From positions 1-51,197 of the forward strand of contig NZ_BBJX01000018.1 of assembly GCF_000739995.1 (NCBI RefSeq): 51,197 bases of DNA, read 5' to 3'. Below, piece after piece: positions 1 to 51,197 of the stretch (within the stretch, counting starts at the first letter, position 1; each line of letters starts with the position of its first letter). The notes below the pieces were generated by a model. It saw only the letters and a program-made list of their open reading frames with translations, was not told where the DNA came from and searched no databases. The translations under genes were made by a program, and so were the position numbers. Source of the DNA: Comamonas granuli NBRC 101663. GTDB taxonomy: Bacteria; Pseudomonadota; Gammaproteobacteria; Burkholderiales; Burkholderiaceae_C.

Positions 1-40
1 CCGGCCCATGCCTGGCAACATTCCGCGTGGAATTGACACC

Positions 41-874
41 ATGAAACCTCACTGGGGCCTGATCGTCGTCGGAGATGAGATCCTGTCCGGCAAGCGGGTG
101 GACAAGCATTTTGCGAAAGTCATCGACCTGCTCGCGGCGCGCGGTCTGGCGCTGTCGTATGCGGAGTACGTCGGTGATGCACCGGATCGCATCACGGCAG
201 TGCTGCAGCGGGCCTTTGCGTCTGGCGATGTGGTGTTTTCCACCGGCGGTATCGGGGCAACGCCGGACGACCATATGCGCCAATGTGCCGCACGGGCACT
301 GGGCGTGCCACTGCAATTGCATCCCCAGGCGCAGGCGTTGATCGTCGAGCGCATGCGTGAGACGGCGCAACAGCAGGGAGTGGCTTTTGACCCGGAGCGC
401 CCCGATAACATCCACCGCCTGAACATGGGGTGTTTCCCGGCAGGGGCGTCCATCATTCCCAACCCCTACAACAAGATTCCGGGATTCAGCTGTGCGGGTG
501 GGAGTGGTGGGGCCGTGCACTTCGTGCCCGGCTTTCCGGTCATGGCCTGGCCGATGATCGAGTGGGTGCTGGATACGCATTACGCCCAGTGGTTTGGCAG
601 CCAAGTCCAGCAAGAGCGCTCGGTGATCGTCTATGAGGCCATGGAGGCGGCGCTGACTCCGCTGATGCAGCGCATCGAGGAAGTCCACGCGCCGGTGCGC
701 GTCTTCAGCCTCCCCAGCGTGGATCACCCGGTCCACGGACGGCATATCGAACTGGGCGTGAAAGGTGCCTCCGTCGCTGTGGAGCCCGCCTGGCAGGAGC
801 TGCTTACAGGTTTGCACCAATTGGGTGCAAAATGTGGGCCCCAAATGGTGCGCGAACCGGGGTTTCGCGGCTAG
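41..874 (+). CDS. CinA-like molybdopterin-binding domain protein
   Basis: This 277-residue protein begins with [18 protein letters not shown], the classic opening of the MoaB/MogA/CinA N-terminal (MoCF_biosynth) fold. It continues with a [12 protein letters not shown] motif (about residues 69-80), the signature glycine-rich substrate loop. It has only this domain and lacks the C-terminal nicotinamide-nucleotide amidase domain of full CinA, so deamidase activity is not expected. A longer reading from position 8 adds 11 residues of no family character, so the ATG at 41 is preferred. Its last codons overlap the first NtrC box of the glnA control region. The family assignment is firm; the exact substrate is unknown. 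Confidence 0.85.
811..831 (+). promoter_or_regulatory. NtrC binding site 1 (distal) for glnA
   Basis: The sequence is a perfect inverted repeat, TTTGCACC-N5-GGTGCAAA, containing the NtrC consensus TGCACC-N5-GGTGCA. It lies about 160 bp upstream of the expected glnA transcription start, inside the 3' end of the CinA-like gene. That is a normal enhancer position for an NtrC-activated sigma-54 promoter. Confidence 0.85.
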
Positions 875-884
875 CTTCGGCGGA

Positions 885-903
885 TTTGCACCCTGGTGGT
901 GCA
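885..903 (+). promoter_or_regulatory. NtrC binding site 2 (proximal) for glnA
   Basis: TTTGCACC-N5-GGTGCA is a second perfect match to the NtrC palindrome, about 74 bp centre-to-centre from the first (roughly seven helical turns). Its centre is near -88 relative to the predicted start from the sigma-54 promoter. Two sites spaced by whole turns suggest cooperative NtrC binding. Confidence 0.85.
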
Positions 904-954
904 CTCTGGCGGCCGCCGGGGTTTTTGCGCCACGCGCCGGCGCACGAATCCAGG

Positions 955-971
955 CTGGCACGGTTAGTGCT
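955..971 (+). promoter_or_regulatory. sigma-54 (RpoN) promoter of glnA
   Basis: CTGGCACGGTTAGTGCT matches the sigma-54 consensus TGGCACG-N4-TTGCW, with GG (-24) at 957-958 and GC (-12) at 969-970 in correct spacing. Transcription should start near 982, about 33 nt before the glnA ATG. With the two NtrC boxes upstream and ntrBC encoded downstream, this is a textbook nitrogen-starvation promoter. Confidence 0.85.
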
Positions 972-1014
972 CAAAGTCCGTATCTCTCTATTGCCCTTAA
1001 CCCAGGAGTACCCG

Positions 1015-2430
1015 ATGGCCAAGACCGTTGCAGACGTGATGAAGATGGTGGAAGAAAACGAAGTGAAGTTTGTCGACTTCCGCTTCACCGATACCCGCGG
1101 CAAGGAGCAGCACGTGACGGTGCCGGTGTCCCATTTCGATGAAGAGAAGTTTGCCTCCGGCCACGCCTTCGATGGCTCGTCCATGGCCGGCTGGAAGGGT
1201 ATCGAAGCCTCGGACATGCAGTTGATGCCCGACCCTGCCACGGCGCAGATCGATCCGTTCTTCGAGGAAACCACGCTGTTCATGCAGTGCGACGTCATCG
1301 AGCCGGGCGACGGCAAGGCCTATGACCGCGACCCGCGCTCGATCGCGCGGCGTGCCGAGGCCTACCTCAAGGCCTCGGGCCTGGGCGATACGGCCTACTT
1401 CGGACCGGAGCCGGAATTCTTCCTGTTCGACAACGTGCGTTGGAACACGGAGCCCGGCCGCTACTTCTACGAGATCGAAGAGTACGAGGCACCCTGGAAC
1501 ACCGGCGCCAAACTCGAAGGCGGCAACCGGGGGCACCGCCCGCGCAACAAGGGGGGCTACTTCCCGGTGCCTCCGGTGGACTCCACGCATGACATGCGTG
1601 CAGAGATGGTGCTGATCCTGGAAAACCTGGGCATTCCGGTCGAGGTGTTCCACCACGAGGTCGCCGGCGCGGGGCAATGCGAGATTGGCACCAAGTTCTC
1701 CACCCTGGTCGAGCGCGCGGACTGGACGCAGAACCTGAAGTATGTGATCTGGAACGTGGCCAACGCCTACGGCAAGACGGCCACCTTCATGCCCAAGCCC
1801 TACCACGGCGACAACGGCTCGGGCATGCACGTGCACCAGTCCGTCTGGAAGGACGGCAAGAACCTGTTTGCCGGTGACGGCTATGCCGGACTGAGCGATT
1901 TTGCGCTGTACTACATCGGCGGCATCATCAAGCACGCCCGCGCCCTGAACGCCATCACCAACCCGGGCACGAACAGCTACAAGCGCCTGGTGCCGCACTT
2001 CGAGGCGCCGGTCAAGCTGGCGTACTCGGCCAAGAACCGGTCGGCCTCGATCCGCATTCCCTACGTCGCCAACCCCAAGGCCCGCCGGGTGGAAGCGCGC
2101 TTCCCCGATCCGCTGATGAACCCCTACCTGGGCTTTGCGGCGCTGCTGATGGCCGGCCTGGACGGCGTGGAGAACAAGATCCATCCCGGCGAAGCCGCCA
2201 CCAAGGACCTCTACCATCTGCCGCCCGAAGAAGACAAGCTGGTGCCCACCGTGTGCCACAGCCTGGACCAGGCCCTCGACTGCCTGGACAAGGATCGCGC
2301 CTTCCTGACCAAGGGCGGGGTGTTCTCCGACAGCATGCTGGACGCCTACATCGATCTGAAGATGCAGGACGTCACCCGTGCCCGCGTCGAGGTCACGGCC
2401 ACCGACTACGACCTGTACTTCTCGCTCTGA
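1015..2430 (+). CDS. glnA: Type I glutamine synthetase
   Basis: This 471-residue protein catalyses ATP-dependent glutamine formation from glutamate and ammonia in the cytoplasm. It carries the N-terminal [18 protein letters not shown] and [12 protein letters not shown] blocks and [11 protein letters not shown]. The adenylylation loop DLYHLPPEE is present, with the target tyrosine at about residue 400, so GlnE control is likely. Length matches the usual 468-471 residues of GSI-beta. An AGGAG ribosome site at 1004-1008 fixes the ATG at 1015; the long in-frame extension upstream has no family similarity. Expression should be driven by the sigma-54/NtrC control region just upstream. ntrBC follow downstream, separated by one small gene. 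Confidence 0.98.
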
Positions 2431-2547
2431 GCGGGTCTGGCCGGGCGCCAGGTGCGCCCGGGCCTGGCGGCACGGCGGTGCCGGCGCCAGGCGCCCGCTC
2501 CAGCCCCAAGGCGTTGCTGTTGGTTGCAGATGCAAGCTGCGGTTCGA

Positions 2548-2576
2548 TTGGAGAAGCCGCCCGTTTGGGCGATACT
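2548..2576 (+). promoter_or_regulatory. Candidate sigma-70 promoter upstream of the small periplasmic gene and ntrBC
   Basis: TTGGAG (2548-2553) and GATACT (2571-2576) are separated by 17 bp, 36 bp before the ATG at 2612. It could give basal, NtrC-independent transcription of the downstream genes, including ntrBC. The match is moderate. Confidence 0.4.
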
Positions 2577-2611
2577 CCATGCGTTTTGCCCCTTAGGTGC
2601 GAGAAAACCGT

Positions 2612-3124
2612 ATGAACCTGAAACCGATGAGTGTGCTGGGTGTGTTGCTGGTGGCGACCCTGGGAGGGGCCCCGGCGGTGCTGGCGCAAAACGCCATCTA
2701 CCGTTGCGGCAACGAGTACACGAACAACGCCAACCAGGCCCGGGAGCGGGGCTGCAAGCTGGTGGAAGGCAGCAACGTGACGGTCGTCGAAGGCACGCGC
2801 CCAGCCGCAGGGGGTGCCTCGGCGGGGGCGCCGGCCAAGGCAAGTTCGCCAGCCGGTGCGCCCAAGGTTTCGGCCAACGACCAGCGCGCCCGCGATGCCG
2901 ACGCACGGGCCATTCTGGAAACAGAGTTGCGCAAGGCCCAGGCGCGGCACGATGAACTGGTCAAGGAATACAACAACGGGGCCCCCGAGCGCAGTGCGCT
3001 CGAATTGCGCAATGTCCAAAAATACCAGGAGCGCATCGCCGAGCTCAAGGCCAGCATCGCCCGCAGCGAGAGCGACATCGAAGGCATCCAGCGCGAGCTC
3101 AGCCGCCTGCCCCCCAAGCCCTGA
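2612..3124 (+). CDS. Exported coiled-coil protein (DUF4124-like N-terminus)
   Basis: This 170-residue protein has a signal peptide ending near VLAQNA. A short IYRCGNEYTNN segment follows, resembling the start of DUF4124 proteins. After an Ala/Gly-rich linker comes a predicted coiled coil (about residues 90-165, with heptad-like ILETELRKAQARHDEL and IAELKASIARSESD). It sits between glnA and ntrB on the same strand. It is probably periplasmic and its function is unknown. The ATG at 2612 is preferred to the GTG at 2597 because it starts directly at the signal peptide. Confidence 0.75.
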   Translation: MNLKPMSVLGVLLVATLGGAPAVLAQNAIYRCGNEYTNNANQARERGCKLVEGSNVTVVEGTRPAAGGASAGAPAKASSPAGAPKVSANDQRARDADARAILETELRKAQARHDELVKEYNNGAPERSALELRNVQKYQERIAELKASIARSESDIEGIQRELSRLPPKP

Positions 3125-3176
3125 GGCGCCGCGGGAGGCAGCGCCCGCGCCTGCGGGTGGAGACGCTGCGCCGGGC

Positions 3177-4220
3177 CTGCAGGCGCTCGACTGGCTGGGG
3201 GTGCTGGTGGCCCTGCTGCGGCCCGATGGCACGGTGGAGTTCTCCAACGCGGCGCTGGAGCACCAGCTCGGCGTGTCGCGGCGCAGCCTGGAGGGAGCGA
3301 CGTTCTCGCATTTCTTGACCGAACCCGCGCTCCTGCAGACGGCGCTGGCCGCCATCCAGGGGCGCGAATGCGAAACCCTGCGCTGCGATGCCAGCCTGCG
3401 GCGTCCGTTCAGCGCCGCGTTGCCGGTGCACATGCAGGTATCGCCCGGCCCGCGGGCCGGTGAGGTGGTCGTCGAGCTCTGGCCGCTGGAGCAGCAGGCG
3501 CGGCAGGACCGGGAGGAGCGCCTGACGGAGCAGGCGCAGCTGACCAAGGACCTGGTGCGCAACCTGGCGCACGAGGTGAAGAACCCCCTGGGGGGCATAC
3601 GCGGCGCGGCCCAACTGCTGGACATGGAGCTGCCGGACCCGCAGTGGAAGGAGTACACCGGCGTGATCCTCCATGAGGTCGACCGCCTGCAGTCCCTCGT
3701 GGACCGTCTGCTGGCGCCGCACCGCCACCCGCGGCAGTTGGGGGATGTCAACATCCACGAGGTGTGCGAGCGCGTGCGTGCCCTGGTGCTGGCCGAGCAC
3801 CCGCAGGGGCTGCGCATCGTGCGCGACTACGACGCCTCGATCCCGGAGTTCCGCGGCGACCGCGAGGAGCTGATACAGGCGCTGCTCAACATCGTGCAGA
3901 ACGCCGCCCAGGCCCTGGCCGGGCGCATGGCGGCCGGGGAGGATGCCTGCATCGTGCTGCGCACGCGCGTGGCGCGCCAGGTGACCCTGGGCCGCCAGCG
4001 CCACCGGCTGGTGCTGCAACTGCACGTGATCGACAACGGGCCGGGCGTGCCCGAGGCCTTGCGCGAACGCATCTTCTACCCGCTGGTCTCGGGCCGCGAC
4101 GGCGGCACCGGGCTGGGGCTGACATTGGCGCATACGCTGGTGCAGCGCCACCATGGGCGCATCGAATGCGACAGCCGGCCCGGGCACACCGATTTCTGCA
4201 TCCTCATCCCCATGCCCTGA
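3177..4220 (+). CDS. ntrB: Nitrogen regulation sensor kinase NtrB (GlnL)
   Basis: This is the histidine kinase/phosphatase that controls NtrC in response to PII. It has an N-terminal PAS-like segment (LDWLGVLVALLRPDG onward). The H-box NLAHEVKNPLGGIRGAAQLL carries His near residue 132, the N-box is LNIVQNAAQAL, and the G boxes are DNGPGVP and GGTGLGLTLA. No ATG, GTG or TTG falls at the expected place. In-frame choices are ATG 3012 (overlapping the previous gene by 113 bp, adding low-complexity residues) or GTG 3201 (cutting into the PAS helix). I placed the start at CTG 3177, 14 nt after a GGTGGAG motif, giving 347 residues, close to E. coli NtrB (349). The identity is certain; the start is not. 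Confidence 0.93.
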   Translation: MQALDWLGVLVALLRPDGTVEFSNAALEHQLGVSRRSLEGATFSHFLTEPALLQTALAAIQGRECETLRCDASLRRPFSAALPVHMQVSPGPRAGEVVVELWPLEQQARQDREERLTEQAQLTKDLVRNLAHEVKNPLGGIRGAAQLLDMELPDPQWKEYTGVILHEVDRLQSLVDRLLAPHRHPRQLGDVNIHEVCERVRALVLAEHPQGLRIVRDYDASIPEFRGDREELIQALLNIVQNAAQALAGRMAAGEDACIVLRTRVARQVTLGRQRHRLVLQLHVIDNGPGVPEALRERIFYPLVSGRDGGTGLGLTLAHTLVQRHHGRIECDSRPGHTDFCILIPMP

Positions 4221-4234
4221 ACGGGCCCCACCCC

Positions 4235-5828
<1,594 letters not shown>

Positions 5829-5845
<17 letters not shown>

Positions 5846-5886
5846 CGCTTATCTGGCAAGCGCTGGAAGCTATCAAACCAATAGCG
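5829..5886 (+). repeat. Dispersed palindromic repeat, family A copy 1
   Basis: The core is AGCGCTTATCTGGCAAGCGCT, an inverted pair of AGCGCTT/AAGCGCT arms. It is preceded by an A-run plus GAGCT and followed by GGAAGCTATCAAA. This copy supplies the last codons and stop of ntrC and reaches to the stop codon of the convergent xthA gene. Eight other copies occur in the window. Confidence 0.85.
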
Positions 5887-6663
5887 TCAGGCCAGGGTGG
5901 CCAGCACGGGTGCGTGGTCGCTGGGCTGGGGGTTCTTGCGCGGGGCGCGGTCTATGCTGCAGGCCGTCACGGCCTCGCGCAGGGCTGCGCTCACCAGGAT
6001 GTGGTCTATGCGCAGCCCGCGGTTCTTCTGGAAGCCCAGCATGCGGTAGTCCCACCAGGAATAGCTTTTTTCCGGCTGCTCGAACAGGCGGAAGGCGTCC
6101 GTGAGGCCCAGGTCCAGCAGCGCCTGGAAGTGCGCGCGCTCCTCGGGGGTGTGGTGGATGGTGCCGGCCAGGCCCACGGGGTCGTAGGAGTCGCGGTCCT
6201 CGGGCGCGACGTTGAAGTCGCCCAGCAGCGCCAGCCGCGGGTGGGCCGCCAGCTCGGCCTGCACATGGCCCAGCAGCGCCTGCAGCCAGCGCAGCTTGTA
6301 GGCGAACTTGTCGGTGCCGGGCGCCTGGCCGTTGACGAAATAGCCATTGATCACGCGCAGCGGCCCGTGCGGCGTCTGCACCGTGGCGGTGAGGACGCGC
6401 GCCTGGTCATCGTCCAGTCCGGGGATGTTGCGCACCACGTCGGTGAGCGGCGTGCGCGCGAGGATGGCCACGCCGTTGTAGGTCTTCTGGCCGAAGCAGG
6501 CGGCCTCGTAGCCCGCCGCGTGCAGCGCCTCGAACGGGAACTTGTCGTCCGTGAGCTTGAGCTCCTGCAGGCACAGCACATCGACCGGGTGGGCGGCGAG
6601 CCAGGCGAGTACCTGGGGCAGGCGCACGCTCAGGGAGTTGATGTTCCAGGTGGCGATCTTCAT
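5887..6663 (-). CDS. xthA: Exodeoxyribonuclease III
   Basis: This 258-residue Mg-dependent AP endonuclease/3'-5' exonuclease acts in base-excision repair. Diagnostic motifs run in order: MKIATWNINSLSVRLPQVL at the N-terminus, LCLQELKLTDDKFP with the metal-binding Glu, GDFNVAPEDRDSYDP, LRIDHILVS and C-terminal PSDHAPVLATL with the catalytic Asp-His. Length is close to the E. coli enzyme (268). The ATG at 6663 begins directly at the conserved MKIATWN. It is convergent with ntrC, the two stops being separated only by repeat copy 1. Confidence 0.96.
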   Translation of the reverse strand: MKIATWNINSLSVRLPQVLAWLAAHPVDVLCLQELKLTDDKFPFEALHAAGYEAACFGQKTYNGVAILARTPLTDVVRNIPGLDDDQARVLTATVQTPHGPLRVINGYFVNGQAPGTDKFAYKLRWLQALLGHVQAELAAHPRLALLGDFNVAPEDRDSYDPVGLAGTIHHTPEERAHFQALLDLGLTDAFRLFEQPEKSYSWWDYRMLGFQKNRGLRIDHILVSAALREAVTACSIDRAPRKNPQPSDHAPVLATLA

Positions 6664-6897
6664 GGTGCGTGGGTAGGTCGGTGCAAGGGGGCAGGGCGTG
6701 CCGCGCTGCCGGGGTCTATCGGAGCGGGGCCATTGTCCGCCATGTTGCTGCTGCCTGCTGCAGGGGCAGCGCAAGACGCCACACCGGCCCCTGGCACCCC
6801 AGCCCAGGCCTGCCGCGCCGGTGTGCTGGAGTGGCGGCGTTTGCACAGGGGCCGCTGACCCTGCCCTGCTCCAGCGGGGGCGCCAGGATTCACCGCA

Positions 6898-7437
6898 TCA
6901 TTCTTTGATCAGCTCACGGATCTGATCTCGGTATTTGTTTTCATCGCCCGGCTTGTAGCCGCGACTGACATAACGGATCCGCCCTTTTTTGTCGATCAAG
7001 ACAGTCGTCGGCATGGCATCAATGCCAAACAGGCTGCTGGCCTCGCTTTCAGGGTCGAACAGGATGGGAAAACGCACCCCCAAATCTTTGAGGAGTTTTT
7101 GGGCATCCGTGCTGTCTTCCTCCACATTGACACCAAAGAGCATGAAACCGGCGTTGCTGTAGCGCTGGTGCATCGCGTCCAGAAGCGGCATTTCCTGGCG
7201 GCAGGGGCCGCACCAGGAAGCCCAGAAATACAACATCACGACCTTGCCGCGCAGGTCTGCCAGACGTACCTCGTCTCCGGTGCTGCTCGTCCGCGTGAAA
7301 TCCGGCGCGGCTTGGCCGATGAGGTCCGAGGAACTGCCCAGCACTGGGCCCAGGTTCGGATCACCATCGTCGCCACCGCCACAGGCGACCAGAACCGCCA
7401 CCAATGCGGCGATGAAAAATCGCATCCCTGTTCTCAT
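6898..7437 (-). CDS. TlpA/ResA-type thioredoxin lipoprotein
   Basis: This roughly 179-residue protein has a lipoprotein signal peptide with lipobox LVAC followed by GGGDDG, so it should be anchored to a membrane on its periplasmic side. The domain is AhpC/TSA-redoxin-like: APDFTRTSSTGDEVRLADLRGKVV, the redox motif WASWCGPCRQEMP, and the cis-Pro region MPTTVLIDKKG. Such proteins reduce disulfides in exported partners, for example during cytochrome c maturation; the partner here is not evident. The ATG at 7437 is chosen because AGAGGG lies 7 nt upstream; ATG 7443 would be too close to it. Confidence 0.88.
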   Translation of the reverse strand: MRTGMRFFIAALVAVLVACGGGDDGDPNLGPVLGSSSDLIGQAAPDFTRTSSTGDEVRLADLRGKVVMLYFWASWCGPCRQEMPLLDAMHQRYSNAGFMLFGVNVEEDSTDAQKLLKDLGVRFPILFDPESEASSLFGIDAMPTTVLIDKKGRIRYVSRGYKPGDENKYRDQIRELIKE

Positions 7438-7571
7438 TGACATGCCCTCTTTGGGCTTTGCATTGTCCTGCGGTGCGGGGGACGATGGCGATAGCGAGGC
7501 GCCCTGTGGTGCGGCCTGCAGCGATTCAGGCTAAGCTTTCGGCCCCCGACGCCCGCGCGCCGGGTTTTGCC

Positions 7572-7943
7572 ATGCGCCTGTACTCCCGCCCGCTCACTCC
7601 CTCGCGCAAGCTCCTGGCACGCCGCCTGGGGTTGGCGTGGCTGCTGCTGGCCCTGGTACTGGCGCCGGCCTTGGGGCAGATGCACCGCGCGCTGCACCTG
7701 CCCGGCGCCCTGGGCCAGGCAGTGCATGCGGCAGACGGGCATGGCGTCGCAGCACTGTTCGGCGGGCACAGCCCGGCCGACTGCCAACTGCTGGACCAGC
7801 TCTCCCACGGCGGGGCCACCGTGGCCGAATACGCCATGCCGCTGGCCGCACCCGGCGGCCAGCGGGTGGCGCTGCCTGCGGCGCTGCCGCTGCGCGCCGC
7901 CGCGCCGCTGCCGTTCCAGGCCCGCGCGCCGCCTGCCGCCTGA
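7572..7943 (+). CDS. Small exported or membrane protein upstream of the ZnuD-like receptor
   Basis: This 123-residue protein has a basic N-terminus and a single hydrophobic segment (about residues 18-35, LGLAWLLLALVLAPALGQ). A remainder with several His (HRALH, HAADGHG, GGHS, LSHGG) and one Cys (ADCQLL) follows. I do not recognise the family with confidence; the layout resembles the small DUF2946-type proteins found beside metal-related TonB receptors. It precedes the receptor gene on the same strand with a family A repeat between them, so co-transcription is plausible. The His content would suit transient metal binding, but this is inference. Confidence 0.55.
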   Translation: MRLYSRPLTPSRKLLARRLGLAWLLLALVLAPALGQMHRALHLPGALGQAVHAADGHGVAALFGGHSPADCQLLDQLSHGGATVAEYAMPLAAPGGQRVALPAALPLRAAAPLPFQARAPPAA

Positions 7944-7961
7944 GCGGTATTCACTACTGAT

Positions 7962-8008
7962 TCGATAGCTTCCAGCGCTTACCAGATAAGCGCTGGAGCT
8001 CTTTTTTG
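7962..8008 (-). repeat. Dispersed palindromic repeat, family A copy 2
   Basis: Read on the minus strand it gives AAAAAAGAGCTCCAGCGCTT, then ATCTGGTAAGCGCTGG, then AAGCTATCGAA, almost identical to copy 1. It lies in the intergenic space between the small exported protein gene and the TonB receptor gene. Confidence 0.85.
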
Positions 8009-8086
8009 CCTTGAATACCTGTGGGTGTTCGAGGCGGCCGCGCCTGCCGCCGTGCGACGGGGCGGCGCACCCCATTTTTCAGAACC

Positions 8087-10150
8087 ATGCAATACACATC
8101 CCATTCCTTTTCCCTGACTGCCGCCGCCTGGGCCGTGGCGCTGCTGGCTGCCGCCCTGGGCCGGGAGGCGCAGGCGCAGCCGCAGCAGGACACGGCCGCG
8201 CTGCCCGAGGTCACCGTCTCGGCCAGCGGCCTGCAATTGGGCAGCAGCGACATGGCCACGCCCGTGAGCGTGCTCGAAGGCGACGAGCTCGTGCGCCGGC
8301 GCACGGGCACGCTGGGCGAAACCCTGGACGGCGAGCCTGGCATCCATGCCAGCCACTTTGGCGCCGGAGCGAGCCGCCCCGTGATCCGCGGCATGGACGG
8401 GCCGCGCGTGCAAGTGCTCTCCGATGGTGCCGAGGTGCAGGACGCCTCCACCGTCAGCCCCGACCACGCCGTCGTGTCCGAGCCGTTGCTGGCGCGCCAG
8501 GTCGAGGTGCTGCGCGGCCCCTCGGCGCTGATCCACGGCGGCGGCGCCATCGGCGGCGTGGTCAACGTGCTGGACAGCAAGGTCCCCACGGCCATTCCGC
8601 AGAAGGGCTATGAGGGCAGTGCCGAGCTGCGCCTGGGCAGCGCCGCGGGCGAGAAGACCGGCGCCTTCCAGCTCACGGGCGGCGCGGGCCACCTGGCCGT
8701 GCACGTCGAAGGCCTGGCGCGCGACGCGGGCGACTACCGCGTGGGCAGCGGCTGGGAGGGCGGGCGCAAAGTGCCGGGCAGCTTCAACCGCACCGACGCC
8801 GGCAGCCTGGGGCTGTCGTGGGTGGGCGACCAGGGCTACCTGGGCGTGGCCTACACGCGCCAGACCGCCAGATACGGTCTGCCGGGGCATAACCACAGCT
8901 TCGAGGGTTGCCACACGCATGGCGACCACCTGCACTGCGGCAGCCATGATGGGCACGACCATGGGGACGAAGATCACGCCCATGGCGCGGACGACGTACC
9001 TGTGGTTCAGCTCGCCAGCGAGCGCTGGGACGTGCGCGGCGAGCTGCGCAAGCCCTTCGCCGGCTTCGCGGCGCTGCGCCTGCGTGCCGGCGTGACCGAC
9101 TACCAGCACGACGAGGTGGAGGACGGCAGCGTTGCCACCACCTTCCGCAACAAGGCGCATGACCTGCGCGTGGAGCTGCAGCACGAGCCGCTGGCCGGCT
9201 GGCGCGGCGTGTTCGGCGTGCAGGCCACGCAGCGCAAGTTCAGCGCCGAGGGCGAGGAGGCCTACGTGCAGCCGACCGAGACGCGCCGCACCGGCCTGTT
9301 CCTGCTGGAGGAGTACCAGTGGCAGCAGTGGCGCTTTGCCGCCGCGCTGCGCCACGAGCGCCAGACGGTGGACGCGCTGGCCTCGGGCCTGTCGAACAGC
9401 CACAACGGCGCCTCGGCCTCGCTCAGCGCGGTGTGGAAGTTCACGCCCGGCTACGCGCTCTCGGCCTCGTGGACGCAGGCGCGCCGCATGCCCACGGCCG
9501 AGGAGCTGTACGCCAAGGGCCTGCACATGGCCACCAGCACTTACGAGCGCGGCGACCCGAACCTCAAGCCGGAAACGGCCCAGTCCATCGACCTGGCCCT
9601 GCGCAAGACGGCGGGCGACACCACCTTTGGCGTGAGCGTGTTCCATAACCGCGTGAAGGACTACATCTACGGCCGCACGCTGGACGAACTCGACGGCCTG
9701 CAACTGCTGCAGTACAGCCAGGCGGACGCCACCTTCACCGGCCTGGAGGCGCAGGTGCGTCAGCGCCTGAGCCGCAACCTCGGCGTGACCCTGTTCGGCG
9801 ACGTGGTGCGCGCCAGGCTGGATGCGGGCGGCAACCTGCCGCGCATTCCCGCCGCCCGCGCGGGCCTGCGCCTGGACGCCCACTGGCAGGCCTGGGAAGG
9901 CCAGGTGGAATGGGTGCAGGTGGCGCGCCAGGGCCGCGTGGCCGACTTCGAGAGCGCCACGCCCGGCTACGGCATGCTCAACCTGGGTCTGACCTACAGC
10001 AGCCGCCTGGCCAACGGCACGCCGTGGCAGTTCTACGTGCAGGGCCGCAACCTGACCGACCGGCTGGCCTACGCCCACACCTCGTTCATCAAGAACGCTG
10101 CGCCGCTCATGGGCCGCGCCCTCAGCGTCGGCGTGCGCGTGTCGTTCTGA
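8087..10150 (+). CDS. znuD: TonB-dependent outer-membrane receptor, ZnuD-like (zinc)
   Basis: This 687-residue outer-membrane receptor has a signal peptide (cleavage near REAQAQ) and a TonB-box-like LPEVTVSASG segment. Its plug domain has RPVIRGMDGPRVQVLSDG and GGGAIGGVVNVLDSK, followed by a beta-barrel ending in aromatic RVSF. An extracellular loop at about residues 272-303 carries ten His and two Cys (GCHTHGDHLHC onward). Histidine-rich loops of this kind mark ZnuD zinc receptors, so zinc (possibly another divalent metal) is the likely substrate. No convincing Zur box was seen. Receptor identity is firm; the zinc specificity is an inference from the loop. Confidence 0.85.
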   Translation: MQYTSHSFSLTAAAWAVALLAAALGREAQAQPQQDTAALPEVTVSASGLQLGSSDMATPVSVLEGDELVRRRTGTLGETLDGEPGIHASHFGAGASRPVIRGMDGPRVQVLSDGAEVQDASTVSPDHAVVSEPLLARQVEVLRGPSALIHGGGAIGGVVNVLDSKVPTAIPQKGYEGSAELRLGSAAGEKTGAFQLTGGAGHLAVHVEGLARDAGDYRVGSGWEGGRKVPGSFNRTDAGSLGLSWVGDQGYLGVAYTRQTARYGLPGHNHSFEGCHTHGDHLHCGSHDGHDHGDEDHAHGADDVPVVQLASERWDVRGELRKPFAGFAALRLRAGVTDYQHDEVEDGSVATTFRNKAHDLRVELQHEPLAGWRGVFGVQATQRKFSAEGEEAYVQPTETRRTGLFLLEEYQWQQWRFAAALRHERQTVDALASGLSNSHNGASASLSAVWKFTPGYALSASWTQARRMPTAEELYAKGLHMATSTYERGDPNLKPETAQSIDLALRKTAGDTTFGVSVFHNRVKDYIYGRTLDELDGLQLLQYSQADATFTGLEAQVRQRLSRNLGVTLFGDVVRARLDAGGNLPRIPAARAGLRLDAHWQAWEGQVEWVQVARQGRVADFESATPGYGMLNLGLTYSSRLANGTPWQFYVQGRNLTDRLAYAHTSFIKNAAPLMGRALSVGVRVSF

Positions 10151-10198
10151 GGCCGGGGCAGGGGGGTACCCCTGCCCCGCATGGGCGGCCGCTGCCGC

Positions 10199-10912
10199 TC
10201 AGAAAGCGCGCGCCTGGGCGCCAGCCAGGCGCTGCAGCGGCGCGGTGTCCAGCAGCGTCCAGTCCCTGCGCTCACCGCGCAGCCACTGCCGCGCCTGCCA
10301 CTGCGCCAGCAGGCGCGACAGGGTCTCGGGGCGTATGCCCAGGCTGGCGGCCAACTGGCGCTGGCTGCCGGGCAACTCCAGCCGCGGGCCCTGCTGGTCC
10401 GACAGGCGCAGCAGACAGGCCGCGAGCCGCTGCGGCGCCGTGCTCACGGTCAGCCACTCGATCTCGTTCACATAGTGGTAGATGCGCCGGCTGAAGTCCT
10501 CCAGCAGGCGCAGGGCCAGCGCCGGGTGCTGGGCGCAGGCCTGCTGCAGCGCCTGGCGCTCAAGCCGCCAGAGGGTGGCGCGGCCCACCGTACGCGCCTG
10601 CATGGGGTAGCGGCGGTGCGTCATGAACATGGCGGCCTCGGCAATGCACTGGCCGGCCTCGAAGCGATGGAACACGCGCTCGTTGCCCTCGCAGCAATAG
10701 CGGACCACTTCGACCTGCCCGGTCTCGATGAAGAACCAGTGCTGCGCAGGATCGCCCTCGTGGAACAGCACCTCGGCGGCCCGCATGCGCCGGACCTGGG
10801 CCTGGGCGCACAGGCCGTGCAGCGCCTCGGGACCGAGGTCCTGGAGCAGGGGATGGGCGCGCAGCAGGCCCGGCAAAAGCCGGGGTGCGCCCGGTTTGTT
10901 GACAAATGTCAT
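10199..10912 (-). CDS. Crp/Fnr-family transcriptional regulator
   Basis: This 237-residue protein has an N-terminal cyclic-nucleotide-like sensor barrel (about 20-130, with LFHEGDPAQHWFFIETGQVEV). A dimerisation helix follows, then a C-terminal winged helix (GSQRQLAASLGIRPETLSRLLAQW). It lacks the N-terminal cysteine cluster of FNR, so an oxygen-labile [4Fe-4S] centre is unlikely; a DNR/NnrR-type NO or haem sensor is possible. It diverges from the TonB receptor at 10976 across a 63-bp space and is the best candidate local regulator of the chelatase locus. A much longer reading of the same frame (to 14212) is a high-GC artefact; the ATG at 10912 starts the recognisable protein. Confidence 0.88.
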   Translation of the reverse strand: MTFVNKPGAPRLLPGLLRAHPLLQDLGPEALHGLCAQAQVRRMRAAEVLFHEGDPAQHWFFIETGQVEVVRYCCEGNERVFHRFEAGQCIAEAAMFMTHRRYPMQARTVGRATLWRLERQALQQACAQHPALALRLLEDFSRRIYHYVNEIEWLTVSTAPQRLAACLLRLSDQQGPRLELPGSQRQLAASLGIRPETLSRLLAQWQARQWLRGERRDWTLLDTAPLQRLAGAQARAF

Positions 10913-10944
10913 TGCCGGATACGGATGGTTTCCCAGATCATATT

Positions 10945-10963
10945 GCAAATGCGAATGACTACC
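10945..10963 (+). promoter_or_regulatory. Candidate Fur box
   Basis: GCAAATGCGAATGACTACC matches about 12 of 19 positions of the Fur consensus GATAATGATAATCATTATC. It sits 12 bp before the TonB receptor ATG and within the divergent promoter region of the Crp/Fnr gene. It suggests iron-dependent repression of the locus. Confidence 0.5.
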
Positions 10964-10975
10964 AACTAGATTTAC

Positions 10976-13114
10976 ATGATCTCCAACCACTCCCTGACTT
11001 CGTCCGGCTGCGCGCTGCGTGCCACTGCGGGCCTGCTGCTCATGGCGGCCTGGGCGGCCCATGCCCAGGTGCAAGAGGGGGGCAGCCTGCCTTCCGTCAC
11101 CGTGCAGGCGACGCGCGCCAGCGCCGACGTGCCGCTGCGCCCCACCGTGCAGAAGGAGCGCGAACGCCTGGCGCAGGTGCCCGGCGGCACCAACCTGGCC
11201 GAGCCGCAGAAGGAAGCGCGCCTGGCCACGCTGCGCGACGCGCTGGACTACCAGCCCGGCATCGTGCTGCAGGACTTCTTCGGCGGCACCGACCAGCCGC
11301 GCCTGGGCATCCGCGGCTCGGGCATCCAGAGCAACCCGGTGAACCGGGGCGTGCTGCTGCTGCAGGACGGCCTGCCGCTCAACGAGGCCGATGGCTCCTT
11401 CATCATCGGCCTGATCGAGCCGCGCAACGCCGCGCTGGTGAGCGCGCGGCGCGGTGCGAATGCGCTCACACCGGGTGCGACCACGCTGGGCGGCGAGGTG
11501 GATTTTGTTTCGCTCACCGGGGCCGACGAGCGCGGCCGCGTGCGTTTTGAGACCGGCAGCTTCGGCCGCCAGGGCCTGCAGGGCGCCGTCGGCGGCGTGG
11601 GTGAGCGCTTCGACGGCCGGGTGTCGGTCAGCAGCGACCGCTTCGACGGCTACCGCCATCACTCCGCCTCGCAGCGCGACGCACTGCAGGCGAACGTGGG
11701 CTTCCAGGGCGACGGCGGCTTCGCCAACCGCACCTACCTCACCTGGACCGACCTGGCCTTCCAGATCCCGACCGTGGTGCCCAAGGATCGCGTCACGACC
11801 AACCCGCGCGGCGTCATGGGCGACGGCAACACGCCGCAGGACCGACTGCTCAACGTCTACCAGCGCGACCCGCGCCGTGCCGCTACGCAGTTGCGCCTGG
11901 CCAACCGTTCCACCTGGGGCAACGAGGCGCTGCGCCAGGAGGTCGGCGTGTACTGGCAGGACACCGACGACCTGTTCAACGACTCCACCACCCACACCGT
12001 GACGCACAGCCGCACCACGGGCGCGCAGTGGCAGGCCAGCGGCCGCCCGGGCGGCGCATCCGGCGCGCTGGGCTGGCGCACGGCGCTGTCGTGGACGCAC
12101 AGCGCCATGGAGCGCGACCTGTATGCCAACAACCCCGCCAATGGCCAGCGGCTGCAGCGCTTTGGCGCCTACGACCTCGACGCCAGCAACCTGCAGGCGC
12201 TGGCCGCAGCCGACTGGCGCCTTGCGCCCGGCTGGACGCTGCTGGGCAGCCTGCAGTGGAGCCAACTCGCGCGCGACGCCGCAAGCCGCAGCACGGCGGC
12301 GCAACTCGACCAGCAATGGAGCTTCGCCACGCCCAAGATCGGCCTGAACTGGGCCGCCACCCCCAGCACGCGCCTGTGGGCCAACCTCAGCCGCAGCCAG
12401 GAAGCGCCCACGTTCTGGGAAATCGTCAGCGCCACCGTGGCGCCCAACAGCCCGGCCACGGCCAGCGCCGAGCTGGTGCGCCTGAAGATGCAAAGCGCCA
12501 CCACGCTGGAACTCGGCGGTCAGGGCCGCTGGGGCGAGGGCGCGCAGGCCCTGCACTGGACTGCGGCCGTGTACCGCAGCGTGCTGGCCGACGAGCTGAT
12601 CTCCACCACCGACGCCAACGGCATCCGCGTGGGCACCTACAACTACCGGGGCGGCACGCGCCACCAGGGCATCGAGGCGGGCCTCTCGGGCAGCCGCCGG
12701 CTCGGTGCGGGCGCGGTGGACTTCCGCGCCGCCTGGACGTTCAGCGACTTCCGCTTCCGCGGCGGTGAATACGCGGGCAAGCAGATCGCTGGCGTGCCGC
12801 GCCACCTCCTCAGCGCCGAGGCGCTGTACCGCGTGGGCGCCTGGCGCTTCGGCCCCAACCTGCGCTGGATGCCCGTGAGCACGCCCACCGACCACGCGAA
12901 CACCCCGGGCGCCGAGCAGGAGGCCTATGCGCTGCTGGGGCTCAAGCTGGAATGGCGCGAAGGCCCCTGGGCCGTATTCCTGCAGGCCGACAACGTGACC
13001 GACCGGCGCTACGCCAGCAGCTACGCCGTGCGCAACCGCACCACGGCCGCGCAGCCGGGCTACCTGCCGGGCCTGGGCCGCAGCGTCACGGCCGGGCTGA
13101 CGTACCAGTTCTGA
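10976..13114 (+). CDS. TonB-dependent receptor (first of the chelatase locus)
   Basis: This 712-residue outer-membrane receptor has a signal peptide (cleavage near AAHAQ), a TonB box region LPSVTVQATRA, a plug domain and a C-terminal barrel ending TYQF. The plug contains LRDALDYQPGIVLQDFFGG, RLGIRGSGIQSNP and VLLLQDGLPLNEADG. I do not recognise the substrate. It is the first gene after the candidate Fur box and starts a same-strand run with a NitT/TauT-type binding protein, a second receptor and a CobN-like chelatase. A siderophore, haem or other metallated ligand is the reasonable guess. No strong ribosome site is visible before the ATG; the start is set by the signal peptide. Confidence 0.88.
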   Translation: MISNHSLTSSGCALRATAGLLLMAAWAAHAQVQEGGSLPSVTVQATRASADVPLRPTVQKERERLAQVPGGTNLAEPQKEARLATLRDALDYQPGIVLQDFFGGTDQPRLGIRGSGIQSNPVNRGVLLLQDGLPLNEADGSFIIGLIEPRNAALVSARRGANALTPGATTLGGEVDFVSLTGADERGRVRFETGSFGRQGLQGAVGGVGERFDGRVSVSSDRFDGYRHHSASQRDALQANVGFQGDGGFANRTYLTWTDLAFQIPTVVPKDRVTTNPRGVMGDGNTPQDRLLNVYQRDPRRAATQLRLANRSTWGNEALRQEVGVYWQDTDDLFNDSTTHTVTHSRTTGAQWQASGRPGGASGALGWRTALSWTHSAMERDLYANNPANGQRLQRFGAYDLDASNLQALAAADWRLAPGWTLLGSLQWSQLARDAASRSTAAQLDQQWSFATPKIGLNWAATPSTRLWANLSRSQEAPTFWEIVSATVAPNSPATASAELVRLKMQSATTLELGGQGRWGEGAQALHWTAAVYRSVLADELISTTDANGIRVGTYNYRGGTRHQGIEAGLSGSRRLGAGAVDFRAAWTFSDFRFRGGEYAGKQIAGVPRHLLSAEALYRVGAWRFGPNLRWMPVSTPTDHANTPGAEQEAYALLGLKLEWREGPWAVFLQADNVTDRRYASSYAVRNRTTAAQPGYLPGLGRSVTAGLTYQF

Positions 13115-13129
13115 GGTGGGGTGCACACC

Positions 13130-14149
13130 ATGGCCTCCACCCTTGCCCACGCCGTCCGCCCCACGCGCCGCCAGGCCCTGGCGGCCCTGGCCTGCATCGG
13201 CCTGCCTGCCGCCGCACGGGCCGCGCCGCGCCTGCCGCGCATCACGCTGGCGGGGCCGCCCGCCGTCGTCTCGGCGCCGCTGATCCACATGGCCGAGACG
13301 GGGGCACTCAACGGCCTGGCCGAGCGCACCGAATTCACCGCCTGGCGCGACCCCGACCAACTGCGCATGATGGCCCTGGGTGGCAAGGCCGACGTGCTGG
13401 CCATGCCCAGCAACGTGGCGGCCAACCTGTACAACCGGGGCGCGGGTGTGGCGCTGCTCAACATCTCCACCTGGGGCGCGCTCTGGCTCGTCACGCGCGA
13501 CGCGCAGCGCAAGGTGCTGCAGGACTTCAAGGGCGAAGAAATCGCCGTGCCCTTCCGCGGCGACATGCCCGACATCGTGCTGCAGGTGCTCGCTGCCAGG
13601 CAGGGGCTGGACGTGCAGCGCGACTTCCGCATCCGCTACGTGCCCACGCCCATGGAGGCCATGCAGTTGCTCATCACGCGCCGCGTGTCGCACGCGCTGC
13701 TGACCGAGCCGGGCGTCTCGCTGGCCCTGCGCAAGACGCAGTCCTTTCCCGTGGGCCTGATTGCGCCCACGCTGCACCGGGGGGCCGATCTGCAGCAGGA
13801 ATGGGGCCGCCTGTACCAGCGCCCCGCGCGCCTGCCGCAGGCGGGCATCGCCGCCGTGGGCGCCCTGCGCGCGCAGCCCGAGGCGCTGGCCGCCATCACG
13901 CGGGCCTACGCGCAATCGCTCGCCTGGTGCCGCGCCCACCCGCTCGACTGCGGCCGCATGATGGCCCGGCACATCGACCTGCTCACGCCCGAGGCCGTGG
14001 CCGACGCCATCGCCGTGAGCCAGATGGACGCCGTGCCCTTGCCGCAGGCGCGCGAGGAGCTGGAGTTCTTCTTCGGCCAGCTCATGGCGCGCAACCCCGG
14101 CCTGCTCGGGGGCAAGCTGCCCGCCGCCGCGTTCTACACGCCCGGCTGA
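13130..14149 (+). CDS. ABC transporter substrate-binding protein, NitT/TauT (SsuA/ThiY) type
   Basis: This 339-residue protein has an N-terminal TRRQALAALAC segment followed by AAARA, a twin-arginine-like signal peptide. The mature part (RITLAGPPAVVSAPLIHMAETG; LALGGKADVLAMPSNVAANLYN; EEIAVPFRGDMPDIVLQ) has the layout of SsuA/TauA/ThiY-type periplasmic binding proteins. Its cognate permease and ATPase are probably the genes 7 kb downstream, separated from it by the second receptor, the chelatase and the channel genes. The ligand is unknown. GGTGGGG at 13115-13121 provides the ribosome site for ATG 13130, which starts 15 bp after the first receptor ends. Confidence 0.82.
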   Translation: MASTLAHAVRPTRRQALAALACIGLPAAARAAPRLPRITLAGPPAVVSAPLIHMAETGALNGLAERTEFTAWRDPDQLRMMALGGKADVLAMPSNVAANLYNRGAGVALLNISTWGALWLVTRDAQRKVLQDFKGEEIAVPFRGDMPDIVLQVLAARQGLDVQRDFRIRYVPTPMEAMQLLITRRVSHALLTEPGVSLALRKTQSFPVGLIAPTLHRGADLQQEWGRLYQRPARLPQAGIAAVGALRAQPEALAAITRAYAQSLAWCRAHPLDCGRMMARHIDLLTPEAVADAIAVSQMDAVPLPQAREELEFFFGQLMARNPGLLGGKLPAAAFYTPG

Positions 14150-14241
14150 AGCCGCCCGCTGTTTCCCTTTCTTGCATGCATCCCTGGCAGCCGCCGCCAC
14201 CTGGGTCTTCACTGGTTTTTTCGACTCAGGAGTGTTTCACC

Positions 14242-16233
14242 ATGGTTCTTGACGTTTCCCGTTCTCTCTCCCGCAGTGCCCTGGCGCGCCACCCGGTGGC
14301 GCTGGCGGCCCTGCTGGCGCTGGCAAGCGCCGCCCAGGCGCAGACCGCAGCAAGCAGCGATGGCGCCATCACTGTGGCCCAGGCCCAGACGCTGCCCTCG
14401 GTCACCGTCACCGCCACGCTGGCCGAACAGGACGCGCGCACCGCGCCCGCCAGCGTCACCGTGATCGACCGCGAGGAGCTGGCCGCGCGCAACGCCGCCG
14501 ACCTGCTCGATGCCGTGCGCGGCGCGCCCGGCCTCACGCTTTCGCCGCGCCAGGTGGGCGGGCGCAAGACGCTGGCGCTGCGCGGCCTGGAAGGCAAGCA
14601 CACGCTCACCCTCATCGACGGCCGGCGCATCAGCGCCTCGGACGACGTGGTGGGCCACTCCGACTACCAGTATGGCTGGCTGCCCATGTCGGCCATCGAG
14701 CGCATCGAGATCATCCGGGGCCCCATGTCGGCGCTCTACGGCTCCGAGGCGCTGGGCGGCGTGGTCAACATGATCACGCGCCAGCCCAAGGACCGCTGGG
14801 TCGGCTCGGTCGGCATCACGGGCAGCAATCCCACGAGTTCGAGCGAGGGCGAGCCCACGGGCAAGGCCTCGGTGTTCGCCGCCGGGCCGGTGGGCGAGCG
14901 CCTCACGCTGCGCGTGAACGGCGAGGTCTCGCACGCCGCCCCGGTGGCGGACCGCAAGGACCCACGCGTCTCCGAGATCGAGGGCCACCATTCGCAGGCC
15001 GGGGGGCTGAGCGCCAGCTTCGCGCTCACGCCGCAGCAGACGCTGGAGGCCGGCTGGACGGGCAACAACGAGCGCCGCTTCTACGACACCACCTCCACCA
15101 CCAAGGGCGCCTACCGCAGCAGCTACGACATCGACCGCACCCAGGCCCACGTGGGCTGGGAAGGGCGCTTCGACCAGTGGCGCGGCCGTGTGCGCGCCTA
15201 CCGCAGCGAGATCGATATCACCAACACCGCCAGCAACGGCGTGGCGCCCACGCGGCCGCAGAACATGACGGACGACGTGATCGACGGCCACGCCAGCTTC
15301 AAGCTCGGCGGCCACCAGCTCACCGTGGGCGGCGAGTGGCGCGATGAGACCCTGGTCAACGCGGGCCTGAAGAACGGCAGCGACTCGGCCACGCACAAGG
15401 CCTTGTTCGTGCAGGACGAGATCGCCCTGACCCAGACGCTGATGCTCACCGCCGGCCTGCGCGCCGACCACCACCAGCTCTTCGGCAGCGAACTCAGCCC
15501 GCGCGCCTACCTGGTGTGGGAGGCCGGCCCGGCGCTCGTCGTCAAGGGTGGCTTCGGCCATGCGTTCAAGGCGCCCACGCTCAAGCAGATCTCGCCCAAC
15601 TACGTGGGCGCCGAGGGGCCGCACACCTTCGCGGGCAACGGCAACATCCAACCCGAGTCGTCCAACTCCTTCGAGATCGGCGCCGACTGGCAGGCCGCGC
15701 CCGGCTGGACGCTGCGCGCCACGGCCTTCAACACCGAGGTGAAGGACCTCATCACCTACCGCCTGCTGCGCACCGAGGGCGTGCGCCGCTTCTACCAGTA
15801 CGACAACATCAACGCCGCGCGCATCCGGGGCCTGGAGGCGGGCGTGGAATGGGACATCACCCGCGCCTGGAGCTGGAGCAACGACCTCACGCTGCTCAAC
15901 ACGCGCGACAAGACCACCGGCAAGCGCCTGGCCGACCGGCCGTCGAGCAGCCTGACCTCGCGCCTGGAGTGGAAGGACGCCACGGGCTGGAGCGCTCGCC
16001 TGGTGGCCGAGTTCATCGGCAGCCAGACGGCGACCGACGGTAAGGGTCTGCCTTCCTATGCGCTGTGGAGCGCCAGCGTGGGCAAGCAGATCGCGCTGGC
16101 CGACCAGCGCACGCTGGCGCTGCGCGCCGGGCTGGAGAACATCGGCAACGTGAACCTGGCGGAAAAGTCCGCCAGCTTCGGCTACGCCGAGCGGGCCCGC
16201 CGCCTGTTCGTGTCGGCGCGCGTGGATTTTTGA
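14242..16233 (+). CDS. TonB-dependent receptor (second of the chelatase locus), CirA/HmuR-like
   Basis: This 663-residue receptor has a signal peptide (cleavage near AAQAQ) and TonB box LPSVTVTATL. Its plug has TVIDREELAARNAADLLDAVRGAPG, LTLIDGRRIS and RIEIIRGPMSALYGSEALGG. The barrel has a FKAPTLKQISPNY block and NIQPESSNSFEIG, the positions of the FRAP and NPNL boxes common in haem and siderophore receptors. It is shorter than the first receptor and of the class paired with HmuS in Bacteroidetes haem loci. An AGGAG at 14229-14233 sets the ATG. A longer in-frame reading from 12952 is an artefact. Confidence 0.88.
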   Translation: MVLDVSRSLSRSALARHPVALAALLALASAAQAQTAASSDGAITVAQAQTLPSVTVTATLAEQDARTAPASVTVIDREELAARNAADLLDAVRGAPGLTLSPRQVGGRKTLALRGLEGKHTLTLIDGRRISASDDVVGHSDYQYGWLPMSAIERIEIIRGPMSALYGSEALGGVVNMITRQPKDRWVGSVGITGSNPTSSSEGEPTGKASVFAAGPVGERLTLRVNGEVSHAAPVADRKDPRVSEIEGHHSQAGGLSASFALTPQQTLEAGWTGNNERRFYDTTSTTKGAYRSSYDIDRTQAHVGWEGRFDQWRGRVRAYRSEIDITNTASNGVAPTRPQNMTDDVIDGHASFKLGGHQLTVGGEWRDETLVNAGLKNGSDSATHKALFVQDEIALTQTLMLTAGLRADHHQLFGSELSPRAYLVWEAGPALVVKGGFGHAFKAPTLKQISPNYVGAEGPHTFAGNGNIQPESSNSFEIGADWQAAPGWTLRATAFNTEVKDLITYRLLRTEGVRRFYQYDNINAARIRGLEAGVEWDITRAWSWSNDLTLLNTRDKTTGKRLADRPSSSLTSRLEWKDATGWSARLVAEFIGSQTATDGKGLPSYALWSASVGKQIALADQRTLALRAGLENIGNVNLAEKSASFGYAERARRLFVSARVDF

Positions 16234-16335
16234 AGAGGGGAGTGAGTGAAGCGATAGAACCCGTGTGACGAACCACCCCCGGCCTCCTCTCTGGTGGGGA
16301 CGCGAGTGCCGGGGCGTGCCCCACACAATGCCCGA

Positions 16336-16392
16336 GTGCTATCAAATGCATAGCTATTGGCGCTTGTTGAATAAGCGCTAGAGGCCCATTTC
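16336..16392 (-). repeat. Dispersed palindromic repeat, family A copy 3
   Basis: Minus-strand reading is CTCTAGCGCTTATTCAACAA, then GCGCCAATAGCTATGCATTT, then GATAGCA: both arms, with a diverged right arm (GCGCCA). It lies in the 174-bp gap between the second receptor and the CobN-like gene. A further copy lies at the other end of that gene. Confidence 0.75.
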
Positions 16393-16407
16393 ATTCAAAG
16401 AATTCCA

Positions 16408-19400
16408 GTGAATCCCCTGTCCATTCTTCGCCGCTGGCTGGCCCTGTGCCTGCTGGCCTTTCTGCCTGTGCTGCCGGTGGGGGCGGCGCAGGCCGCGTCG
16501 GTGCTGTTCATCGCCACCTCCAACGTGCCGCCGGGCAAGTTCCGCTTGCTGGCCGACATTGCACGCCCGCATGGCATAGCCGTGCAGGTGCGCTACCTGG
16601 GCAAGATCCCGGCCGACGCCGATGCCGGGCTGTTCCAGGGGCAGGACATGGTGTTCTTCGACAGCTACCAGCAGGACGAGGTGCGCCAGCACCTGGCCCG
16701 CGCGCTGCCCGGCCTGCGCGCGCCGCACGCCTGGCTGTACGACGCGCGCCCGGCCTGGGGCGGCGGGGTGGACGAGGCCCTGGGCCGCCGCCTGGCCCAT
16801 TACTACAGCAACGGCGGGCGGCAGAACTTCGAGGGCTTCATGGCCACCGTGGCCGCCCACCTCAAGGGCCAGAATGCCCAGGGCGTGCCCGACCCGGTGA
16901 TCTTCCCCAAGACGGCGATCTACCACCCGCGCGCGCCCGGCCTGGTGTTCGCCGACCCGCTGGCCTACCTGCGCTGGGCGGGGGTCGATCCGGCCGACCC
17001 TTGGCGCCGCCCCGTGGTCGCGCTGGCCGTGCACCAGCAGTACATCGCCTCGGTGCAGGCCGACTACATCGACGACCTGATCACCCGCATCGAGGCCGCA
17101 GGCGCCGTGGCGCTGACCTTCTACAGCCCCATGATGGACGCGGGCGCGTTTGACCGCATGCTGCGCCCCCAGGGCAAGGCGCTGGCCGACGTGCTCATCA
17201 ACACGCAGATCATGCTCATGCCCGAACAGCGCCGCGCCGAGTTCGAGCGCCTGGGCATCCCCGTGCTGCAGGCCATGACCTACCGGCGCGGCGACACGGC
17301 GCACTGGCAGGCCAACCCCCAGGGCGTGCCGCTGATGGACGTGCCCTTCTACCTGGCCCAGGCCGAATACGCGGGCGTGACCGACATCCAGGTGGCCTCG
17401 GCCAGCGGCGCGGGCGACGCGCCCATCGCCACCATTCCCGCGCAGGCCGATGCCGTGGTCGGCAAGGCGCTGCGCCTGGTGGCGCTGCAGCGCAAGCCCA
17501 ACGCCGACAAGCGCCTGTCGGTGTTCTTCTGGAACTACCCGCCGGGCGAGAAGAACCTCTCGGCCTCCTTCCTCAACGTGCCGCGCAGCCTGCAGACCAC
17601 GCTGGCCGCGCTGCGCGCCCAGGGCTACGACACCGAGGTGCCGTCCGAGCCCGAACTCATCGCCAAGCTGCAGCGCTTGCTCGCGCCCGCCTACCGCGAG
17701 GGGGAACTGGAGCCCCTGCTGCGCGACGGCCTGGCCGCCACCGTGCCCGTGGCGCGCTACCGCGCCTGGCTGGCCGCGCTGCCAAAAGCCGTGCAGGACA
17801 AGCTGCGCGAACGCTGGGGCGAGCCCGAGGCCTCCAGCATGGTGCTGCGCCAGCACGGGGCGAAGAAGGAGCCCGTGTTCGTCGTGCCGCGCCTGATGCT
17901 GGGCAAGATCGCCATCCTGCCCCAGCCCCCGCGCGGCGAGAAGTGGGAGCCCAAGGAAAAAGCGCTCTACCACTCCAGCAACGCCTGGCCCTCGCACTAC
18001 TACCTGGCGGCCTACCTGTGGGCGCGCGAGCAGCAGGCCAGCGACGCGCTGGTGCACTTCGGCACGCACGGCAGCCAGGAATGGCTGCCCGGCAAGGAGC
18101 GCGGCCTGTCCGTCACCGACCCCGGCATGCTCGCCGTGGGCGACCTGCCCGTGGCCTACCCCTACATCGCAGACAACATCGGCGAGGCCCAGCAGGCCAA
18201 GCGCCGGGGCCGCGCGGTCATCATCAGCCACCAGACGCCACCCTTCAAGCCCGCCGGGCTGCACCAGGCGCTCACGCAGATGCACGACCTGCTGCACGCC
18301 TGGATGGCGCAGGACGAGGGCGTGGTCAAGCAAAAGCTCCAGGCCGACCTGCTGGCCGCCGCCACCAAGGAGCGCATCGCCCTCGACATGGGCTGGACGC
18401 CGGAGCGCGCGCGCGCCGAGTTCCCCGCCTTTGTCGATGCCCTGCACGCCCAACTGCACGAACTGGCCGAAACCGCCCAGCCCCTGGGCCTGCACACCCT
18501 GGGCCGCGCGCCCGAGGCGCAACACCGCCTGGCCACCGTGCTGCTGATGCTGGGCCGCCCGTTCTGGGAGGCGGCCGCGCTGCACGCGGGCATCCCCGCC
18601 GCCGAGGTGGACGAAGCCCTGCTCGCCGACTACGACCAGCTGCCCGCCACCGCGCCCTACCAGTTGCTGCAACGCCATGTGGTGCAGGGCGAAAGCACCC
18701 AGGGCTTGAGCGCGCCGCTGCGCGAGCAGCTCGACAAGGCCCGCGCCTGGCACGCCGCCATCGGTGCCGACCACGAGCTGCCCGCGCTGCTGAACGTGCT
18801 GACGGGCAAGCACCTGGCCACCTCCTACGGCGGCGACCCCATCAAGAACCCCGACGCCTACCCCACGGGCCGCGACCTCTACGGCTTCGACCCCTCGCGC
18901 GTGCCCACCAAGCAAGCCTGGGCGGCGGGCAAGGAGGCGGCCGAGCAGCTCATCGCCGAGCACCGCCGCCTGACCGGCCAGCCGCCCAAGAAGCTGGCCG
19001 TCTCGCTGTGGTCGGTGGAGACCATGCGCCACCAGGGCCTGCTCGAAGCGCAGGCGCTGTGGCTGCTGGGCACCGAGCCCGTGTGGGACGAGGGCGGCCG
19101 TGTCACGGGCGTCAAGCTCGTGCCGCGCAAGGAACTGGGGCGCGAGCGCGTGGACGTGGTGCTCTCGGCCACCGGCCTGTACCGCGACCACTTCCCCAAC
19201 ACCATGAAGATCCTGGCGCAGGCCGCGCAACTGGCCGCGCAGGCCCAGGGGCCGGGCGAAGAGGCCAACCCCGTGGCGGCCCACACCCGCGCCATCGCCG
19301 CGCGCCTGCGCGCCCAGGGCATGCCGGAGAAGGCCGCGCAGGCGGCGGCGGAGACGCGCATCTACGCCTCCGAGTCGGGCAAGTACGGCACCGGCCTGGA

Positions 19401-20475
19401 CGACGCGGCCCTGGCCACCGACACCTGGAAGGGCAAGGCTGAGGGCGACCGCAAGCTCGCGCAGCTGTACCTCTCGCGCATGCAGTTCGCCTACGGCGCC
19501 GACGAGTCCACCTGGGGCAGCCTGTCCGGCGCGGGGCTCAAGGGCCAGGACGGCCAGCCGCTCAACCTGTATGCCGAGCAACTGCGCGGCACCGAGGGCG
19601 CGGTGCTCTCGCGCAGCTCCAACACCTACGGCATGCTCACCACCGACGACCCGTTCCAGTACCTGGGCGGCATCGGCCTGGCCGTGCGCCACCTGGACGG
19701 CAAGGCGCCGCAGCTCTACATCAGCAACCTGCGCGGCAGCGGAAGCGGGCGCGTGGAAGGCGCGGCGCAGTTCCTGGCCAAGGAGCTGGCCACGCGGCAG
19801 TTCCACCCCGGCTACATCAAAGGGCTGATGGACGAGGGCTACGCGGGCACGCTGCAGGTGCTGGACGCCACCAACAACTTCTGGGGCTGGACGGCGGTGG
19901 CGCGCGAGATCGTGCGCGACGACCAGTGGCAGGAGATGGTCGATGTGTACGTGCGCGACAAGCACCAGTTGGGCCTGAAGAAGTGGTTCGAGGCGCACAA
20001 CCCGCACGCGCTGGCGCAGAACATCGAGCGCATGCTCGAAGCCGCGCGCCAGAGCTACTGGCAGGCCGACGCCGCCACCGTGGCCGAGCTGAAGGACCGC
20101 TGGTGCGACCTGGCCCAGCGCTTTGACGTGCGCACCGACAACGCCGCCTTCGAGCGCTTCGTGGGTGCAGGCCAGGGCACCGCCGGCTTTGGCCTGAACC
20201 TGGGCCATCTGCCTGCCGATGCCGCCGCTGCAGCAGCGCAGAGCGCCGCCGAGCCCCCACCCCCGGCCGAAGCCGCCCCCGCCACACCGCCCCCGCCGCC
20301 GCCCATCAGCGGCATGCGGCTGGAGCAGGTGGCCGACCAGCCAACCGCGCCCGCCGCCCACACCTTGCAGGCGCTGTGGGTGGCCCTGGCGCTGGGCGCC
20401 GTCATGCTCGGGGGCGGCTGGTGGCAGCGCGGCCGCCCATTCAAGGCAAAAGTGCCTCCCGCGCAGCATGGATAA
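16408..20475 (+). CDS. hmuS: Membrane-anchored, periplasmic CobN-like chelatase (HmuS-like)
   Basis: This 1355-residue protein is of the CobN/BchH metal-chelatase superfamily. CobN hallmarks are clear: HFGTHGSQEWLPGKERGLS near residue 550 and YIADNIGEAQQAKRRGRAVI about 35 residues later. Unlike cytoplasmic CobN it begins with a signal peptide (hydrophobic residues 10-28, cleavage near AQAA). It ends with a Pro-rich linker (about 1277-1300) and one transmembrane helix (LWVALALGAVMLGG), so the catalytic body should face the periplasm. No CobS/CobT or ChlI/ChlD AAA+ partner is encoded nearby; a TolQ-like channel and a DUF2149 protein follow instead. That set matches Bacteroidetes HmuS-HmuT-HmuU. 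Start is GTG. The stop codon falls in a repeat. Insertion versus removal of metal cannot be told from sequence. Confidence 0.88.
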   Translation: MNPLSILRRWLALCLLAFLPVLPVGAAQAASVLFIATSNVPPGKFRLLADIARPHGIAVQVRYLGKIPADADAGLFQGQDMVFFDSYQQDEVRQHLARALPGLRAPHAWLYDARPAWGGGVDEALGRRLAHYYSNGGRQNFEGFMATVAAHLKGQNAQGVPDPVIFPKTAIYHPRAPGLVFADPLAYLRWAGVDPADPWRRPVVALAVHQQYIASVQADYIDDLITRIEAAGAVALTFYSPMMDAGAFDRMLRPQGKALADVLINTQIMLMPEQRRAEFERLGIPVLQAMTYRRGDTAHWQANPQGVPLMDVPFYLAQAEYAGVTDIQVASASGAGDAPIATIPAQADAVVGKALRLVALQRKPNADKRLSVFFWNYPPGEKNLSASFLNVPRSLQTTLAALRAQGYDTEVPSEPELIAKLQRLLAPAYREGELEPLLRDGLAATVPVARYRAWLAALPKAVQDKLRERWGEPEASSMVLRQHGAKKEPVFVVPRLMLGKIAILPQPPRGEKWEPKEKALYHSSNAWPSHYYLAAYLWAREQQASDALVHFGTHGSQEWLPGKERGLSVTDPGMLAVGDLPVAYPYIADNIGEAQQAKRRGRAVIISHQTPPFKPAGLHQALTQMHDLLHAWMAQDEGVVKQKLQADLLAAATKERIALDMGWTPERARAEFPAFVDALHAQLHELAETAQPLGLHTLGRAPEAQHRLATVLLMLGRPFWEAAALHAGIPAAEVDEALLADYDQLPATAPYQLLQRHVVQGESTQGLSAPLREQLDKARAWHAAIGADHELPALLNVLTGKHLATSYGGDPIKNPDAYPTGRDLYGFDPSRVPTKQAWAAGKEAAEQLIAEHRRLTGQPPKKLAVSLWSVETMRHQGLLEAQALWLLGTEPVWDEGGRVTGVKLVPRKELGRERVDVVLSATGLYRDHFPNTMKILAQAAQLAAQAQGPGEEANPVAAHTRAIAARLRAQGMPEKAAQAAAETRIYASESGKYGTGLDDAALATDTWKGKAEGDRKLAQLYLSRMQFAYGADESTWGSLSGAGLKGQDGQPLNLYAEQLRGTEGAVLSRSSNTYGMLTTDDPFQYLGGIGLAVRHLDGKAPQLYISNLRGSGSGRVEGAAQFLAKELATRQFHPGYIKGLMDEGYAGTLQVLDATNNFWGWTAVAREIVRDDQWQEMVDVYVRDKHQLGLKKWFEAHNPHALAQNIERMLEAARQSYWQADAATVAELKDRWCDLAQRFDVRTDNAAFERFVGAGQGTAGFGLNLGHLPADAAAAAAQSAAEPPPPAEAAPATPPPPPPISGMRLEQVADQPTAPAAHTLQALWVALALGAVMLGGGWWQRGRPFKAKVPPAQHG

Positions 20476-20506
20476 GCGCTAGCAGCTATCAAAAATATAG
20501 CTGAAC
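20470..20506 (+). repeat. Dispersed palindromic repeat, family A copy 4 (half element)
   Basis: GATAAGCGCTAGCAGCTATC followed by AAAAATATAGC is the right half of the element only. The TAA stop of the CobN-like gene is the TAA of the AAGCGCT arm, so the repeat has replaced the original 3' end of that gene. Confidence 0.75.
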
Positions 20507-20548
20507 AAGACAGCCTACCGCAGTTTTTGACCATTCCTAGGAGTTTTG

Positions 20549-21085
20549 ATGAGCCATTTGCTTGAATCCCTGATGTACCAGGCCAGCCAGGTCTTTCTGT
20601 TTCCCACGCTGCTGGTGATCGCTGTGCTGTTTGTCTATGCCTTCTTCCTGCTCGGCATGTTTGCCATGCAGTGGTGGCAGCGCCGCAAGGGGCAGGGCAG
20701 CCAGCCCACGCGCGGCCACCACCTGCTGGCCTGGGCCAAAGCGCAGCCCGACGCCAGTGCCGACGAGCTGGACGTGAAGGCGCACCAGCTGCTGGAGCTG
20801 CCGCGCATCGCCACGCGCGTGGCGCCCATGCTGGGACTGATCGCCACCATGATCCCCATGGGCCCGGCGCTCAAGGGCTTGTCCGACGGCAACCTGGCCC
20901 AGGTGTCGGACAACCTGGCCGTGGCCTTTGCGGCGGTGATCCTGTCGCTCATCGCCGCCGCCATCACCTTTTGGGTGGTGTCGGTGCAGCGGCGCTGGCT
21001 GGCCGAAGAGCTGGTGTGGCTGCAGCGCCTGGGCGTGCGCACTCCGGCTGCGGGCCACCTGGCCGAAGCGGGGAGTGAAGCATGA
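20549..21085 (+). CDS. MotA/TolQ/ExbB-family proton channel subunit (HmuT-like)
   Basis: This 178-residue inner-membrane protein has three hydrophobic spans (about 15-40, 88-108 and 118-140). It carries the conserved MotA/TolQ/ExbB block RVAPMLGLIATMIPMGPALKGL followed by LAVAFAAVILSLIAAAITFW. Channels of this family pair with an ExbD/TolR-type protein to convert proton flow into mechanical work on an envelope partner. The partner-like gene directly follows with a 4-bp ATGA overlap. The gene starts 73 bp after the CobN-like gene with a perfect AGGAG at 20539-20543. Context suggests it energises the periplasmic chelatase, as HmuT is thought to do for HmuS. Confidence 0.87.
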   Translation: MSHLLESLMYQASQVFLFPTLLVIAVLFVYAFFLLGMFAMQWWQRRKGQGSQPTRGHHLLAWAKAQPDASADELDVKAHQLLELPRIATRVAPMLGLIATMIPMGPALKGLSDGNLAQVSDNLAVAFAAVILSLIAAAITFWVVSVQRRWLAEELVWLQRLGVRTPAAGHLAEAGSEA

Positions 21086-21444
21086 AATTCCTCGACGAAA
21101 CCGAAGCCGACGACCCCATCCTGTCGGTGGTCAACCTCATCGATGTGTTCCTGGTGGTGATTGCGGCGCTGCTCATCACTGTGGCCCAAAACCCGCTGCT
21201 CAGCCCGTTCTCTAAGCAGGACGTCACCGTCATCACCGACGCGGGCAAGCCCACCATGGAAGTCATCCAGAAGCGCGGCGAGAAGATCGAGAAATACAAG
21301 GCCAGCGGCGAGATCGGCGAGGGCGACGGCGAGAAAGCCGGCGTGGCCTACCGCATGAAGGACGGCTCCATGGTCTACGTGCCCGAGGGCGGCGTGGTGG
21401 ACCAGGCCACGGCCCCCGCACCCGGCGGCATGGGGGGGCGCTGA
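21082..21444 (+). CDS. DUF2149 protein, ExbD/TolR-like partner (HmuU-like)
   Basis: This 120-residue protein has one N-terminal transmembrane helix (about 16-34) containing a membrane-embedded Asp (Asp21 in NLIDVFLVVIAALLI). That is the pattern of the proton-binding Asp in ExbD and TolR. A periplasmic region with DVTVITDAGKPTMEVIQKRG and a Gly-rich tail follows. The family is DUF2149, which accompanies CobN-like and TolQ-like genes. It overlaps the channel gene by 4 bp and the permease gene by 1 bp, implying coupled translation. I infer it forms the stator with the preceding protein. Confidence 0.85.
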   Translation: MKFLDETEADDPILSVVNLIDVFLVVIAALLITVAQNPLLSPFSKQDVTVITDAGKPTMEVIQKRGEKIEKYKASGEIGEGDGEKAGVAYRMKDGSMVYVPEGGVVDQATAPAPGGMGGR

Positions 21445-22238
21445 TGCTGCGTTTGCTGGGGCGCGTGCTCGCGGGCCTGCCCGCCTACCTGTGGAGCGGC
21501 TGGGGCGCGGGGGCCAGCCTGCTGTTGCTGCTCGCCGCCTGGGAGGCCGTGGCTGCGCTGTACGACCCGCTGATCCTGCCCGACCCGCGCACCGCCTTCG
21601 CCGCCCTGCTGCTGCAGGTGGAGCAAGGCGCCGCCGGGCCCGCGCTGTGGGCCACGGCGCGGCGTGCGTTCATGGGGCTGGCGCTGGCGCTGGGCGTGGG
21701 CAGCGTGCTGGGGTTGCTGGCGGGGCTGTCCGTCACGGCCTCGGTGCTCGCGCGCCCGCTGGTCACGGTGCTGCTGGGCACGCCGCCCATCGCCTGGCTG
21801 GTGCTGGCCATGCTGTGGTTCGGCATGAGCGACGGCACGCCGGTGTTCACCGTGTTCATCGCCTGCTTCCCCGTGGTGTTCGCCAGCGCGCTGCAGGGCA
21901 CGCGCACGCTCGATTTGCAGTTGCGCGACATGGCGCGCGCCTACCGCCTGCCCATGGGCATGGCGCTGCGCGAGGTGTACGGCCCGCACGTGCTGTCGTA
22001 CCTGTTCCCCGCCTGGGTCACGGCGCTGGGCAGCGCCTGGAAGGTGGCCGTGATGGCCGAGCTGCTGGCCAGCACCGACGGGGTGGGCGCCGCGCTCGCG
22101 GCCAGCCGCTCGCAACTGGACACCGCCACCACGCTGGGCTGGATCTGCGCCGTGGTGGGCTGCCTGCTGGTCGTGGAGTATGGATTTTTGGAACCGCTCA
22201 AGCGCGAAGTGGAGCGCTGGCGGGAGGTACCCCGATGA
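21444..22238 (+). CDS. ABC transporter permease, SsuC/TauC type
   Basis: This 264-residue inner-membrane permease has about six hydrophobic spans and the cytoplasmic EAA-type loop MARAYRLPMGMALREVYGPHVL that docks the ATPase. It belongs to the NitT/TauT branch, matching the binding protein at 13130. Start and stop overlap both neighbours (TGATG with DUF2149, ATGA with the ATPase), so the permease is translated as one unit with the channel and ATPase genes. Confidence 0.9.
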   Translation: MLRLLGRVLAGLPAYLWSGWGAGASLLLLLAAWEAVAALYDPLILPDPRTAFAALLLQVEQGAAGPALWATARRAFMGLALALGVGSVLGLLAGLSVTASVLARPLVTVLLGTPPIAWLVLAMLWFGMSDGTPVFTVFIACFPVVFASALQGTRTLDLQLRDMARAYRLPMGMALREVYGPHVLSYLFPAWVTALGSAWKVAVMAELLASTDGVGAALAASRSQLDTATTLGWICAVVGCLLVVEYGFLEPLKREVERWREVPR

Positions 22239-23101
22239 GCCTTTTTTTGAATGATGTTCGCCACAGCTACGCGTTGACCGAAGTGCTCGGCGGCGTGGGC
22301 CTGGCGCTGGCGCCCGGCGGCGTGCTGGCGTTGGTGGGCCCCTCGGGCTGCGGCAAGACCACGCTGCTGCACCTGTGCGCGGGTCTGCTGGACCTGCAGG
22401 AGGGCCGCCTGGACAACTCCTTCGGCAACCCCGCGCTGATGTTCCAGCAGCCGCGTCTGCTGCCCTGGCAGACCACGATGGATAACATCGCCCTGGGCCT
22501 GCGCGCGCAGGGCATGGCGCGCGCCGCCGCACGCGCGCGCGCCCACGCCATGGGCGCCGTGCTGGGGCTCGATGCCGAAGCCCTGGCCGCCTATCCGCAC
22601 CAGCTCTCGGGCGGTATGCAAAGCCGCGCCGCGCTGGCGCGCGCGCTGGTGCTCGAACCCGACCTGCTGCTGATGGACGAGCCCTTCGCCGCGCTCGACA
22701 TCGGCCTCAAGGCGCAACTGCACCGCCTGTTGCTGCGCCACCAGGCCGAGAAGGGCACGGCCGTGCTGATGATCACGCACGACCTCATGGAGGCCGTGCG
22801 CCTGGCCGATACCGTGCTCGTCATGGCCGCCGGGCCGGGCCGCATCGTGCACTTGCACACGCCCCAGGCCCCCGCGCTGGCACGCACCGATGCCATGGTC
22901 TACCGCGACACCGCCGAGCTGCTGCGCGTGCCCGCCGTGCGCGCCGCCTTTGGGCTGGATGCGCTGGTGGAAGAGGGCACCTGCCCCGGCAGTGAATTCG
23001 CCAACACCCTGCCGCCGCCCGAGGCGCGCGTGCTGCCCCTGCAGCCCGCGCCCCAGCCTCATGCCGCCACCCCCGGCGAGCGGAGGATGCGATGCGGATA
23101 G
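22235..23101 (+). CDS. ABC transporter ATPase, SsuB/TauB type
   Basis: This 288-residue nucleotide-binding subunit has Walker A GPSGCGKTT (about 35-43), Q-loop FQQPRLLPW, signature LSGGM, Walker B LLLMDEPFAALD and H-loop ITHD. It has a roughly 60-residue C-terminal tail rich in Pro and Ala beyond the normal domain end. The ATG at 22235 overlaps the permease stop; its own end overlaps the NnrS start by 10 bp. It should power the permease at 21444 with the binding protein at 13130. Confidence 0.92.
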   Translation: MSLFLNDVRHSYALTEVLGGVGLALAPGGVLALVGPSGCGKTTLLHLCAGLLDLQEGRLDNSFGNPALMFQQPRLLPWQTTMDNIALGLRAQGMARAAARARAHAMGAVLGLDAEALAAYPHQLSGGMQSRAALARALVLEPDLLLMDEPFAALDIGLKAQLHRLLLRHQAEKGTAVLMITHDLMEAVRLADTVLVMAAGPGRIVHLHTPQAPALARTDAMVYRDTAELLRVPAVRAAFGLDALVEEGTCPGSEFANTLPPPEARVLPLQPAPQPHAATPGERRMRCG

Positions 23102-24324
23102 CCGCCCCTGTGATGAACCCGCCCGGCCTGCTGTCGCCCCAGCACCCGGTCTGGATGTGCGCCATGCGCCCGTTCTTCCTGCTCACTATGGGTTCCGCCG
23201 TGCTACTCATCGCGCTGTGGAGCGCCGTGCTGGCGCTGGGCCTGCCGCCGCCCCCCGTGGCGGGTGGCGCGCTGGTGTGGCACGCGCACGAGCTGCTGCT
23301 GGGCTTTGGCCTGGCGGCGGTGGCCGGCTTCGTGCTCACCGCCGTGCCCGAGTTCACCGACACCGCCAGCGCCAGCCCGCGCACCGCGCGCCAGTTGGTG
23401 TTGCTGTGGCTGCTGGGGCGCGCGGGCTTCTGGCTCTCGGGCGTGGCGGGCAGCCCCGCGCTGGTGCTGGCCGCCTTGGCGCACCTGGGCCTGCTCGGCG
23501 GCCTGCTGGCGCTGCTGTGGCCCGCGCTGCGCACCGTGGCCGGGCGGCGCCACCACGCCTTTGGCTGGGCGCTGGTGGGGCTGCTGGTGCTGGTGGCGGG
23601 CTTCTATGGGGATGCGTTGCGCGGTGCCTACCCCATGCGCTGGCTGCTGGCCCTGCTGGGCCTGGTGATGGTGCTCATCATCGTGGCCATGAGCCGCATC
23701 TCCATGCGCATCGTCAACAACGCGATTGACGAAACGGGCGAGGGCCGCGAGCCCTACCTGGCCCGCCCGCCCCGGCGCAACCTGGCCATCTTGTGCATTG
23801 CGCTGTTTACCCTGGCTGAATTTTTGCAGCCCGGTGACGCTACCTCCGGCTGGCTGGCCTGCGCCGCCGCCGCCGCGCTGTGCAACCTGATGGGCGACTG
23901 GCATGTAGGCCGCCCGCTGCTGCGCCGCCTGCCGCTCATGCTGTATGCCGTGTACGCCTGCATGGCGCTGGGCTATGCCTTCATCGGCACGGCCCTGCTG
24001 GCGGGCGGCCCGGGCGCCAGCGCCGGGCGCCACATGCTCACTGTGGGTGCCATCGGGTTGTCGATCTACGCCGTGATCTGCATCGCCGGGCGCGCGCACT
24101 GCGGGCACCCGTCGGACGAGCGGCCCTGGGTGGCGCAGGGCGCGCTGCTCCTCTTCGCCGGGGCCTTGCTGCGTGCGGGCGCGGCGTTTGTGCCGGACGC
24201 GGCTTTGGCGCTGCTGGGCCTGGCTGGGCTGTGCTGGGTGGCGGCGTTCGGGCTGCTGTGCTGGCGCATCGGGCCGGTGCTGTGGCGCGTGCGGCCGGAT
24301 GGGTTGTGGGGGTGCCAGGGGTAG
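23092..24324 (+). CDS. nnrS: NnrS family membrane protein
   Basis: This 410-residue polytopic protein has about twelve hydrophobic segments. NnrS landmarks are present: MRPFFLLTMGSAVL, the His-bearing WHAHELLLGFGLAAVAGFVLTAVP, and RISMRIVNNAI. NnrS proteins are haem- and copper-containing inner-membrane proteins that protect against nitric oxide-derived stress during denitrification. Here the gene is joined to the ABC ATPase by a 10-bp overlap, which ties the locus to anaerobic or nitrosative physiology. An alternative ATG lies at 23113. It is the last gene of the run; a lower-GC island follows. Confidence 0.9.
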   Translation: MRIAAPVMNPPGLLSPQHPVWMCAMRPFFLLTMGSAVLLIALWSAVLALGLPPPPVAGGALVWHAHELLLGFGLAAVAGFVLTAVPEFTDTASASPRTARQLVLLWLLGRAGFWLSGVAGSPALVLAALAHLGLLGGLLALLWPALRTVAGRRHHAFGWALVGLLVLVAGFYGDALRGAYPMRWLLALLGLVMVLIIVAMSRISMRIVNNAIDETGEGREPYLARPPRRNLAILCIALFTLAEFLQPGDATSGWLACAAAAALCNLMGDWHVGRPLLRRLPLMLYAVYACMALGYAFIGTALLAGGPGASAGRHMLTVGAIGLSIYAVICIAGRAHCGHPSDERPWVAQGALLLFAGALLRAGAAFVPDAALALLGLAGLCWVAAFGLLCWRIGPVLWRVRPDGLWGCQG

Positions 24325-24602
24325 GGTTGGGTGATGGAGTGGGCTGTTTTCGACCCTGAGCTGACGGTCGGCCCCCAACTGTAAAGCGGTCAGCTAGTGC
24401 CCAATGATCATCGCATCAAGCTGGCTGGCCGTGCAGCCGGCCGCCACCTTGAGCACAAGCGTGTAGGTTATGGTAGTGGGCACGTCCTAATAGGGGACGG
24501 ACCCAACCCGTCGTTGCACCCGACCCACTACAGCGGGCGGTTGTACTCCAATGTTAGGCTGCACAATCCGGCCGTGTGGTCAACCAACAACCGAGAAGAC
24601 AA
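24325..24602. other. Gene-free junction at the left edge of the low-GC island
   Basis: No supportable gene lies in these 278 bases. A segment near 24344-24399 (CGACCCTGAGCTGACGGTCG onward) and the LHPTHYSG-coding stretch near 24510 resemble non-coding sequences I recall beside gene cassettes in Burkholderiales and Xanthomonas. The latter also contains an attC-like site (listed separately). CCCAACTG occurs both here (about 24374) and after the island gene (26194), which may be remnants of the insertion. Confidence 0.4.
24501..24559 (+). other. attC-like recombination site (tentative)
   Basis: ACCCAAC (24501-24507) fits the integron R'' box RYYYAAC, and GTTAGGC (24553-24559) fits the R' box GTTRRRY. 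The 59-bp spacing is typical of an attC site. The outer boxes pair at five of seven positions; the inner pairing is only partial. No integrase gene is in the window, and no matching site was found after the gene. Confidence 0.35.
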
Positions 24603-26132
24603 ATGCAAGAAGTGCCTGTGCTCGATCTGGAAGCGGTATTTAACGAAGCGGCCTTTCCGGAGCACACCTACGTGAATCCGAAAGAGTACCCCTTCATCAA
24701 ATCGGCGCTCCGTGCGACGGGAAAGCATGTCACGATTGCCGGGGCCTCTGGGTCCGGCAAGACCACGGTTGTTAACAAAATTCTTCGTGATCTTGACATC
24801 AAGTCAACGGACATTTTGCTGATCAACGGTCGCGAGTACAGACACCACGCGAAGTACTTGGAGATGCTCGGTGCGATTGTTGGTGTCGATCCAACGTATG
24901 AGCAAATCGCGCCGTACCTATCCTCTCAACGATTGGTGATCATTGACGACTTTCACCATCTGAGTGAAACCGTGAAAGATGGCCTGGCTGAGGAGCTGAA
25001 GCTTTGGCACGAAAAGGGCGTCCGCTTCGTTTTGATCGGAATCGCCTCCAGCGCTCGCGACCTCGCAGGGAACGATAAGGAACTCGGCATCCGGAATGAC
25101 GTCTTCGATTTGCGCACCCAGGATGAGAAGTTCGTGCGGCAACTAATGGAGCAAGGATCTGCCCATCTGAAGCTGCGGTTCACTGAGCGCTTCATCCAAG
25201 AGACCGCCGCTGGATCGAAAGGCATACCTTCGGTGGTGCAGGCCATATGCCGGACGGCATGTATCAAGCACGGCATCGAAAAGACGCAATCCGTAGAGGT
25301 CGAGATCGATGAATCACTGGCAAATATCAGGCAAGAAGTTCTGCGCATCTTCGAGCACAAGTACTTTGACAAGATCGTGGCGCTTTCGAAGGGGAAACTT
25401 CAGGCGAAGTCAGTTCACAACACTTATTTCGACATCGTCTCCGCCATTGCCAAAGATGAGAGGTCGGACATTCCGCTTGAGCACCTTTATCGCACGATCG
25501 TCGCTCCTATTTCCGAAACCAAGAAGAAAAATCAGAAATCGACTTCGTATTACAACTGCCTGAACTACTTGGGTGACGTGATTAAAGACTCCAAGCTGGA
25601 TGACGTAATCATGTATCGGAAGGGTAAGTCGATCTCGATTGAGGATCCGACATTCCGCTTCTACCTGAATCTCTTGAATTTGGACGATGTCCGTCGGCGC
25701 ATCCACATTCGGAACGATGACTATCCTTGGGACGTCGCGTTGTCCTTCGCAGGCGAAGACCGACCGATTGTGTTGGAGTTTGTGAAGAGGCTGGAGGAAA
25801 AAGGCGTCTTCCCCTTCTATGACTTCAACCTCCAAGCCCAGCTCTGGGGTGTAGACCTTCAAAAGCGCCTTGCGGAAATCTACGCAAACGATGCGCTTTA
25901 CATGGTGATCTTCATCTCCGCCAAGTATCCCGAGAAGGATTGGACACGATTCGAATTCGAGATTGGGAAGACAGCTGGGTCAAAGCGGCCGGAGACTTAC
26001 CTCTTGCCGATCATCATTGAGGATGTACCAATGGTTGGGTTGGCGAACACCCTTGGGAAAGTTTTCCTGAAGGACCAAGACATCGGGTATTGCGTCGATC
26101 TTCTTACCTCCAAGCTCACTGGGGCAAGCTAG
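24603..26132 (+). CDS. AAA-ATPase/TIR-domain fusion protein (candidate anti-phage defence)
   Basis: This 509-residue protein has an N-terminal P-loop ATPase with Walker A GASGSGKTT (47-55) and Walker B RLVIIDDFHHL (about 108-118), of the ExeA/TniB/Orc-like AAA type. A helical middle follows. From about residue 376 there is a TIR domain (WDVALSFAGEDRP, then FYDFNLQAQLWGVDLQ). It contains YPEKDWTRFEFE, where the Glu four residues after Trp fits the catalytic Glu of TIR NADases. Sensor-ATPase plus TIR is the architecture of several NAD-depleting abortive-infection proteins. GC content and codon use are visibly lower than in the flanking genes, indicating acquisition by transfer. The ATG at 24603 has GAGAAG just upstream. 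The trigger is unknown. Confidence 0.85.
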   Translation: MQEVPVLDLEAVFNEAAFPEHTYVNPKEYPFIKSALRATGKHVTIAGASGSGKTTVVNKILRDLDIKSTDILLINGREYRHHAKYLEMLGAIVGVDPTYEQIAPYLSSQRLVIIDDFHHLSETVKDGLAEELKLWHEKGVRFVLIGIASSARDLAGNDKELGIRNDVFDLRTQDEKFVRQLMEQGSAHLKLRFTERFIQETAAGSKGIPSVVQAICRTACIKHGIEKTQSVEVEIDESLANIRQEVLRIFEHKYFDKIVALSKGKLQAKSVHNTYFDIVSAIAKDERSDIPLEHLYRTIVAPISETKKKNQKSTSYYNCLNYLGDVIKDSKLDDVIMYRKGKSISIEDPTFRFYLNLLNLDDVRRRIHIRNDDYPWDVALSFAGEDRPIVLEFVKRLEEKGVFPFYDFNLQAQLWGVDLQKRLAEIYANDALYMVIFISAKYPEKDWTRFEFEIGKTAGSKRPETYLLPIIIEDVPMVGLANTLGKVFLKDQDIGYCVDLLTSKLTGAS

Positions 26133-26253
26133 GGGCGGCCAAAAAAGGTCGTCCGACGCAAACACTTACGTTGAGTGACCGTTTCCCCGTTGGCCCAACT
26201 GCGGCTCCTGGCCGTTTACGGTCTTCACCGTAATTGCCTGACTAGATCTGAAT

Positions 26254-26289
26254 TGCTATCGAATCAGTAGCTTCTGGCGCTTTATCCAT
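26254..26289 (-). repeat. Dispersed palindromic repeat, family A copy 5 (partial)
   Basis: Minus-strand reading is ATAAAGCGCCAGAAGCTACT followed by GATTCGATAGC, corresponding to the right arm and tail of the element; the left arm is missing. It lies at the boundary between the low-GC island and the mod genes. Confidence 0.65.
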
Positions 26290-26424
26290 GGGATATTGTT
26301 GCTGATTTTCATCGGAATTTTTCAGCGTATGCTGCAGCAAAGTCCGCATGCCCCATTGCGGACCAGACCGCTCTCCTCCAAGACTATTGCGGTGCATCAA
26401 AGGCCCTCTCCAAGGCCCAAATTT

Positions 26425-26449
26425 TCGTTATAACCAAGCGTATACTTCG
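26425..26449 (+). promoter_or_regulatory. Candidate ModE operator upstream of modA
   Basis: TCGTTATAAC and GTATACTTCG form an imperfect dyad resembling the ModE box (CGTTATATA-N-TATATAACG). It lies 30 bp before the modA ATG. A modE gene closes the same operon, consistent with molybdate-dependent repression. Confidence 0.5.
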
Positions 26450-26478
26450 CTGGCTTGTAACACTTTGGAGCACCGCCC

Positions 26479-27237
26479 ATGGCCCTCGCATCCCTGAAAC
26501 GCAGCCTCGCCGCCTGTCTTCTGGCCGGGTTTGCCAGCATGGCCCCGGCGGGTGAAGTCACGGTGTCCGCCGCCGCTAGCCTGACCAATGCCCTCAAGGA
26601 CATTGCCCAGGGCTACGAAGCCGCGCACCCCGGCAGCAAGGTGCTGCTGAACTTCGGCGCGTCCGGCGCCTTGCTGCAGCAGATGGCCAAGGGTGCGCCG
26701 GTGGATGTGTTTGCCTCGGCCGACCAGGAGACCATGGACGCCGCGCAGCAGCAGGGCCTGGTGCGCGCGGCGGATCGGCAGGATTTCGTGCGCAATGCCC
26801 TGGTGGTGATTGCGCCGATGGACGCCAAGGCGCCGCCCGCCGCGCTGAAGGACCTGGCCGCGCCCGGCGTGGCGCGCGTGGCGCTGGCGCTGCCCGCCAG
26901 CGTGCCCGTGGGGCGCTACGCCAAGCAGGCGCTGGAGGCGGCGGGCCTGTGGGGCGCGGTGCAGGCCAAGGCCGTGAACACCACCAACGTGCGCCAGTCG
27001 CTCGACTACGTGGCGCGTGGCGAGGTGGATGCGGGCTTTGTGTACGCCACCGATGCCGCGCTGATGAAGGACAAGGTGAAGACGGCGTTTGCCGTGCCGC
27101 TGGACCGGGCCATCCTCTACCCCATCGCGCGCACCGCCGCGAGCGGCAACGCCACCGAGGCGGCGGCGTTCATCGCCTATGTGCGCTCGCCGGCCGGCCA
27201 GGCCATTCTGGCGCGTTACGGTTTTCTGAAGCCCTGA
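26479..27237 (+). CDS. modA: Molybdate ABC transporter, periplasmic binding protein
   Basis: This 252-residue protein has a signal peptide (cleavage near APAGEV). Mature ModA landmarks are VTVSAAASLTNALKDIAQGYE, VLLNFGASGALLQQMAKGAPVDVFASAD and VNTTNVRQSLDYVARGEVDAGFVYATDA, which supply the oxyanion-binding Ser/Ala/Val/Tyr positions. It captures molybdate (or tungstate) in the periplasm. TGGAG at 26466-26470 supports the ATG. It is first in the order modA-modB-modC-DUF2478-modE. Confidence 0.95.
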   Translation: MALASLKRSLAACLLAGFASMAPAGEVTVSAAASLTNALKDIAQGYEAAHPGSKVLLNFGASGALLQQMAKGAPVDVFASADQETMDAAQQQGLVRAADRQDFVRNALVVIAPMDAKAPPAALKDLAAPGVARVALALPASVPVGRYAKQALEAAGLWGAVQAKAVNTTNVRQSLDYVARGEVDAGFVYATDAALMKDKVKTAFAVPLDRAILYPIARTAASGNATEAAAFIAYVRSPAGQAILARYGFLKP

Positions 27238-27239
27238 GC

Positions 27240-27911
27240 ATGGACGGTGCCTGGCCCGCTCTCTGGCTCTCGCTGCAGGTGGCCACCTGGGCCACGCTGC
27301 TGTGCCTGGTGCTGGGCACGGGCGTGGGCTATGCGCTGGCGCGCTGGCGTTTTCCGGGGCGCGACCTCATCGACACGCTGCTCACGCTGCCCATGGTGAT
27401 GCCGCCCACGGTGCTGGGCTACTACCTGCTGGTGCTGTTGGGGCGCAAGGGTTGGCTGGGCGGCTGGCTGTACGACACCTTTGGCATCCAGCTCATCTTT
27501 ACGCTGACGGGTGCGGTGATCGCGGCCACGGTGGTGGCGTTTCCGCTGGTGTTCAAACCCGCGCGCGCCGCCTTCGAGGCGGTGGACCCGCAGTTGCAGG
27601 ACGCGGCGCGCGTGCTCGGCATCTCCGAGGCGGGCGTGTTCTGGCGCGTCACGCTGCCGCTGGCCTGGCGCGGCATCCTGGCCGGGGTGCTGCTGGGCTT
27701 TGCGCGCGCGCTGGGTGAGTTTGGCGCCACGCTGATGGTGGCGGGCAGCATTCCGGGCAAGACGCAGACGCTGTCGATTGCCGTGTACGAAGCGGTGCAG
27801 GCCGGGCAGGACGATGTGGCCCACCTGCTGGTGCTCATCACCTCGGTGGTGTGCGTGGCGGTGCTGCTGGCCGTGGGCAAGCTGGCGCCGGGGCGCGTCG
27901 CAACGCGATGA
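27240..27911 (+). CDS. modB: Molybdate ABC transporter permease
   Basis: This 223-residue permease has five or six hydrophobic segments, LPMVMPPTVLGYYLLVLLGRKGWLG near the N-terminus and the ATPase-docking loop DAARVLGISEAGVFWRVTLPLAWRGI. These are characteristic of ModB. It begins 2 bp after the modA stop. It works with ModA and ModC to import molybdate for molybdenum cofactor synthesis. Confidence 0.95.
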   Translation: MDGAWPALWLSLQVATWATLLCLVLGTGVGYALARWRFPGRDLIDTLLTLPMVMPPTVLGYYLLVLLGRKGWLGGWLYDTFGIQLIFTLTGAVIAATVVAFPLVFKPARAAFEAVDPQLQDAARVLGISEAGVFWRVTLPLAWRGILAGVLLGFARALGEFGATLMVAGSIPGKTQTLSIAVYEAVQAGQDDVAHLLVLITSVVCVAVLLAVGKLAPGRVATR

Positions 27912-27920
27912 GGGGCGGGC

Positions 27921-28607
27921 ATGCGGCTTGACGTGGACATCCGCAAGACGCTGCGTTCGGGCCACCGCGTGTTCGAACTGCAGGCGCGCTTTTGCGCCCA
28001 GGGCGAGCGCGTGGTGGTGGTGGGCCCGTCGGGCGCGGGCAAGAGCATGCTGCTCAAGGTGCTGGCCGGGCTGGTGCGGCCCGATGCGGGCCATGTGCGC
28101 ATCGACGGCGAGACGTTGTTCGACGCTGTCCAGGGCATCCACCTGCCGCCGCAGGCGCGCAACGTGGCCTATCTGTTCCAGGACTACGCGCTGTTCCCGC
28201 ACCTCAACGTGCGCCAGAACATTGCCTTTGGCGAGCGGCGCGGCTGGCGCAACCCGCCGGCGGCGCATGCCAGCCCGGAGGTGGAGCGCTGGCTCGATGC
28301 CTTCGGCCTGCGCGAGGTGGCGCACCAGCACCCGCACGAGCTCTCGGGCGGGCAGCGCCAGCGCACGGCCCTGGCGCGCGCGCTGGTGGCGCGGCCGCGC
28401 GCGCTGCTGCTTGACGAGCCCTTTGCTGCGCTCGACACCGAGCTGCGCGCCAGCATGCGCGCCGAGCTGGACGCGCTGCAGCGCCGCCTGCAGGTGCCCA
28501 TGGTGCTCATCACGCACGACCCGCAGGATGTGCAGGTGTTTGGCGAGCAGGTGCTGTACATGCATGATGGCGTGTTGCGCAGGAAGGAGGACGCTGCATG
28601 CACATGA
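27921..28607 (+). CDS. modC: Molybdate ABC transporter ATPase, short form without TOBE domain
   Basis: This 228-residue ATPase has Walker A GPSGAGKSM, Q-loop FQDYALFPHL, signature ELSGGQRQR, Walker B LLLDEPFAALD and H-loop THD. E. coli ModC is about 352 residues because of a C-terminal molybdate-binding TOBE region; here the protein stops just after the ATPase domain. Regulation by bound molybdate may therefore rest with ModE alone. It overlaps the next gene by 10 bp. Confidence 0.92.
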   Translation: MRLDVDIRKTLRSGHRVFELQARFCAQGERVVVVGPSGAGKSMLLKVLAGLVRPDAGHVRIDGETLFDAVQGIHLPPQARNVAYLFQDYALFPHLNVRQNIAFGERRGWRNPPAAHASPEVERWLDAFGLREVAHQHPHELSGGQRQRTALARALVARPRALLLDEPFAALDTELRASMRAELDALQRRLQVPMVLITHDPQDVQVFGEQVLYMHDGVLRRKEDAACT

Positions 28608-29158
28608 ATGAACAGCCCGCCGCGGCGGCCATCGCCGCCATGGTCCATGCCGATGGTTTCGCGCAGGCCGATGCCCTGCTGGCGGGCTTTGCCGCCGCGC
28701 TGGTGCAGCAGGGCTGGCGCGTGGGCGGCCTGCTGCACGAGCGGCGTCGCCTGCCCAGCGGTCGCGGCGGCATGTTCCTGGTGGACGTGCAGACGGCCGA
28801 GGAGTACTGCATTTCCCAGGACCTGGGGCGCGATGCGCGCGGCTGCAGCGTCAGCACCGCGGGGCTGGCGCAGGCCAGCGCCGTGCTGCGCCGTGCGCTG
28901 GCCCAGCCGCCGGATCTGGTCATCGTCAATCGCTTCGGCGCGCAGGAGGCGCAGGGGGGTGGGTTCGCCGCGGAAATGCTGGCCCTGGCCGAGGCGCACA
29001 TCCCCTTTGTCACGGCGGTGGCGCACAAGCACCTGGACGCCTGGACGCATTTTTGCGGCGCCGCGGCCGAACACCTGCCCGCCGACGCCGCCGCGCTGCA
29101 GGCGTGGTGGGCGCGCAGTGCGCCAGGGGCGCCAGGCACGGGGGCGGGCCATGGCTGA
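28598..29158 (+). CDS. DUF2478 protein of the molybdate operon
   Basis: This 186-residue cytoplasmic protein has no signal peptide. Segments such as LVQQGWRVGGLLHERR, RGGMFLVDVQTAE, LGRDARGCSVSTAGLA and PDLVIVNRFGAQEAQGGGF fit DUF2478, a nucleotide-binding-like family that recurs beside mod genes. Function is unknown. Translation is coupled on both sides: it overlaps modC by 10 bp and modE by 8 bp. Confidence 0.8.
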   Translation: MHMNEQPAAAAIAAMVHADGFAQADALLAGFAAALVQQGWRVGGLLHERRRLPSGRGGMFLVDVQTAEEYCISQDLGRDARGCSVSTAGLAQASAVLRRALAQPPDLVIVNRFGAQEAQGGGFAAEMLALAEAHIPFVTAVAHKHLDAWTHFCGAAAEHLPADAAALQAWWARSAPGAPGTGAGHG

Positions 29159-29963
29159 GCCGCAGGCGCGCATCCAGCTCGGCGGCTCCGTCTGGATGAC
29201 GGTGGACGGCCAGAACCTGGGCGGCTCGGGGCGCATGCAGCTCCTGGCGCTGGTGGGGGCGCACGGCTCCATCACGCACGCGGCCAAGGCCATGGGCATG
29301 AGCTACAAGGCCGCGTGGGACGCCATCGACTCCATGAACAACCTGGCGGGCGAGCCGCTGGTGGAGCGCGTGGCGGGCGGCAAGGGCGGCGGCGGCACGC
29401 GCCTGACGCCGCGCGGCGCGCAGCTCGTGCACAACTTCCGGCTCATCGAGGCCGAGCACCAGCGCTTCATCGCCCAACTGGACGGCCAGGCCACGGGCCT
29501 GGCCGATGACTACCTGTTCATCCGCAGAATCAGCATGCACACCAGCGCGCGCAACCATTTCGCAGGCACCGTCACCCGCGTGGTGCATGGCGCGGTCAAT
29601 GACGAGGTCGAGATCGCGGTGCGCCCCGGCCTGTGCATCGTGGCCACCGTCACGCACGAGAGCGTTGCGGGGCTGGGGCTGGCCGTGGGGGCGCAGGCGT
29701 TTGCGCTGGTCAAGGCCACGTCCATCGTCGTCGTGACCGATGCGCAAGGGGCGCGCTTTTCGGCGCGCAACTGCCTCACGGGCCAGGTGGCGCGCATCAC
29801 GCCGGGCGCGGTGAACGATGAGGTGGTGCTGGACCTGCCGGGCGGCGCCACGGTGGCGGCCATCATCACCCACGGCAGTTGCGAGGCGCTCGGCCTGGCC
29901 GTGGGCGGCACGGCGACGGCGATCTTCAAGGCGTCCAGCGTGATCGTGGGCGCCCCGGCATGA
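29151..29963 (+). CDS. modE: Molybdate-responsive transcriptional regulator ModE
   Basis: This 270-residue protein has an N-terminal LysR-like winged helix (GSGRMQLLALVGAHGSITHAAKAMGMSYKAAWDAIDSMNN) and two tandem TOBE/Mop domains that bind molybdate. The repeats begin TSARNHFAGTVTRVVHGAVNDEV and FSARNCLTGQVARITPGAVNDEV. Full-length, dual-Mop architecture is as in E. coli ModE. It probably represses the operon through the dyad at 26425-26449. It is convergent with folA, with 22 bp between the stops. Confidence 0.95.
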   Translation: MAEPQARIQLGGSVWMTVDGQNLGGSGRMQLLALVGAHGSITHAAKAMGMSYKAAWDAIDSMNNLAGEPLVERVAGGKGGGGTRLTPRGAQLVHNFRLIEAEHQRFIAQLDGQATGLADDYLFIRRISMHTSARNHFAGTVTRVVHGAVNDEVEIAVRPGLCIVATVTHESVAGLGLAVGAQAFALVKATSIVVVTDAQGARFSARNCLTGQVARITPGAVNDEVVLDLPGGATVAAIITHGSCEALGLAVGGTATAIFKASSVIVGAPA

Positions 29964-29985
29964 TGCGCCGCCCGCGCGGCGGCGC

Positions 29986-30477
29986 TCAGCGCCGCTCGTA
30001 GCGCACGAAGGCGAAGGGCAGGCCGCCCGCGCTGGTGTGCGCTGTGCGCGCGGTCTCCACCCATTCGGGGCCGAGCGCGGGGGCGTGGGCGTCGCCGTCG
30101 AAGTCTTGCGCAATCTCGGTCACCTCCACGCGCTGGGCCAGCGGCAGGGCCTGGGCGTAGATCTGCGCGCCGCCGATCACCCACACCGTGGCGGGCTTGC
30201 TTTGCTCTGCCATTTGTAGCGCCTCGCGCAGGCTGGATGCGCGCTGCGCGCCGATTTCATGCCAATCAGACTGGCGCGTGACGACGATGTTGCTGCGCCC
30301 GGGCAGCGGGCGAAAGCGCGGCGGCAGCGAGTCCCAGGTCTTGCGCCCCATGATGACGGGGCTGCCTTGCGTGAGCTGCTTGAAATGCGCCAGGTCTTCG
30401 GGCAGGTGCCAGGGCATGGTGCCGTCCTTGCCGATGACGCCGTTGGCGGCGCGTGCGTAGATGAGGGCGATGTGCAT
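29986..30477 (-). CDS. folA: Dihydrofolate reductase
   Basis: This 163-residue enzyme makes tetrahydrofolate using NADPH. Motifs are IALIYARAANGVIGKDGTMPWHLPEDLAHFKQLT at the active site (Trp and acidic residue preserved), VIMGRKTWDSLP for cofactor binding, and VIGGAQIYAQALPLA. It lies downstream of thyA on the same strand, with a family B repeat between them. Joint folA-thyA expression would couple folate recycling to dTMP synthesis. Confidence 0.96.
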   Translation of the reverse strand: MHIALIYARAANGVIGKDGTMPWHLPEDLAHFKQLTQGSPVIMGRKTWDSLPPRFRPLPGRSNIVVTRQSDWHEIGAQRASSLREALQMAEQSKPATVWVIGGAQIYAQALPLAQRVEVTEIAQDFDGDAHAPALGPEWVETARTAHTSAGGLPFAFVRYERR

Positions 30478-30540
30478 GTCAATGATCCATTCCGCGAACG
30501 CTTTACCCGCGATCCATGAAGCTGGCCCGACCCAGGCCAG

Positions 30541-30648
30541 AGCCGCCGCGCAAGGGCCGCCCCGCCGCGCTGGCGGCGTCCCCCTGCCCGCAGCGCGTAG
30601 CGCTGCGAGAGCGGGGGGAAGGCGCCGAAGGCGGCTCAGGGGGGTGTT
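30541..30648 (-). repeat. Dispersed repeat, family B copy 1
   Basis: Read on the minus strand this begins CCCCCCTGAGCCGCC, then GGCGCCTTCCCCCC. It holds an internal palindrome around AGCGCTACGCGCTGCG, then GGGGGACGCCGCCAGCGCGG and CGGGGCGGCCCTTGCG. It starts a few bases after the thyA stop. A second copy in the same orientation relative to its upstream gene follows the CBS-domain gene. Confidence 0.8.
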
Positions 30649-30653
30649 TCACT

Positions 30654-31475
30654 TCACACCGCCACCGGCGCCTTGATGGCGGGGTGGCACTGGTAGTCCA
30701 GCACCTCGAAGTCTTCGTACTCGTAGTCGAAGATGCTGTCCGGGCGGCGCTTGAGGCGCAAGGTGGGGTAGGGGTAGGGCGCGCGCGCCAGTTGCGTCTG
30801 TACCTGCTCGTGGTGGTTGCTGTAGATGTGGCAGTCGCCGCCGGTCCAGATGAAGTCGCCCACCTCCAGGTCGCACTGCTGCGCCACCATGTGCGTGAGC
30901 AGGGCGTAGCTGGCGATGTTGAAGGGCACACCGAGGAAGATGTCGGCGCTGCGCTGGTAGAGCTGGCAACTGAGCCGGCCCTCGGCCACGTAGAACTGGA
31001 AGAAGGCGTGGCAGGGCATGAGCGCCATCTGGTCGAGCTCGGCCACGTTCCAACTGCTCACGATGATGCGGCGCGAGTCGGGGTTGGTCTTGAGCGTGTC
31101 GATCACCTGCTGGATCTGGTCGATGTGGCCGCCGCCGGGCGTAGGCCAGTTGCGCCACTGCACGCCGTACACGGGGCCCAGGTCGCCGTCCGCGCGCGCC
31201 CATTCGTCCCAGATGGTCACGCCGCGCTCCTGCAGCCAGCGCACGTTGCTGTCGCCGCGCAGGAACCACAGCAGCTCCAGGATGATGCTCTTGAGGTGCA
31301 CCTTCTTGGTGGTGACCAGCGGAAAGCCCTCGGAGAGGTCGAAGCGCATCTGGTGGCCGAACACGCTTTTCGTGCCCGTGCCCGTGCGGTCGCCCTTGGC
31401 CACGCCATGGAAGAACACATGGCGCATGAAGTCTTCGTACTGGGAGCGGATGGGGCGGGGGGCAGCGGTGGGCAT
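30654..31475 (-). CDS. thyA: Thymidylate synthase
   Basis: This 273-residue enzyme converts dUMP to dTMP with methylene-tetrahydrofolate. Recognisable blocks are [44 protein letters not shown], the catalytic [14 protein letters not shown] (Cys at about 154), [21 protein letters not shown] and DCHIYSNH. The C-terminal KAPVAV matches the mobile tail of the family. Length is normal. A family A repeat lies just upstream and a family B repeat just downstream. Confidence 0.97.
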
Positions 31476-31489
31476 GATCGGAAAATTTT

Positions 31490-31541
31490 AATTAAAAGTG
31501 GCTGTAGTGCTTATGGGTAAAGCGCTGGCAGCTATCAAATC
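31490..31541 (+). repeat. Dispersed palindromic repeat, family A copy 6
   Basis: TTAAAAGTGGCTGTAGTGCT, TATGGGTAAAGCGCTGGCAG and CTATCAAATCA form a full element with one mismatch in the left arm (AGTGCTT). It lies between the thyA start and the 3' end of the FAD-linked oxidase gene; that gene's stop lies at the element's right edge. Confidence 0.8.
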
Positions 31542-32970
31542 AGGAGTTTTCAGGCGCCGCCAGCACCCGCCCCGGGTTCATGAGGTTCTGCGGGTCCAGC
31601 GCCTGCTTGATGGCGCGCATCATGCCCAGGGCCACGGGCGACTGGTAGCGCGCGAGCTTGTCGGTCTTGAGCGCGCCCACGCCGTGCTCGGCCGAGAACG
31701 AACCGCCATGTTCCGCCACGGCCTCGTAGACGAGGTGGTTCACCCGGTCCTCCTGCTCGCGCAGAAAGGCCTTGGCGTCGCCGCCCTCGGGCGCCTGCAC
31801 GTTGTAGTGCAGGTTGCCGTCGCCCAGGTGGCCGAAGTTGACCAGGCGCACGCCGGGAATCTCGCGCCGAAGCAGCGCATCGGTATGCGCCACGAAGGCA
31901 GGGATGCGCGAGATCGGCACGGAGATGTCGTGCTTGATGTTGAGCCCCTCCTCAGCCTGGGCCAGCGGAATGCTCTCGCGGATGTGCCAGAGCTGCTGCG
32001 CCTGGGCGATGTTCTCGGCCACCACGGCGTCCTGCACGCAGCCGGCCTCGAAGGCGGTTTCCAGCAGCGCCTCGAAGCGCGCGCGCGCGTGGTCCTCGGA
32101 TTCGCTGTCGGAGTTCTCCAGCAGCACGCCGTAGGCCACCTCGTCCTGGTCGATGAAGGGCACGCGCAGTTGTGGCATGTGCTTGGCCACCAGTTGCAGC
32201 GCGAAGCGCCCCATGACCTCGAAGCCCGTGAGCCCGGCGCCCAGGTGCTGGTGCGCCAGGGCCAGCAGGCGCACGGCCTGCTCCATGCTGGGCACGGCGG
32301 CCCAGGCCGTGAGCTGCGCGGCCGGGCGCGGGTAGAGCTTGAGCGTGGCGGCGGTGATCACGCCCAGCGTGCCCTCGCTGCCGATGAACAGGTCGCGCAG
32401 GTCGTAGCCCGTGTTGTCCTTGCGCAGGCCCTTGAGGCCGTCCCACACCTCGCCCTGGGGCGTGACGACCTCCAGGCCCAGGCACAGGTCGCGCGCATTG
32501 CCGTAGCGCACCACCTGCGTGCCGCCGGCGTTGGTGCCCAGGTTGCCGCCGATGGTGCAACTGCCCTCGGCGGCGAGCGAGAGCGGGAACAGCAGGCCTG
32601 CCTGCTCGGCGGCCTGCTGCACGTTCTGCAGGATGCAGCCGGCCTCGACGGTGAGGGTGAGGTTGTCCGGGTCGAGCGCGCGCACGGCATCGATGCGCGT
32701 GAGGCTCAGCACCACCTCGCGGCCCGAGGTGTCGGGCGTGGAGCCGACCGACAGGCCGGTGTTGCCGCCCTGCGGCACCATGGGCACGCCCGCAGCGGCG
32801 CAGGCCCGGACCACGGCAGCCACCTCTTGCGTGCTGGCCGGGCGCACCACGGCCAGGGCCTTGCCGTGCACGCGGCGGCGCCAGTCCAGCTCCCAGGCGC
32901 TGAGGTCGCCCTCGGTCAGCACATGGGCGGCGCCGACGATCTGGCGCAGGGTCTCTATCAGTGAGGACAT
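31540..32970 (-). CDS. FAD-linked oxidase, GlcD/D-2-hydroxyacid dehydrogenase type
   Basis: This 476-residue flavoprotein has an FAD-binding PCMH domain (RPASTQEVAAVVRAC, VPQGGNTGLSVG, AAEGSCTIGGNLGTNAGGTQVVRYG, FIGSEGTLGVIT). The C-terminal FAD-oxidase domain has GHLGDGNLHYNV and SFSAEHGVGALK. These are typical of the GlcD, D-lactate and D-2-hydroxyglutarate dehydrogenase group; the substrate cannot be fixed from sequence. No iron-sulfur partner gene is adjacent. It follows the DUF2069 gene on the same strand with a 40-bp gap. Confidence 0.9.
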   Translation of the reverse strand: MSSLIETLRQIVGAAHVLTEGDLSAWELDWRRRVHGKALAVVRPASTQEVAAVVRACAAAGVPMVPQGGNTGLSVGSTPDTSGREVVLSLTRIDAVRALDPDNLTLTVEAGCILQNVQQAAEQAGLLFPLSLAAEGSCTIGGNLGTNAGGTQVVRYGNARDLCLGLEVVTPQGEVWDGLKGLRKDNTGYDLRDLFIGSEGTLGVITAATLKLYPRPAAQLTAWAAVPSMEQAVRLLALAHQHLGAGLTGFEVMGRFALQLVAKHMPQLRVPFIDQDEVAYGVLLENSDSESEDHARARFEALLETAFEAGCVQDAVVAENIAQAQQLWHIRESIPLAQAEEGLNIKHDISVPISRIPAFVAHTDALLRREIPGVRLVNFGHLGDGNLHYNVQAPEGGDAKAFLREQEDRVNHLVYEAVAEHGGSFSAEHGVGALKTDKLARYQSPVALGMMRAIKQALDPQNLMNPGRVLAAPENS

Positions 32971-33010
32971 GCAAGGGGCTCCGTGGCGGCAGGCGCGCTG
33001 CCGGGTGGGT

Positions 33011-33424
33011 TCAGGGGGCTTGGGGCGCGGGCGGGCGGGCGGGCGCGCTGCGCAGGCGCACGCGGATGTGCACCGTGCAGGCGGTGAACAGCACCAGGCA
33101 CAGCAGCACTTCCAGCAAGGCCAGCCAGTTGCCGGGCGCGCGGTCGCTCCAGGCGCGCACCACGCCCTCGGTGAAGTACAGCCACACCATGAGGCTGACC
33201 CAGCGGTAGGTGTACATGCGGTTCTTGAGCAGGCCCGCCAGCGGGATGCACAGCGGCAGCGCCTTGAGCGCCAGCCACGAGCCGCCCGGGCGCAGCGGCG
33301 CCAGGAACAGCTCCCACGCCAGGCACAGCGCGATCAGCGCCAGCAGGCTGGCCACGGCGGCGCGGCGCGCGCCGGCCACCAGCGGCGCGGGGGTGGGGCG
33401 GGTGTCGGGGGCAAGGGCGGGCAT
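33011..33424 (-). CDS. DUF2069 membrane protein
   Basis: This 137-residue protein has four hydrophobic segments and the family block LLKNRMYTYRWVSLMVWLYFTEGVVRAWSD. DUF2069 proteins are small inner-membrane proteins of unknown function common in beta- and gammaproteobacteria. Its start codon is only 23 bp from the divergent yihY start, so the two promoters must overlap the opposite genes or be very compact. Confidence 0.88.
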   Translation of the reverse strand: MPALAPDTRPTPAPLVAGARRAAVASLLALIALCLAWELFLAPLRPGGSWLALKALPLCIPLAGLLKNRMYTYRWVSLMVWLYFTEGVVRAWSDRAPGNWLALLEVLLCLVLFTACTVHIRVRLRSAPARPPAPQAP

Positions 33425-33447
33425 GGAAATCTGGGATCATAGCGGCC

Positions 33448-34731
33448 ATGCCCTTTTCCCTACAGACCGTGGTGCGGCGCCTGCAGGCGCTGCCCGAGGA
33501 GCTTTCGCAGTTTCCCTGGAAGACGACGGTGCAGACCCTGCACGAGCGCTTTCGCGAGGACCGGCTGGGCGTGACGGCCAGCAGCCTGACCTTCACCACC
33601 ATCCTGGCGCTGGTGCCCTTTTTCACCGTGGCGCTGGCGGTGTTCACGGCCTTTCCCATGTTCGCCAAGCTGCAGGACGTGCTGCAGCGCTGGCTGGTCG
33701 ACAGCCTGGTGCCCGACAACATCGCGCGCCAGGTGCTGGGCTACCTCACGCAGTTTGCGTCCAAGGCCAGCCGCCTGGGCGTGCTGGGCCTGAGCGTGCT
33801 GCTGGCCACGGCGCTGGCCCTGATCCTCACCATCGACCGCACGCTCAACAACATCTGGCGCGTACGGCGCCTGCGCCCGCTGGGCCAGCGCGTGCTCATC
33901 TACTGGGCCGCCATCACGCTGGGGCCGCTGCTGCTGGCCGCCAGCCTGGCGCTCACGTCCTACGCGCTCTCGGCCTCGCGCGGGCTGGTGGGGGCGCTGC
34001 CCGTGCCGCTGCGCCTGCTGCTCGATTCCATCGAGTTCCTCGTGCTCGCCGGGGGCATGGCGGCGCTGTACCGCTACGTGCCCAACACCCTGGTGCGCTG
34101 GCGCCATGCCTGGGCGGGCGGCGTGTTCGTGGCGCTGGGCATCGAGCTGGCCAAGAAGGGCCTGGCGCTGTACGTGGCCAAGGTGCCCACGTATTCGGCG
34201 GTGTACGGCACCTTCGCCACGCTGCCCATTCTGCTGGTGTGGATCTACGTGGCCTGGGTCATCGTGCTGCTGGGCGCGGTGGTGGCGGCCTACCTGCCCA
34301 GCCTGCTGGCGGGCGTGGCGCGCCGCTCGGGCCGGCTGGGCTGGCATTTCGAGCTGGCGGTGGAGGTGCTGCAGCAGCTCCAGGCCGCACGCCAGACGCG
34401 CACGCATGGCCTGCGCCTGGACGAGCTGGCGCAGCGCCTGCGTGTGGAGGCCCTGCAGCTCGAACCCGCGCTCGAAGCCCTGGTGGGGCTGGACTGGGTG
34501 GGCCGCCTGGAAGCCGAGGCGGCGGTGGGCCCGCGCCAGGCCGAGCCGCGCTATGTGCTGCTGGCCGACCCGCAGGTCACGCCCCTGGCGCCGCTGGTGC
34601 AGCGCCTGCTGCTCGAGCGCGCCCCCAGCCTGCAGGGGCTGTGGCGCAGCGCAGGCATCGACGGTTTGACGCTGGCCGATGCGCTGGCGCTGGATTCAGA
34701 GCAAAATAAGGCTCCAGCGCCCGCCAGATAA
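33448..34731 (+). CDS. yihY: YihY/BrkB family inner-membrane protein
   Basis: This 427-residue protein has about six transmembrane segments in the first 290 residues, with family landmarks RLGVTASSLTFTTILALVPFFTVALAVF, IDRTLNNIWRV and YSAVYGTFATLPILLVWIYVAWVIVLLGA. A cytoplasmic C-terminal region follows with a winged-helix-like HGLRLDELAQRLRVEALQLE. The family was once named RNase BN in error; its real function is unsettled. The last residues (QNKAPAPAR) and TAA stop are encoded by a family A repeat, so the C-terminus has been replaced. Confidence 0.9.
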   Translation: MPFSLQTVVRRLQALPEELSQFPWKTTVQTLHERFREDRLGVTASSLTFTTILALVPFFTVALAVFTAFPMFAKLQDVLQRWLVDSLVPDNIARQVLGYLTQFASKASRLGVLGLSVLLATALALILTIDRTLNNIWRVRRLRPLGQRVLIYWAAITLGPLLLAASLALTSYALSASRGLVGALPVPLRLLLDSIEFLVLAGGMAALYRYVPNTLVRWRHAWAGGVFVALGIELAKKGLALYVAKVPTYSAVYGTFATLPILLVWIYVAWVIVLLGAVVAAYLPSLLAGVARRSGRLGWHFELAVEVLQQLQAARQTRTHGLRLDELAQRLRVEALQLEPALEALVGLDWVGRLEAEAAVGPRQAEPRYVLLADPQVTPLAPLVQRLLLERAPSLQGLWRSAGIDGLTLADALALDSEQNKAPAPAR

Positions 34732-34760
34732 GCGCGAGCAGCTACTGGATTGATAGCATT
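34703..34760 (+). repeat. Dispersed palindromic repeat, family A copy 7
   Basis: AAAATAAGGCTCCAGCGCCC, GCCAGATAAGCGCGAGCAGC and TACTGGATTGATAGCAT make a somewhat diverged full element. It fills the whole space between the convergent yihY and hydrolase genes: it supplies the end of yihY and touches the stop of the hydrolase. Confidence 0.75.
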
Positions 34761-35578
34761 CAGCGCGCCAGGAAGTCCCGGATGGCGCCCAGCGTTTGCT
34801 CGGGCGCCTCGGTCATCTGGTGGTGGCCCACCGGCAGGTAGGCCACCTGCACCTGCTTGCCGCCCTCGCGCGCCTTGGCGATCAGGCCCTGCGCGGCCTT
34901 GGGTGCGGTCATCTGGTCCTGCGCGCCCAGGGCGAAGAGCACGGGGCAGGTGATGCGCGCGATGGCCTCGTTGCCGCCCGCATAGCTGTCGCAGGCCACG
35001 AAGCCGCGGTGGAACACATTCACCTCGCGGTTGCTGCGCAGCACGCGCCGGCCCAGCGCCATGCTGGCGCCGTACACCCAGGTGCCGGGGCCCAGCGCGG
35101 TGGGCGGCGCGCACAGGGTGCTGCGCGAGAACACGTTGACCATGCGCAGCGCCTTCTCGGGCTCGTTCAGCGAGGCCTCGATGAGCGCGGGCGAGACCTT
35201 CATGGGGAAGGCCGTGCCCACCAGCACGAGGTGGCTGGCGCGCTCCTGCAGGCGCGCCGCTGCCTCGAGCGCGATCAGCGAACCCCAGCTGTGGCCCACC
35301 AGCGCGGCGCGCGGGGCGCCCACGGCGCCCAGCAGGGCGATGATGAAGTCCGCCGCTTCCTCCACCGACGCCGGCGCCGGGCCGGCGCTCTTGCAGTGGC
35401 CGGGCAGGTCCACGGCGAGCACGTTCCAGCCGTGGTGGGCGAGGTAGCGGCTTTGCATGGCCCAGACGCTGTGGTCGTTGAGCACGCCGTGGATTAGCAC
35501 CACGGTGGGCTGGGCCGGGTCGAAGGGCTTGCCGCCGGTGTAGCAGAAGGTCTTGTGGCCGTTGACTTGCAGTTCCAT
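34760..35578 (-). CDS. Alpha/beta hydrolase
   Basis: This 272-residue protein has the oxyanion-hole motif VVLIHGVLNDHSVW, nucleophile elbow LVGHSWGSLIA, acid-region LFALGAQDQMTAP and C-terminal catalytic His in PVGHHQMTEAP. It is too short and lacks the motifs of homoserine acetyltransferase, although it follows the O-acetylhomoserine sulfhydrylase gene by only 3 bp and is surely co-transcribed. The substrate is unknown; an ester or lactone is typical for the class. Confidence 0.88.
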   Translation of the reverse strand: MELQVNGHKTFCYTGGKPFDPAQPTVVLIHGVLNDHSVWAMQSRYLAHHGWNVLAVDLPGHCKSAGPAPASVEEAADFIIALLGAVGAPRAALVGHSWGSLIALEAAARLQERASHLVLVGTAFPMKVSPALIEASLNEPEKALRMVNVFSRSTLCAPPTALGPGTWVYGASMALGRRVLRSNREVNVFHRGFVACDSYAGGNEAIARITCPVLFALGAQDQMTAPKAAQGLIAKAREGGKQVQVAYLPVGHHQMTEAPEQTLGAIRDFLAR

Positions 35579-35581
35579 GGC

Positions 35582-36883
35582 TCAGGCTCCTGCCTTTTCT
35601 GCGGCCTTCAGGGCGCGTTTGAGGTCGTCGATGAGGTCGTCCGGGTCTTCCAGGCCGATGGACAGGCGGATCGTGCCCTGCGTGATGCCCGCCTGCGCGA
35701 GCGCGTCGTCCGCCAGGCGGAAGTGCGTGGTGCTGGCCGGGTGGATCACCAGGCTGCGGCAGTCGCCCACGTTGGCCAGGTGGCTGAAGATTTTCAGCGT
35801 CTCGATGAACTTCTTGCCTTGTTCGCGCGTGCCCTTGAGGTCGAAGCTGAACACCGAGCCCGCGCCGCGCGGCAGCAGCTTTTGCGCGAGCTGGTGGCTG
35901 GGGTGCGATTCGAGCAGCGGGTGGCCCACGCGCGCGACGAAGGGCTGGCTGGCGAGGAATTCCACCACCTTCTCGGTGTTGCGCATGTGCTGCTGCATGC
36001 GCAGCGGCAGCGTCTCTATGCCCTGCAGGATGAGCCAGGCGGTGTGCGGGCTCATGCAGGCGCCGAAGTCGCGCAGGCCCTCGCGCCGCGCGCGCAGCAG
36101 GAAGGCGCCCACGGTCGATTCCTCGCTGAACACCATGCCGTGAAAGCCATCGTAGGGCTGCGTCATCTCGGCAAAGCGCCCCGAGCCTTCCCAGTCGAAT
36201 GCACCGCCGTCCACCACCACGCCGCCAATGACGGTGCCATGGCCGGAGAGGAACTTGGTGGCCGAGTGGTAGACCAGGTCGGCGCCGTGCTCGAAGGGTT
36301 TCATCAGCCAGGGCGTGGTGAAGGTGGAGTCCACCAGCAGCGGAATGCCGTGCTCGTGCGCGAGGGCAGCCACGGTGGGAATGTCGAGCACGTCCAGGCC
36401 CGGGTTGCCCACGGTTTCGCCGAAGAACAGCTTGGTGTTGGGGCGGATGGCGGCGCGCCAGGCGGCTATGTCGCCGGGCTTCACAAAGGTGGTCTCGATG
36501 CCGAAGCGCCGCAGCGTGTAGTGCAGCAGGTTCTGCGAGCCGCCGTAGAGCGCCGTGCTGGCGACGATGTGCGAGCCCGCGCCCATGAGCGTGCAGATCG
36601 CCAGGTGCAGCGCCGCCTGGCCGCTGGCGACCGCAATGGCGCCCGCGCCGCCTTCGAGCGCGGCCATGCGCTGCTCCAGCACGGCGTTGGTCGGGTTGCT
36701 GATGCGCGAGTACACATGGCCGCCGCGTTCCATGTTGAACAGCGACGCCGCGTGGTCGCTCGATTCGAACACGAACGAGGTCGTCAGGTGGATGGGCACG
36801 GCGCGCGCGCCCGTGGCGGGGTCGGGGGTGGCGCCTGCATGCAGGGCCAGGGTGTCGAAGCCTGGATCGGCGTAACCGGGCAT
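35582..36883 (-). CDS. metY: O-acetylhomoserine sulfhydrylase (Cys/Met metabolism PLP enzyme)
   Basis: This 433-residue PLP-dependent enzyme carries FDTLALHAGATPDPATGARAVPIHLTTSFVF, YSRISNPTNAVLEQRMAALEGG, LFFGETVGNPGLDVLDI and the PLP-lysine motif YHSATKFLSGHG. Its length, above 420 residues, fits MetY-type enzymes rather than the 380-400-residue cystathionine synthases. It makes homocysteine from O-acetylhomoserine and sulfide. The ATG at 36883 opens directly into the conserved MPGYADPGFDTLALHAG; upstream in-frame codons have no similarity. Confidence 0.92.
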   Translation of the reverse strand: MPGYADPGFDTLALHAGATPDPATGARAVPIHLTTSFVFESSDHAASLFNMERGGHVYSRISNPTNAVLEQRMAALEGGAGAIAVASGQAALHLAICTLMGAGSHIVASTALYGGSQNLLHYTLRRFGIETTFVKPGDIAAWRAAIRPNTKLFFGETVGNPGLDVLDIPTVAALAHEHGIPLLVDSTFTTPWLMKPFEHGADLVYHSATKFLSGHGTVIGGVVVDGGAFDWEGSGRFAEMTQPYDGFHGMVFSEESTVGAFLLRARREGLRDFGACMSPHTAWLILQGIETLPLRMQQHMRNTEKVVEFLASQPFVARVGHPLLESHPSHQLAQKLLPRGAGSVFSFDLKGTREQGKKFIETLKIFSHLANVGDCRSLVIHPASTTHFRLADDALAQAGITQGTIRLSIGLEDPDDLIDDLKRALKAAEKAGA

Positions 36884-36914
36884 GAAGTTGTCTCCAAGGT
36901 GTAGCGGACAGGGG

Positions 36915-36942
36915 TTTGGTCCCCGGCATTGTGGGCTATATT
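36915..36942 (+). promoter_or_regulatory. Candidate sigma-70 promoter of the CBS-domain gene
   Basis: TTTGGT (36915-36920) and TATATT (36937-36942) are spaced by 16 bp, predicting a start near 36950. GGAGAAG follows at 36980-36986, ahead of the ATG at 36991. Confidence 0.45.
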
Positions 36943-36990
36943 TGGCTCCTGAATGCATAGCGCCCGAGCGGGCATCCACGGAGAAGCACC

Positions 36991-37440
36991 ATGAAAGTCA
37001 GCGACATCCTGCGCGTCAAGGGCAATACCCTCTTCACCGTCCACCCCGATGAACCCCTGGCGCGCGCCGCCGAAACCATGGCCCAGAAGGACATCGGCTC
37101 GCTCGTGGTCATGGAGCTGGGCGACCTGGTAGGCATGCTCACCTTCCGCGAGGTGATCCAGGCCATGGTCAAGAACGGCGGCGCCGTGGGCAGCATGCTG
37201 GTGCGCACGGCCATGGACGACGCCCCGCTCACCTGCACCATGGAGACCGACATGGACGAGGTGCGCCGCATGATGCTCGACCGCCACGCGCGCTACATGC
37301 CGGTGATGGACAAGCGCATGCTCATGGGCGTGATCAGCTTCTACGACGTGGCTAAGGCCGTGGTGGACAGCCAGAACTTCGAGAACAAGATGCTCAAGGC
37401 CTATATCCGCGATTGGCCGGAGGAAAAGACAACCCCCTGA
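36991..37440 (+). CDS. CBS-pair domain protein
   Basis: This 149-residue protein consists almost entirely of two CBS motifs (TLFTVHPDEPLARAAETMAQKDIGSLVVM and PLTCTMETDMDEVRRMMLDRHARYMPVMDKRMLMGVISFYDVAKAV). Such stand-alone pairs bind adenosine nucleotides and act as small cytoplasmic sensors; the partner is not evident. Its last codons (KTTP and TGA) run into a family B repeat. Confidence 0.92.
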   Translation: MKVSDILRVKGNTLFTVHPDEPLARAAETMAQKDIGSLVVMELGDLVGMLTFREVIQAMVKNGGAVGSMLVRTAMDDAPLTCTMETDMDEVRRMMLDRHARYMPVMDKRMLMGVISFYDVAKAVVDSQNFENKMLKAYIRDWPEEKTTP

Positions 37441-37537
37441 GGCGCCTTCCCCCTTTTCTCGCATTGCTGCGCAATGCGGGAAGGGGGACGCCAGCAGCGC
37501 GGCGGGGCGGTCCTTGCGTGCTGGCTCCGGCCTTGAG
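37432..37537 (+). repeat. Dispersed repeat, family B copy 2
   Basis: ACCCCCTGAGGCGCCTTCCC begins the element, followed by a palindrome around CGCATTGCTGCGCAATGCG, then GGGGGACGCCAGCAGCGCGG and CGGGGCGGTCCTTGCG. It matches copy 1 on the minus strand over most of its length. The TGA stop of the CBS gene is within its first bases. Confidence 0.8.
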
Positions 37538-37572
37538 GCGCGCTCGTTCCAAGCGTCGGTGGCTCTTACCCG

Positions 37573-37599
37573 TTGCAGTGGGTGGCCGTCTGGGATAAT
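37573..37599 (+). promoter_or_regulatory. Candidate promoter of aroC giving a near-leaderless mRNA
   Basis: TTGCAG (37573-37578) and GATAAT (37594-37599), spacing 15 bp, place the start at about 37605-37607, at or next to the ATG at 37608. No ribosome site can fit in between. Confidence 0.45.
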
Positions 37600-37607
37600 C
37601 CGGCGCC

Positions 37608-38705
37608 ATGAGCGGCAACACCTTCGGCACCCTTTTTTGTGTCACCAACTTTGGTGAATCCCACGGCCCGGCCATTGGCTGCGTGATCGATGGCTGCCCG
37701 CCCGGCATGCTGCTGTCCGAGGCCGACATCCAGCACGACCTGGACCGCCGTCGCCCCGGCACCAGCCGCCATGTCACGCAGCGCAACGAGCCCGACGCGG
37801 TGGAGATCCTCTCGGGCGTGTACGAGGGCCGCACCACGGGCACGCCGATCGCGCTCTTGATCCGCAATACCGACCAGCGCAGCAAGGACTATGGCGACAT
37901 CCTGCAAACCTTCCGCCCCGGCCATGCGGACTACACCTACTGGCACAAGTACGGCCTGCGCGATCCGCGCGGCGGCGGCCGCTCCTCGGCGCGCCTGACG
38001 GCGCCCACGGTGGCCGCCGGCGCCGTGGCCAAGAAATGGCTGGCCGAGAAGTTCGGCACCCGCTTTCGCGCCTGCATGACGCAACTGGGCGAGCTCGACA
38101 TCCCGTTCGAGAGCTGGGACCACGTGCCGCACAACCCCTTCTTCGCCCCCGTGGCCGATGTGCAGCGCTACGAGGACTACATGGACCAGCTTCGCAAGGC
38201 GCACGACTCCTGCGGTGCGCGCATCCGCGTGCAGGCCACGGGCGTGCCCGTGGGCCTGGGCGAGCCGCTGTTCGACAAGCTCGACGCTGATATTGCCTAC
38301 GCCATGATGGGCCTGAACGCCGTCAAGGGCGTGGAGATCGGCGCGGGCTTCGCCAGCGTGGCGCAGCGCGGCACGGAGCATGGCGACGCGCTCACGCCCG
38401 CGGGCTTTCGCGCCAACAACGCGGGCGGCGTGCTCGGCGGCATCAGCACCGGGCAGGACATCGAGGTGAGCATCGCCATCAAGCCCACCAGCTCCATCCT
38501 GAGCCCGCGCGAGTCCATCGACATCCACGGCCAGAGCACCGAGGTGGTCACCAAGGGCCGCCACGACCCCTGCGTGGGCATCCGTGCCGCCCCCATCGCC
38601 GAGGCGCTGCTGGCGCTGGTGCTCATGGACCATGCGCTGCGCCACCGCGCGCAGTGCGGCGACGTGGTCCAGGCCGTGCCGCCCATCGCGGGCGCGCTAC
38701 GCTGA
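37608..38705 (+). CDS. aroC: Chorismate synthase
   Basis: This 365-residue FMN-dependent enzyme completes the shikimate pathway. Signature blocks are [19 protein letters not shown] near the N-terminus, [17 protein letters not shown]-like residues at about 45-62, [24 protein letters not shown], and [30 protein letters not shown] near the end. Length is standard. The stop abuts the stop of the convergent EamA transporter gene with no gap. Confidence 0.97.
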
Positions 38706-39623
38706 TCAGCGCGCGCGCAGCACGCCCAGCAGGCGCAGCGGGTTGAAGCCGGTCACCAGCGCCGTGGCCAGCAGCACCAGGGCGCCGCCCCACAGCATGC
38801 CGGAGCCCAGCGGCTCGCCCAGGAACAGGCTGCCCCAGGCCACGCCGAACAGCGGGATCATGAAGGCCGAGCTCATCGCCGCCACGGGCGAGACCTGGCT
38901 GAGCACGCGCAGGTTGAGCCAGTAGGCCAGGCCCGAGGTCACCACGCCCATCACCAGCACGGCCAGCAAGGCGGGCACGGTGAACTGCGCCCGCGGCCAG
39001 TCCCACGCGGCGCCGGGCAGCAGCAGCACCAGCGCCGCAGCGTGTATGCCCGCCGCGATGGCCAGGGGGCTGATGCGCTGGGTGGCGCGCTTCATCCAGG
39101 GCGTGCACACGCCATAGCAGGCGGCGGCGGCCATGCAGGCCAGCGCCGCCACGATCAGCGTGGGCGAGGGCTCCACCGGCCCCAGCCGCACGATCAGCGC
39201 CACGCCGGCAAAGCCGCACGCGCAGCCCAGCCACTTGCGCACGGAGAGCTGGTCCTCCTTCATCCACGCCGAGGCGAGCACGCCGAACGGCACCACCATG
39301 GTGTTGAGCAGCGCGCTGTAGCCCGCGGGCAGGTGCAGGGCGGCCCAGGCGTAGAGCAGAAAGGGCAGGGCCACGGTCAGCGCGCCCAGGCCCGAGAGCT
39401 CGCACCAGTGCTGCCAGGGCCAGGGCTCGCGCGTGGCGCGCATGATGGCCACGAGCGTGAGCGTGGCCAGGCCGATGCGCAGCAGCGCCATCACATGCGG
39501 GCCCAGCACCGGGCTGGCGATGCGGATGAACAGAAAAGAGGCGCCCCACAGGGCGGACAGCAGCACGAGCTGCAGCAGATGGCGGGTTCTCACGGCAGCG
39601 CCATTGTGCCGGGCGGCTGGCAT
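38706..39623 (-). CDS. EamA/DMT-superfamily transporter
   Basis: This 305-residue protein has about ten hydrophobic segments arranged as two EamA repeats (LLSALWGASFLFIRIASPVLGPHVMALLRIGLA and AALACMAAAACYGVCTPWMKRATQRISPLAIAAG). It is probably an exporter of a metabolite or amino acid in the inner membrane; the substrate is unknown. The true start may be a downstream GTG (VRTRHLL) rather than the ATG at 39623, since the first eleven residues are not membrane-like. Confidence 0.88.
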   Translation of the reverse strand: MPAARHNGAAVRTRHLLQLVLLSALWGASFLFIRIASPVLGPHVMALLRIGLATLTLVAIMRATREPWPWQHWCELSGLGALTVALPFLLYAWAALHLPAGYSALLNTMVVPFGVLASAWMKEDQLSVRKWLGCACGFAGVALIVRLGPVEPSPTLIVAALACMAAAACYGVCTPWMKRATQRISPLAIAAGIHAAALVLLLPGAAWDWPRAQFTVPALLAVLVMGVVTSGLAYWLNLRVLSQVSPVAAMSSAFMIPLFGVAWGSLFLGEPLGSGMLWGGALVLLATALVTGFNPLRLLGVLRAR

Positions 39624-39654
39624 TGCTGCCGTGCTCCGGGCGACAGGAATATCA

Positions 39655-39712
39655 ATGAAAATGGGCTCCAGCGCTTATGGAGCAAGCGCTGGAAGCTATG
39701 TATTTTGTAGCG
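39655..39712 (+). repeat. Dispersed palindromic repeat, family A copy 8
   Basis: TGAAAATGGGCTCCAGCGCT, TATGGAGCAAGCGCTGGAAG and CTATGTATTTTGTAGC make a complete element with perfect AGCGCTT/AAGCGCT arms. It occupies the intergenic space between the EamA gene start and the nrdR stop. Confidence 0.85.
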
Positions 39713-39742
39713 TTTGCGGTGCTGGCCGGGCGTGTGCCGGGC

Positions 39743-40192
39743 TCACTGGCGCACTTCGTCCACCACGCTCTTGAACTCGTCGATGTCCTCGAAGCTGCGG
39801 TACACGCTGGCATAGCGGATGTAGGCCACCTTGTCGAGCTTCTTGAGTTCGCGCATCACCATCTCGCCGATGTGGCTCGACGGGATTTCGCGCAGGCCCA
39901 GGTTGAGCAGCTTTTCCTCGATGCGCTCGATGGCCGAGTCCACCTGCTCCGTGCTCACGGGGCGCTTGCGCAGCGCAATGGCGAACGACCCCAGGAGCTT
40001 GGCGCGCGAATATTCGGTGCGCCGCCCGTCCTTCTTCACCACGCTGGGGAAGTTCACCTCCGGCCGCTCGTAGGTGGTGAAGCGCTTGCCGCAGGAGGCG
40101 CAGCGCCGCCGGCGCCGGATGAAGTCCCCGTCCTCCGAGGCGCGGGTCTCCACGACCTGCGTCTCCGGGTGGCTGCAGAAGGGGCACTTCAT
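39743..40192 (-). CDS. nrdR: Transcriptional repressor NrdR
   Basis: This 149-residue repressor controls ribonucleotide reductase genes. It has a zinc ribbon (CPFC at residues 3-6 and CASC near 31-34, with [17 protein letters not shown]) followed by an ATP-cone ([29 protein letters not shown]). Length is that of the family. It lies 25 bp downstream of glyA on the same strand, so the two are likely one operon under the ZTP riboswitch. Confidence 0.97.
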
Positions 40193-40217
40193 GGGCGCGG
40201 GCGGGCCGGGGGCGTGC

Positions 40218-41462
40218 TCAGCGGTAGACCGGGAAGCGGCTGGTCAGGGCGTGCACCTTGGCGCGCACGGCCTCGATGTGGGCTGCGTCGCGTGGGTTGT
40301 CCAGCACGTCGGCGATCAGGTGCGCCGTGGCGCGCGCCTCCTCGTCCTTGAAGCCGCGCGTGGTCATGGCGGGCGTGCCCACGCGGATGCCGCTGGTCAC
40401 CATGGGCTTCTCGGGGTCGTTGGGGATGGCGTTCTTGTTGATCGTCATGTGCGCCTGGCCCAGCACGGCCTCGGCTTCCTTGCCGGTGATGCCCTTGGCG
40501 CGCAGGTCCACCAGCATCACATGGCTTTGCGTGCCGCCGCTGACGATGCGCAGGCCGCGCGCGGTCAGCGTCTCGGCCACGATGCGCGCGTTGGTCACCA
40601 CCTGCTGCTGGTAGGCCTTGAACTCGGGCGCCAGCGCCTCCTTGAAGGCCACGGCCTTGGCGGCGATCACGTGCATCAGCGGGCCGCCCTGCAGGCCGGG
40701 GAAGATGGCGCTGTTGATCGCCTTCTCGTGCTCGGCCTTCATCAGGATGATGCCGCCGCGCGGGCCGCGCAGGCTCTTGTGCGTGGTGCTGGTGACCACG
40801 TCGGCGTGCGGCACGGGGTTGGGGTACACGCCCGCGGCGATCAGGCCGGCGTAGTGCGCCATGTCCACCATGAAGATGGCGCCCACTTCCTTGGCCACCT
40901 TGGCGAAGCGCGCCCAGTCGATGTGCAGGCTGTAGGCCGAGGCGCCGGCCACGATCAGCTTGGGCTTGTGCTCGCGCGCCTTGGCCTCCATGGCGTCGTA
41001 GTCGATGGCTTCCTGGGCATTGAGGCCGTAGGAGACCACGTTGAACCACTTGCCCGACATGTTCAGCGCCATGCCGTGCGTGAGGTGGCCGCCTTCGGCC
41101 AGGCTCATGCCCATGATGGTGTCGCCGGGCTTGAGGAAGGCCAGGAACACCGCCTCGTTGGCCGAGGCGCCGCAGTGCGCCTGCACGTTCGCGGCCTCGG
41201 CGCCGAAGAGCTGCTTGACGCGGTCGATGGCGAGCTGCTCGGCCACATCGACGTATTCGCAGCCGCCGTAGTAGCGCTTGCCGGGATAGCCCTCGGCGTA
41301 TTTGTTGGTCAGTTGCGTGCCCTGGGCCCACATGACGGCGGGCGAGGCGTAGTTCTCGCTGGCGATCAGTTCGATGTGCTCTTCCTGGCGCTTGTTTTCG
41401 GCCTGGATGGCGGCAAAGAGCTCGGGGTCGGTCTGTTCGACGAGGATGTTGCGGTGGTACAT
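40218..41462 (-). CDS. glyA: Serine hydroxymethyltransferase
   Basis: This 414-residue PLP enzyme interconverts serine and glycine, charging tetrahydrofolate with a one-carbon unit. Motifs are [78 protein letters not shown] with the PLP lysine, and [17 protein letters not shown]. The ATG at 41462 starts at the conserved MYHRN and has AAAGGA upstream. A longer in-frame reading to 41597 is actually the riboswitch leader. folA and thyA, elsewhere in the window, act in the same folate cycle. Confidence 0.98.
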
Positions 41463-41503
41463 GGCAGTCCTTTTTGCATTGGAATCCCTTGGAGAAACAA
41501 GGG

Positions 41504-41648
41504 CTGCCCAGGCGAACGGCTCAAACGCGGCGGGGTGGATGGCCCGGGCGGTACGCTCCCCAGTGGTTCGCCGGACGGTCGTCCGGCCGGTTTCCACGTC
41601 AGCGGCAGGCCCCGTGGGAGCCCGCGCCTATCGCCAGTCGCGTACCCC
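41504..41648 (-). promoter_or_regulatory. ZTP (pfl) riboswitch upstream of glyA
   Basis: Reading the minus strand, the leader contains GGGTACGCGACTGGCGA, then ACGTGGAAACC, then AACCACTGGGGAGCGTACC, and finally CGCCTGGGCA just before the coding region. GGTACGC pairs with GCGTACC to close the first domain. GACTGGCGA, the CGTGG-AAACC loop, GGGGAGC and the 3' CGCCTGGGC are the conserved elements of ZTP/ZMP riboswitches, which commonly control glyA. A hairpin CCCTTG-N6-CAAGGG (41486-41503) between it and the start codon may be part of the expression platform. High ZTP (folate stress) is expected to turn glyA on. Confidence 0.88.
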
Positions 41649-41673
41649 GCTAGTGTAACGCTGCGGCCATGAG

Positions 41674-41687
41674 CCGGCGCGCGCCGG
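41674..41687. terminator. GC-rich hairpin between the lytic transglycosylase and glyA (possible terminator)
   Basis: CCGGCGCGCGCCGG is a perfect 14-bp palindrome directly after the transglycosylase stop and before the glyA leader. There is no T-run, so intrinsic termination is uncertain. Confidence 0.3.
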
Positions 41688-41690
41688 TGC

Positions 41691-42569
41691 TCAGAACTCC
41701 GAAGGGGAGAGCAGGGCCACCTTCTCCGCGGCGGCCTGCGTGCCGGCACCCGAGGCGGGAGCGGCCGGCGCCGGGGCGGGCTTGACCTGCGCCTTGGTCG
41801 AGAGCAGGGGCGCGGGCACGGCCTGCGTTGCGGGCACGGCGCGCCCTGTGGCGGCCACCTGGCGCAGGCGGTAGTGCTCGGCCAGCACCTTGTCGGCGTA
41901 ACCGCCGTCCTGCTCCGGGTCGCTGGCGCCCACGTAAAAGCGCAGCCCGCCTTCGACCGAGCCGGCGCGGGCAATGCATTCCTGGAGCACCTTGACCCCG
42001 ACGCGCAGATTGGTCACCGGGTCGAAGGCCGTGAGCTTGCCGCCCATGGGCTCGTACTTGTCGGTGTGCACGCGCGTCATCACCTGCATCAGGCCCTGGG
42101 CACCCATGGGGCTTTGGGCAAAGGGGTTGAAACGCGATTCGATCGCCATGACGGCGAGGATCAGGGTGGGGTCGAGCTTGGCGCGCGTGCCCAGCTCGAA
42201 GGCTTCGGCCACCAGCAGCCCCAGGGGCTCGGGCGCCACGCGGTACTTCTTGCTGAGCCAATAGGCCACGCGCGCCTGTTCCTTGGGCAGCTCCTGGGGA
42301 TTGAGCGCCAGCGTGCGCTCGCTCGGCTCGAGCAGGTCCTCGGCCGGGTCGGCAGGCTCGGCGGGTGCTGCCTGGCGGGCCAGCAGCCAATCCGCGAGCC
42401 GGGATTCCCCGGCCATGCGCAGGTCGGGGCGGGCCGTCAGTGCAATGACGGCCATGGCCACGGCCAGGCCCAGGAGGGCGAAGCCGTTGTGGGTGAGGTG
42501 CACAAGTCCATGTGCCACGGTCGCGGCAACGGAGCGCAGCCCGGAGACCATTTTTTCTGTCGCTGTCAT
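41691..42569 (-). CDS. Membrane-anchored lytic transglycosylase (SLT domain)
   Basis: This 292-residue protein has one N-terminal transmembrane helix (about residues 28-46, FALLGLAVAMAVIALTA). An SLT/lysozyme-like domain follows with the catalytic Glu in MAIESRFNPFAQSPMGAQGLMQVMT and the downstream TNLRVGVKVLQECIARAGSVEGGLRFYVGA. An Ala/Pro-rich tail ends in a short PSEF. It should cleave peptidoglycan glycan strands in the periplasm. The ATG at 42569 is preferred because AGGAAAG lies immediately upstream; the longer reading to 42656 adds only soluble residues before the membrane helix. Confidence 0.88.
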   Translation of the reverse strand: MTATEKMVSGLRSVAATVAHGLVHLTHNGFALLGLAVAMAVIALTARPDLRMAGESRLADWLLARQAAPAEPADPAEDLLEPSERTLALNPQELPKEQARVAYWLSKKYRVAPEPLGLLVAEAFELGTRAKLDPTLILAVMAIESRFNPFAQSPMGAQGLMQVMTRVHTDKYEPMGGKLTAFDPVTNLRVGVKVLQECIARAGSVEGGLRFYVGASDPEQDGGYADKVLAEHYRLRQVAATGRAVPATQAVPAPLLSTKAQVKPAPAPAAPASGAGTQAAAEKVALLSPSEF

Positions 42570-42900
42570 AGCTTTCCTTTCTGGTGCAAACCCCCCGGGG
42601 ATCCGGGCCTGGGGCCATGCGGAGGCGGGCAGGGGTCGCTTGGATTGGTACGCCATCGAGTCCGGGCCATGGTGCGGTGTGGGGCCCTGGGACTGACTTC
42701 GCCGAAGAGGGCGGCGGGTGAGGGTTACTACTGATGTTTCAGAAGTTGGCGGATTCTAGGAGGGCACAAAATGCATAGTCAACACTAACAAAGACATTCT
42801 TCATACAGATAAATAATATAAAAACTGATGAAAAATACAGTTTTTTGACCCTTTTCCCCCGTAGGGACCACCGGGGCGGGTGGAGAGCCCAGCCCAATTT
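42570..42900. other. Leader of the transglycosylase gene and an AT-rich spacer
   Basis: No gene is visible here. On the minus strand positions 42570-42746 would be a 177-nt untranslated leader. From about 42770 to 42855 the sequence is strikingly AT-rich for this genome (ATAAATAATATAAAAACTGA, followed by a GTTTTTTGACC stretch). This may hold upstream promoter elements for the transglycosylase gene or for a rightward transcript. Confidence 0.5.
42753..42782 (-). promoter_or_regulatory. Candidate sigma-70 promoter of the lytic transglycosylase gene
   Basis: On the minus strand TTGACT (42782-42777) and TAGAAT (42758-42753) are separated by 18 bp, a good sigma-70 match just inside the AT-rich stretch. 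Transcription would start near 42746. Confidence 0.55.
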
Positions 42901-43199
42901 CAATCGACTGCCACTGGATGATTGAGACCCTGATTTGTTCTTTCGGGTGTTCTTTGTTAAGGTGTCACTGCCTCTTCATTGCAGGCATCGCCGAAAGAAG
43001 CAAGGCCCGCTGCCCGTGCATTCAGTGCCAGAGCAGACAGAGCGCCGCGCTTCCCAGGCAACTCCCTGGGGGCAATCCCTTGCCCCCTGCAGCATGGACC
43101 TCTACCCTCCATGCCGCAACCGATGGCACAGACCGTTGCGTCAGCCGTCAAGCCCGGAGGAGCGGCACTGCGCCACTTCTCCGGGCTTTCTGTTTTTTA
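42900..43199 (+). ncRNA. Candidate structured small RNA or long leader ending in an intrinsic terminator
   Basis: No convincing protein is encoded in this stretch, but it is rich in strong hairpins on the plus strand. CCCAGG/CCTGGG (43053-43070) competes with the 8-bp GGGGGCAA-TCCC-TTGCCCCC (43068-43087). GCATGGA/TCCATGC follows (43092-43114), then a terminator at 43151-43197. This is the layout of a small RNA, or of an attenuated leader for the DUF748 gene 120 bp downstream. The 5' end is not defined; 42900 is a guess after the AT-rich stretch. It resembles none of 6S, tmRNA, SRP RNA or RNase P RNA. Confidence 0.4.
43151..43197 (+). terminator. Strong intrinsic terminator
   Basis: AGCCCGGAG (43151-43159) pairs with CTCCGGGCT (43179-43187), enclosing an inner GGC/GCC stem, and is followed by TTCTGTTTTTT. 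A nine-pair GC-rich stem plus U-run is a canonical Rho-independent terminator for a rightward transcript, yet no recognisable gene precedes it on this strand. Confidence 0.8.
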
Positions 43200-43321
43200 C
43201 AGTGCGGTACGCGCCTTCCCGTTGGTTTTCTGGTGCAATCCGGGGCGGGAGCCCCAAGGCGCCATGCCCGCGAGCGCATGGCGCCGCCCGCAGGGGCCAA
43301 GACGTTCAAGGCCGGATTTTC

Positions 43322-46300
43322 ATGTTCTCATTTCACACGAAGCCATGGGTTCTGCGCGTTGCAGGGGCCATGGCAGCACTGCTGCTGCTCTGGGCCGTGG
43401 CCTGGCTGGCGGTGCCCTGGCTGGTGCGCAGCCAGGGCGAGCGCCTGGGCAGCGAGGCCTTGGGCCGCCAGGTCACCATAGGCCGCGTGGAGTTCCAGCC
43501 CTGGTCGCTGGAGCTCACCATCCACGATCTCGCCATTGCGGCGGCCGATGGCCAGGGCACGCAACTGGCCGTGCGGCGCATCCATGCGGATGCCGACGCC
43601 GAGTCCCTGCTGCGCCTGGCGCCCGTGCTCGACGCCCTGGAGGTCGAAGAACCGGTGCTGCGCCTGACCCAGCGCAGCGCAGGCCACTACGATATTGACG
43701 ACATCCTCGCGCGCTTGACGGCCTCCGGGGACCAGGCGCCTCAGGGCAAGCCGTGGCGCTTTGCGCTCTACAACATTGCCGTGCACGGCGGCGCGGTGGA
43801 CTTTGCCGACAACACGGTGCAGCGCACCCACACCGTGCGCGACCTGGAGCTGGGCATCCCCTTTCTGAGCAACCTGGAATCCCAGCGCGCCGTCAAGGTG
43901 CTGCCGCACCTGGCCTTCAAGCTCAATGGCAGCGCCTTTGAATCCACGGCCGAGGCCACGCCCTTTCTGGCCAGCCGCAAGACCGAGGCGCGCGTGCGCC
44001 TCACGGGTTTCGACCTGGCGCCTTTCCAGGGCTACCTGCCCCGGAGCCTGCCCGCCCGGCTGCAGTCCGGCGTGCTCGATGTGGACCTGGCCCTGGCGTT
44101 CGAGCAGCATTCGGGCGCGGCCCTGCACCTGCGCGGCAGCGTGCAGGCGCGTGGCGTGCGCCTGGCGGGCCGCCATGGGCAAACGCTGCTGGAGCTCGAG
44201 AGCGCCGACGCCCGCATTGCCGATATGGAGCCCCTGGCGGGACGGCTGCAGCTGGCCTCGGCCGGGGCGGCCGTGCGCGCGCTGGCCCTGGACGGCGGCG
44301 CTGGCGATGCCCCGGTGCCGCAACTGAGCGGGCGCCTGGCAGCCGAGGATCTGGAGCTGTCCTGGCAGGCGGGGACCGCCGCGGCGCGGCTCGGCCGCGT
44401 GGCGCTCGACGGCCTGGCCCTGGACTGCCCGCCGCAGGCCGCCTGTGCCGGGGCCGGTGTGCCGGGCATCGCCATGCGCAGCAAGAGCAGCCTGGCAGAA
44501 ATCAAGGTCTTGCGCGCCGAAGAGATCCGCCTGGATGCGGGCCAGCGCGCGCTGCAGGTGGGCCGCGTGGTCCTCACCCAGCCGCGCGCCCTGGTGGAGC
44601 GTGATGCGCAGGGGCGCTGGATGGCCGAGCACTGGCTGGGCAGTGCCCTGGAGGCCGCCCCGGCGGCGAGCGCGCCTGCAGCCCCCTGGACGGTGCATTT
44701 CGGCGCCGTGGAGGTGGATGGCGGCGCCATCGCCCTGCGCGATGCGCTGCCCGAGCGGCCGGTGGCGCTGAGCGTAGCGGCCCTGCGCCTGCGCATGGCG
44801 GACTTTGCGCCCCTGGGGGCGCAGCCAGCGCCCCTGGAGCTGGCCGCGCGCATCGCCGCGGGGCGCACCGAGCCCGGCCGGCTGGAGTACACCGGCACGC
44901 TGCGCATGGCGCCGCTGGCGGTGCAGGGCCGGGTGCTGGCGCAGCGGCTGCCGCTGCACGCGCTGGAGCCCTACGTGGCCCAGGCGCTCAACGTGCGCGT
45001 GCTGCGTGCCGACGGCAGCTTCCAGGGCACGGTGCGCTATGCCGCTGAAGACGCGGGGCCCGCCCTGCGCGTGCAGGGCGACGCCTCGCTCGACGACCTG
45101 CGCGTGCGCTCGGCCCTGCTCACGCGGCCCTCCGGCGCCCAGGCCGCCAGCGTGGACCGCAGGCTGGCGCCGCCGGAAGACCTGTTGCACTGGAAATCCC
45201 TGGGCCTGCGCGGCGTGGACGTGGAGCTGGCCCCGGGCCACGCCACGCAGGTCCAGGTGCGCGAGACGGCGTTGAGCGATTTTTTTGCGCGCGTGATCGT
45301 GCAGGACAACGGCCGCATCAATCTGCAGGACCTGCTGCGCCAGCCCGAACCGGCCGCCGGGCCGCCCACCGCTGCGCCGGCAAAGCCGGCACCGCTCCCG
45401 TCCGTGCGCTTCGGCCCCTTGGCCCTCACGGGCGGTACGGTGCGTTTTTCCGACTACTTCATCCAGCCCAACTACTCGGCAGACCTGAGCGAGCTCACCG
45501 GCCGGCTCAGTGCGTTCTCCTCGGAGCCCGCCGCCGCGGGTGCGGCGCCCGCCATGGCGGACCTGGAGCTGCGCGGCCGTGCCGAGGGCACGGCGACACT
45601 GGAGATCACCGGCCAACTCAACCCCCTGGCCCGGCCGCTGGCGCTCGCCATCACGGGCAAGATGCGCGACCTGGAACTGCCGCCGCTCTCGCCCTACACC
45701 ATCAAGTATGCTGGCCATGGCATCGAGCGCGGCAAGCTGAGCATGGACGTGAACTACCGCATCCAGCCCGACGGCCAGCTCACGGCAAGCAACAAGCTCG
45801 TGCTCAACCAGCTCACCTTTGGCGAACCGGTGGAGGGCGCGCCCGCCAGCCTGCCCGTGCGCCTGGCCACGGCCCTGCTGGCCGACCGCCAGGGCGTCAT
45901 CGACCTGGACCTGCCCATCAGCGGCTCGCTCAACGACCCCGAGTTCCGCCTCGGGCCGGTGATCTTCAAGATCATCGGCAACCTGATCATGAAGGCCGTG
46001 ACAGCGCCGTTCGCGCTCTTGTCCAGCGCCTTGGGTGGCGCCGCCGAGCCGGGCACGGTGGCCTTTGCCCCGGGCAGCGCGCAATTGGACGATGCCGCGC
46101 GCGCCAGCCTGGACAAGGTGGCCCAGGCCTTGATCGATCGCCCGGCGCTCACGCTCACGGTGGTGGGCGAAGCCCGGCTCGCCGATGAGCGCGAGGGCTG
46201 GAAGCAGGCCCAGTTGCAGCAGTGGCTGCTGGCCCAGAAGCGCCGCGCCGCCCTGCGCAGCGGCCAGGATGGCGCCAGCGTGCAGGCGGTGGCCGCCGAG

Positions 46301-46597
46301 GAGGTCCCCGCCCTGCTCAAGGAGGTGTACCTGCGCTCCGACATTCCCAAGCCGCGCAATCTCGTGGGCATGGCCAAGGACTTGCCGCAGTCCGAGATGC
46401 AGGCCTTGCTGCTGACCAGCATGGCGGTGCCCGAAGACGCCATGCGTACGCTGGCGCTGGCGCGCGGCGTGGCGGTCCGGGACTATCTGGCAGCACGCCA
46501 GGTGCCGTCCGGGCGCCTGTTTCTCGGTGCCGTGGTAACGCGCCCCGAGGACGAAGGATGGAGCCCGCGTGCGCGCCTGACGCTGGCAGCGAAATAG
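43322..46597 (+). CDS. Very large DUF748 (AsmA-like) envelope protein with OmpA-like tail
   Basis: This 1091-residue protein has an N-terminal membrane anchor (about residues 12-31, VAGAMAALLLLWAVAWLAVPW). A long beta-rich region follows, with RQVTIGRVEFQPWSLELTIHDLAIAAADG, FALYNIAVHGGAVDFADNTV and, near residue 700, VRFGPLALTGGTVRFSDYFIQPNYSADL, all typical of DUF748. The late segment PLSPYTIKYAGHGIERGKLSMDVNYRI and DLDLPISGSLNDPEFRLG is the conserved core. The end (VAFAPGSAQLDDAARASLDKVAQAL) looks like a degenerate OmpA C-terminal domain. Probably a periplasm-spanning, AsmA/TamB-like lipid-transport bridge; this is inference. The ATG at 43322 directly precedes the anchor. Confidence 0.85.
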   Translation: MFSFHTKPWVLRVAGAMAALLLLWAVAWLAVPWLVRSQGERLGSEALGRQVTIGRVEFQPWSLELTIHDLAIAAADGQGTQLAVRRIHADADAESLLRLAPVLDALEVEEPVLRLTQRSAGHYDIDDILARLTASGDQAPQGKPWRFALYNIAVHGGAVDFADNTVQRTHTVRDLELGIPFLSNLESQRAVKVLPHLAFKLNGSAFESTAEATPFLASRKTEARVRLTGFDLAPFQGYLPRSLPARLQSGVLDVDLALAFEQHSGAALHLRGSVQARGVRLAGRHGQTLLELESADARIADMEPLAGRLQLASAGAAVRALALDGGAGDAPVPQLSGRLAAEDLELSWQAGTAAARLGRVALDGLALDCPPQAACAGAGVPGIAMRSKSSLAEIKVLRAEEIRLDAGQRALQVGRVVLTQPRALVERDAQGRWMAEHWLGSALEAAPAASAPAAPWTVHFGAVEVDGGAIALRDALPERPVALSVAALRLRMADFAPLGAQPAPLELAARIAAGRTEPGRLEYTGTLRMAPLAVQGRVLAQRLPLHALEPYVAQALNVRVLRADGSFQGTVRYAAEDAGPALRVQGDASLDDLRVRSALLTRPSGAQAASVDRRLAPPEDLLHWKSLGLRGVDVELAPGHATQVQVRETALSDFFARVIVQDNGRINLQDLLRQPEPAAGPPTAAPAKPAPLPSVRFGPLALTGGTVRFSDYFIQPNYSADLSELTGRLSAFSSEPAAAGAAPAMADLELRGRAEGTATLEITGQLNPLARPLALAITGKMRDLELPPLSPYTIKYAGHGIERGKLSMDVNYRIQPDGQLTASNKLVLNQLTFGEPVEGAPASLPVRLATALLADRQGVIDLDLPISGSLNDPEFRLGPVIFKIIGNLIMKAVTAPFALLSSALGGAAEPGTVAFAPGSAQLDDAARASLDKVAQALIDRPALTLTVVGEARLADEREGWKQAQLQQWLLAQKRRAALRSGQDGASVQAVAAEEVPALLKEVYLRSDIPKPRNLVGMAKDLPQSEMQALLLTSMAVPEDAMRTLALARGVAVRDYLAARQVPSGRLFLGAVVTRPEDEGWSPRARLTLAAK

Positions 46598-46640
46598 CGC
46601 CCTGCGGGAGGCCGGCAAATCCCGGCGAGAATAGAGCCTT

Positions 46641-46671
46641 GTCCCCGGCACGCCCCTGCTGCTGCCGGGGC
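46641..46671 (+). terminator. Hairpin between the DUF748 and DUF349 genes (possible terminator)
   Basis: CCCCGGCA and TGCCGGGG form an 8-bp GC stem around a loop of about 13 nt, 20 bp before the DUF349 start. There is no clear U-run afterwards, so it could equally be a leader structure. Confidence 0.35.
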
Positions 46672-46690
46672 TGTATTCCTTGAGTCATCC

Positions 46691-49351
46691 ATGTTTTCTT
46701 TTTCTTCCCGCAGCAAAATGTCCGATGCACCTGAAGCGACCCCGGCCCCGGCTCCGGCCAAGATCTCCGAGCCGCATCCGCTCGATGTGCTGACGGGTGG
46801 CGCCTTCTCTGCCGCCACCTCGGGCGAGCGCGCCGCGCGCGTACGCGACTGGCTGGCCCAAGAGCCCTCACCCGAGCAACTGCAGGAGGTGTTCAAGGAG
46901 CTGAGCGTGCGCGACAAGGGCGCGGCGCGCGCCATCCGCGAACGCATCGACGAGCTCAAGCGCGCCAAGAACCAGGAGGCGATTGCCGCCGAATGGGCTG
47001 ACAAGGCGCAGGCCTTGCTGGACGCGCCGCGCCTGAACATTGCCGACGCCATGGCCTGGCAGCGCGATGCGGCCAAGGCTGGCGCGCCGCTCTCGCGCGA
47101 GCCCCTGGCAGCGCTCAAGACCGCGCTGGCCGAGCGTGTCAAGGTGATCGAAGACCTGCAGCACCGCGTGCAGGTGCAGCGCGAGGCCGCGGTCCTGCTG
47201 GCCCAGCGCATCGAGGTGCTGTCCACCAAGCCCTGGGCCGATGCCCAGGCGGCGCTCGATCTGCTGCGCGCCGACGTGGGGCGCTGGCAGGAGCAGGCCC
47301 AGGAGCTGGCCGGCGACGCGAGCTGGGTCAGCGTGGAAGCGCGTTTCCCGCCCTTGCTCGATGCCTCGCGCAGCCAGTTGCTCGTGGTGTGGGAGGCGTT
47401 CGAGGCGGCGCTGGGCCAGGCCGTGGCGGCCGCGGCCGATCCCCAGGCCCCGCTGCCGCCCGTGCCCGTGTGGGCCGACGAGCTGCGCGCCGCGCGCGGC
47501 CTGCCCACCGAGGCGGACGCCGTCGCGGCCGCTGCTGCAGCGGCCAGGCCGCCCCGGTCCAAGGTTGATCCGGTCGTGGTCGACAAGGCCCAGCAGGCCG
47601 TGCGCGCGGCCCTGGCCACGCTGGAGGCGGAAACCGCCGAAGGGCATGGCAAGGCCAGCATGGGCGCGTCCGCGCAACTGCGTGCCGTGCTCAAGGTGCA
47701 TGGCCGCCATATCGATGCCGCGCTGGAGCAGCAGGTCCACCAGGCCCTGGTGGCTGCGGGCGAACTGCAGGGCTGGCAGCGCTGGAGCGCCGATCAGGTG
47801 CGCGAGGAACTCGTCGCCAAGGCCGAGGCCCTGCTGCAACGCCCCGAGGGCCAGGCCCTGGGCGGGCGCAAGATGCAGGAGACCCTGCGCCAGTTGCGCG
47901 AGCAGTGGAAGCAGGCCGACCAGGGCGGCCCGGCCAACCATGCGCTGTGGCGCAAGTTCGACGAGGCGTGCAATGCGGCGCACAAGGTCGTCGAGGCCTG
48001 GCTGAGCAAGGTCCGCGCCGAGGCTGCCGAGCACAAGGCCGCGCGCCTGGCACTGATCGAGGAGCTGCAGGCCTGGTCTGCCGCGCAGGCCGCCAGCACC
48101 GATTGGAAGGCGCTGGGCCGCGCCCTGCACCAGTTTGCCGAGCGCTGGCGCGAAGGCGGCCATGTGGGGGAAAAAGTGTTTGCCGAACTGCAGCCGCTGT
48201 GGAAGCAGGCCTTCGCCCAGGCCAGCGCACCGCTCGAAGCGGCGCAAAAGGAGAGCCTGGCGCGCCGCCACGCCATGATCGAGGAGGCCACCGCGCTGGG
48301 GGCTGCGGCCCCGCTGCGCATCGATGCCATCAAACAGTTGCAGCAGCGCTGGCAGGCCGAGGCGCAGGCCGTGCCGCTGGAACGCCGGCATGAGCAAAAG
48401 CTCTGGGACGCGTTTCGCAAGCCCATCGACGAGGCCTTCCAGCGCAAGGGCAGCGAGCGCGAGCGCGCGGCCACCGAACTGAGCGCCCGCGACCGCGCCG
48501 TGCTCGAGGCCTCCAAGGCCCTGGACGCCGCCAGCGCCAGCGGCGATGCACAGCAGATTCGCCACGCCATGCAGGCCCTGGAAGAGGCGCTGCGCCAGCA
48601 GGCGCATGCCGCCCAATCTGAAGAAAAAGCCGTGCAAACGCCCGCTGAGCAAGCGTCGGAAGCTACAGAAAGTGAAGCGCCGCAAACCGCGGCCCCGAAG
48701 GCCGCTGGCGCACGCCCCGTGGTGGCCGTGCGCGGCGACGACCGCCCGGGCATGAAGCGCGATGCCGTGCCGGCACCCGGTGCGCGCCCCGGCCGTCCGG
48801 GCGAGCGGCGCGATGGCCGTCCCGGCCGTCCGGAAGGTCGGGGTGAGCGCGGAGGGCGCCTGGGTGAGCGGCCGATGCGCGAAGAACGTGGCCCGCGCCT
48901 GGGTGATGCGGCCTTCCGTGCCCAGCGCGACGCCATGGAGCATGCGCAGGCGGCCCTCAGGCGGCTGGCGGCGCAGGCCCATGGCGAGGCCCTCACGCAA
49001 CTGCTGACCGCCTGGGAGCAGCGCGACCCGGCGCAACTGCCCGGCACCCAGGAACTGGGTGGGCGCGTGGCGCCGGCAGTGCGCAGCGCCTGGGTGCAGG
49101 CCCTGTCCGGTGCGCCGGCCGGGGATGCGGCCGAGGCGCTGCTGCGCCTGGAGATGGCAGCCGAGCTGCCCACCCCGGCAGAACACCTGCCCGCGCGCCG
49201 TGCACTGCAATTGCAATTGCTCACGCGCCGCAACGACCCGGCACCGGCCCAGACCTGGGGCCAGGACGCTGCGCGGGTCCTGGCCAGCGCCAGCGATGCG
49301 GGCAGTGCGCGCCGCCTGCAGGCCGTGCTCAAGGTCCTGCTGCGCAAGTAA
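46691..49351 (+). CDS. DUF349 domain protein
   Basis: This 886-residue cytoplasmic protein is mostly alpha-helical with several DUF349-type repeats. Typical blocks are LRQLREQWKQADQGGPANHALWRKFDEACNAAHKVVEAWL and IDAIKQLQQRWQAEAQAVPLERRHEQKLWDAFRKPIDEAFQRKGSERE. A low-complexity region rich in Arg-Pro-Gly (about 690-740) follows, then a C-terminal helical domain. The function is unknown. Residues of about 643-662 (EEKAVQTPAEQASEATESEA) are encoded by a family A repeat in frame. ATG 46718 is an alternative start. Confidence 0.88.
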   Translation: MFSFSSRSKMSDAPEATPAPAPAKISEPHPLDVLTGGAFSAATSGERAARVRDWLAQEPSPEQLQEVFKELSVRDKGAARAIRERIDELKRAKNQEAIAAEWADKAQALLDAPRLNIADAMAWQRDAAKAGAPLSREPLAALKTALAERVKVIEDLQHRVQVQREAAVLLAQRIEVLSTKPWADAQAALDLLRADVGRWQEQAQELAGDASWVSVEARFPPLLDASRSQLLVVWEAFEAALGQAVAAAADPQAPLPPVPVWADELRAARGLPTEADAVAAAAAAARPPRSKVDPVVVDKAQQAVRAALATLEAETAEGHGKASMGASAQLRAVLKVHGRHIDAALEQQVHQALVAAGELQGWQRWSADQVREELVAKAEALLQRPEGQALGGRKMQETLRQLREQWKQADQGGPANHALWRKFDEACNAAHKVVEAWLSKVRAEAAEHKAARLALIEELQAWSAAQAASTDWKALGRALHQFAERWREGGHVGEKVFAELQPLWKQAFAQASAPLEAAQKESLARRHAMIEEATALGAAAPLRIDAIKQLQQRWQAEAQAVPLERRHEQKLWDAFRKPIDEAFQRKGSERERAATELSARDRAVLEASKALDAASASGDAQQIRHAMQALEEALRQQAHAAQSEEKAVQTPAEQASEATESEAPQTAAPKAAGARPVVAVRGDDRPGMKRDAVPAPGARPGRPGERRDGRPGRPEGRGERGGRLGERPMREERGPRLGDAAFRAQRDAMEHAQAALRRLAAQAHGEALTQLLTAWEQRDPAQLPGTQELGGRVAPAVRSAWVQALSGAPAGDAAEALLRLEMAAELPTPAEHLPARRALQLQLLTRRNDPAPAQTWGQDAARVLASASDAGSARRLQAVLKVLLRK
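48619..48680 (+). repeat. Dispersed palindromic repeat, family A copy 9, inside a coding sequence
   Basis: AAGAAAAAGCCGTGCAAACG, then CCCGCTGAGCAAGCGTCGGA, then AGCTACAGAAAGTGAAGC parallels the element: an A-run, a degenerate left arm, then CAAGCG(TC)GGAAGCTA matching CAAGCGCTGGAAGCTA of copies 1 and 8. It is translated without a stop in the DUF349 gene, at the junction between the helical body and the Arg-Pro-Gly linker. Confidence 0.65.
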
Positions 49352-49411
49352 GCACCTGCCTGCAGGCCTGCAAGGGCCTGCAGGCAAGCCCCGGGGAAGC
49401 GGGCAGGCGCC

Positions 49412-49446
49412 AAAAGAAAAAGGCCGTTGCGTGTGCAACGGCCTTT
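49412..49446. terminator. Bidirectional intrinsic terminator
   Basis: AAAGGCCGTTGC (49419-49430) and GCAACGGCCTTT (49435-49446) form a 12-bp stem with loop GTGT. On the minus strand it is followed by a U-rich tract (plus-strand AAAAGAAAA upstream), ending the first tRNA-Leu transcript. On the plus strand it follows the DUF349 gene. Confidence 0.85.
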
Positions 49447-49452
49447 GCTGTT

Positions 49453-49537
<85 letters not shown>

Positions 49538-49605
49538 ATTTCAGGAATTTCAAATTGTATAGCAAGAAAGCGTCTTCCTGAAACTGTTTGCGCTTTATTG
49601 CTGAG

Positions 49606-49632
49606 AAAAAAGCCGCTGGGGGAGCGGCTTTT
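49606..49632 (-). terminator. Intrinsic terminator of tRNA-Leu copy 2
   Basis: On the minus strand AAAAGCCGCT (49632-49623) pairs with AGCGGCTTTT (49617-49608) around loop CCCCC, followed by a run of T. It lies just after the CCA end of tRNA copy 2 and separates the two tRNA transcripts. Confidence 0.85.
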
Positions 49633-49641
49633 CGTTAAACT

Positions 49642-49726
<85 letters not shown>

Positions 49727-49760
49727 ATTTCAGGAAAGACCAACATTGTATAACAAAAAA

Positions 49761-51197
49761 TTGAACTCCCGCACGCAATCTTCGCATCCCGCTGACGAAA
49801 TCGAAGGCACCGTGCAGGGTCACCGCGACGGCCACGGTTTCGTGGTGCGTGACGATGGCCAGGCCGACATTTATCTCCCTCCCAACGAAATGCGCGCCGT
49901 GCTGCACAAGGACCGCGTGCGTGCCCGCATCGTGCGCCAGGACCGGCGCGGCCGGCCCGAAGGGCGCGTGGTCGAGATCGTCGAGCGCCCCGCCCAGCCC
50001 ATCATCGGCCGTCTGTTGCAGGAGGGCGGCGTCTGGATCGTCGCCCCCGAGGACAAGCGCTACGGGCAGGACATTCTCATTCCCGCGGGCGCCCTGAGCA
50101 GCGCACGCACGGGGCAGGTCGTGGTGGTCGAGCTCACCGAGCCGCCGGCCCTGTTCGGCCAGCCCGTGGGCCGCATCACCGAGGTGCTGGGCGAGGTCGA
50201 CGACCCCGGCATGGAGATCGAGATCGCCGTGCGCAAGTACGCCGTACCGCACGTGTTCTCCGAGGCCTGCCTGGCCGAGGCGGGCGCGCTGCCCGACAAG
50301 GTGCGGGCACGCGACAAGAAGCAGCGCATCGACCTCACCGACGTGCCGCTGGTCACCATCGACGGCGAGGATGCGCGCGACTTCGACGATGCCGTGTACT
50401 GCGAGCCGGCGAAGATCGGGCGCAGCAAGGGCTGGCGCCTGTTGGTGGCGATTGCCGATGTGAGCCACTACGTGCAGACCGGCAGCGCCATCGACGTCGA
50501 TGCCTACGACCGCGCCACCAGCGTGTACTTCCCGCGCCGCGTGATTCCCATGCTGCCCGAGAAGCTGTCCAACGGCCTGTGCTCGCTCAACCCGGACGTG
50601 GAGCGCCTGTGCATGGTGTGCGACATGCTGATCACGGCCAAGGGCGAGATCCACGCCTACCAGTTCTACCCGGCGGTGATGTTCAGCCATGCGCGCCTGA
50701 CCTACACCGAGGTGGCGGCCATCCTGACGAACACCCGTGGTCCCGAGGCCGAGCGGCGGCGCGCACGCGTGACCGATCTGCTGCACCTGCACGACGTGTA
50801 CCGTGCGCTGCTCGCGGCCCGCCAGCAGCGCGGGGCCGTGGATTTCGAAACCACCGAAACGCAGATCGTGTGCGACGACAACGGCCACATCGAGAAGATC
50901 GTGCCGCGCGTGCGCACCGAGGCCCACCGCCTGATCGAGGAGGCCATGCTGGCTGCCAACGTGTGCAGCGCCGATTTCATCGCCCAGAGCGGCCAGAGCG
51001 GCCTGTTCCGGGTGCACGAAGGCCCCACGCCCGAGAAGCAGGACATCCTGCGCAGCTACCTCAAGGCCATGGGGGTGGGCATGTCGATCAGCGAGAACCC
51101 CGCGCCCGAGGAGTTCCAGGCCATTGCCGAAGCCACCAAGGAACGGCAGGACGCACAGCAGATCCACACCATGCTGCTGCGCTCCATGCAGCAGGCC
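49761..51197 (+). CDS. rnr: Ribonuclease R, 5' part (runs off the window)
   Basis: The open frame continues to the last base, so the 3' end is missing. Visible parts are a cold-shock OB domain (EIEGTVQGHRDGHGFVVRDDGQADIYL), a second OB region (RYGQDILIPAGAL) and the RNB catalytic domain. The RNB motifs are VTIDGEDARDFDDAVYCE (metal-binding Asp cluster), VAIADVSHYV, SVYFPRRVIPMLPEKLSNGLCSLNP and RTEAHRLIEEAMLAAN. This is a 3'-5' exoribonuclease for structured RNA. No ATG precedes the OB domain; TTG 49761 (or TTG 49746) is the best start. The N-terminal helix-turn-helix of E. coli RNase R is absent. A tRNA gene lies on the opposite strand 34 bp upstream. Confidence 0.93.
   Translation, partial: MNSRTQSSHPADEIEGTVQGHRDGHGFVVRDDGQADIYLPPNEMRAVLHKDRVRARIVRQDRRGRPEGRVVEIVERPAQPIIGRLLQEGGVWIVAPEDKRYGQDILIPAGALSSARTGQVVVVELTEPPALFGQPVGRITEVLGEVDDPGMEIEIAVRKYAVPHVFSEACLAEAGALPDKVRARDKKQRIDLTDVPLVTIDGEDARDFDDAVYCEPAKIGRSKGWRLLVAIADVSHYVQTGSAIDVDAYDRATSVYFPRRVIPMLPEKLSNGLCSLNPDVERLCMVCDMLITAKGEIHAYQFYPAVMFSHARLTYTEVAAILTNTRGPEAERRRARVTDLLHLHDVYRALLAARQQRGAVDFETTETQIVCDDNGHIEKIVPRVRTEAHRLIEEAMLAANVCSADFIAQSGQSGLFRVHEGPTPEKQDILRSYLKAMGVGMSISENPAPEEFQAIAEATKERQDAQQIHTMLLRSMQQA

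Follow-up and report, generated by a model that had tools for sequence, protein, structure and literature searches.

A CobN-like protein encoded with TolQ and DUF2149 partners in Comamonas granuli: a candidate periplasmic iron-tetrapyrrole demetallation module joined to an ABC–NnrS cassette

We analyzed a 51,197-nucleotide contig (the window) of Comamonas granuli NBRC 101663, a denitrifying betaproteobacterium, in which a conserved core of TonB receptor, CobN-like protein, TolQ-type protein, and DUF2149 protein stands in one operon with a separable ABC–NnrS cassette. In our assessment, there is about an even chance that this locus specifies two modules, one that demetallates an iron tetrapyrrole in the periplasm without O2 and one for import, which together serve as one response to iron limitation combined with anoxia or NO. 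The operon genes lie on the plus strand, in reading frames with high GC3, and the Crp/Fnr-type gene is divergent (Table 1). Every gene named in an earlier, sequence-only reading of this DNA was recovered with Pfam and NCBIfam profiles, and the gene order is found again in related genomes, which argues that the arrangement is beyond chance.

Table 1. Features of the locus and their positions in the window
Feature	Position	Strand	Profile scores and remarks
ZnuD-like TonB receptor	8087–10150	+	ZnuD model 657.9 bits, cut-off 950
Crp/Fnr-type regulator	10199–10912	-	PF00027 71.7 bits, PF13545 58.7 bits; top NCBIfam match FtrB 67 bits, below cut-off 211
Conserved FNR/DNR-like element TTGACAAATGTCATT	10899–10913		overlaps the regulator's start codon
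Fur-like element GCAAATGCGAATGACTACC	10945–10963		second conserved island AATnCGAA
TonB-dependent receptor 1	10976–13114	+	partner of the ABC cassette
NitT/TauT-type substrate-binding protein (SBP)	13130–14149	+	family scores weak (PF02621 26 bits, at cut-off); profile match 3hn0, E 2.9e-13
TonB-dependent receptor 2	14242–16233	+	directly 5' of the CobN-like gene; CirA model 315 bits, cut-off 745
CobN-like protein	16408–20475	+	PF02514 975.6 bits; NF004644 1370 bits, cut-off 1248
MotA/TolQ/ExbB-type channel protein	20549–21085	+	PF01618 32.2 bits
DUF2149, ExbD-like	21082–21444	+	PF09919 101.6 bits; intramembrane Asp22
ABC permease	21444–22238	+	PF00528 50.3 bits
ABC ATPase	22235–23101	+	PF00005 86.3 bits
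NnrS	23092–24324	+	PF05940 257.1 bits

The ZnuD-like gene encodes a third TonB receptor just upstream of the range covered by the earlier reading. We treat it as a neighbor whose membership in the system is uncertain.

TolQ and DUF2149 genes accompany the CobN-like gene in 23 of 25 related loci, and the remaining two end at contig ends. Comamonas denitrificans carries the core, whereas the complete locus occurs in Acidovorax and Simplicispira. Conversely, 44 distinct places with DUF2149 were found (24 plus 20 further), and a CobN-like frame is present in 33 of the 34 that were fetched and examined. The sole counterexample, L075, has DUF2149 without CobN, so a rule that the two always occur together was rejected. 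The steady CobN–TolQ–DUF2149 association on which the sequence-only reading had staked its proposal thus holds. Asn19 and Asp22 of DUF2149 are present in 51/51 aligned rows, and Pro99, Gly102, and Thr106 of the TolQ-type protein in 57/58. The pair has the features of an ExbB/ExbD-type motor: the channel protein belongs to the TolQ/ExbB family (PF01618), and its ExbD-like partner has an intramembrane Asp. Putative proton flow through the pair may couple the proton-motive force to the CobN-like protein.

A Kyte–Doolittle scan of the CobN-like protein places hydrophobic segments at both ends (residues 4–22 and 1316–1334), which fits its predicted export and membrane anchoring and supports the topology proposed earlier. 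Its best PDB sequence match is the haem dechelatase HmuS, and HmuS together with CobN heads the fold list, in support of the suggested class-I chelatase relationship. HmuS His538 and Glu577 correspond to H554 and E593 and are invariant in the 21 rows of alignment A2. His538 is essential for dechelation in HmuS, according to the available part of PMC12583661; the pair is superfamily-wide, so its retention is not diagnostic of HmuS. HmuS His1209 and Glu1212 are replaced by Asp1081 and Gln1084 (DDPFQ type), the residues found in the biosynthetic cobaltochelatase CobN 9uk9. HmuS-specific Trp1202 and Gln1198 are also absent. In the alignment read by eye, the head/neck haem ligand His254 faces Ile268, and the Met-rich insertion is missing, with matched stretches lying 155 residues apart here versus 315 in HmuS; the region of the head ligand Met79 falls outside the aligned part. 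With four tested HmuS-specific features absent (His1209, Glu1212, His254, and the Met-rich insertion), we rejected the idea that this protein is HmuS itself. The missing features and the CobN-like pair indicate, at the level of sequence, a sister subfamily to HmuS. The same genome encodes a second receptor–ExbB–ExbD–CobN–TolQ–DUF2149 cluster (L006), in which the CobN-like paralogue carries equivalents of the HmuS-type pair His1209/Glu1212.

Promoter matches across these operons fit iron use without oxygen. Twelve aligned promoters share an invariant island, TTGAnAAAnnTCATT, within the FNR/DNR-like element. Scored with untrained consensus strings, and with operon starts set by eye after the promoters had been read, Fur-like matches average 12.35/19 in 23 operon promoters versus 9.84 in 238 control regions, and FNR-like matches 7.52/10 versus 6.61; the tested loci are related to each other, and L030 and L071 are identical in sequence. 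Shuffles preserving single-base composition only give p ≤0.03 in 11/13 loci outside the window's clade, or in 8/10 without L025, L055, and L073, whose stretches were placed after the box had been seen. Zur matches are raised as well, less than Fur (11.65/23 versus 10.53, p 1e-5). This Fur-like and FNR-like enrichment suggests iron limitation combined with anoxia or NO. The window's own boxes are weak: the FNR-like element agrees at 7/10 consensus positions, a level reached at 97 sites across the window including this one, and the Fur-like element scores 12/19, one of seven sites with that score. The best Zur match in this promoter (12/23) sits on the FNR-like element, as does the best Fur score, in place of the second island, in six close relatives (L007, L008, L009, L010, L011, and L021).

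The SBP–permease–ATPase–NnrS genes form a separable cassette. They are present in only 9 of the 25 related loci (L016, L017, and L022 being short contigs) and also occur without CobN, so we rejected the view that the cassette belongs to the CobN core. The earlier proposal that a product of the CobN-like protein enters through the ABC importer, coupled to NnrS, is likewise not supported. SBP and DUF2149 genes co-occur in 4/299 genomes of the order (without G000), with about one expected (Fisher p 0.011), and are adjacent in 0/4. In L061 and L062, a receptor 54–65% identical to receptor 1 adjoins the SBP–permease–ATPase genes and the Crp/Fnr regulator is divergent from them; in several plasmids, this regulator lies beside the cassette. 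In some lineages, the cassette stands behind Fur-like boxes; in some loci it is near the anaerobic haem-degradation genes hutW/hutX, and elsewhere near a gene for the haem-binding protein ChaN or near nap/nor genes. FNR-like boxes do not generally accompany the cassette: shuffle p was ≤0.05 in only 3/25 regions, and they were rejected as a marker for it. The parts of a NitT/TauT-type importer (SBP, permease, and ATPase) are all present, the SBP match being remote, and the predicted SBP structure (pLDDT 54) is too poor for ligand inference.

A possible mechanism would involve two modules. In the first, a metallo-tetrapyrrole, most likely haem or some other iron tetrapyrrole, would enter the periplasm through receptor 2 and be held by the anchored CobN-like protein in a class-I chelatase cavity. 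There the ring would be protonated from opposite sides, by His554/Glu593 and by Asp1080/Asp1081, favoring metal removal, presumably not insertion; TolQ and DUF2149 would supply proton-motive force to the chelatase, which in cytosolic relatives is served by ATP-driven motors. The freed Fe(II) may cross the inner membrane via FeoB, which is encoded in this genome. Receptor 1, the SBP, permease, ATPase, NnrS, and the regulator would constitute the second module, a separable importer tied to iron control and NO metabolism; our leading guess for its substrate is an iron- or haem-derived ligand. The iron-tetrapyrrole reading is supported by HmuS as the best match, the kept H554/E593, the conserved core and Asp22, and the Fur- and FNR-like matches, as well as by cytochrome d1-domain proteins and FeoB in the genome, the absence of PF01126 haem oxygenase from it (the one such family searched), and the occurrence of the cassette near hutW/hutX and ChaN genes. 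It is weakened by the missing HmuS-specific residues and Met-rich insertion, the weak boxes of the window, the best Fur scores that fall on the FNR-like element in six close relatives, the raised Zur matches, and the locus receptors, none of which reaches the cut-off of an NCBIfam haem-receptor model.

The Asp1081/Gln1084 pair, shared with CobN 9uk9 and not with HmuS, and the above-cut-off NCBIfam name cobaltochelatase CobN would also suit a chelatase that acts in the periplasm on imported corrinoids or porphyrins, taking out or exchanging their cobalt. We consider this unlikely: the promoter matches favor Fur, no cob biosynthesis gene was seen beside the locus among the listed frames, and the window contains no cobalamin riboswitch at the Rfam gathering threshold, on which ground riboswitch control was rejected. 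That family name, together with a CobS/CobT-like pair elsewhere in the genome, could even suggest that a cobaltochelatase of the usual biosynthetic kind has ended up in an uptake operon. This is highly improbable, as the export signal and C-terminal anchor would separate the protein from cytosolic CobS/T, the CobS/T-like pair lies beside genes read by eye as sulfoacetaldehyde metabolism, and the genes that constantly accompany its own are those for TolQ and DUF2149; a role in B12 synthesis was rejected on topology and context.

The TolQ/DUF2149 pairing and the absence of several HmuS-specific residues could instead reflect a proton-motive-force-driven carrier or release device, not an enzyme, whose head/neck motions pull off an intact metal chelate or pass it on; invariance of the essential HmuS dechelation residue in our alignment speaks against this, and we give it a low probability. 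A receptor and chelatase stripping zinc from a ligand under zinc starvation, as in Pseudomonas aeruginosa PA1921–1925, seems quite unlikely. PA1922–1925 are induced by zinc starvation in the available portions of PMC4542158 and PMC11761036, a ZnuD-like receptor adjoins our locus, L013 has a pair of CobW-type genes downstream along with a gene that looks ZnuA-like by eye, and Zur matches are modestly raised. Fur matches, however, are raised more and reach high scores in divergent loci of the same DxxQ residue type (L086, 18/19; L080, 16/19), and the palindromic Zur-like box occurs in a locus of the HxxE type instead (L078, 17/23).

The sequence-only reading had likened the core to Bacteroidota HmuR-S-T-U. 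That composition stands, as TonB receptor, CobN-like protein, TolQ, and DUF2149 are all present; the lettering does not, since in the accessible part of PMC10434189 the TolQ and DUF2149 genes of hmuYRSTUV are U and V, T being a further hypothetical protein. As far as the consulted parts of PMC12583661 and PMC6460266 describe them, hmuYRSTUV/HmuS and Bacteroides fragilis BtuS1/2 likewise combine a TonB receptor and an anchored periplasmic CobN-like protein with TolQ-type and DUF2149 genes; the hmu system also shares the catalytic His538/Glu577 and an iron-limitation theme. Unlike hmu, the operon here contains no HmuY or HmuT-like gene recognized by eye or Pfam, belongs to a denitrifying betaproteobacterium, and joins the core to an ABC–NnrS cassette. 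The resemblance to class-I chelatases CobN and ChlH lies in the fold and, for CobN, the Asp/Gln pair, whereas the protein here is predicted to be exported and anchored, with TolQ/DUF2149 genes adjoining its gene instead of AAA+ partners. PA1921–1925 similarly form a single proteobacterial operon with genes for a TonB receptor, a CobN-like protein, and an ExbD-like protein, by the descriptions in the available sections of PMC4542158, PMC11761036, and PMC8531726; that operon is Zur-controlled there, whereas promoters here favor Fur and FNR matches. PMC1274295 counts NnrS among the core members of NO-responsive regulons, and its available text makes no mention of SBP–permease–ATPase or CobN alongside NnrS.

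The P. aeruginosa literature, in the parts at hand, leaves PA1923 unexplained. The proteobacterial branch described here, marked by a distinct residue signature, constant gene partners, and promoter signals for iron and anoxia, provides a defined case that can be tested genetically. Should the iron-tetrapyrrole reading be true, enzymatic metal removal from tetrapyrroles would extend beyond gut anaerobes to denitrifiers and be linked to NO physiology via NnrS, and many "cobaltochelatase CobN" genes next to TolQ/DUF2149 would deserve a better name.

More tentatively, the CobN-like protein may be a proteobacterial O2-independent iron-tetrapyrrole demetallase in which an Asp-Asp/His site replaces the two histidines of HmuS, powered by TolQ/DUF2149, induced by iron limitation and anoxia or NO, and teamed with an undescribed Fur-/NO-linked TonB–ABC–NnrS uptake module; the superfamily would then be split into DxxQ and HxxE types, with some HxxE members (e.g., L078) serving zinc. 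A clean rule of DxxQ with Fur and HxxE with Zur was borne out only in part among the seven HxxE loci and was rejected. Besides L078, these comprise L096 (Zur match 16/23), L072 (both Fur 15/19 and Zur 16/23), L085 (Fur 14/19), L006 (neither Fur nor Zur match in its promoter), L093, which begins at a contig end, and L084, truncated where the fetched stretch ends. L079, of the DxxQ type, has a Zur match of 16/23. The tree requires five changes for DxxQ and three for HxxE.

The window (51,197 bases, 69% GC), which is contig C17 in an assembly of 3.5 Mb, contains the nine plus-strand genes and the divergent regulator that the sequence-only reading had claimed. The likeness it drew to the hmu haem-uptake operon is correct in substance, but its lettering is not, since the P. 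gingivalis order listed in the relevant portion of PMC10434189 (HmuY, receptor, CobN, hypothetical, MotA/TolQ/ExbB, DUF2149) makes TolQ and DUF2149 U and V.

Searching genomes with the CobN-like protein returned 25 loci, all titled as betaproteobacteria but two that are labelled "Proteobacteria" only. TolQ and DUF2149 homologues were present in 23, and the remaining two (L017, L022) end at contig ends. The reverse search detected DUF2149 in 22 of 300 genomes of the order and 21 of 369 of the class, the window's genome being counted in both. A CobN-like frame stood at 33 of the 34 DUF2149 loci examined (window and paralogue included; ten further DUF2149 places left out); the exception, L075, has DUF2149 and TolQ without such a frame in the 20 kb examined. 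The proposed association of CobN with TolQ/DUF2149 is thus consistent. An extra TonB receptor lies between CobN and TolQ in the close relatives L008, L009, L014, and L021.

In a hydropathy scan, the CobN-like protein shows one hydrophobic segment at either terminus; TolQ has two such segments and DUF2149 has one. Asn19 and Asp22 of DUF2149 occur in 51/51 rows, and Pro99, Gly102, and Thr106 of TolQ in 57/58. From family knowledge, the pair is compatible with an ExbB/ExbD-like motor, through which protons would flow.

The top PDB sequence match of the CobN-like protein is HmuS, the Bacteroidota haem dechelatase (9d26). Foldseek, for which the query was a moderate-quality model (pLDDT 72, pTM 0.58), ranked HmuS and M. 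tuberculosis CobN level (E 3.2e-57 vs 4.5e-57; TM ~0.45 vs ~0.47). Among HmuS positions named in the available part of PMC12583661, His538 and Glu577 are retained (H554, E593), as are Asp1208 (D1080), Ser1014, and Ser1199. In contrast, His1209 and Glu1212 are replaced by Asp1081 and Gln1084, a pair identical to that of cobaltochelatase CobN (9uk9), and Gln1198, Trp1202, and Ser1067 by Ser, Tyr, and Thr. As read by eye from the alignment, Ile268 lies opposite His254 and the Met-rich insertion of HmuS is missing. Across the 57 homologues with readable motif columns, the pair is D..Q in 41, H..E in seven, and another combination in nine. Neither D..Q nor H..E forms a single clade in the tree, and the branches leading to HmuS, CobN, and ChlH are long. 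A third CobN type, in which NNDAFDY/NNDTFDY and HLGRHSTYEF/HVGRHSTYEF replace the usual motifs, adjoins weakly scoring DUF2149 genes in L077 and L087-L092.

The same genome encodes a second cluster on contig C34 (L006), which includes a separate ExbB/ExbD pair; a gene for a His-rich CobW protein lies ~3 kb beyond it. Its CobN-like paralogue is of the H..E type with HmuS-type residues (DHPFEY), and promoter scoring revealed no conspicuous Fur or Zur box. Cytochrome d1-domain proteins, FeoB, and three NnrS are also encoded, and a search restricted to PF01126 found no haem oxygenase of that family. A CobS/T-like pair adjoins genes read by eye as sulfoacetaldehyde metabolism.

Operon promoters were compared with 238 regions upstream of other frames in the same loci and with shuffles, Fur being scored against an untrained E. 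coli consensus. In 23 promoters, the mean best match was 12.35/19 for Fur (controls 9.84, p 4e-12; shuffles 10.0), 7.52/10 for FNR (controls 6.61, p 8e-7), and 11.65/23 for Zur (controls 10.53, p 1e-5; shuffles 10.83), although the loci are kindred and these p values therefore overstate independence. For six of the window's close relatives, the top Fur score sits on the FNR-like element, so the window's clade contributes little to the Fur case. Outside it, shuffle p was ≤0.03 at 11 of 13 loci (exceptions L019, L066), three of the 13 stretches having been chosen after the box was already seen there. The window's own boxes are weak: within its 51 kb, the Fur-like box (12/19) is one of seven sites this good, and the FNR-like box (7/10) one of 97. 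Two islands are kept in 12 promoters of the window's relatives. Because the FNR-like element overlaps the start codon of the divergent regulator, its conservation could be partly coding; this is countered by L012 and L031, where FNR matches reach 9/10 and 10/10 and no regulator homologue was detected. At the level of motif matches, the promoters lend new support to a predicted involvement of iron and anoxia.

The SBP–permease–ATPase–NnrS cassette accompanies 9 of the 25 CobN loci: seven share the window's layout (L014 and L021 end at contig ends), and L013 and L025 carry an unbroken unit upstream of CobN. The SBP family occurs in 15/300 order genomes. The order receptor–SBP–permease–ATPase–NnrS recurs in L054, L057, and L059; L058 and L060 show it with an inserted receptor, and L061 and L062 have the arrangement Crp–SBP–permease–ATPase–receptor 1. 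The DUF2149 search of order genomes gave no match in those of L057-L059, L061, and L062; in the L054 genome, a CobN core (L055) lies ~14 kb past NnrS.

Of 67 plasmid records that matched, 18 were examined (one of them unannotated), and among these a Diaphorobacter plasmid has a window-like operon. The cassette lies near hutW, hutX, and FeoA in Cereibacter, and before a ChaN-type haem-binding protein in Arcobacter; in Nitratiruptor it shares its plasmid with FTR1, imelysin, and ferritin. It adjoins nap genes in Agrobacterium and is near norB and NnrU in Allorhizobium. Other plasmids lacked such haem/iron or nap/nor neighbours. Upstream of the cassette, 10 of 25 regions scored had Fur-like boxes at shuffle p ≤0.02; 1/8 alphaproteobacterial regions reached 0.05. 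The SBP's profile matches are 3hn0 and 3uif only, which, with a poor structure model, permit no inference of its ligand.

The available portions of earlier papers describe HmuS chemistry (PMC12583661), P. gingivalis HmuS (PMC13227078), BtuS (a third type of CobN, serving to salvage metalloporphyrins; PMC6460266, citing Rodionov 2003), PA1922-1925 (regulated by zinc, with an ancestry speculated to lie in cobalt; PMC4542158, PMC11761036, PMC8531726), a DUF2149–TolQ link (PMC9425974), and NnrS in NO regulons (PMC1274295), under iron limitation in Paracoccus (PMC9409073), and in N. meningitidis (PMC4138514). Listings from searches of open-licence PMC literature showed no report of Fur/FNR control of proteobacterial CobN–TolQ–DUF2149 operons, the D..Q/H..E split, or the SBP–permease–ATPase–NnrS unit. 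The finding itself is real. We rate the window's system as a variant within the HmuS/BtuS group; the favoured reading is still that metal is exchanged in the periplasm on a tetrapyrrole, putatively haem, and the link between chelatase and ABC importer is putative.

Positions of features in the window and in compared loci
Locus	Position	Strand	Feature
Window	10899-10913		Promoter island TTGAnAAAnnTCATT
Window	10948-10955		Promoter island AATnCGAA
Window	24576-26132	+	AAA ATPase with C-terminal TIR domain (PF13401, PF13676), directly 3' of NnrS; GC3 lower (0.66); perhaps an inserted defence gene
Window	26479-28607	+	SBP_bac_11 solute-binding protein (modA-like by eye), then ABC ATPase frame; probably molybdate uptake
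Window	49456-49537, 49645-49726	-	tRNA genes of equal score, 189 bases apart
L006	4496-17278	-	Receptor, ExbB, ExbD, CobN-like, TolQ, DUF2149
L013	16099-23207		Two CobW-type genes and ZnuA-like gene (by eye) downstream of DxxQ-type CobN cluster; possibly a mixed iron/zinc locus
L054, L055, L060, L062, L063 SBP, L098, L099, L100, L110, L114			Fur-like box, p ≤0.02
L061	7622-8419		Truncated globin (by eye) beside Crp–SBP cassette
L072	17512-17964	reverse complement	Truncated globin (by eye) near CobN cluster
L097 (Diaphorobacter plasmid)	19624-21744		Extra TonB receptor, likewise between CobN and TolQ
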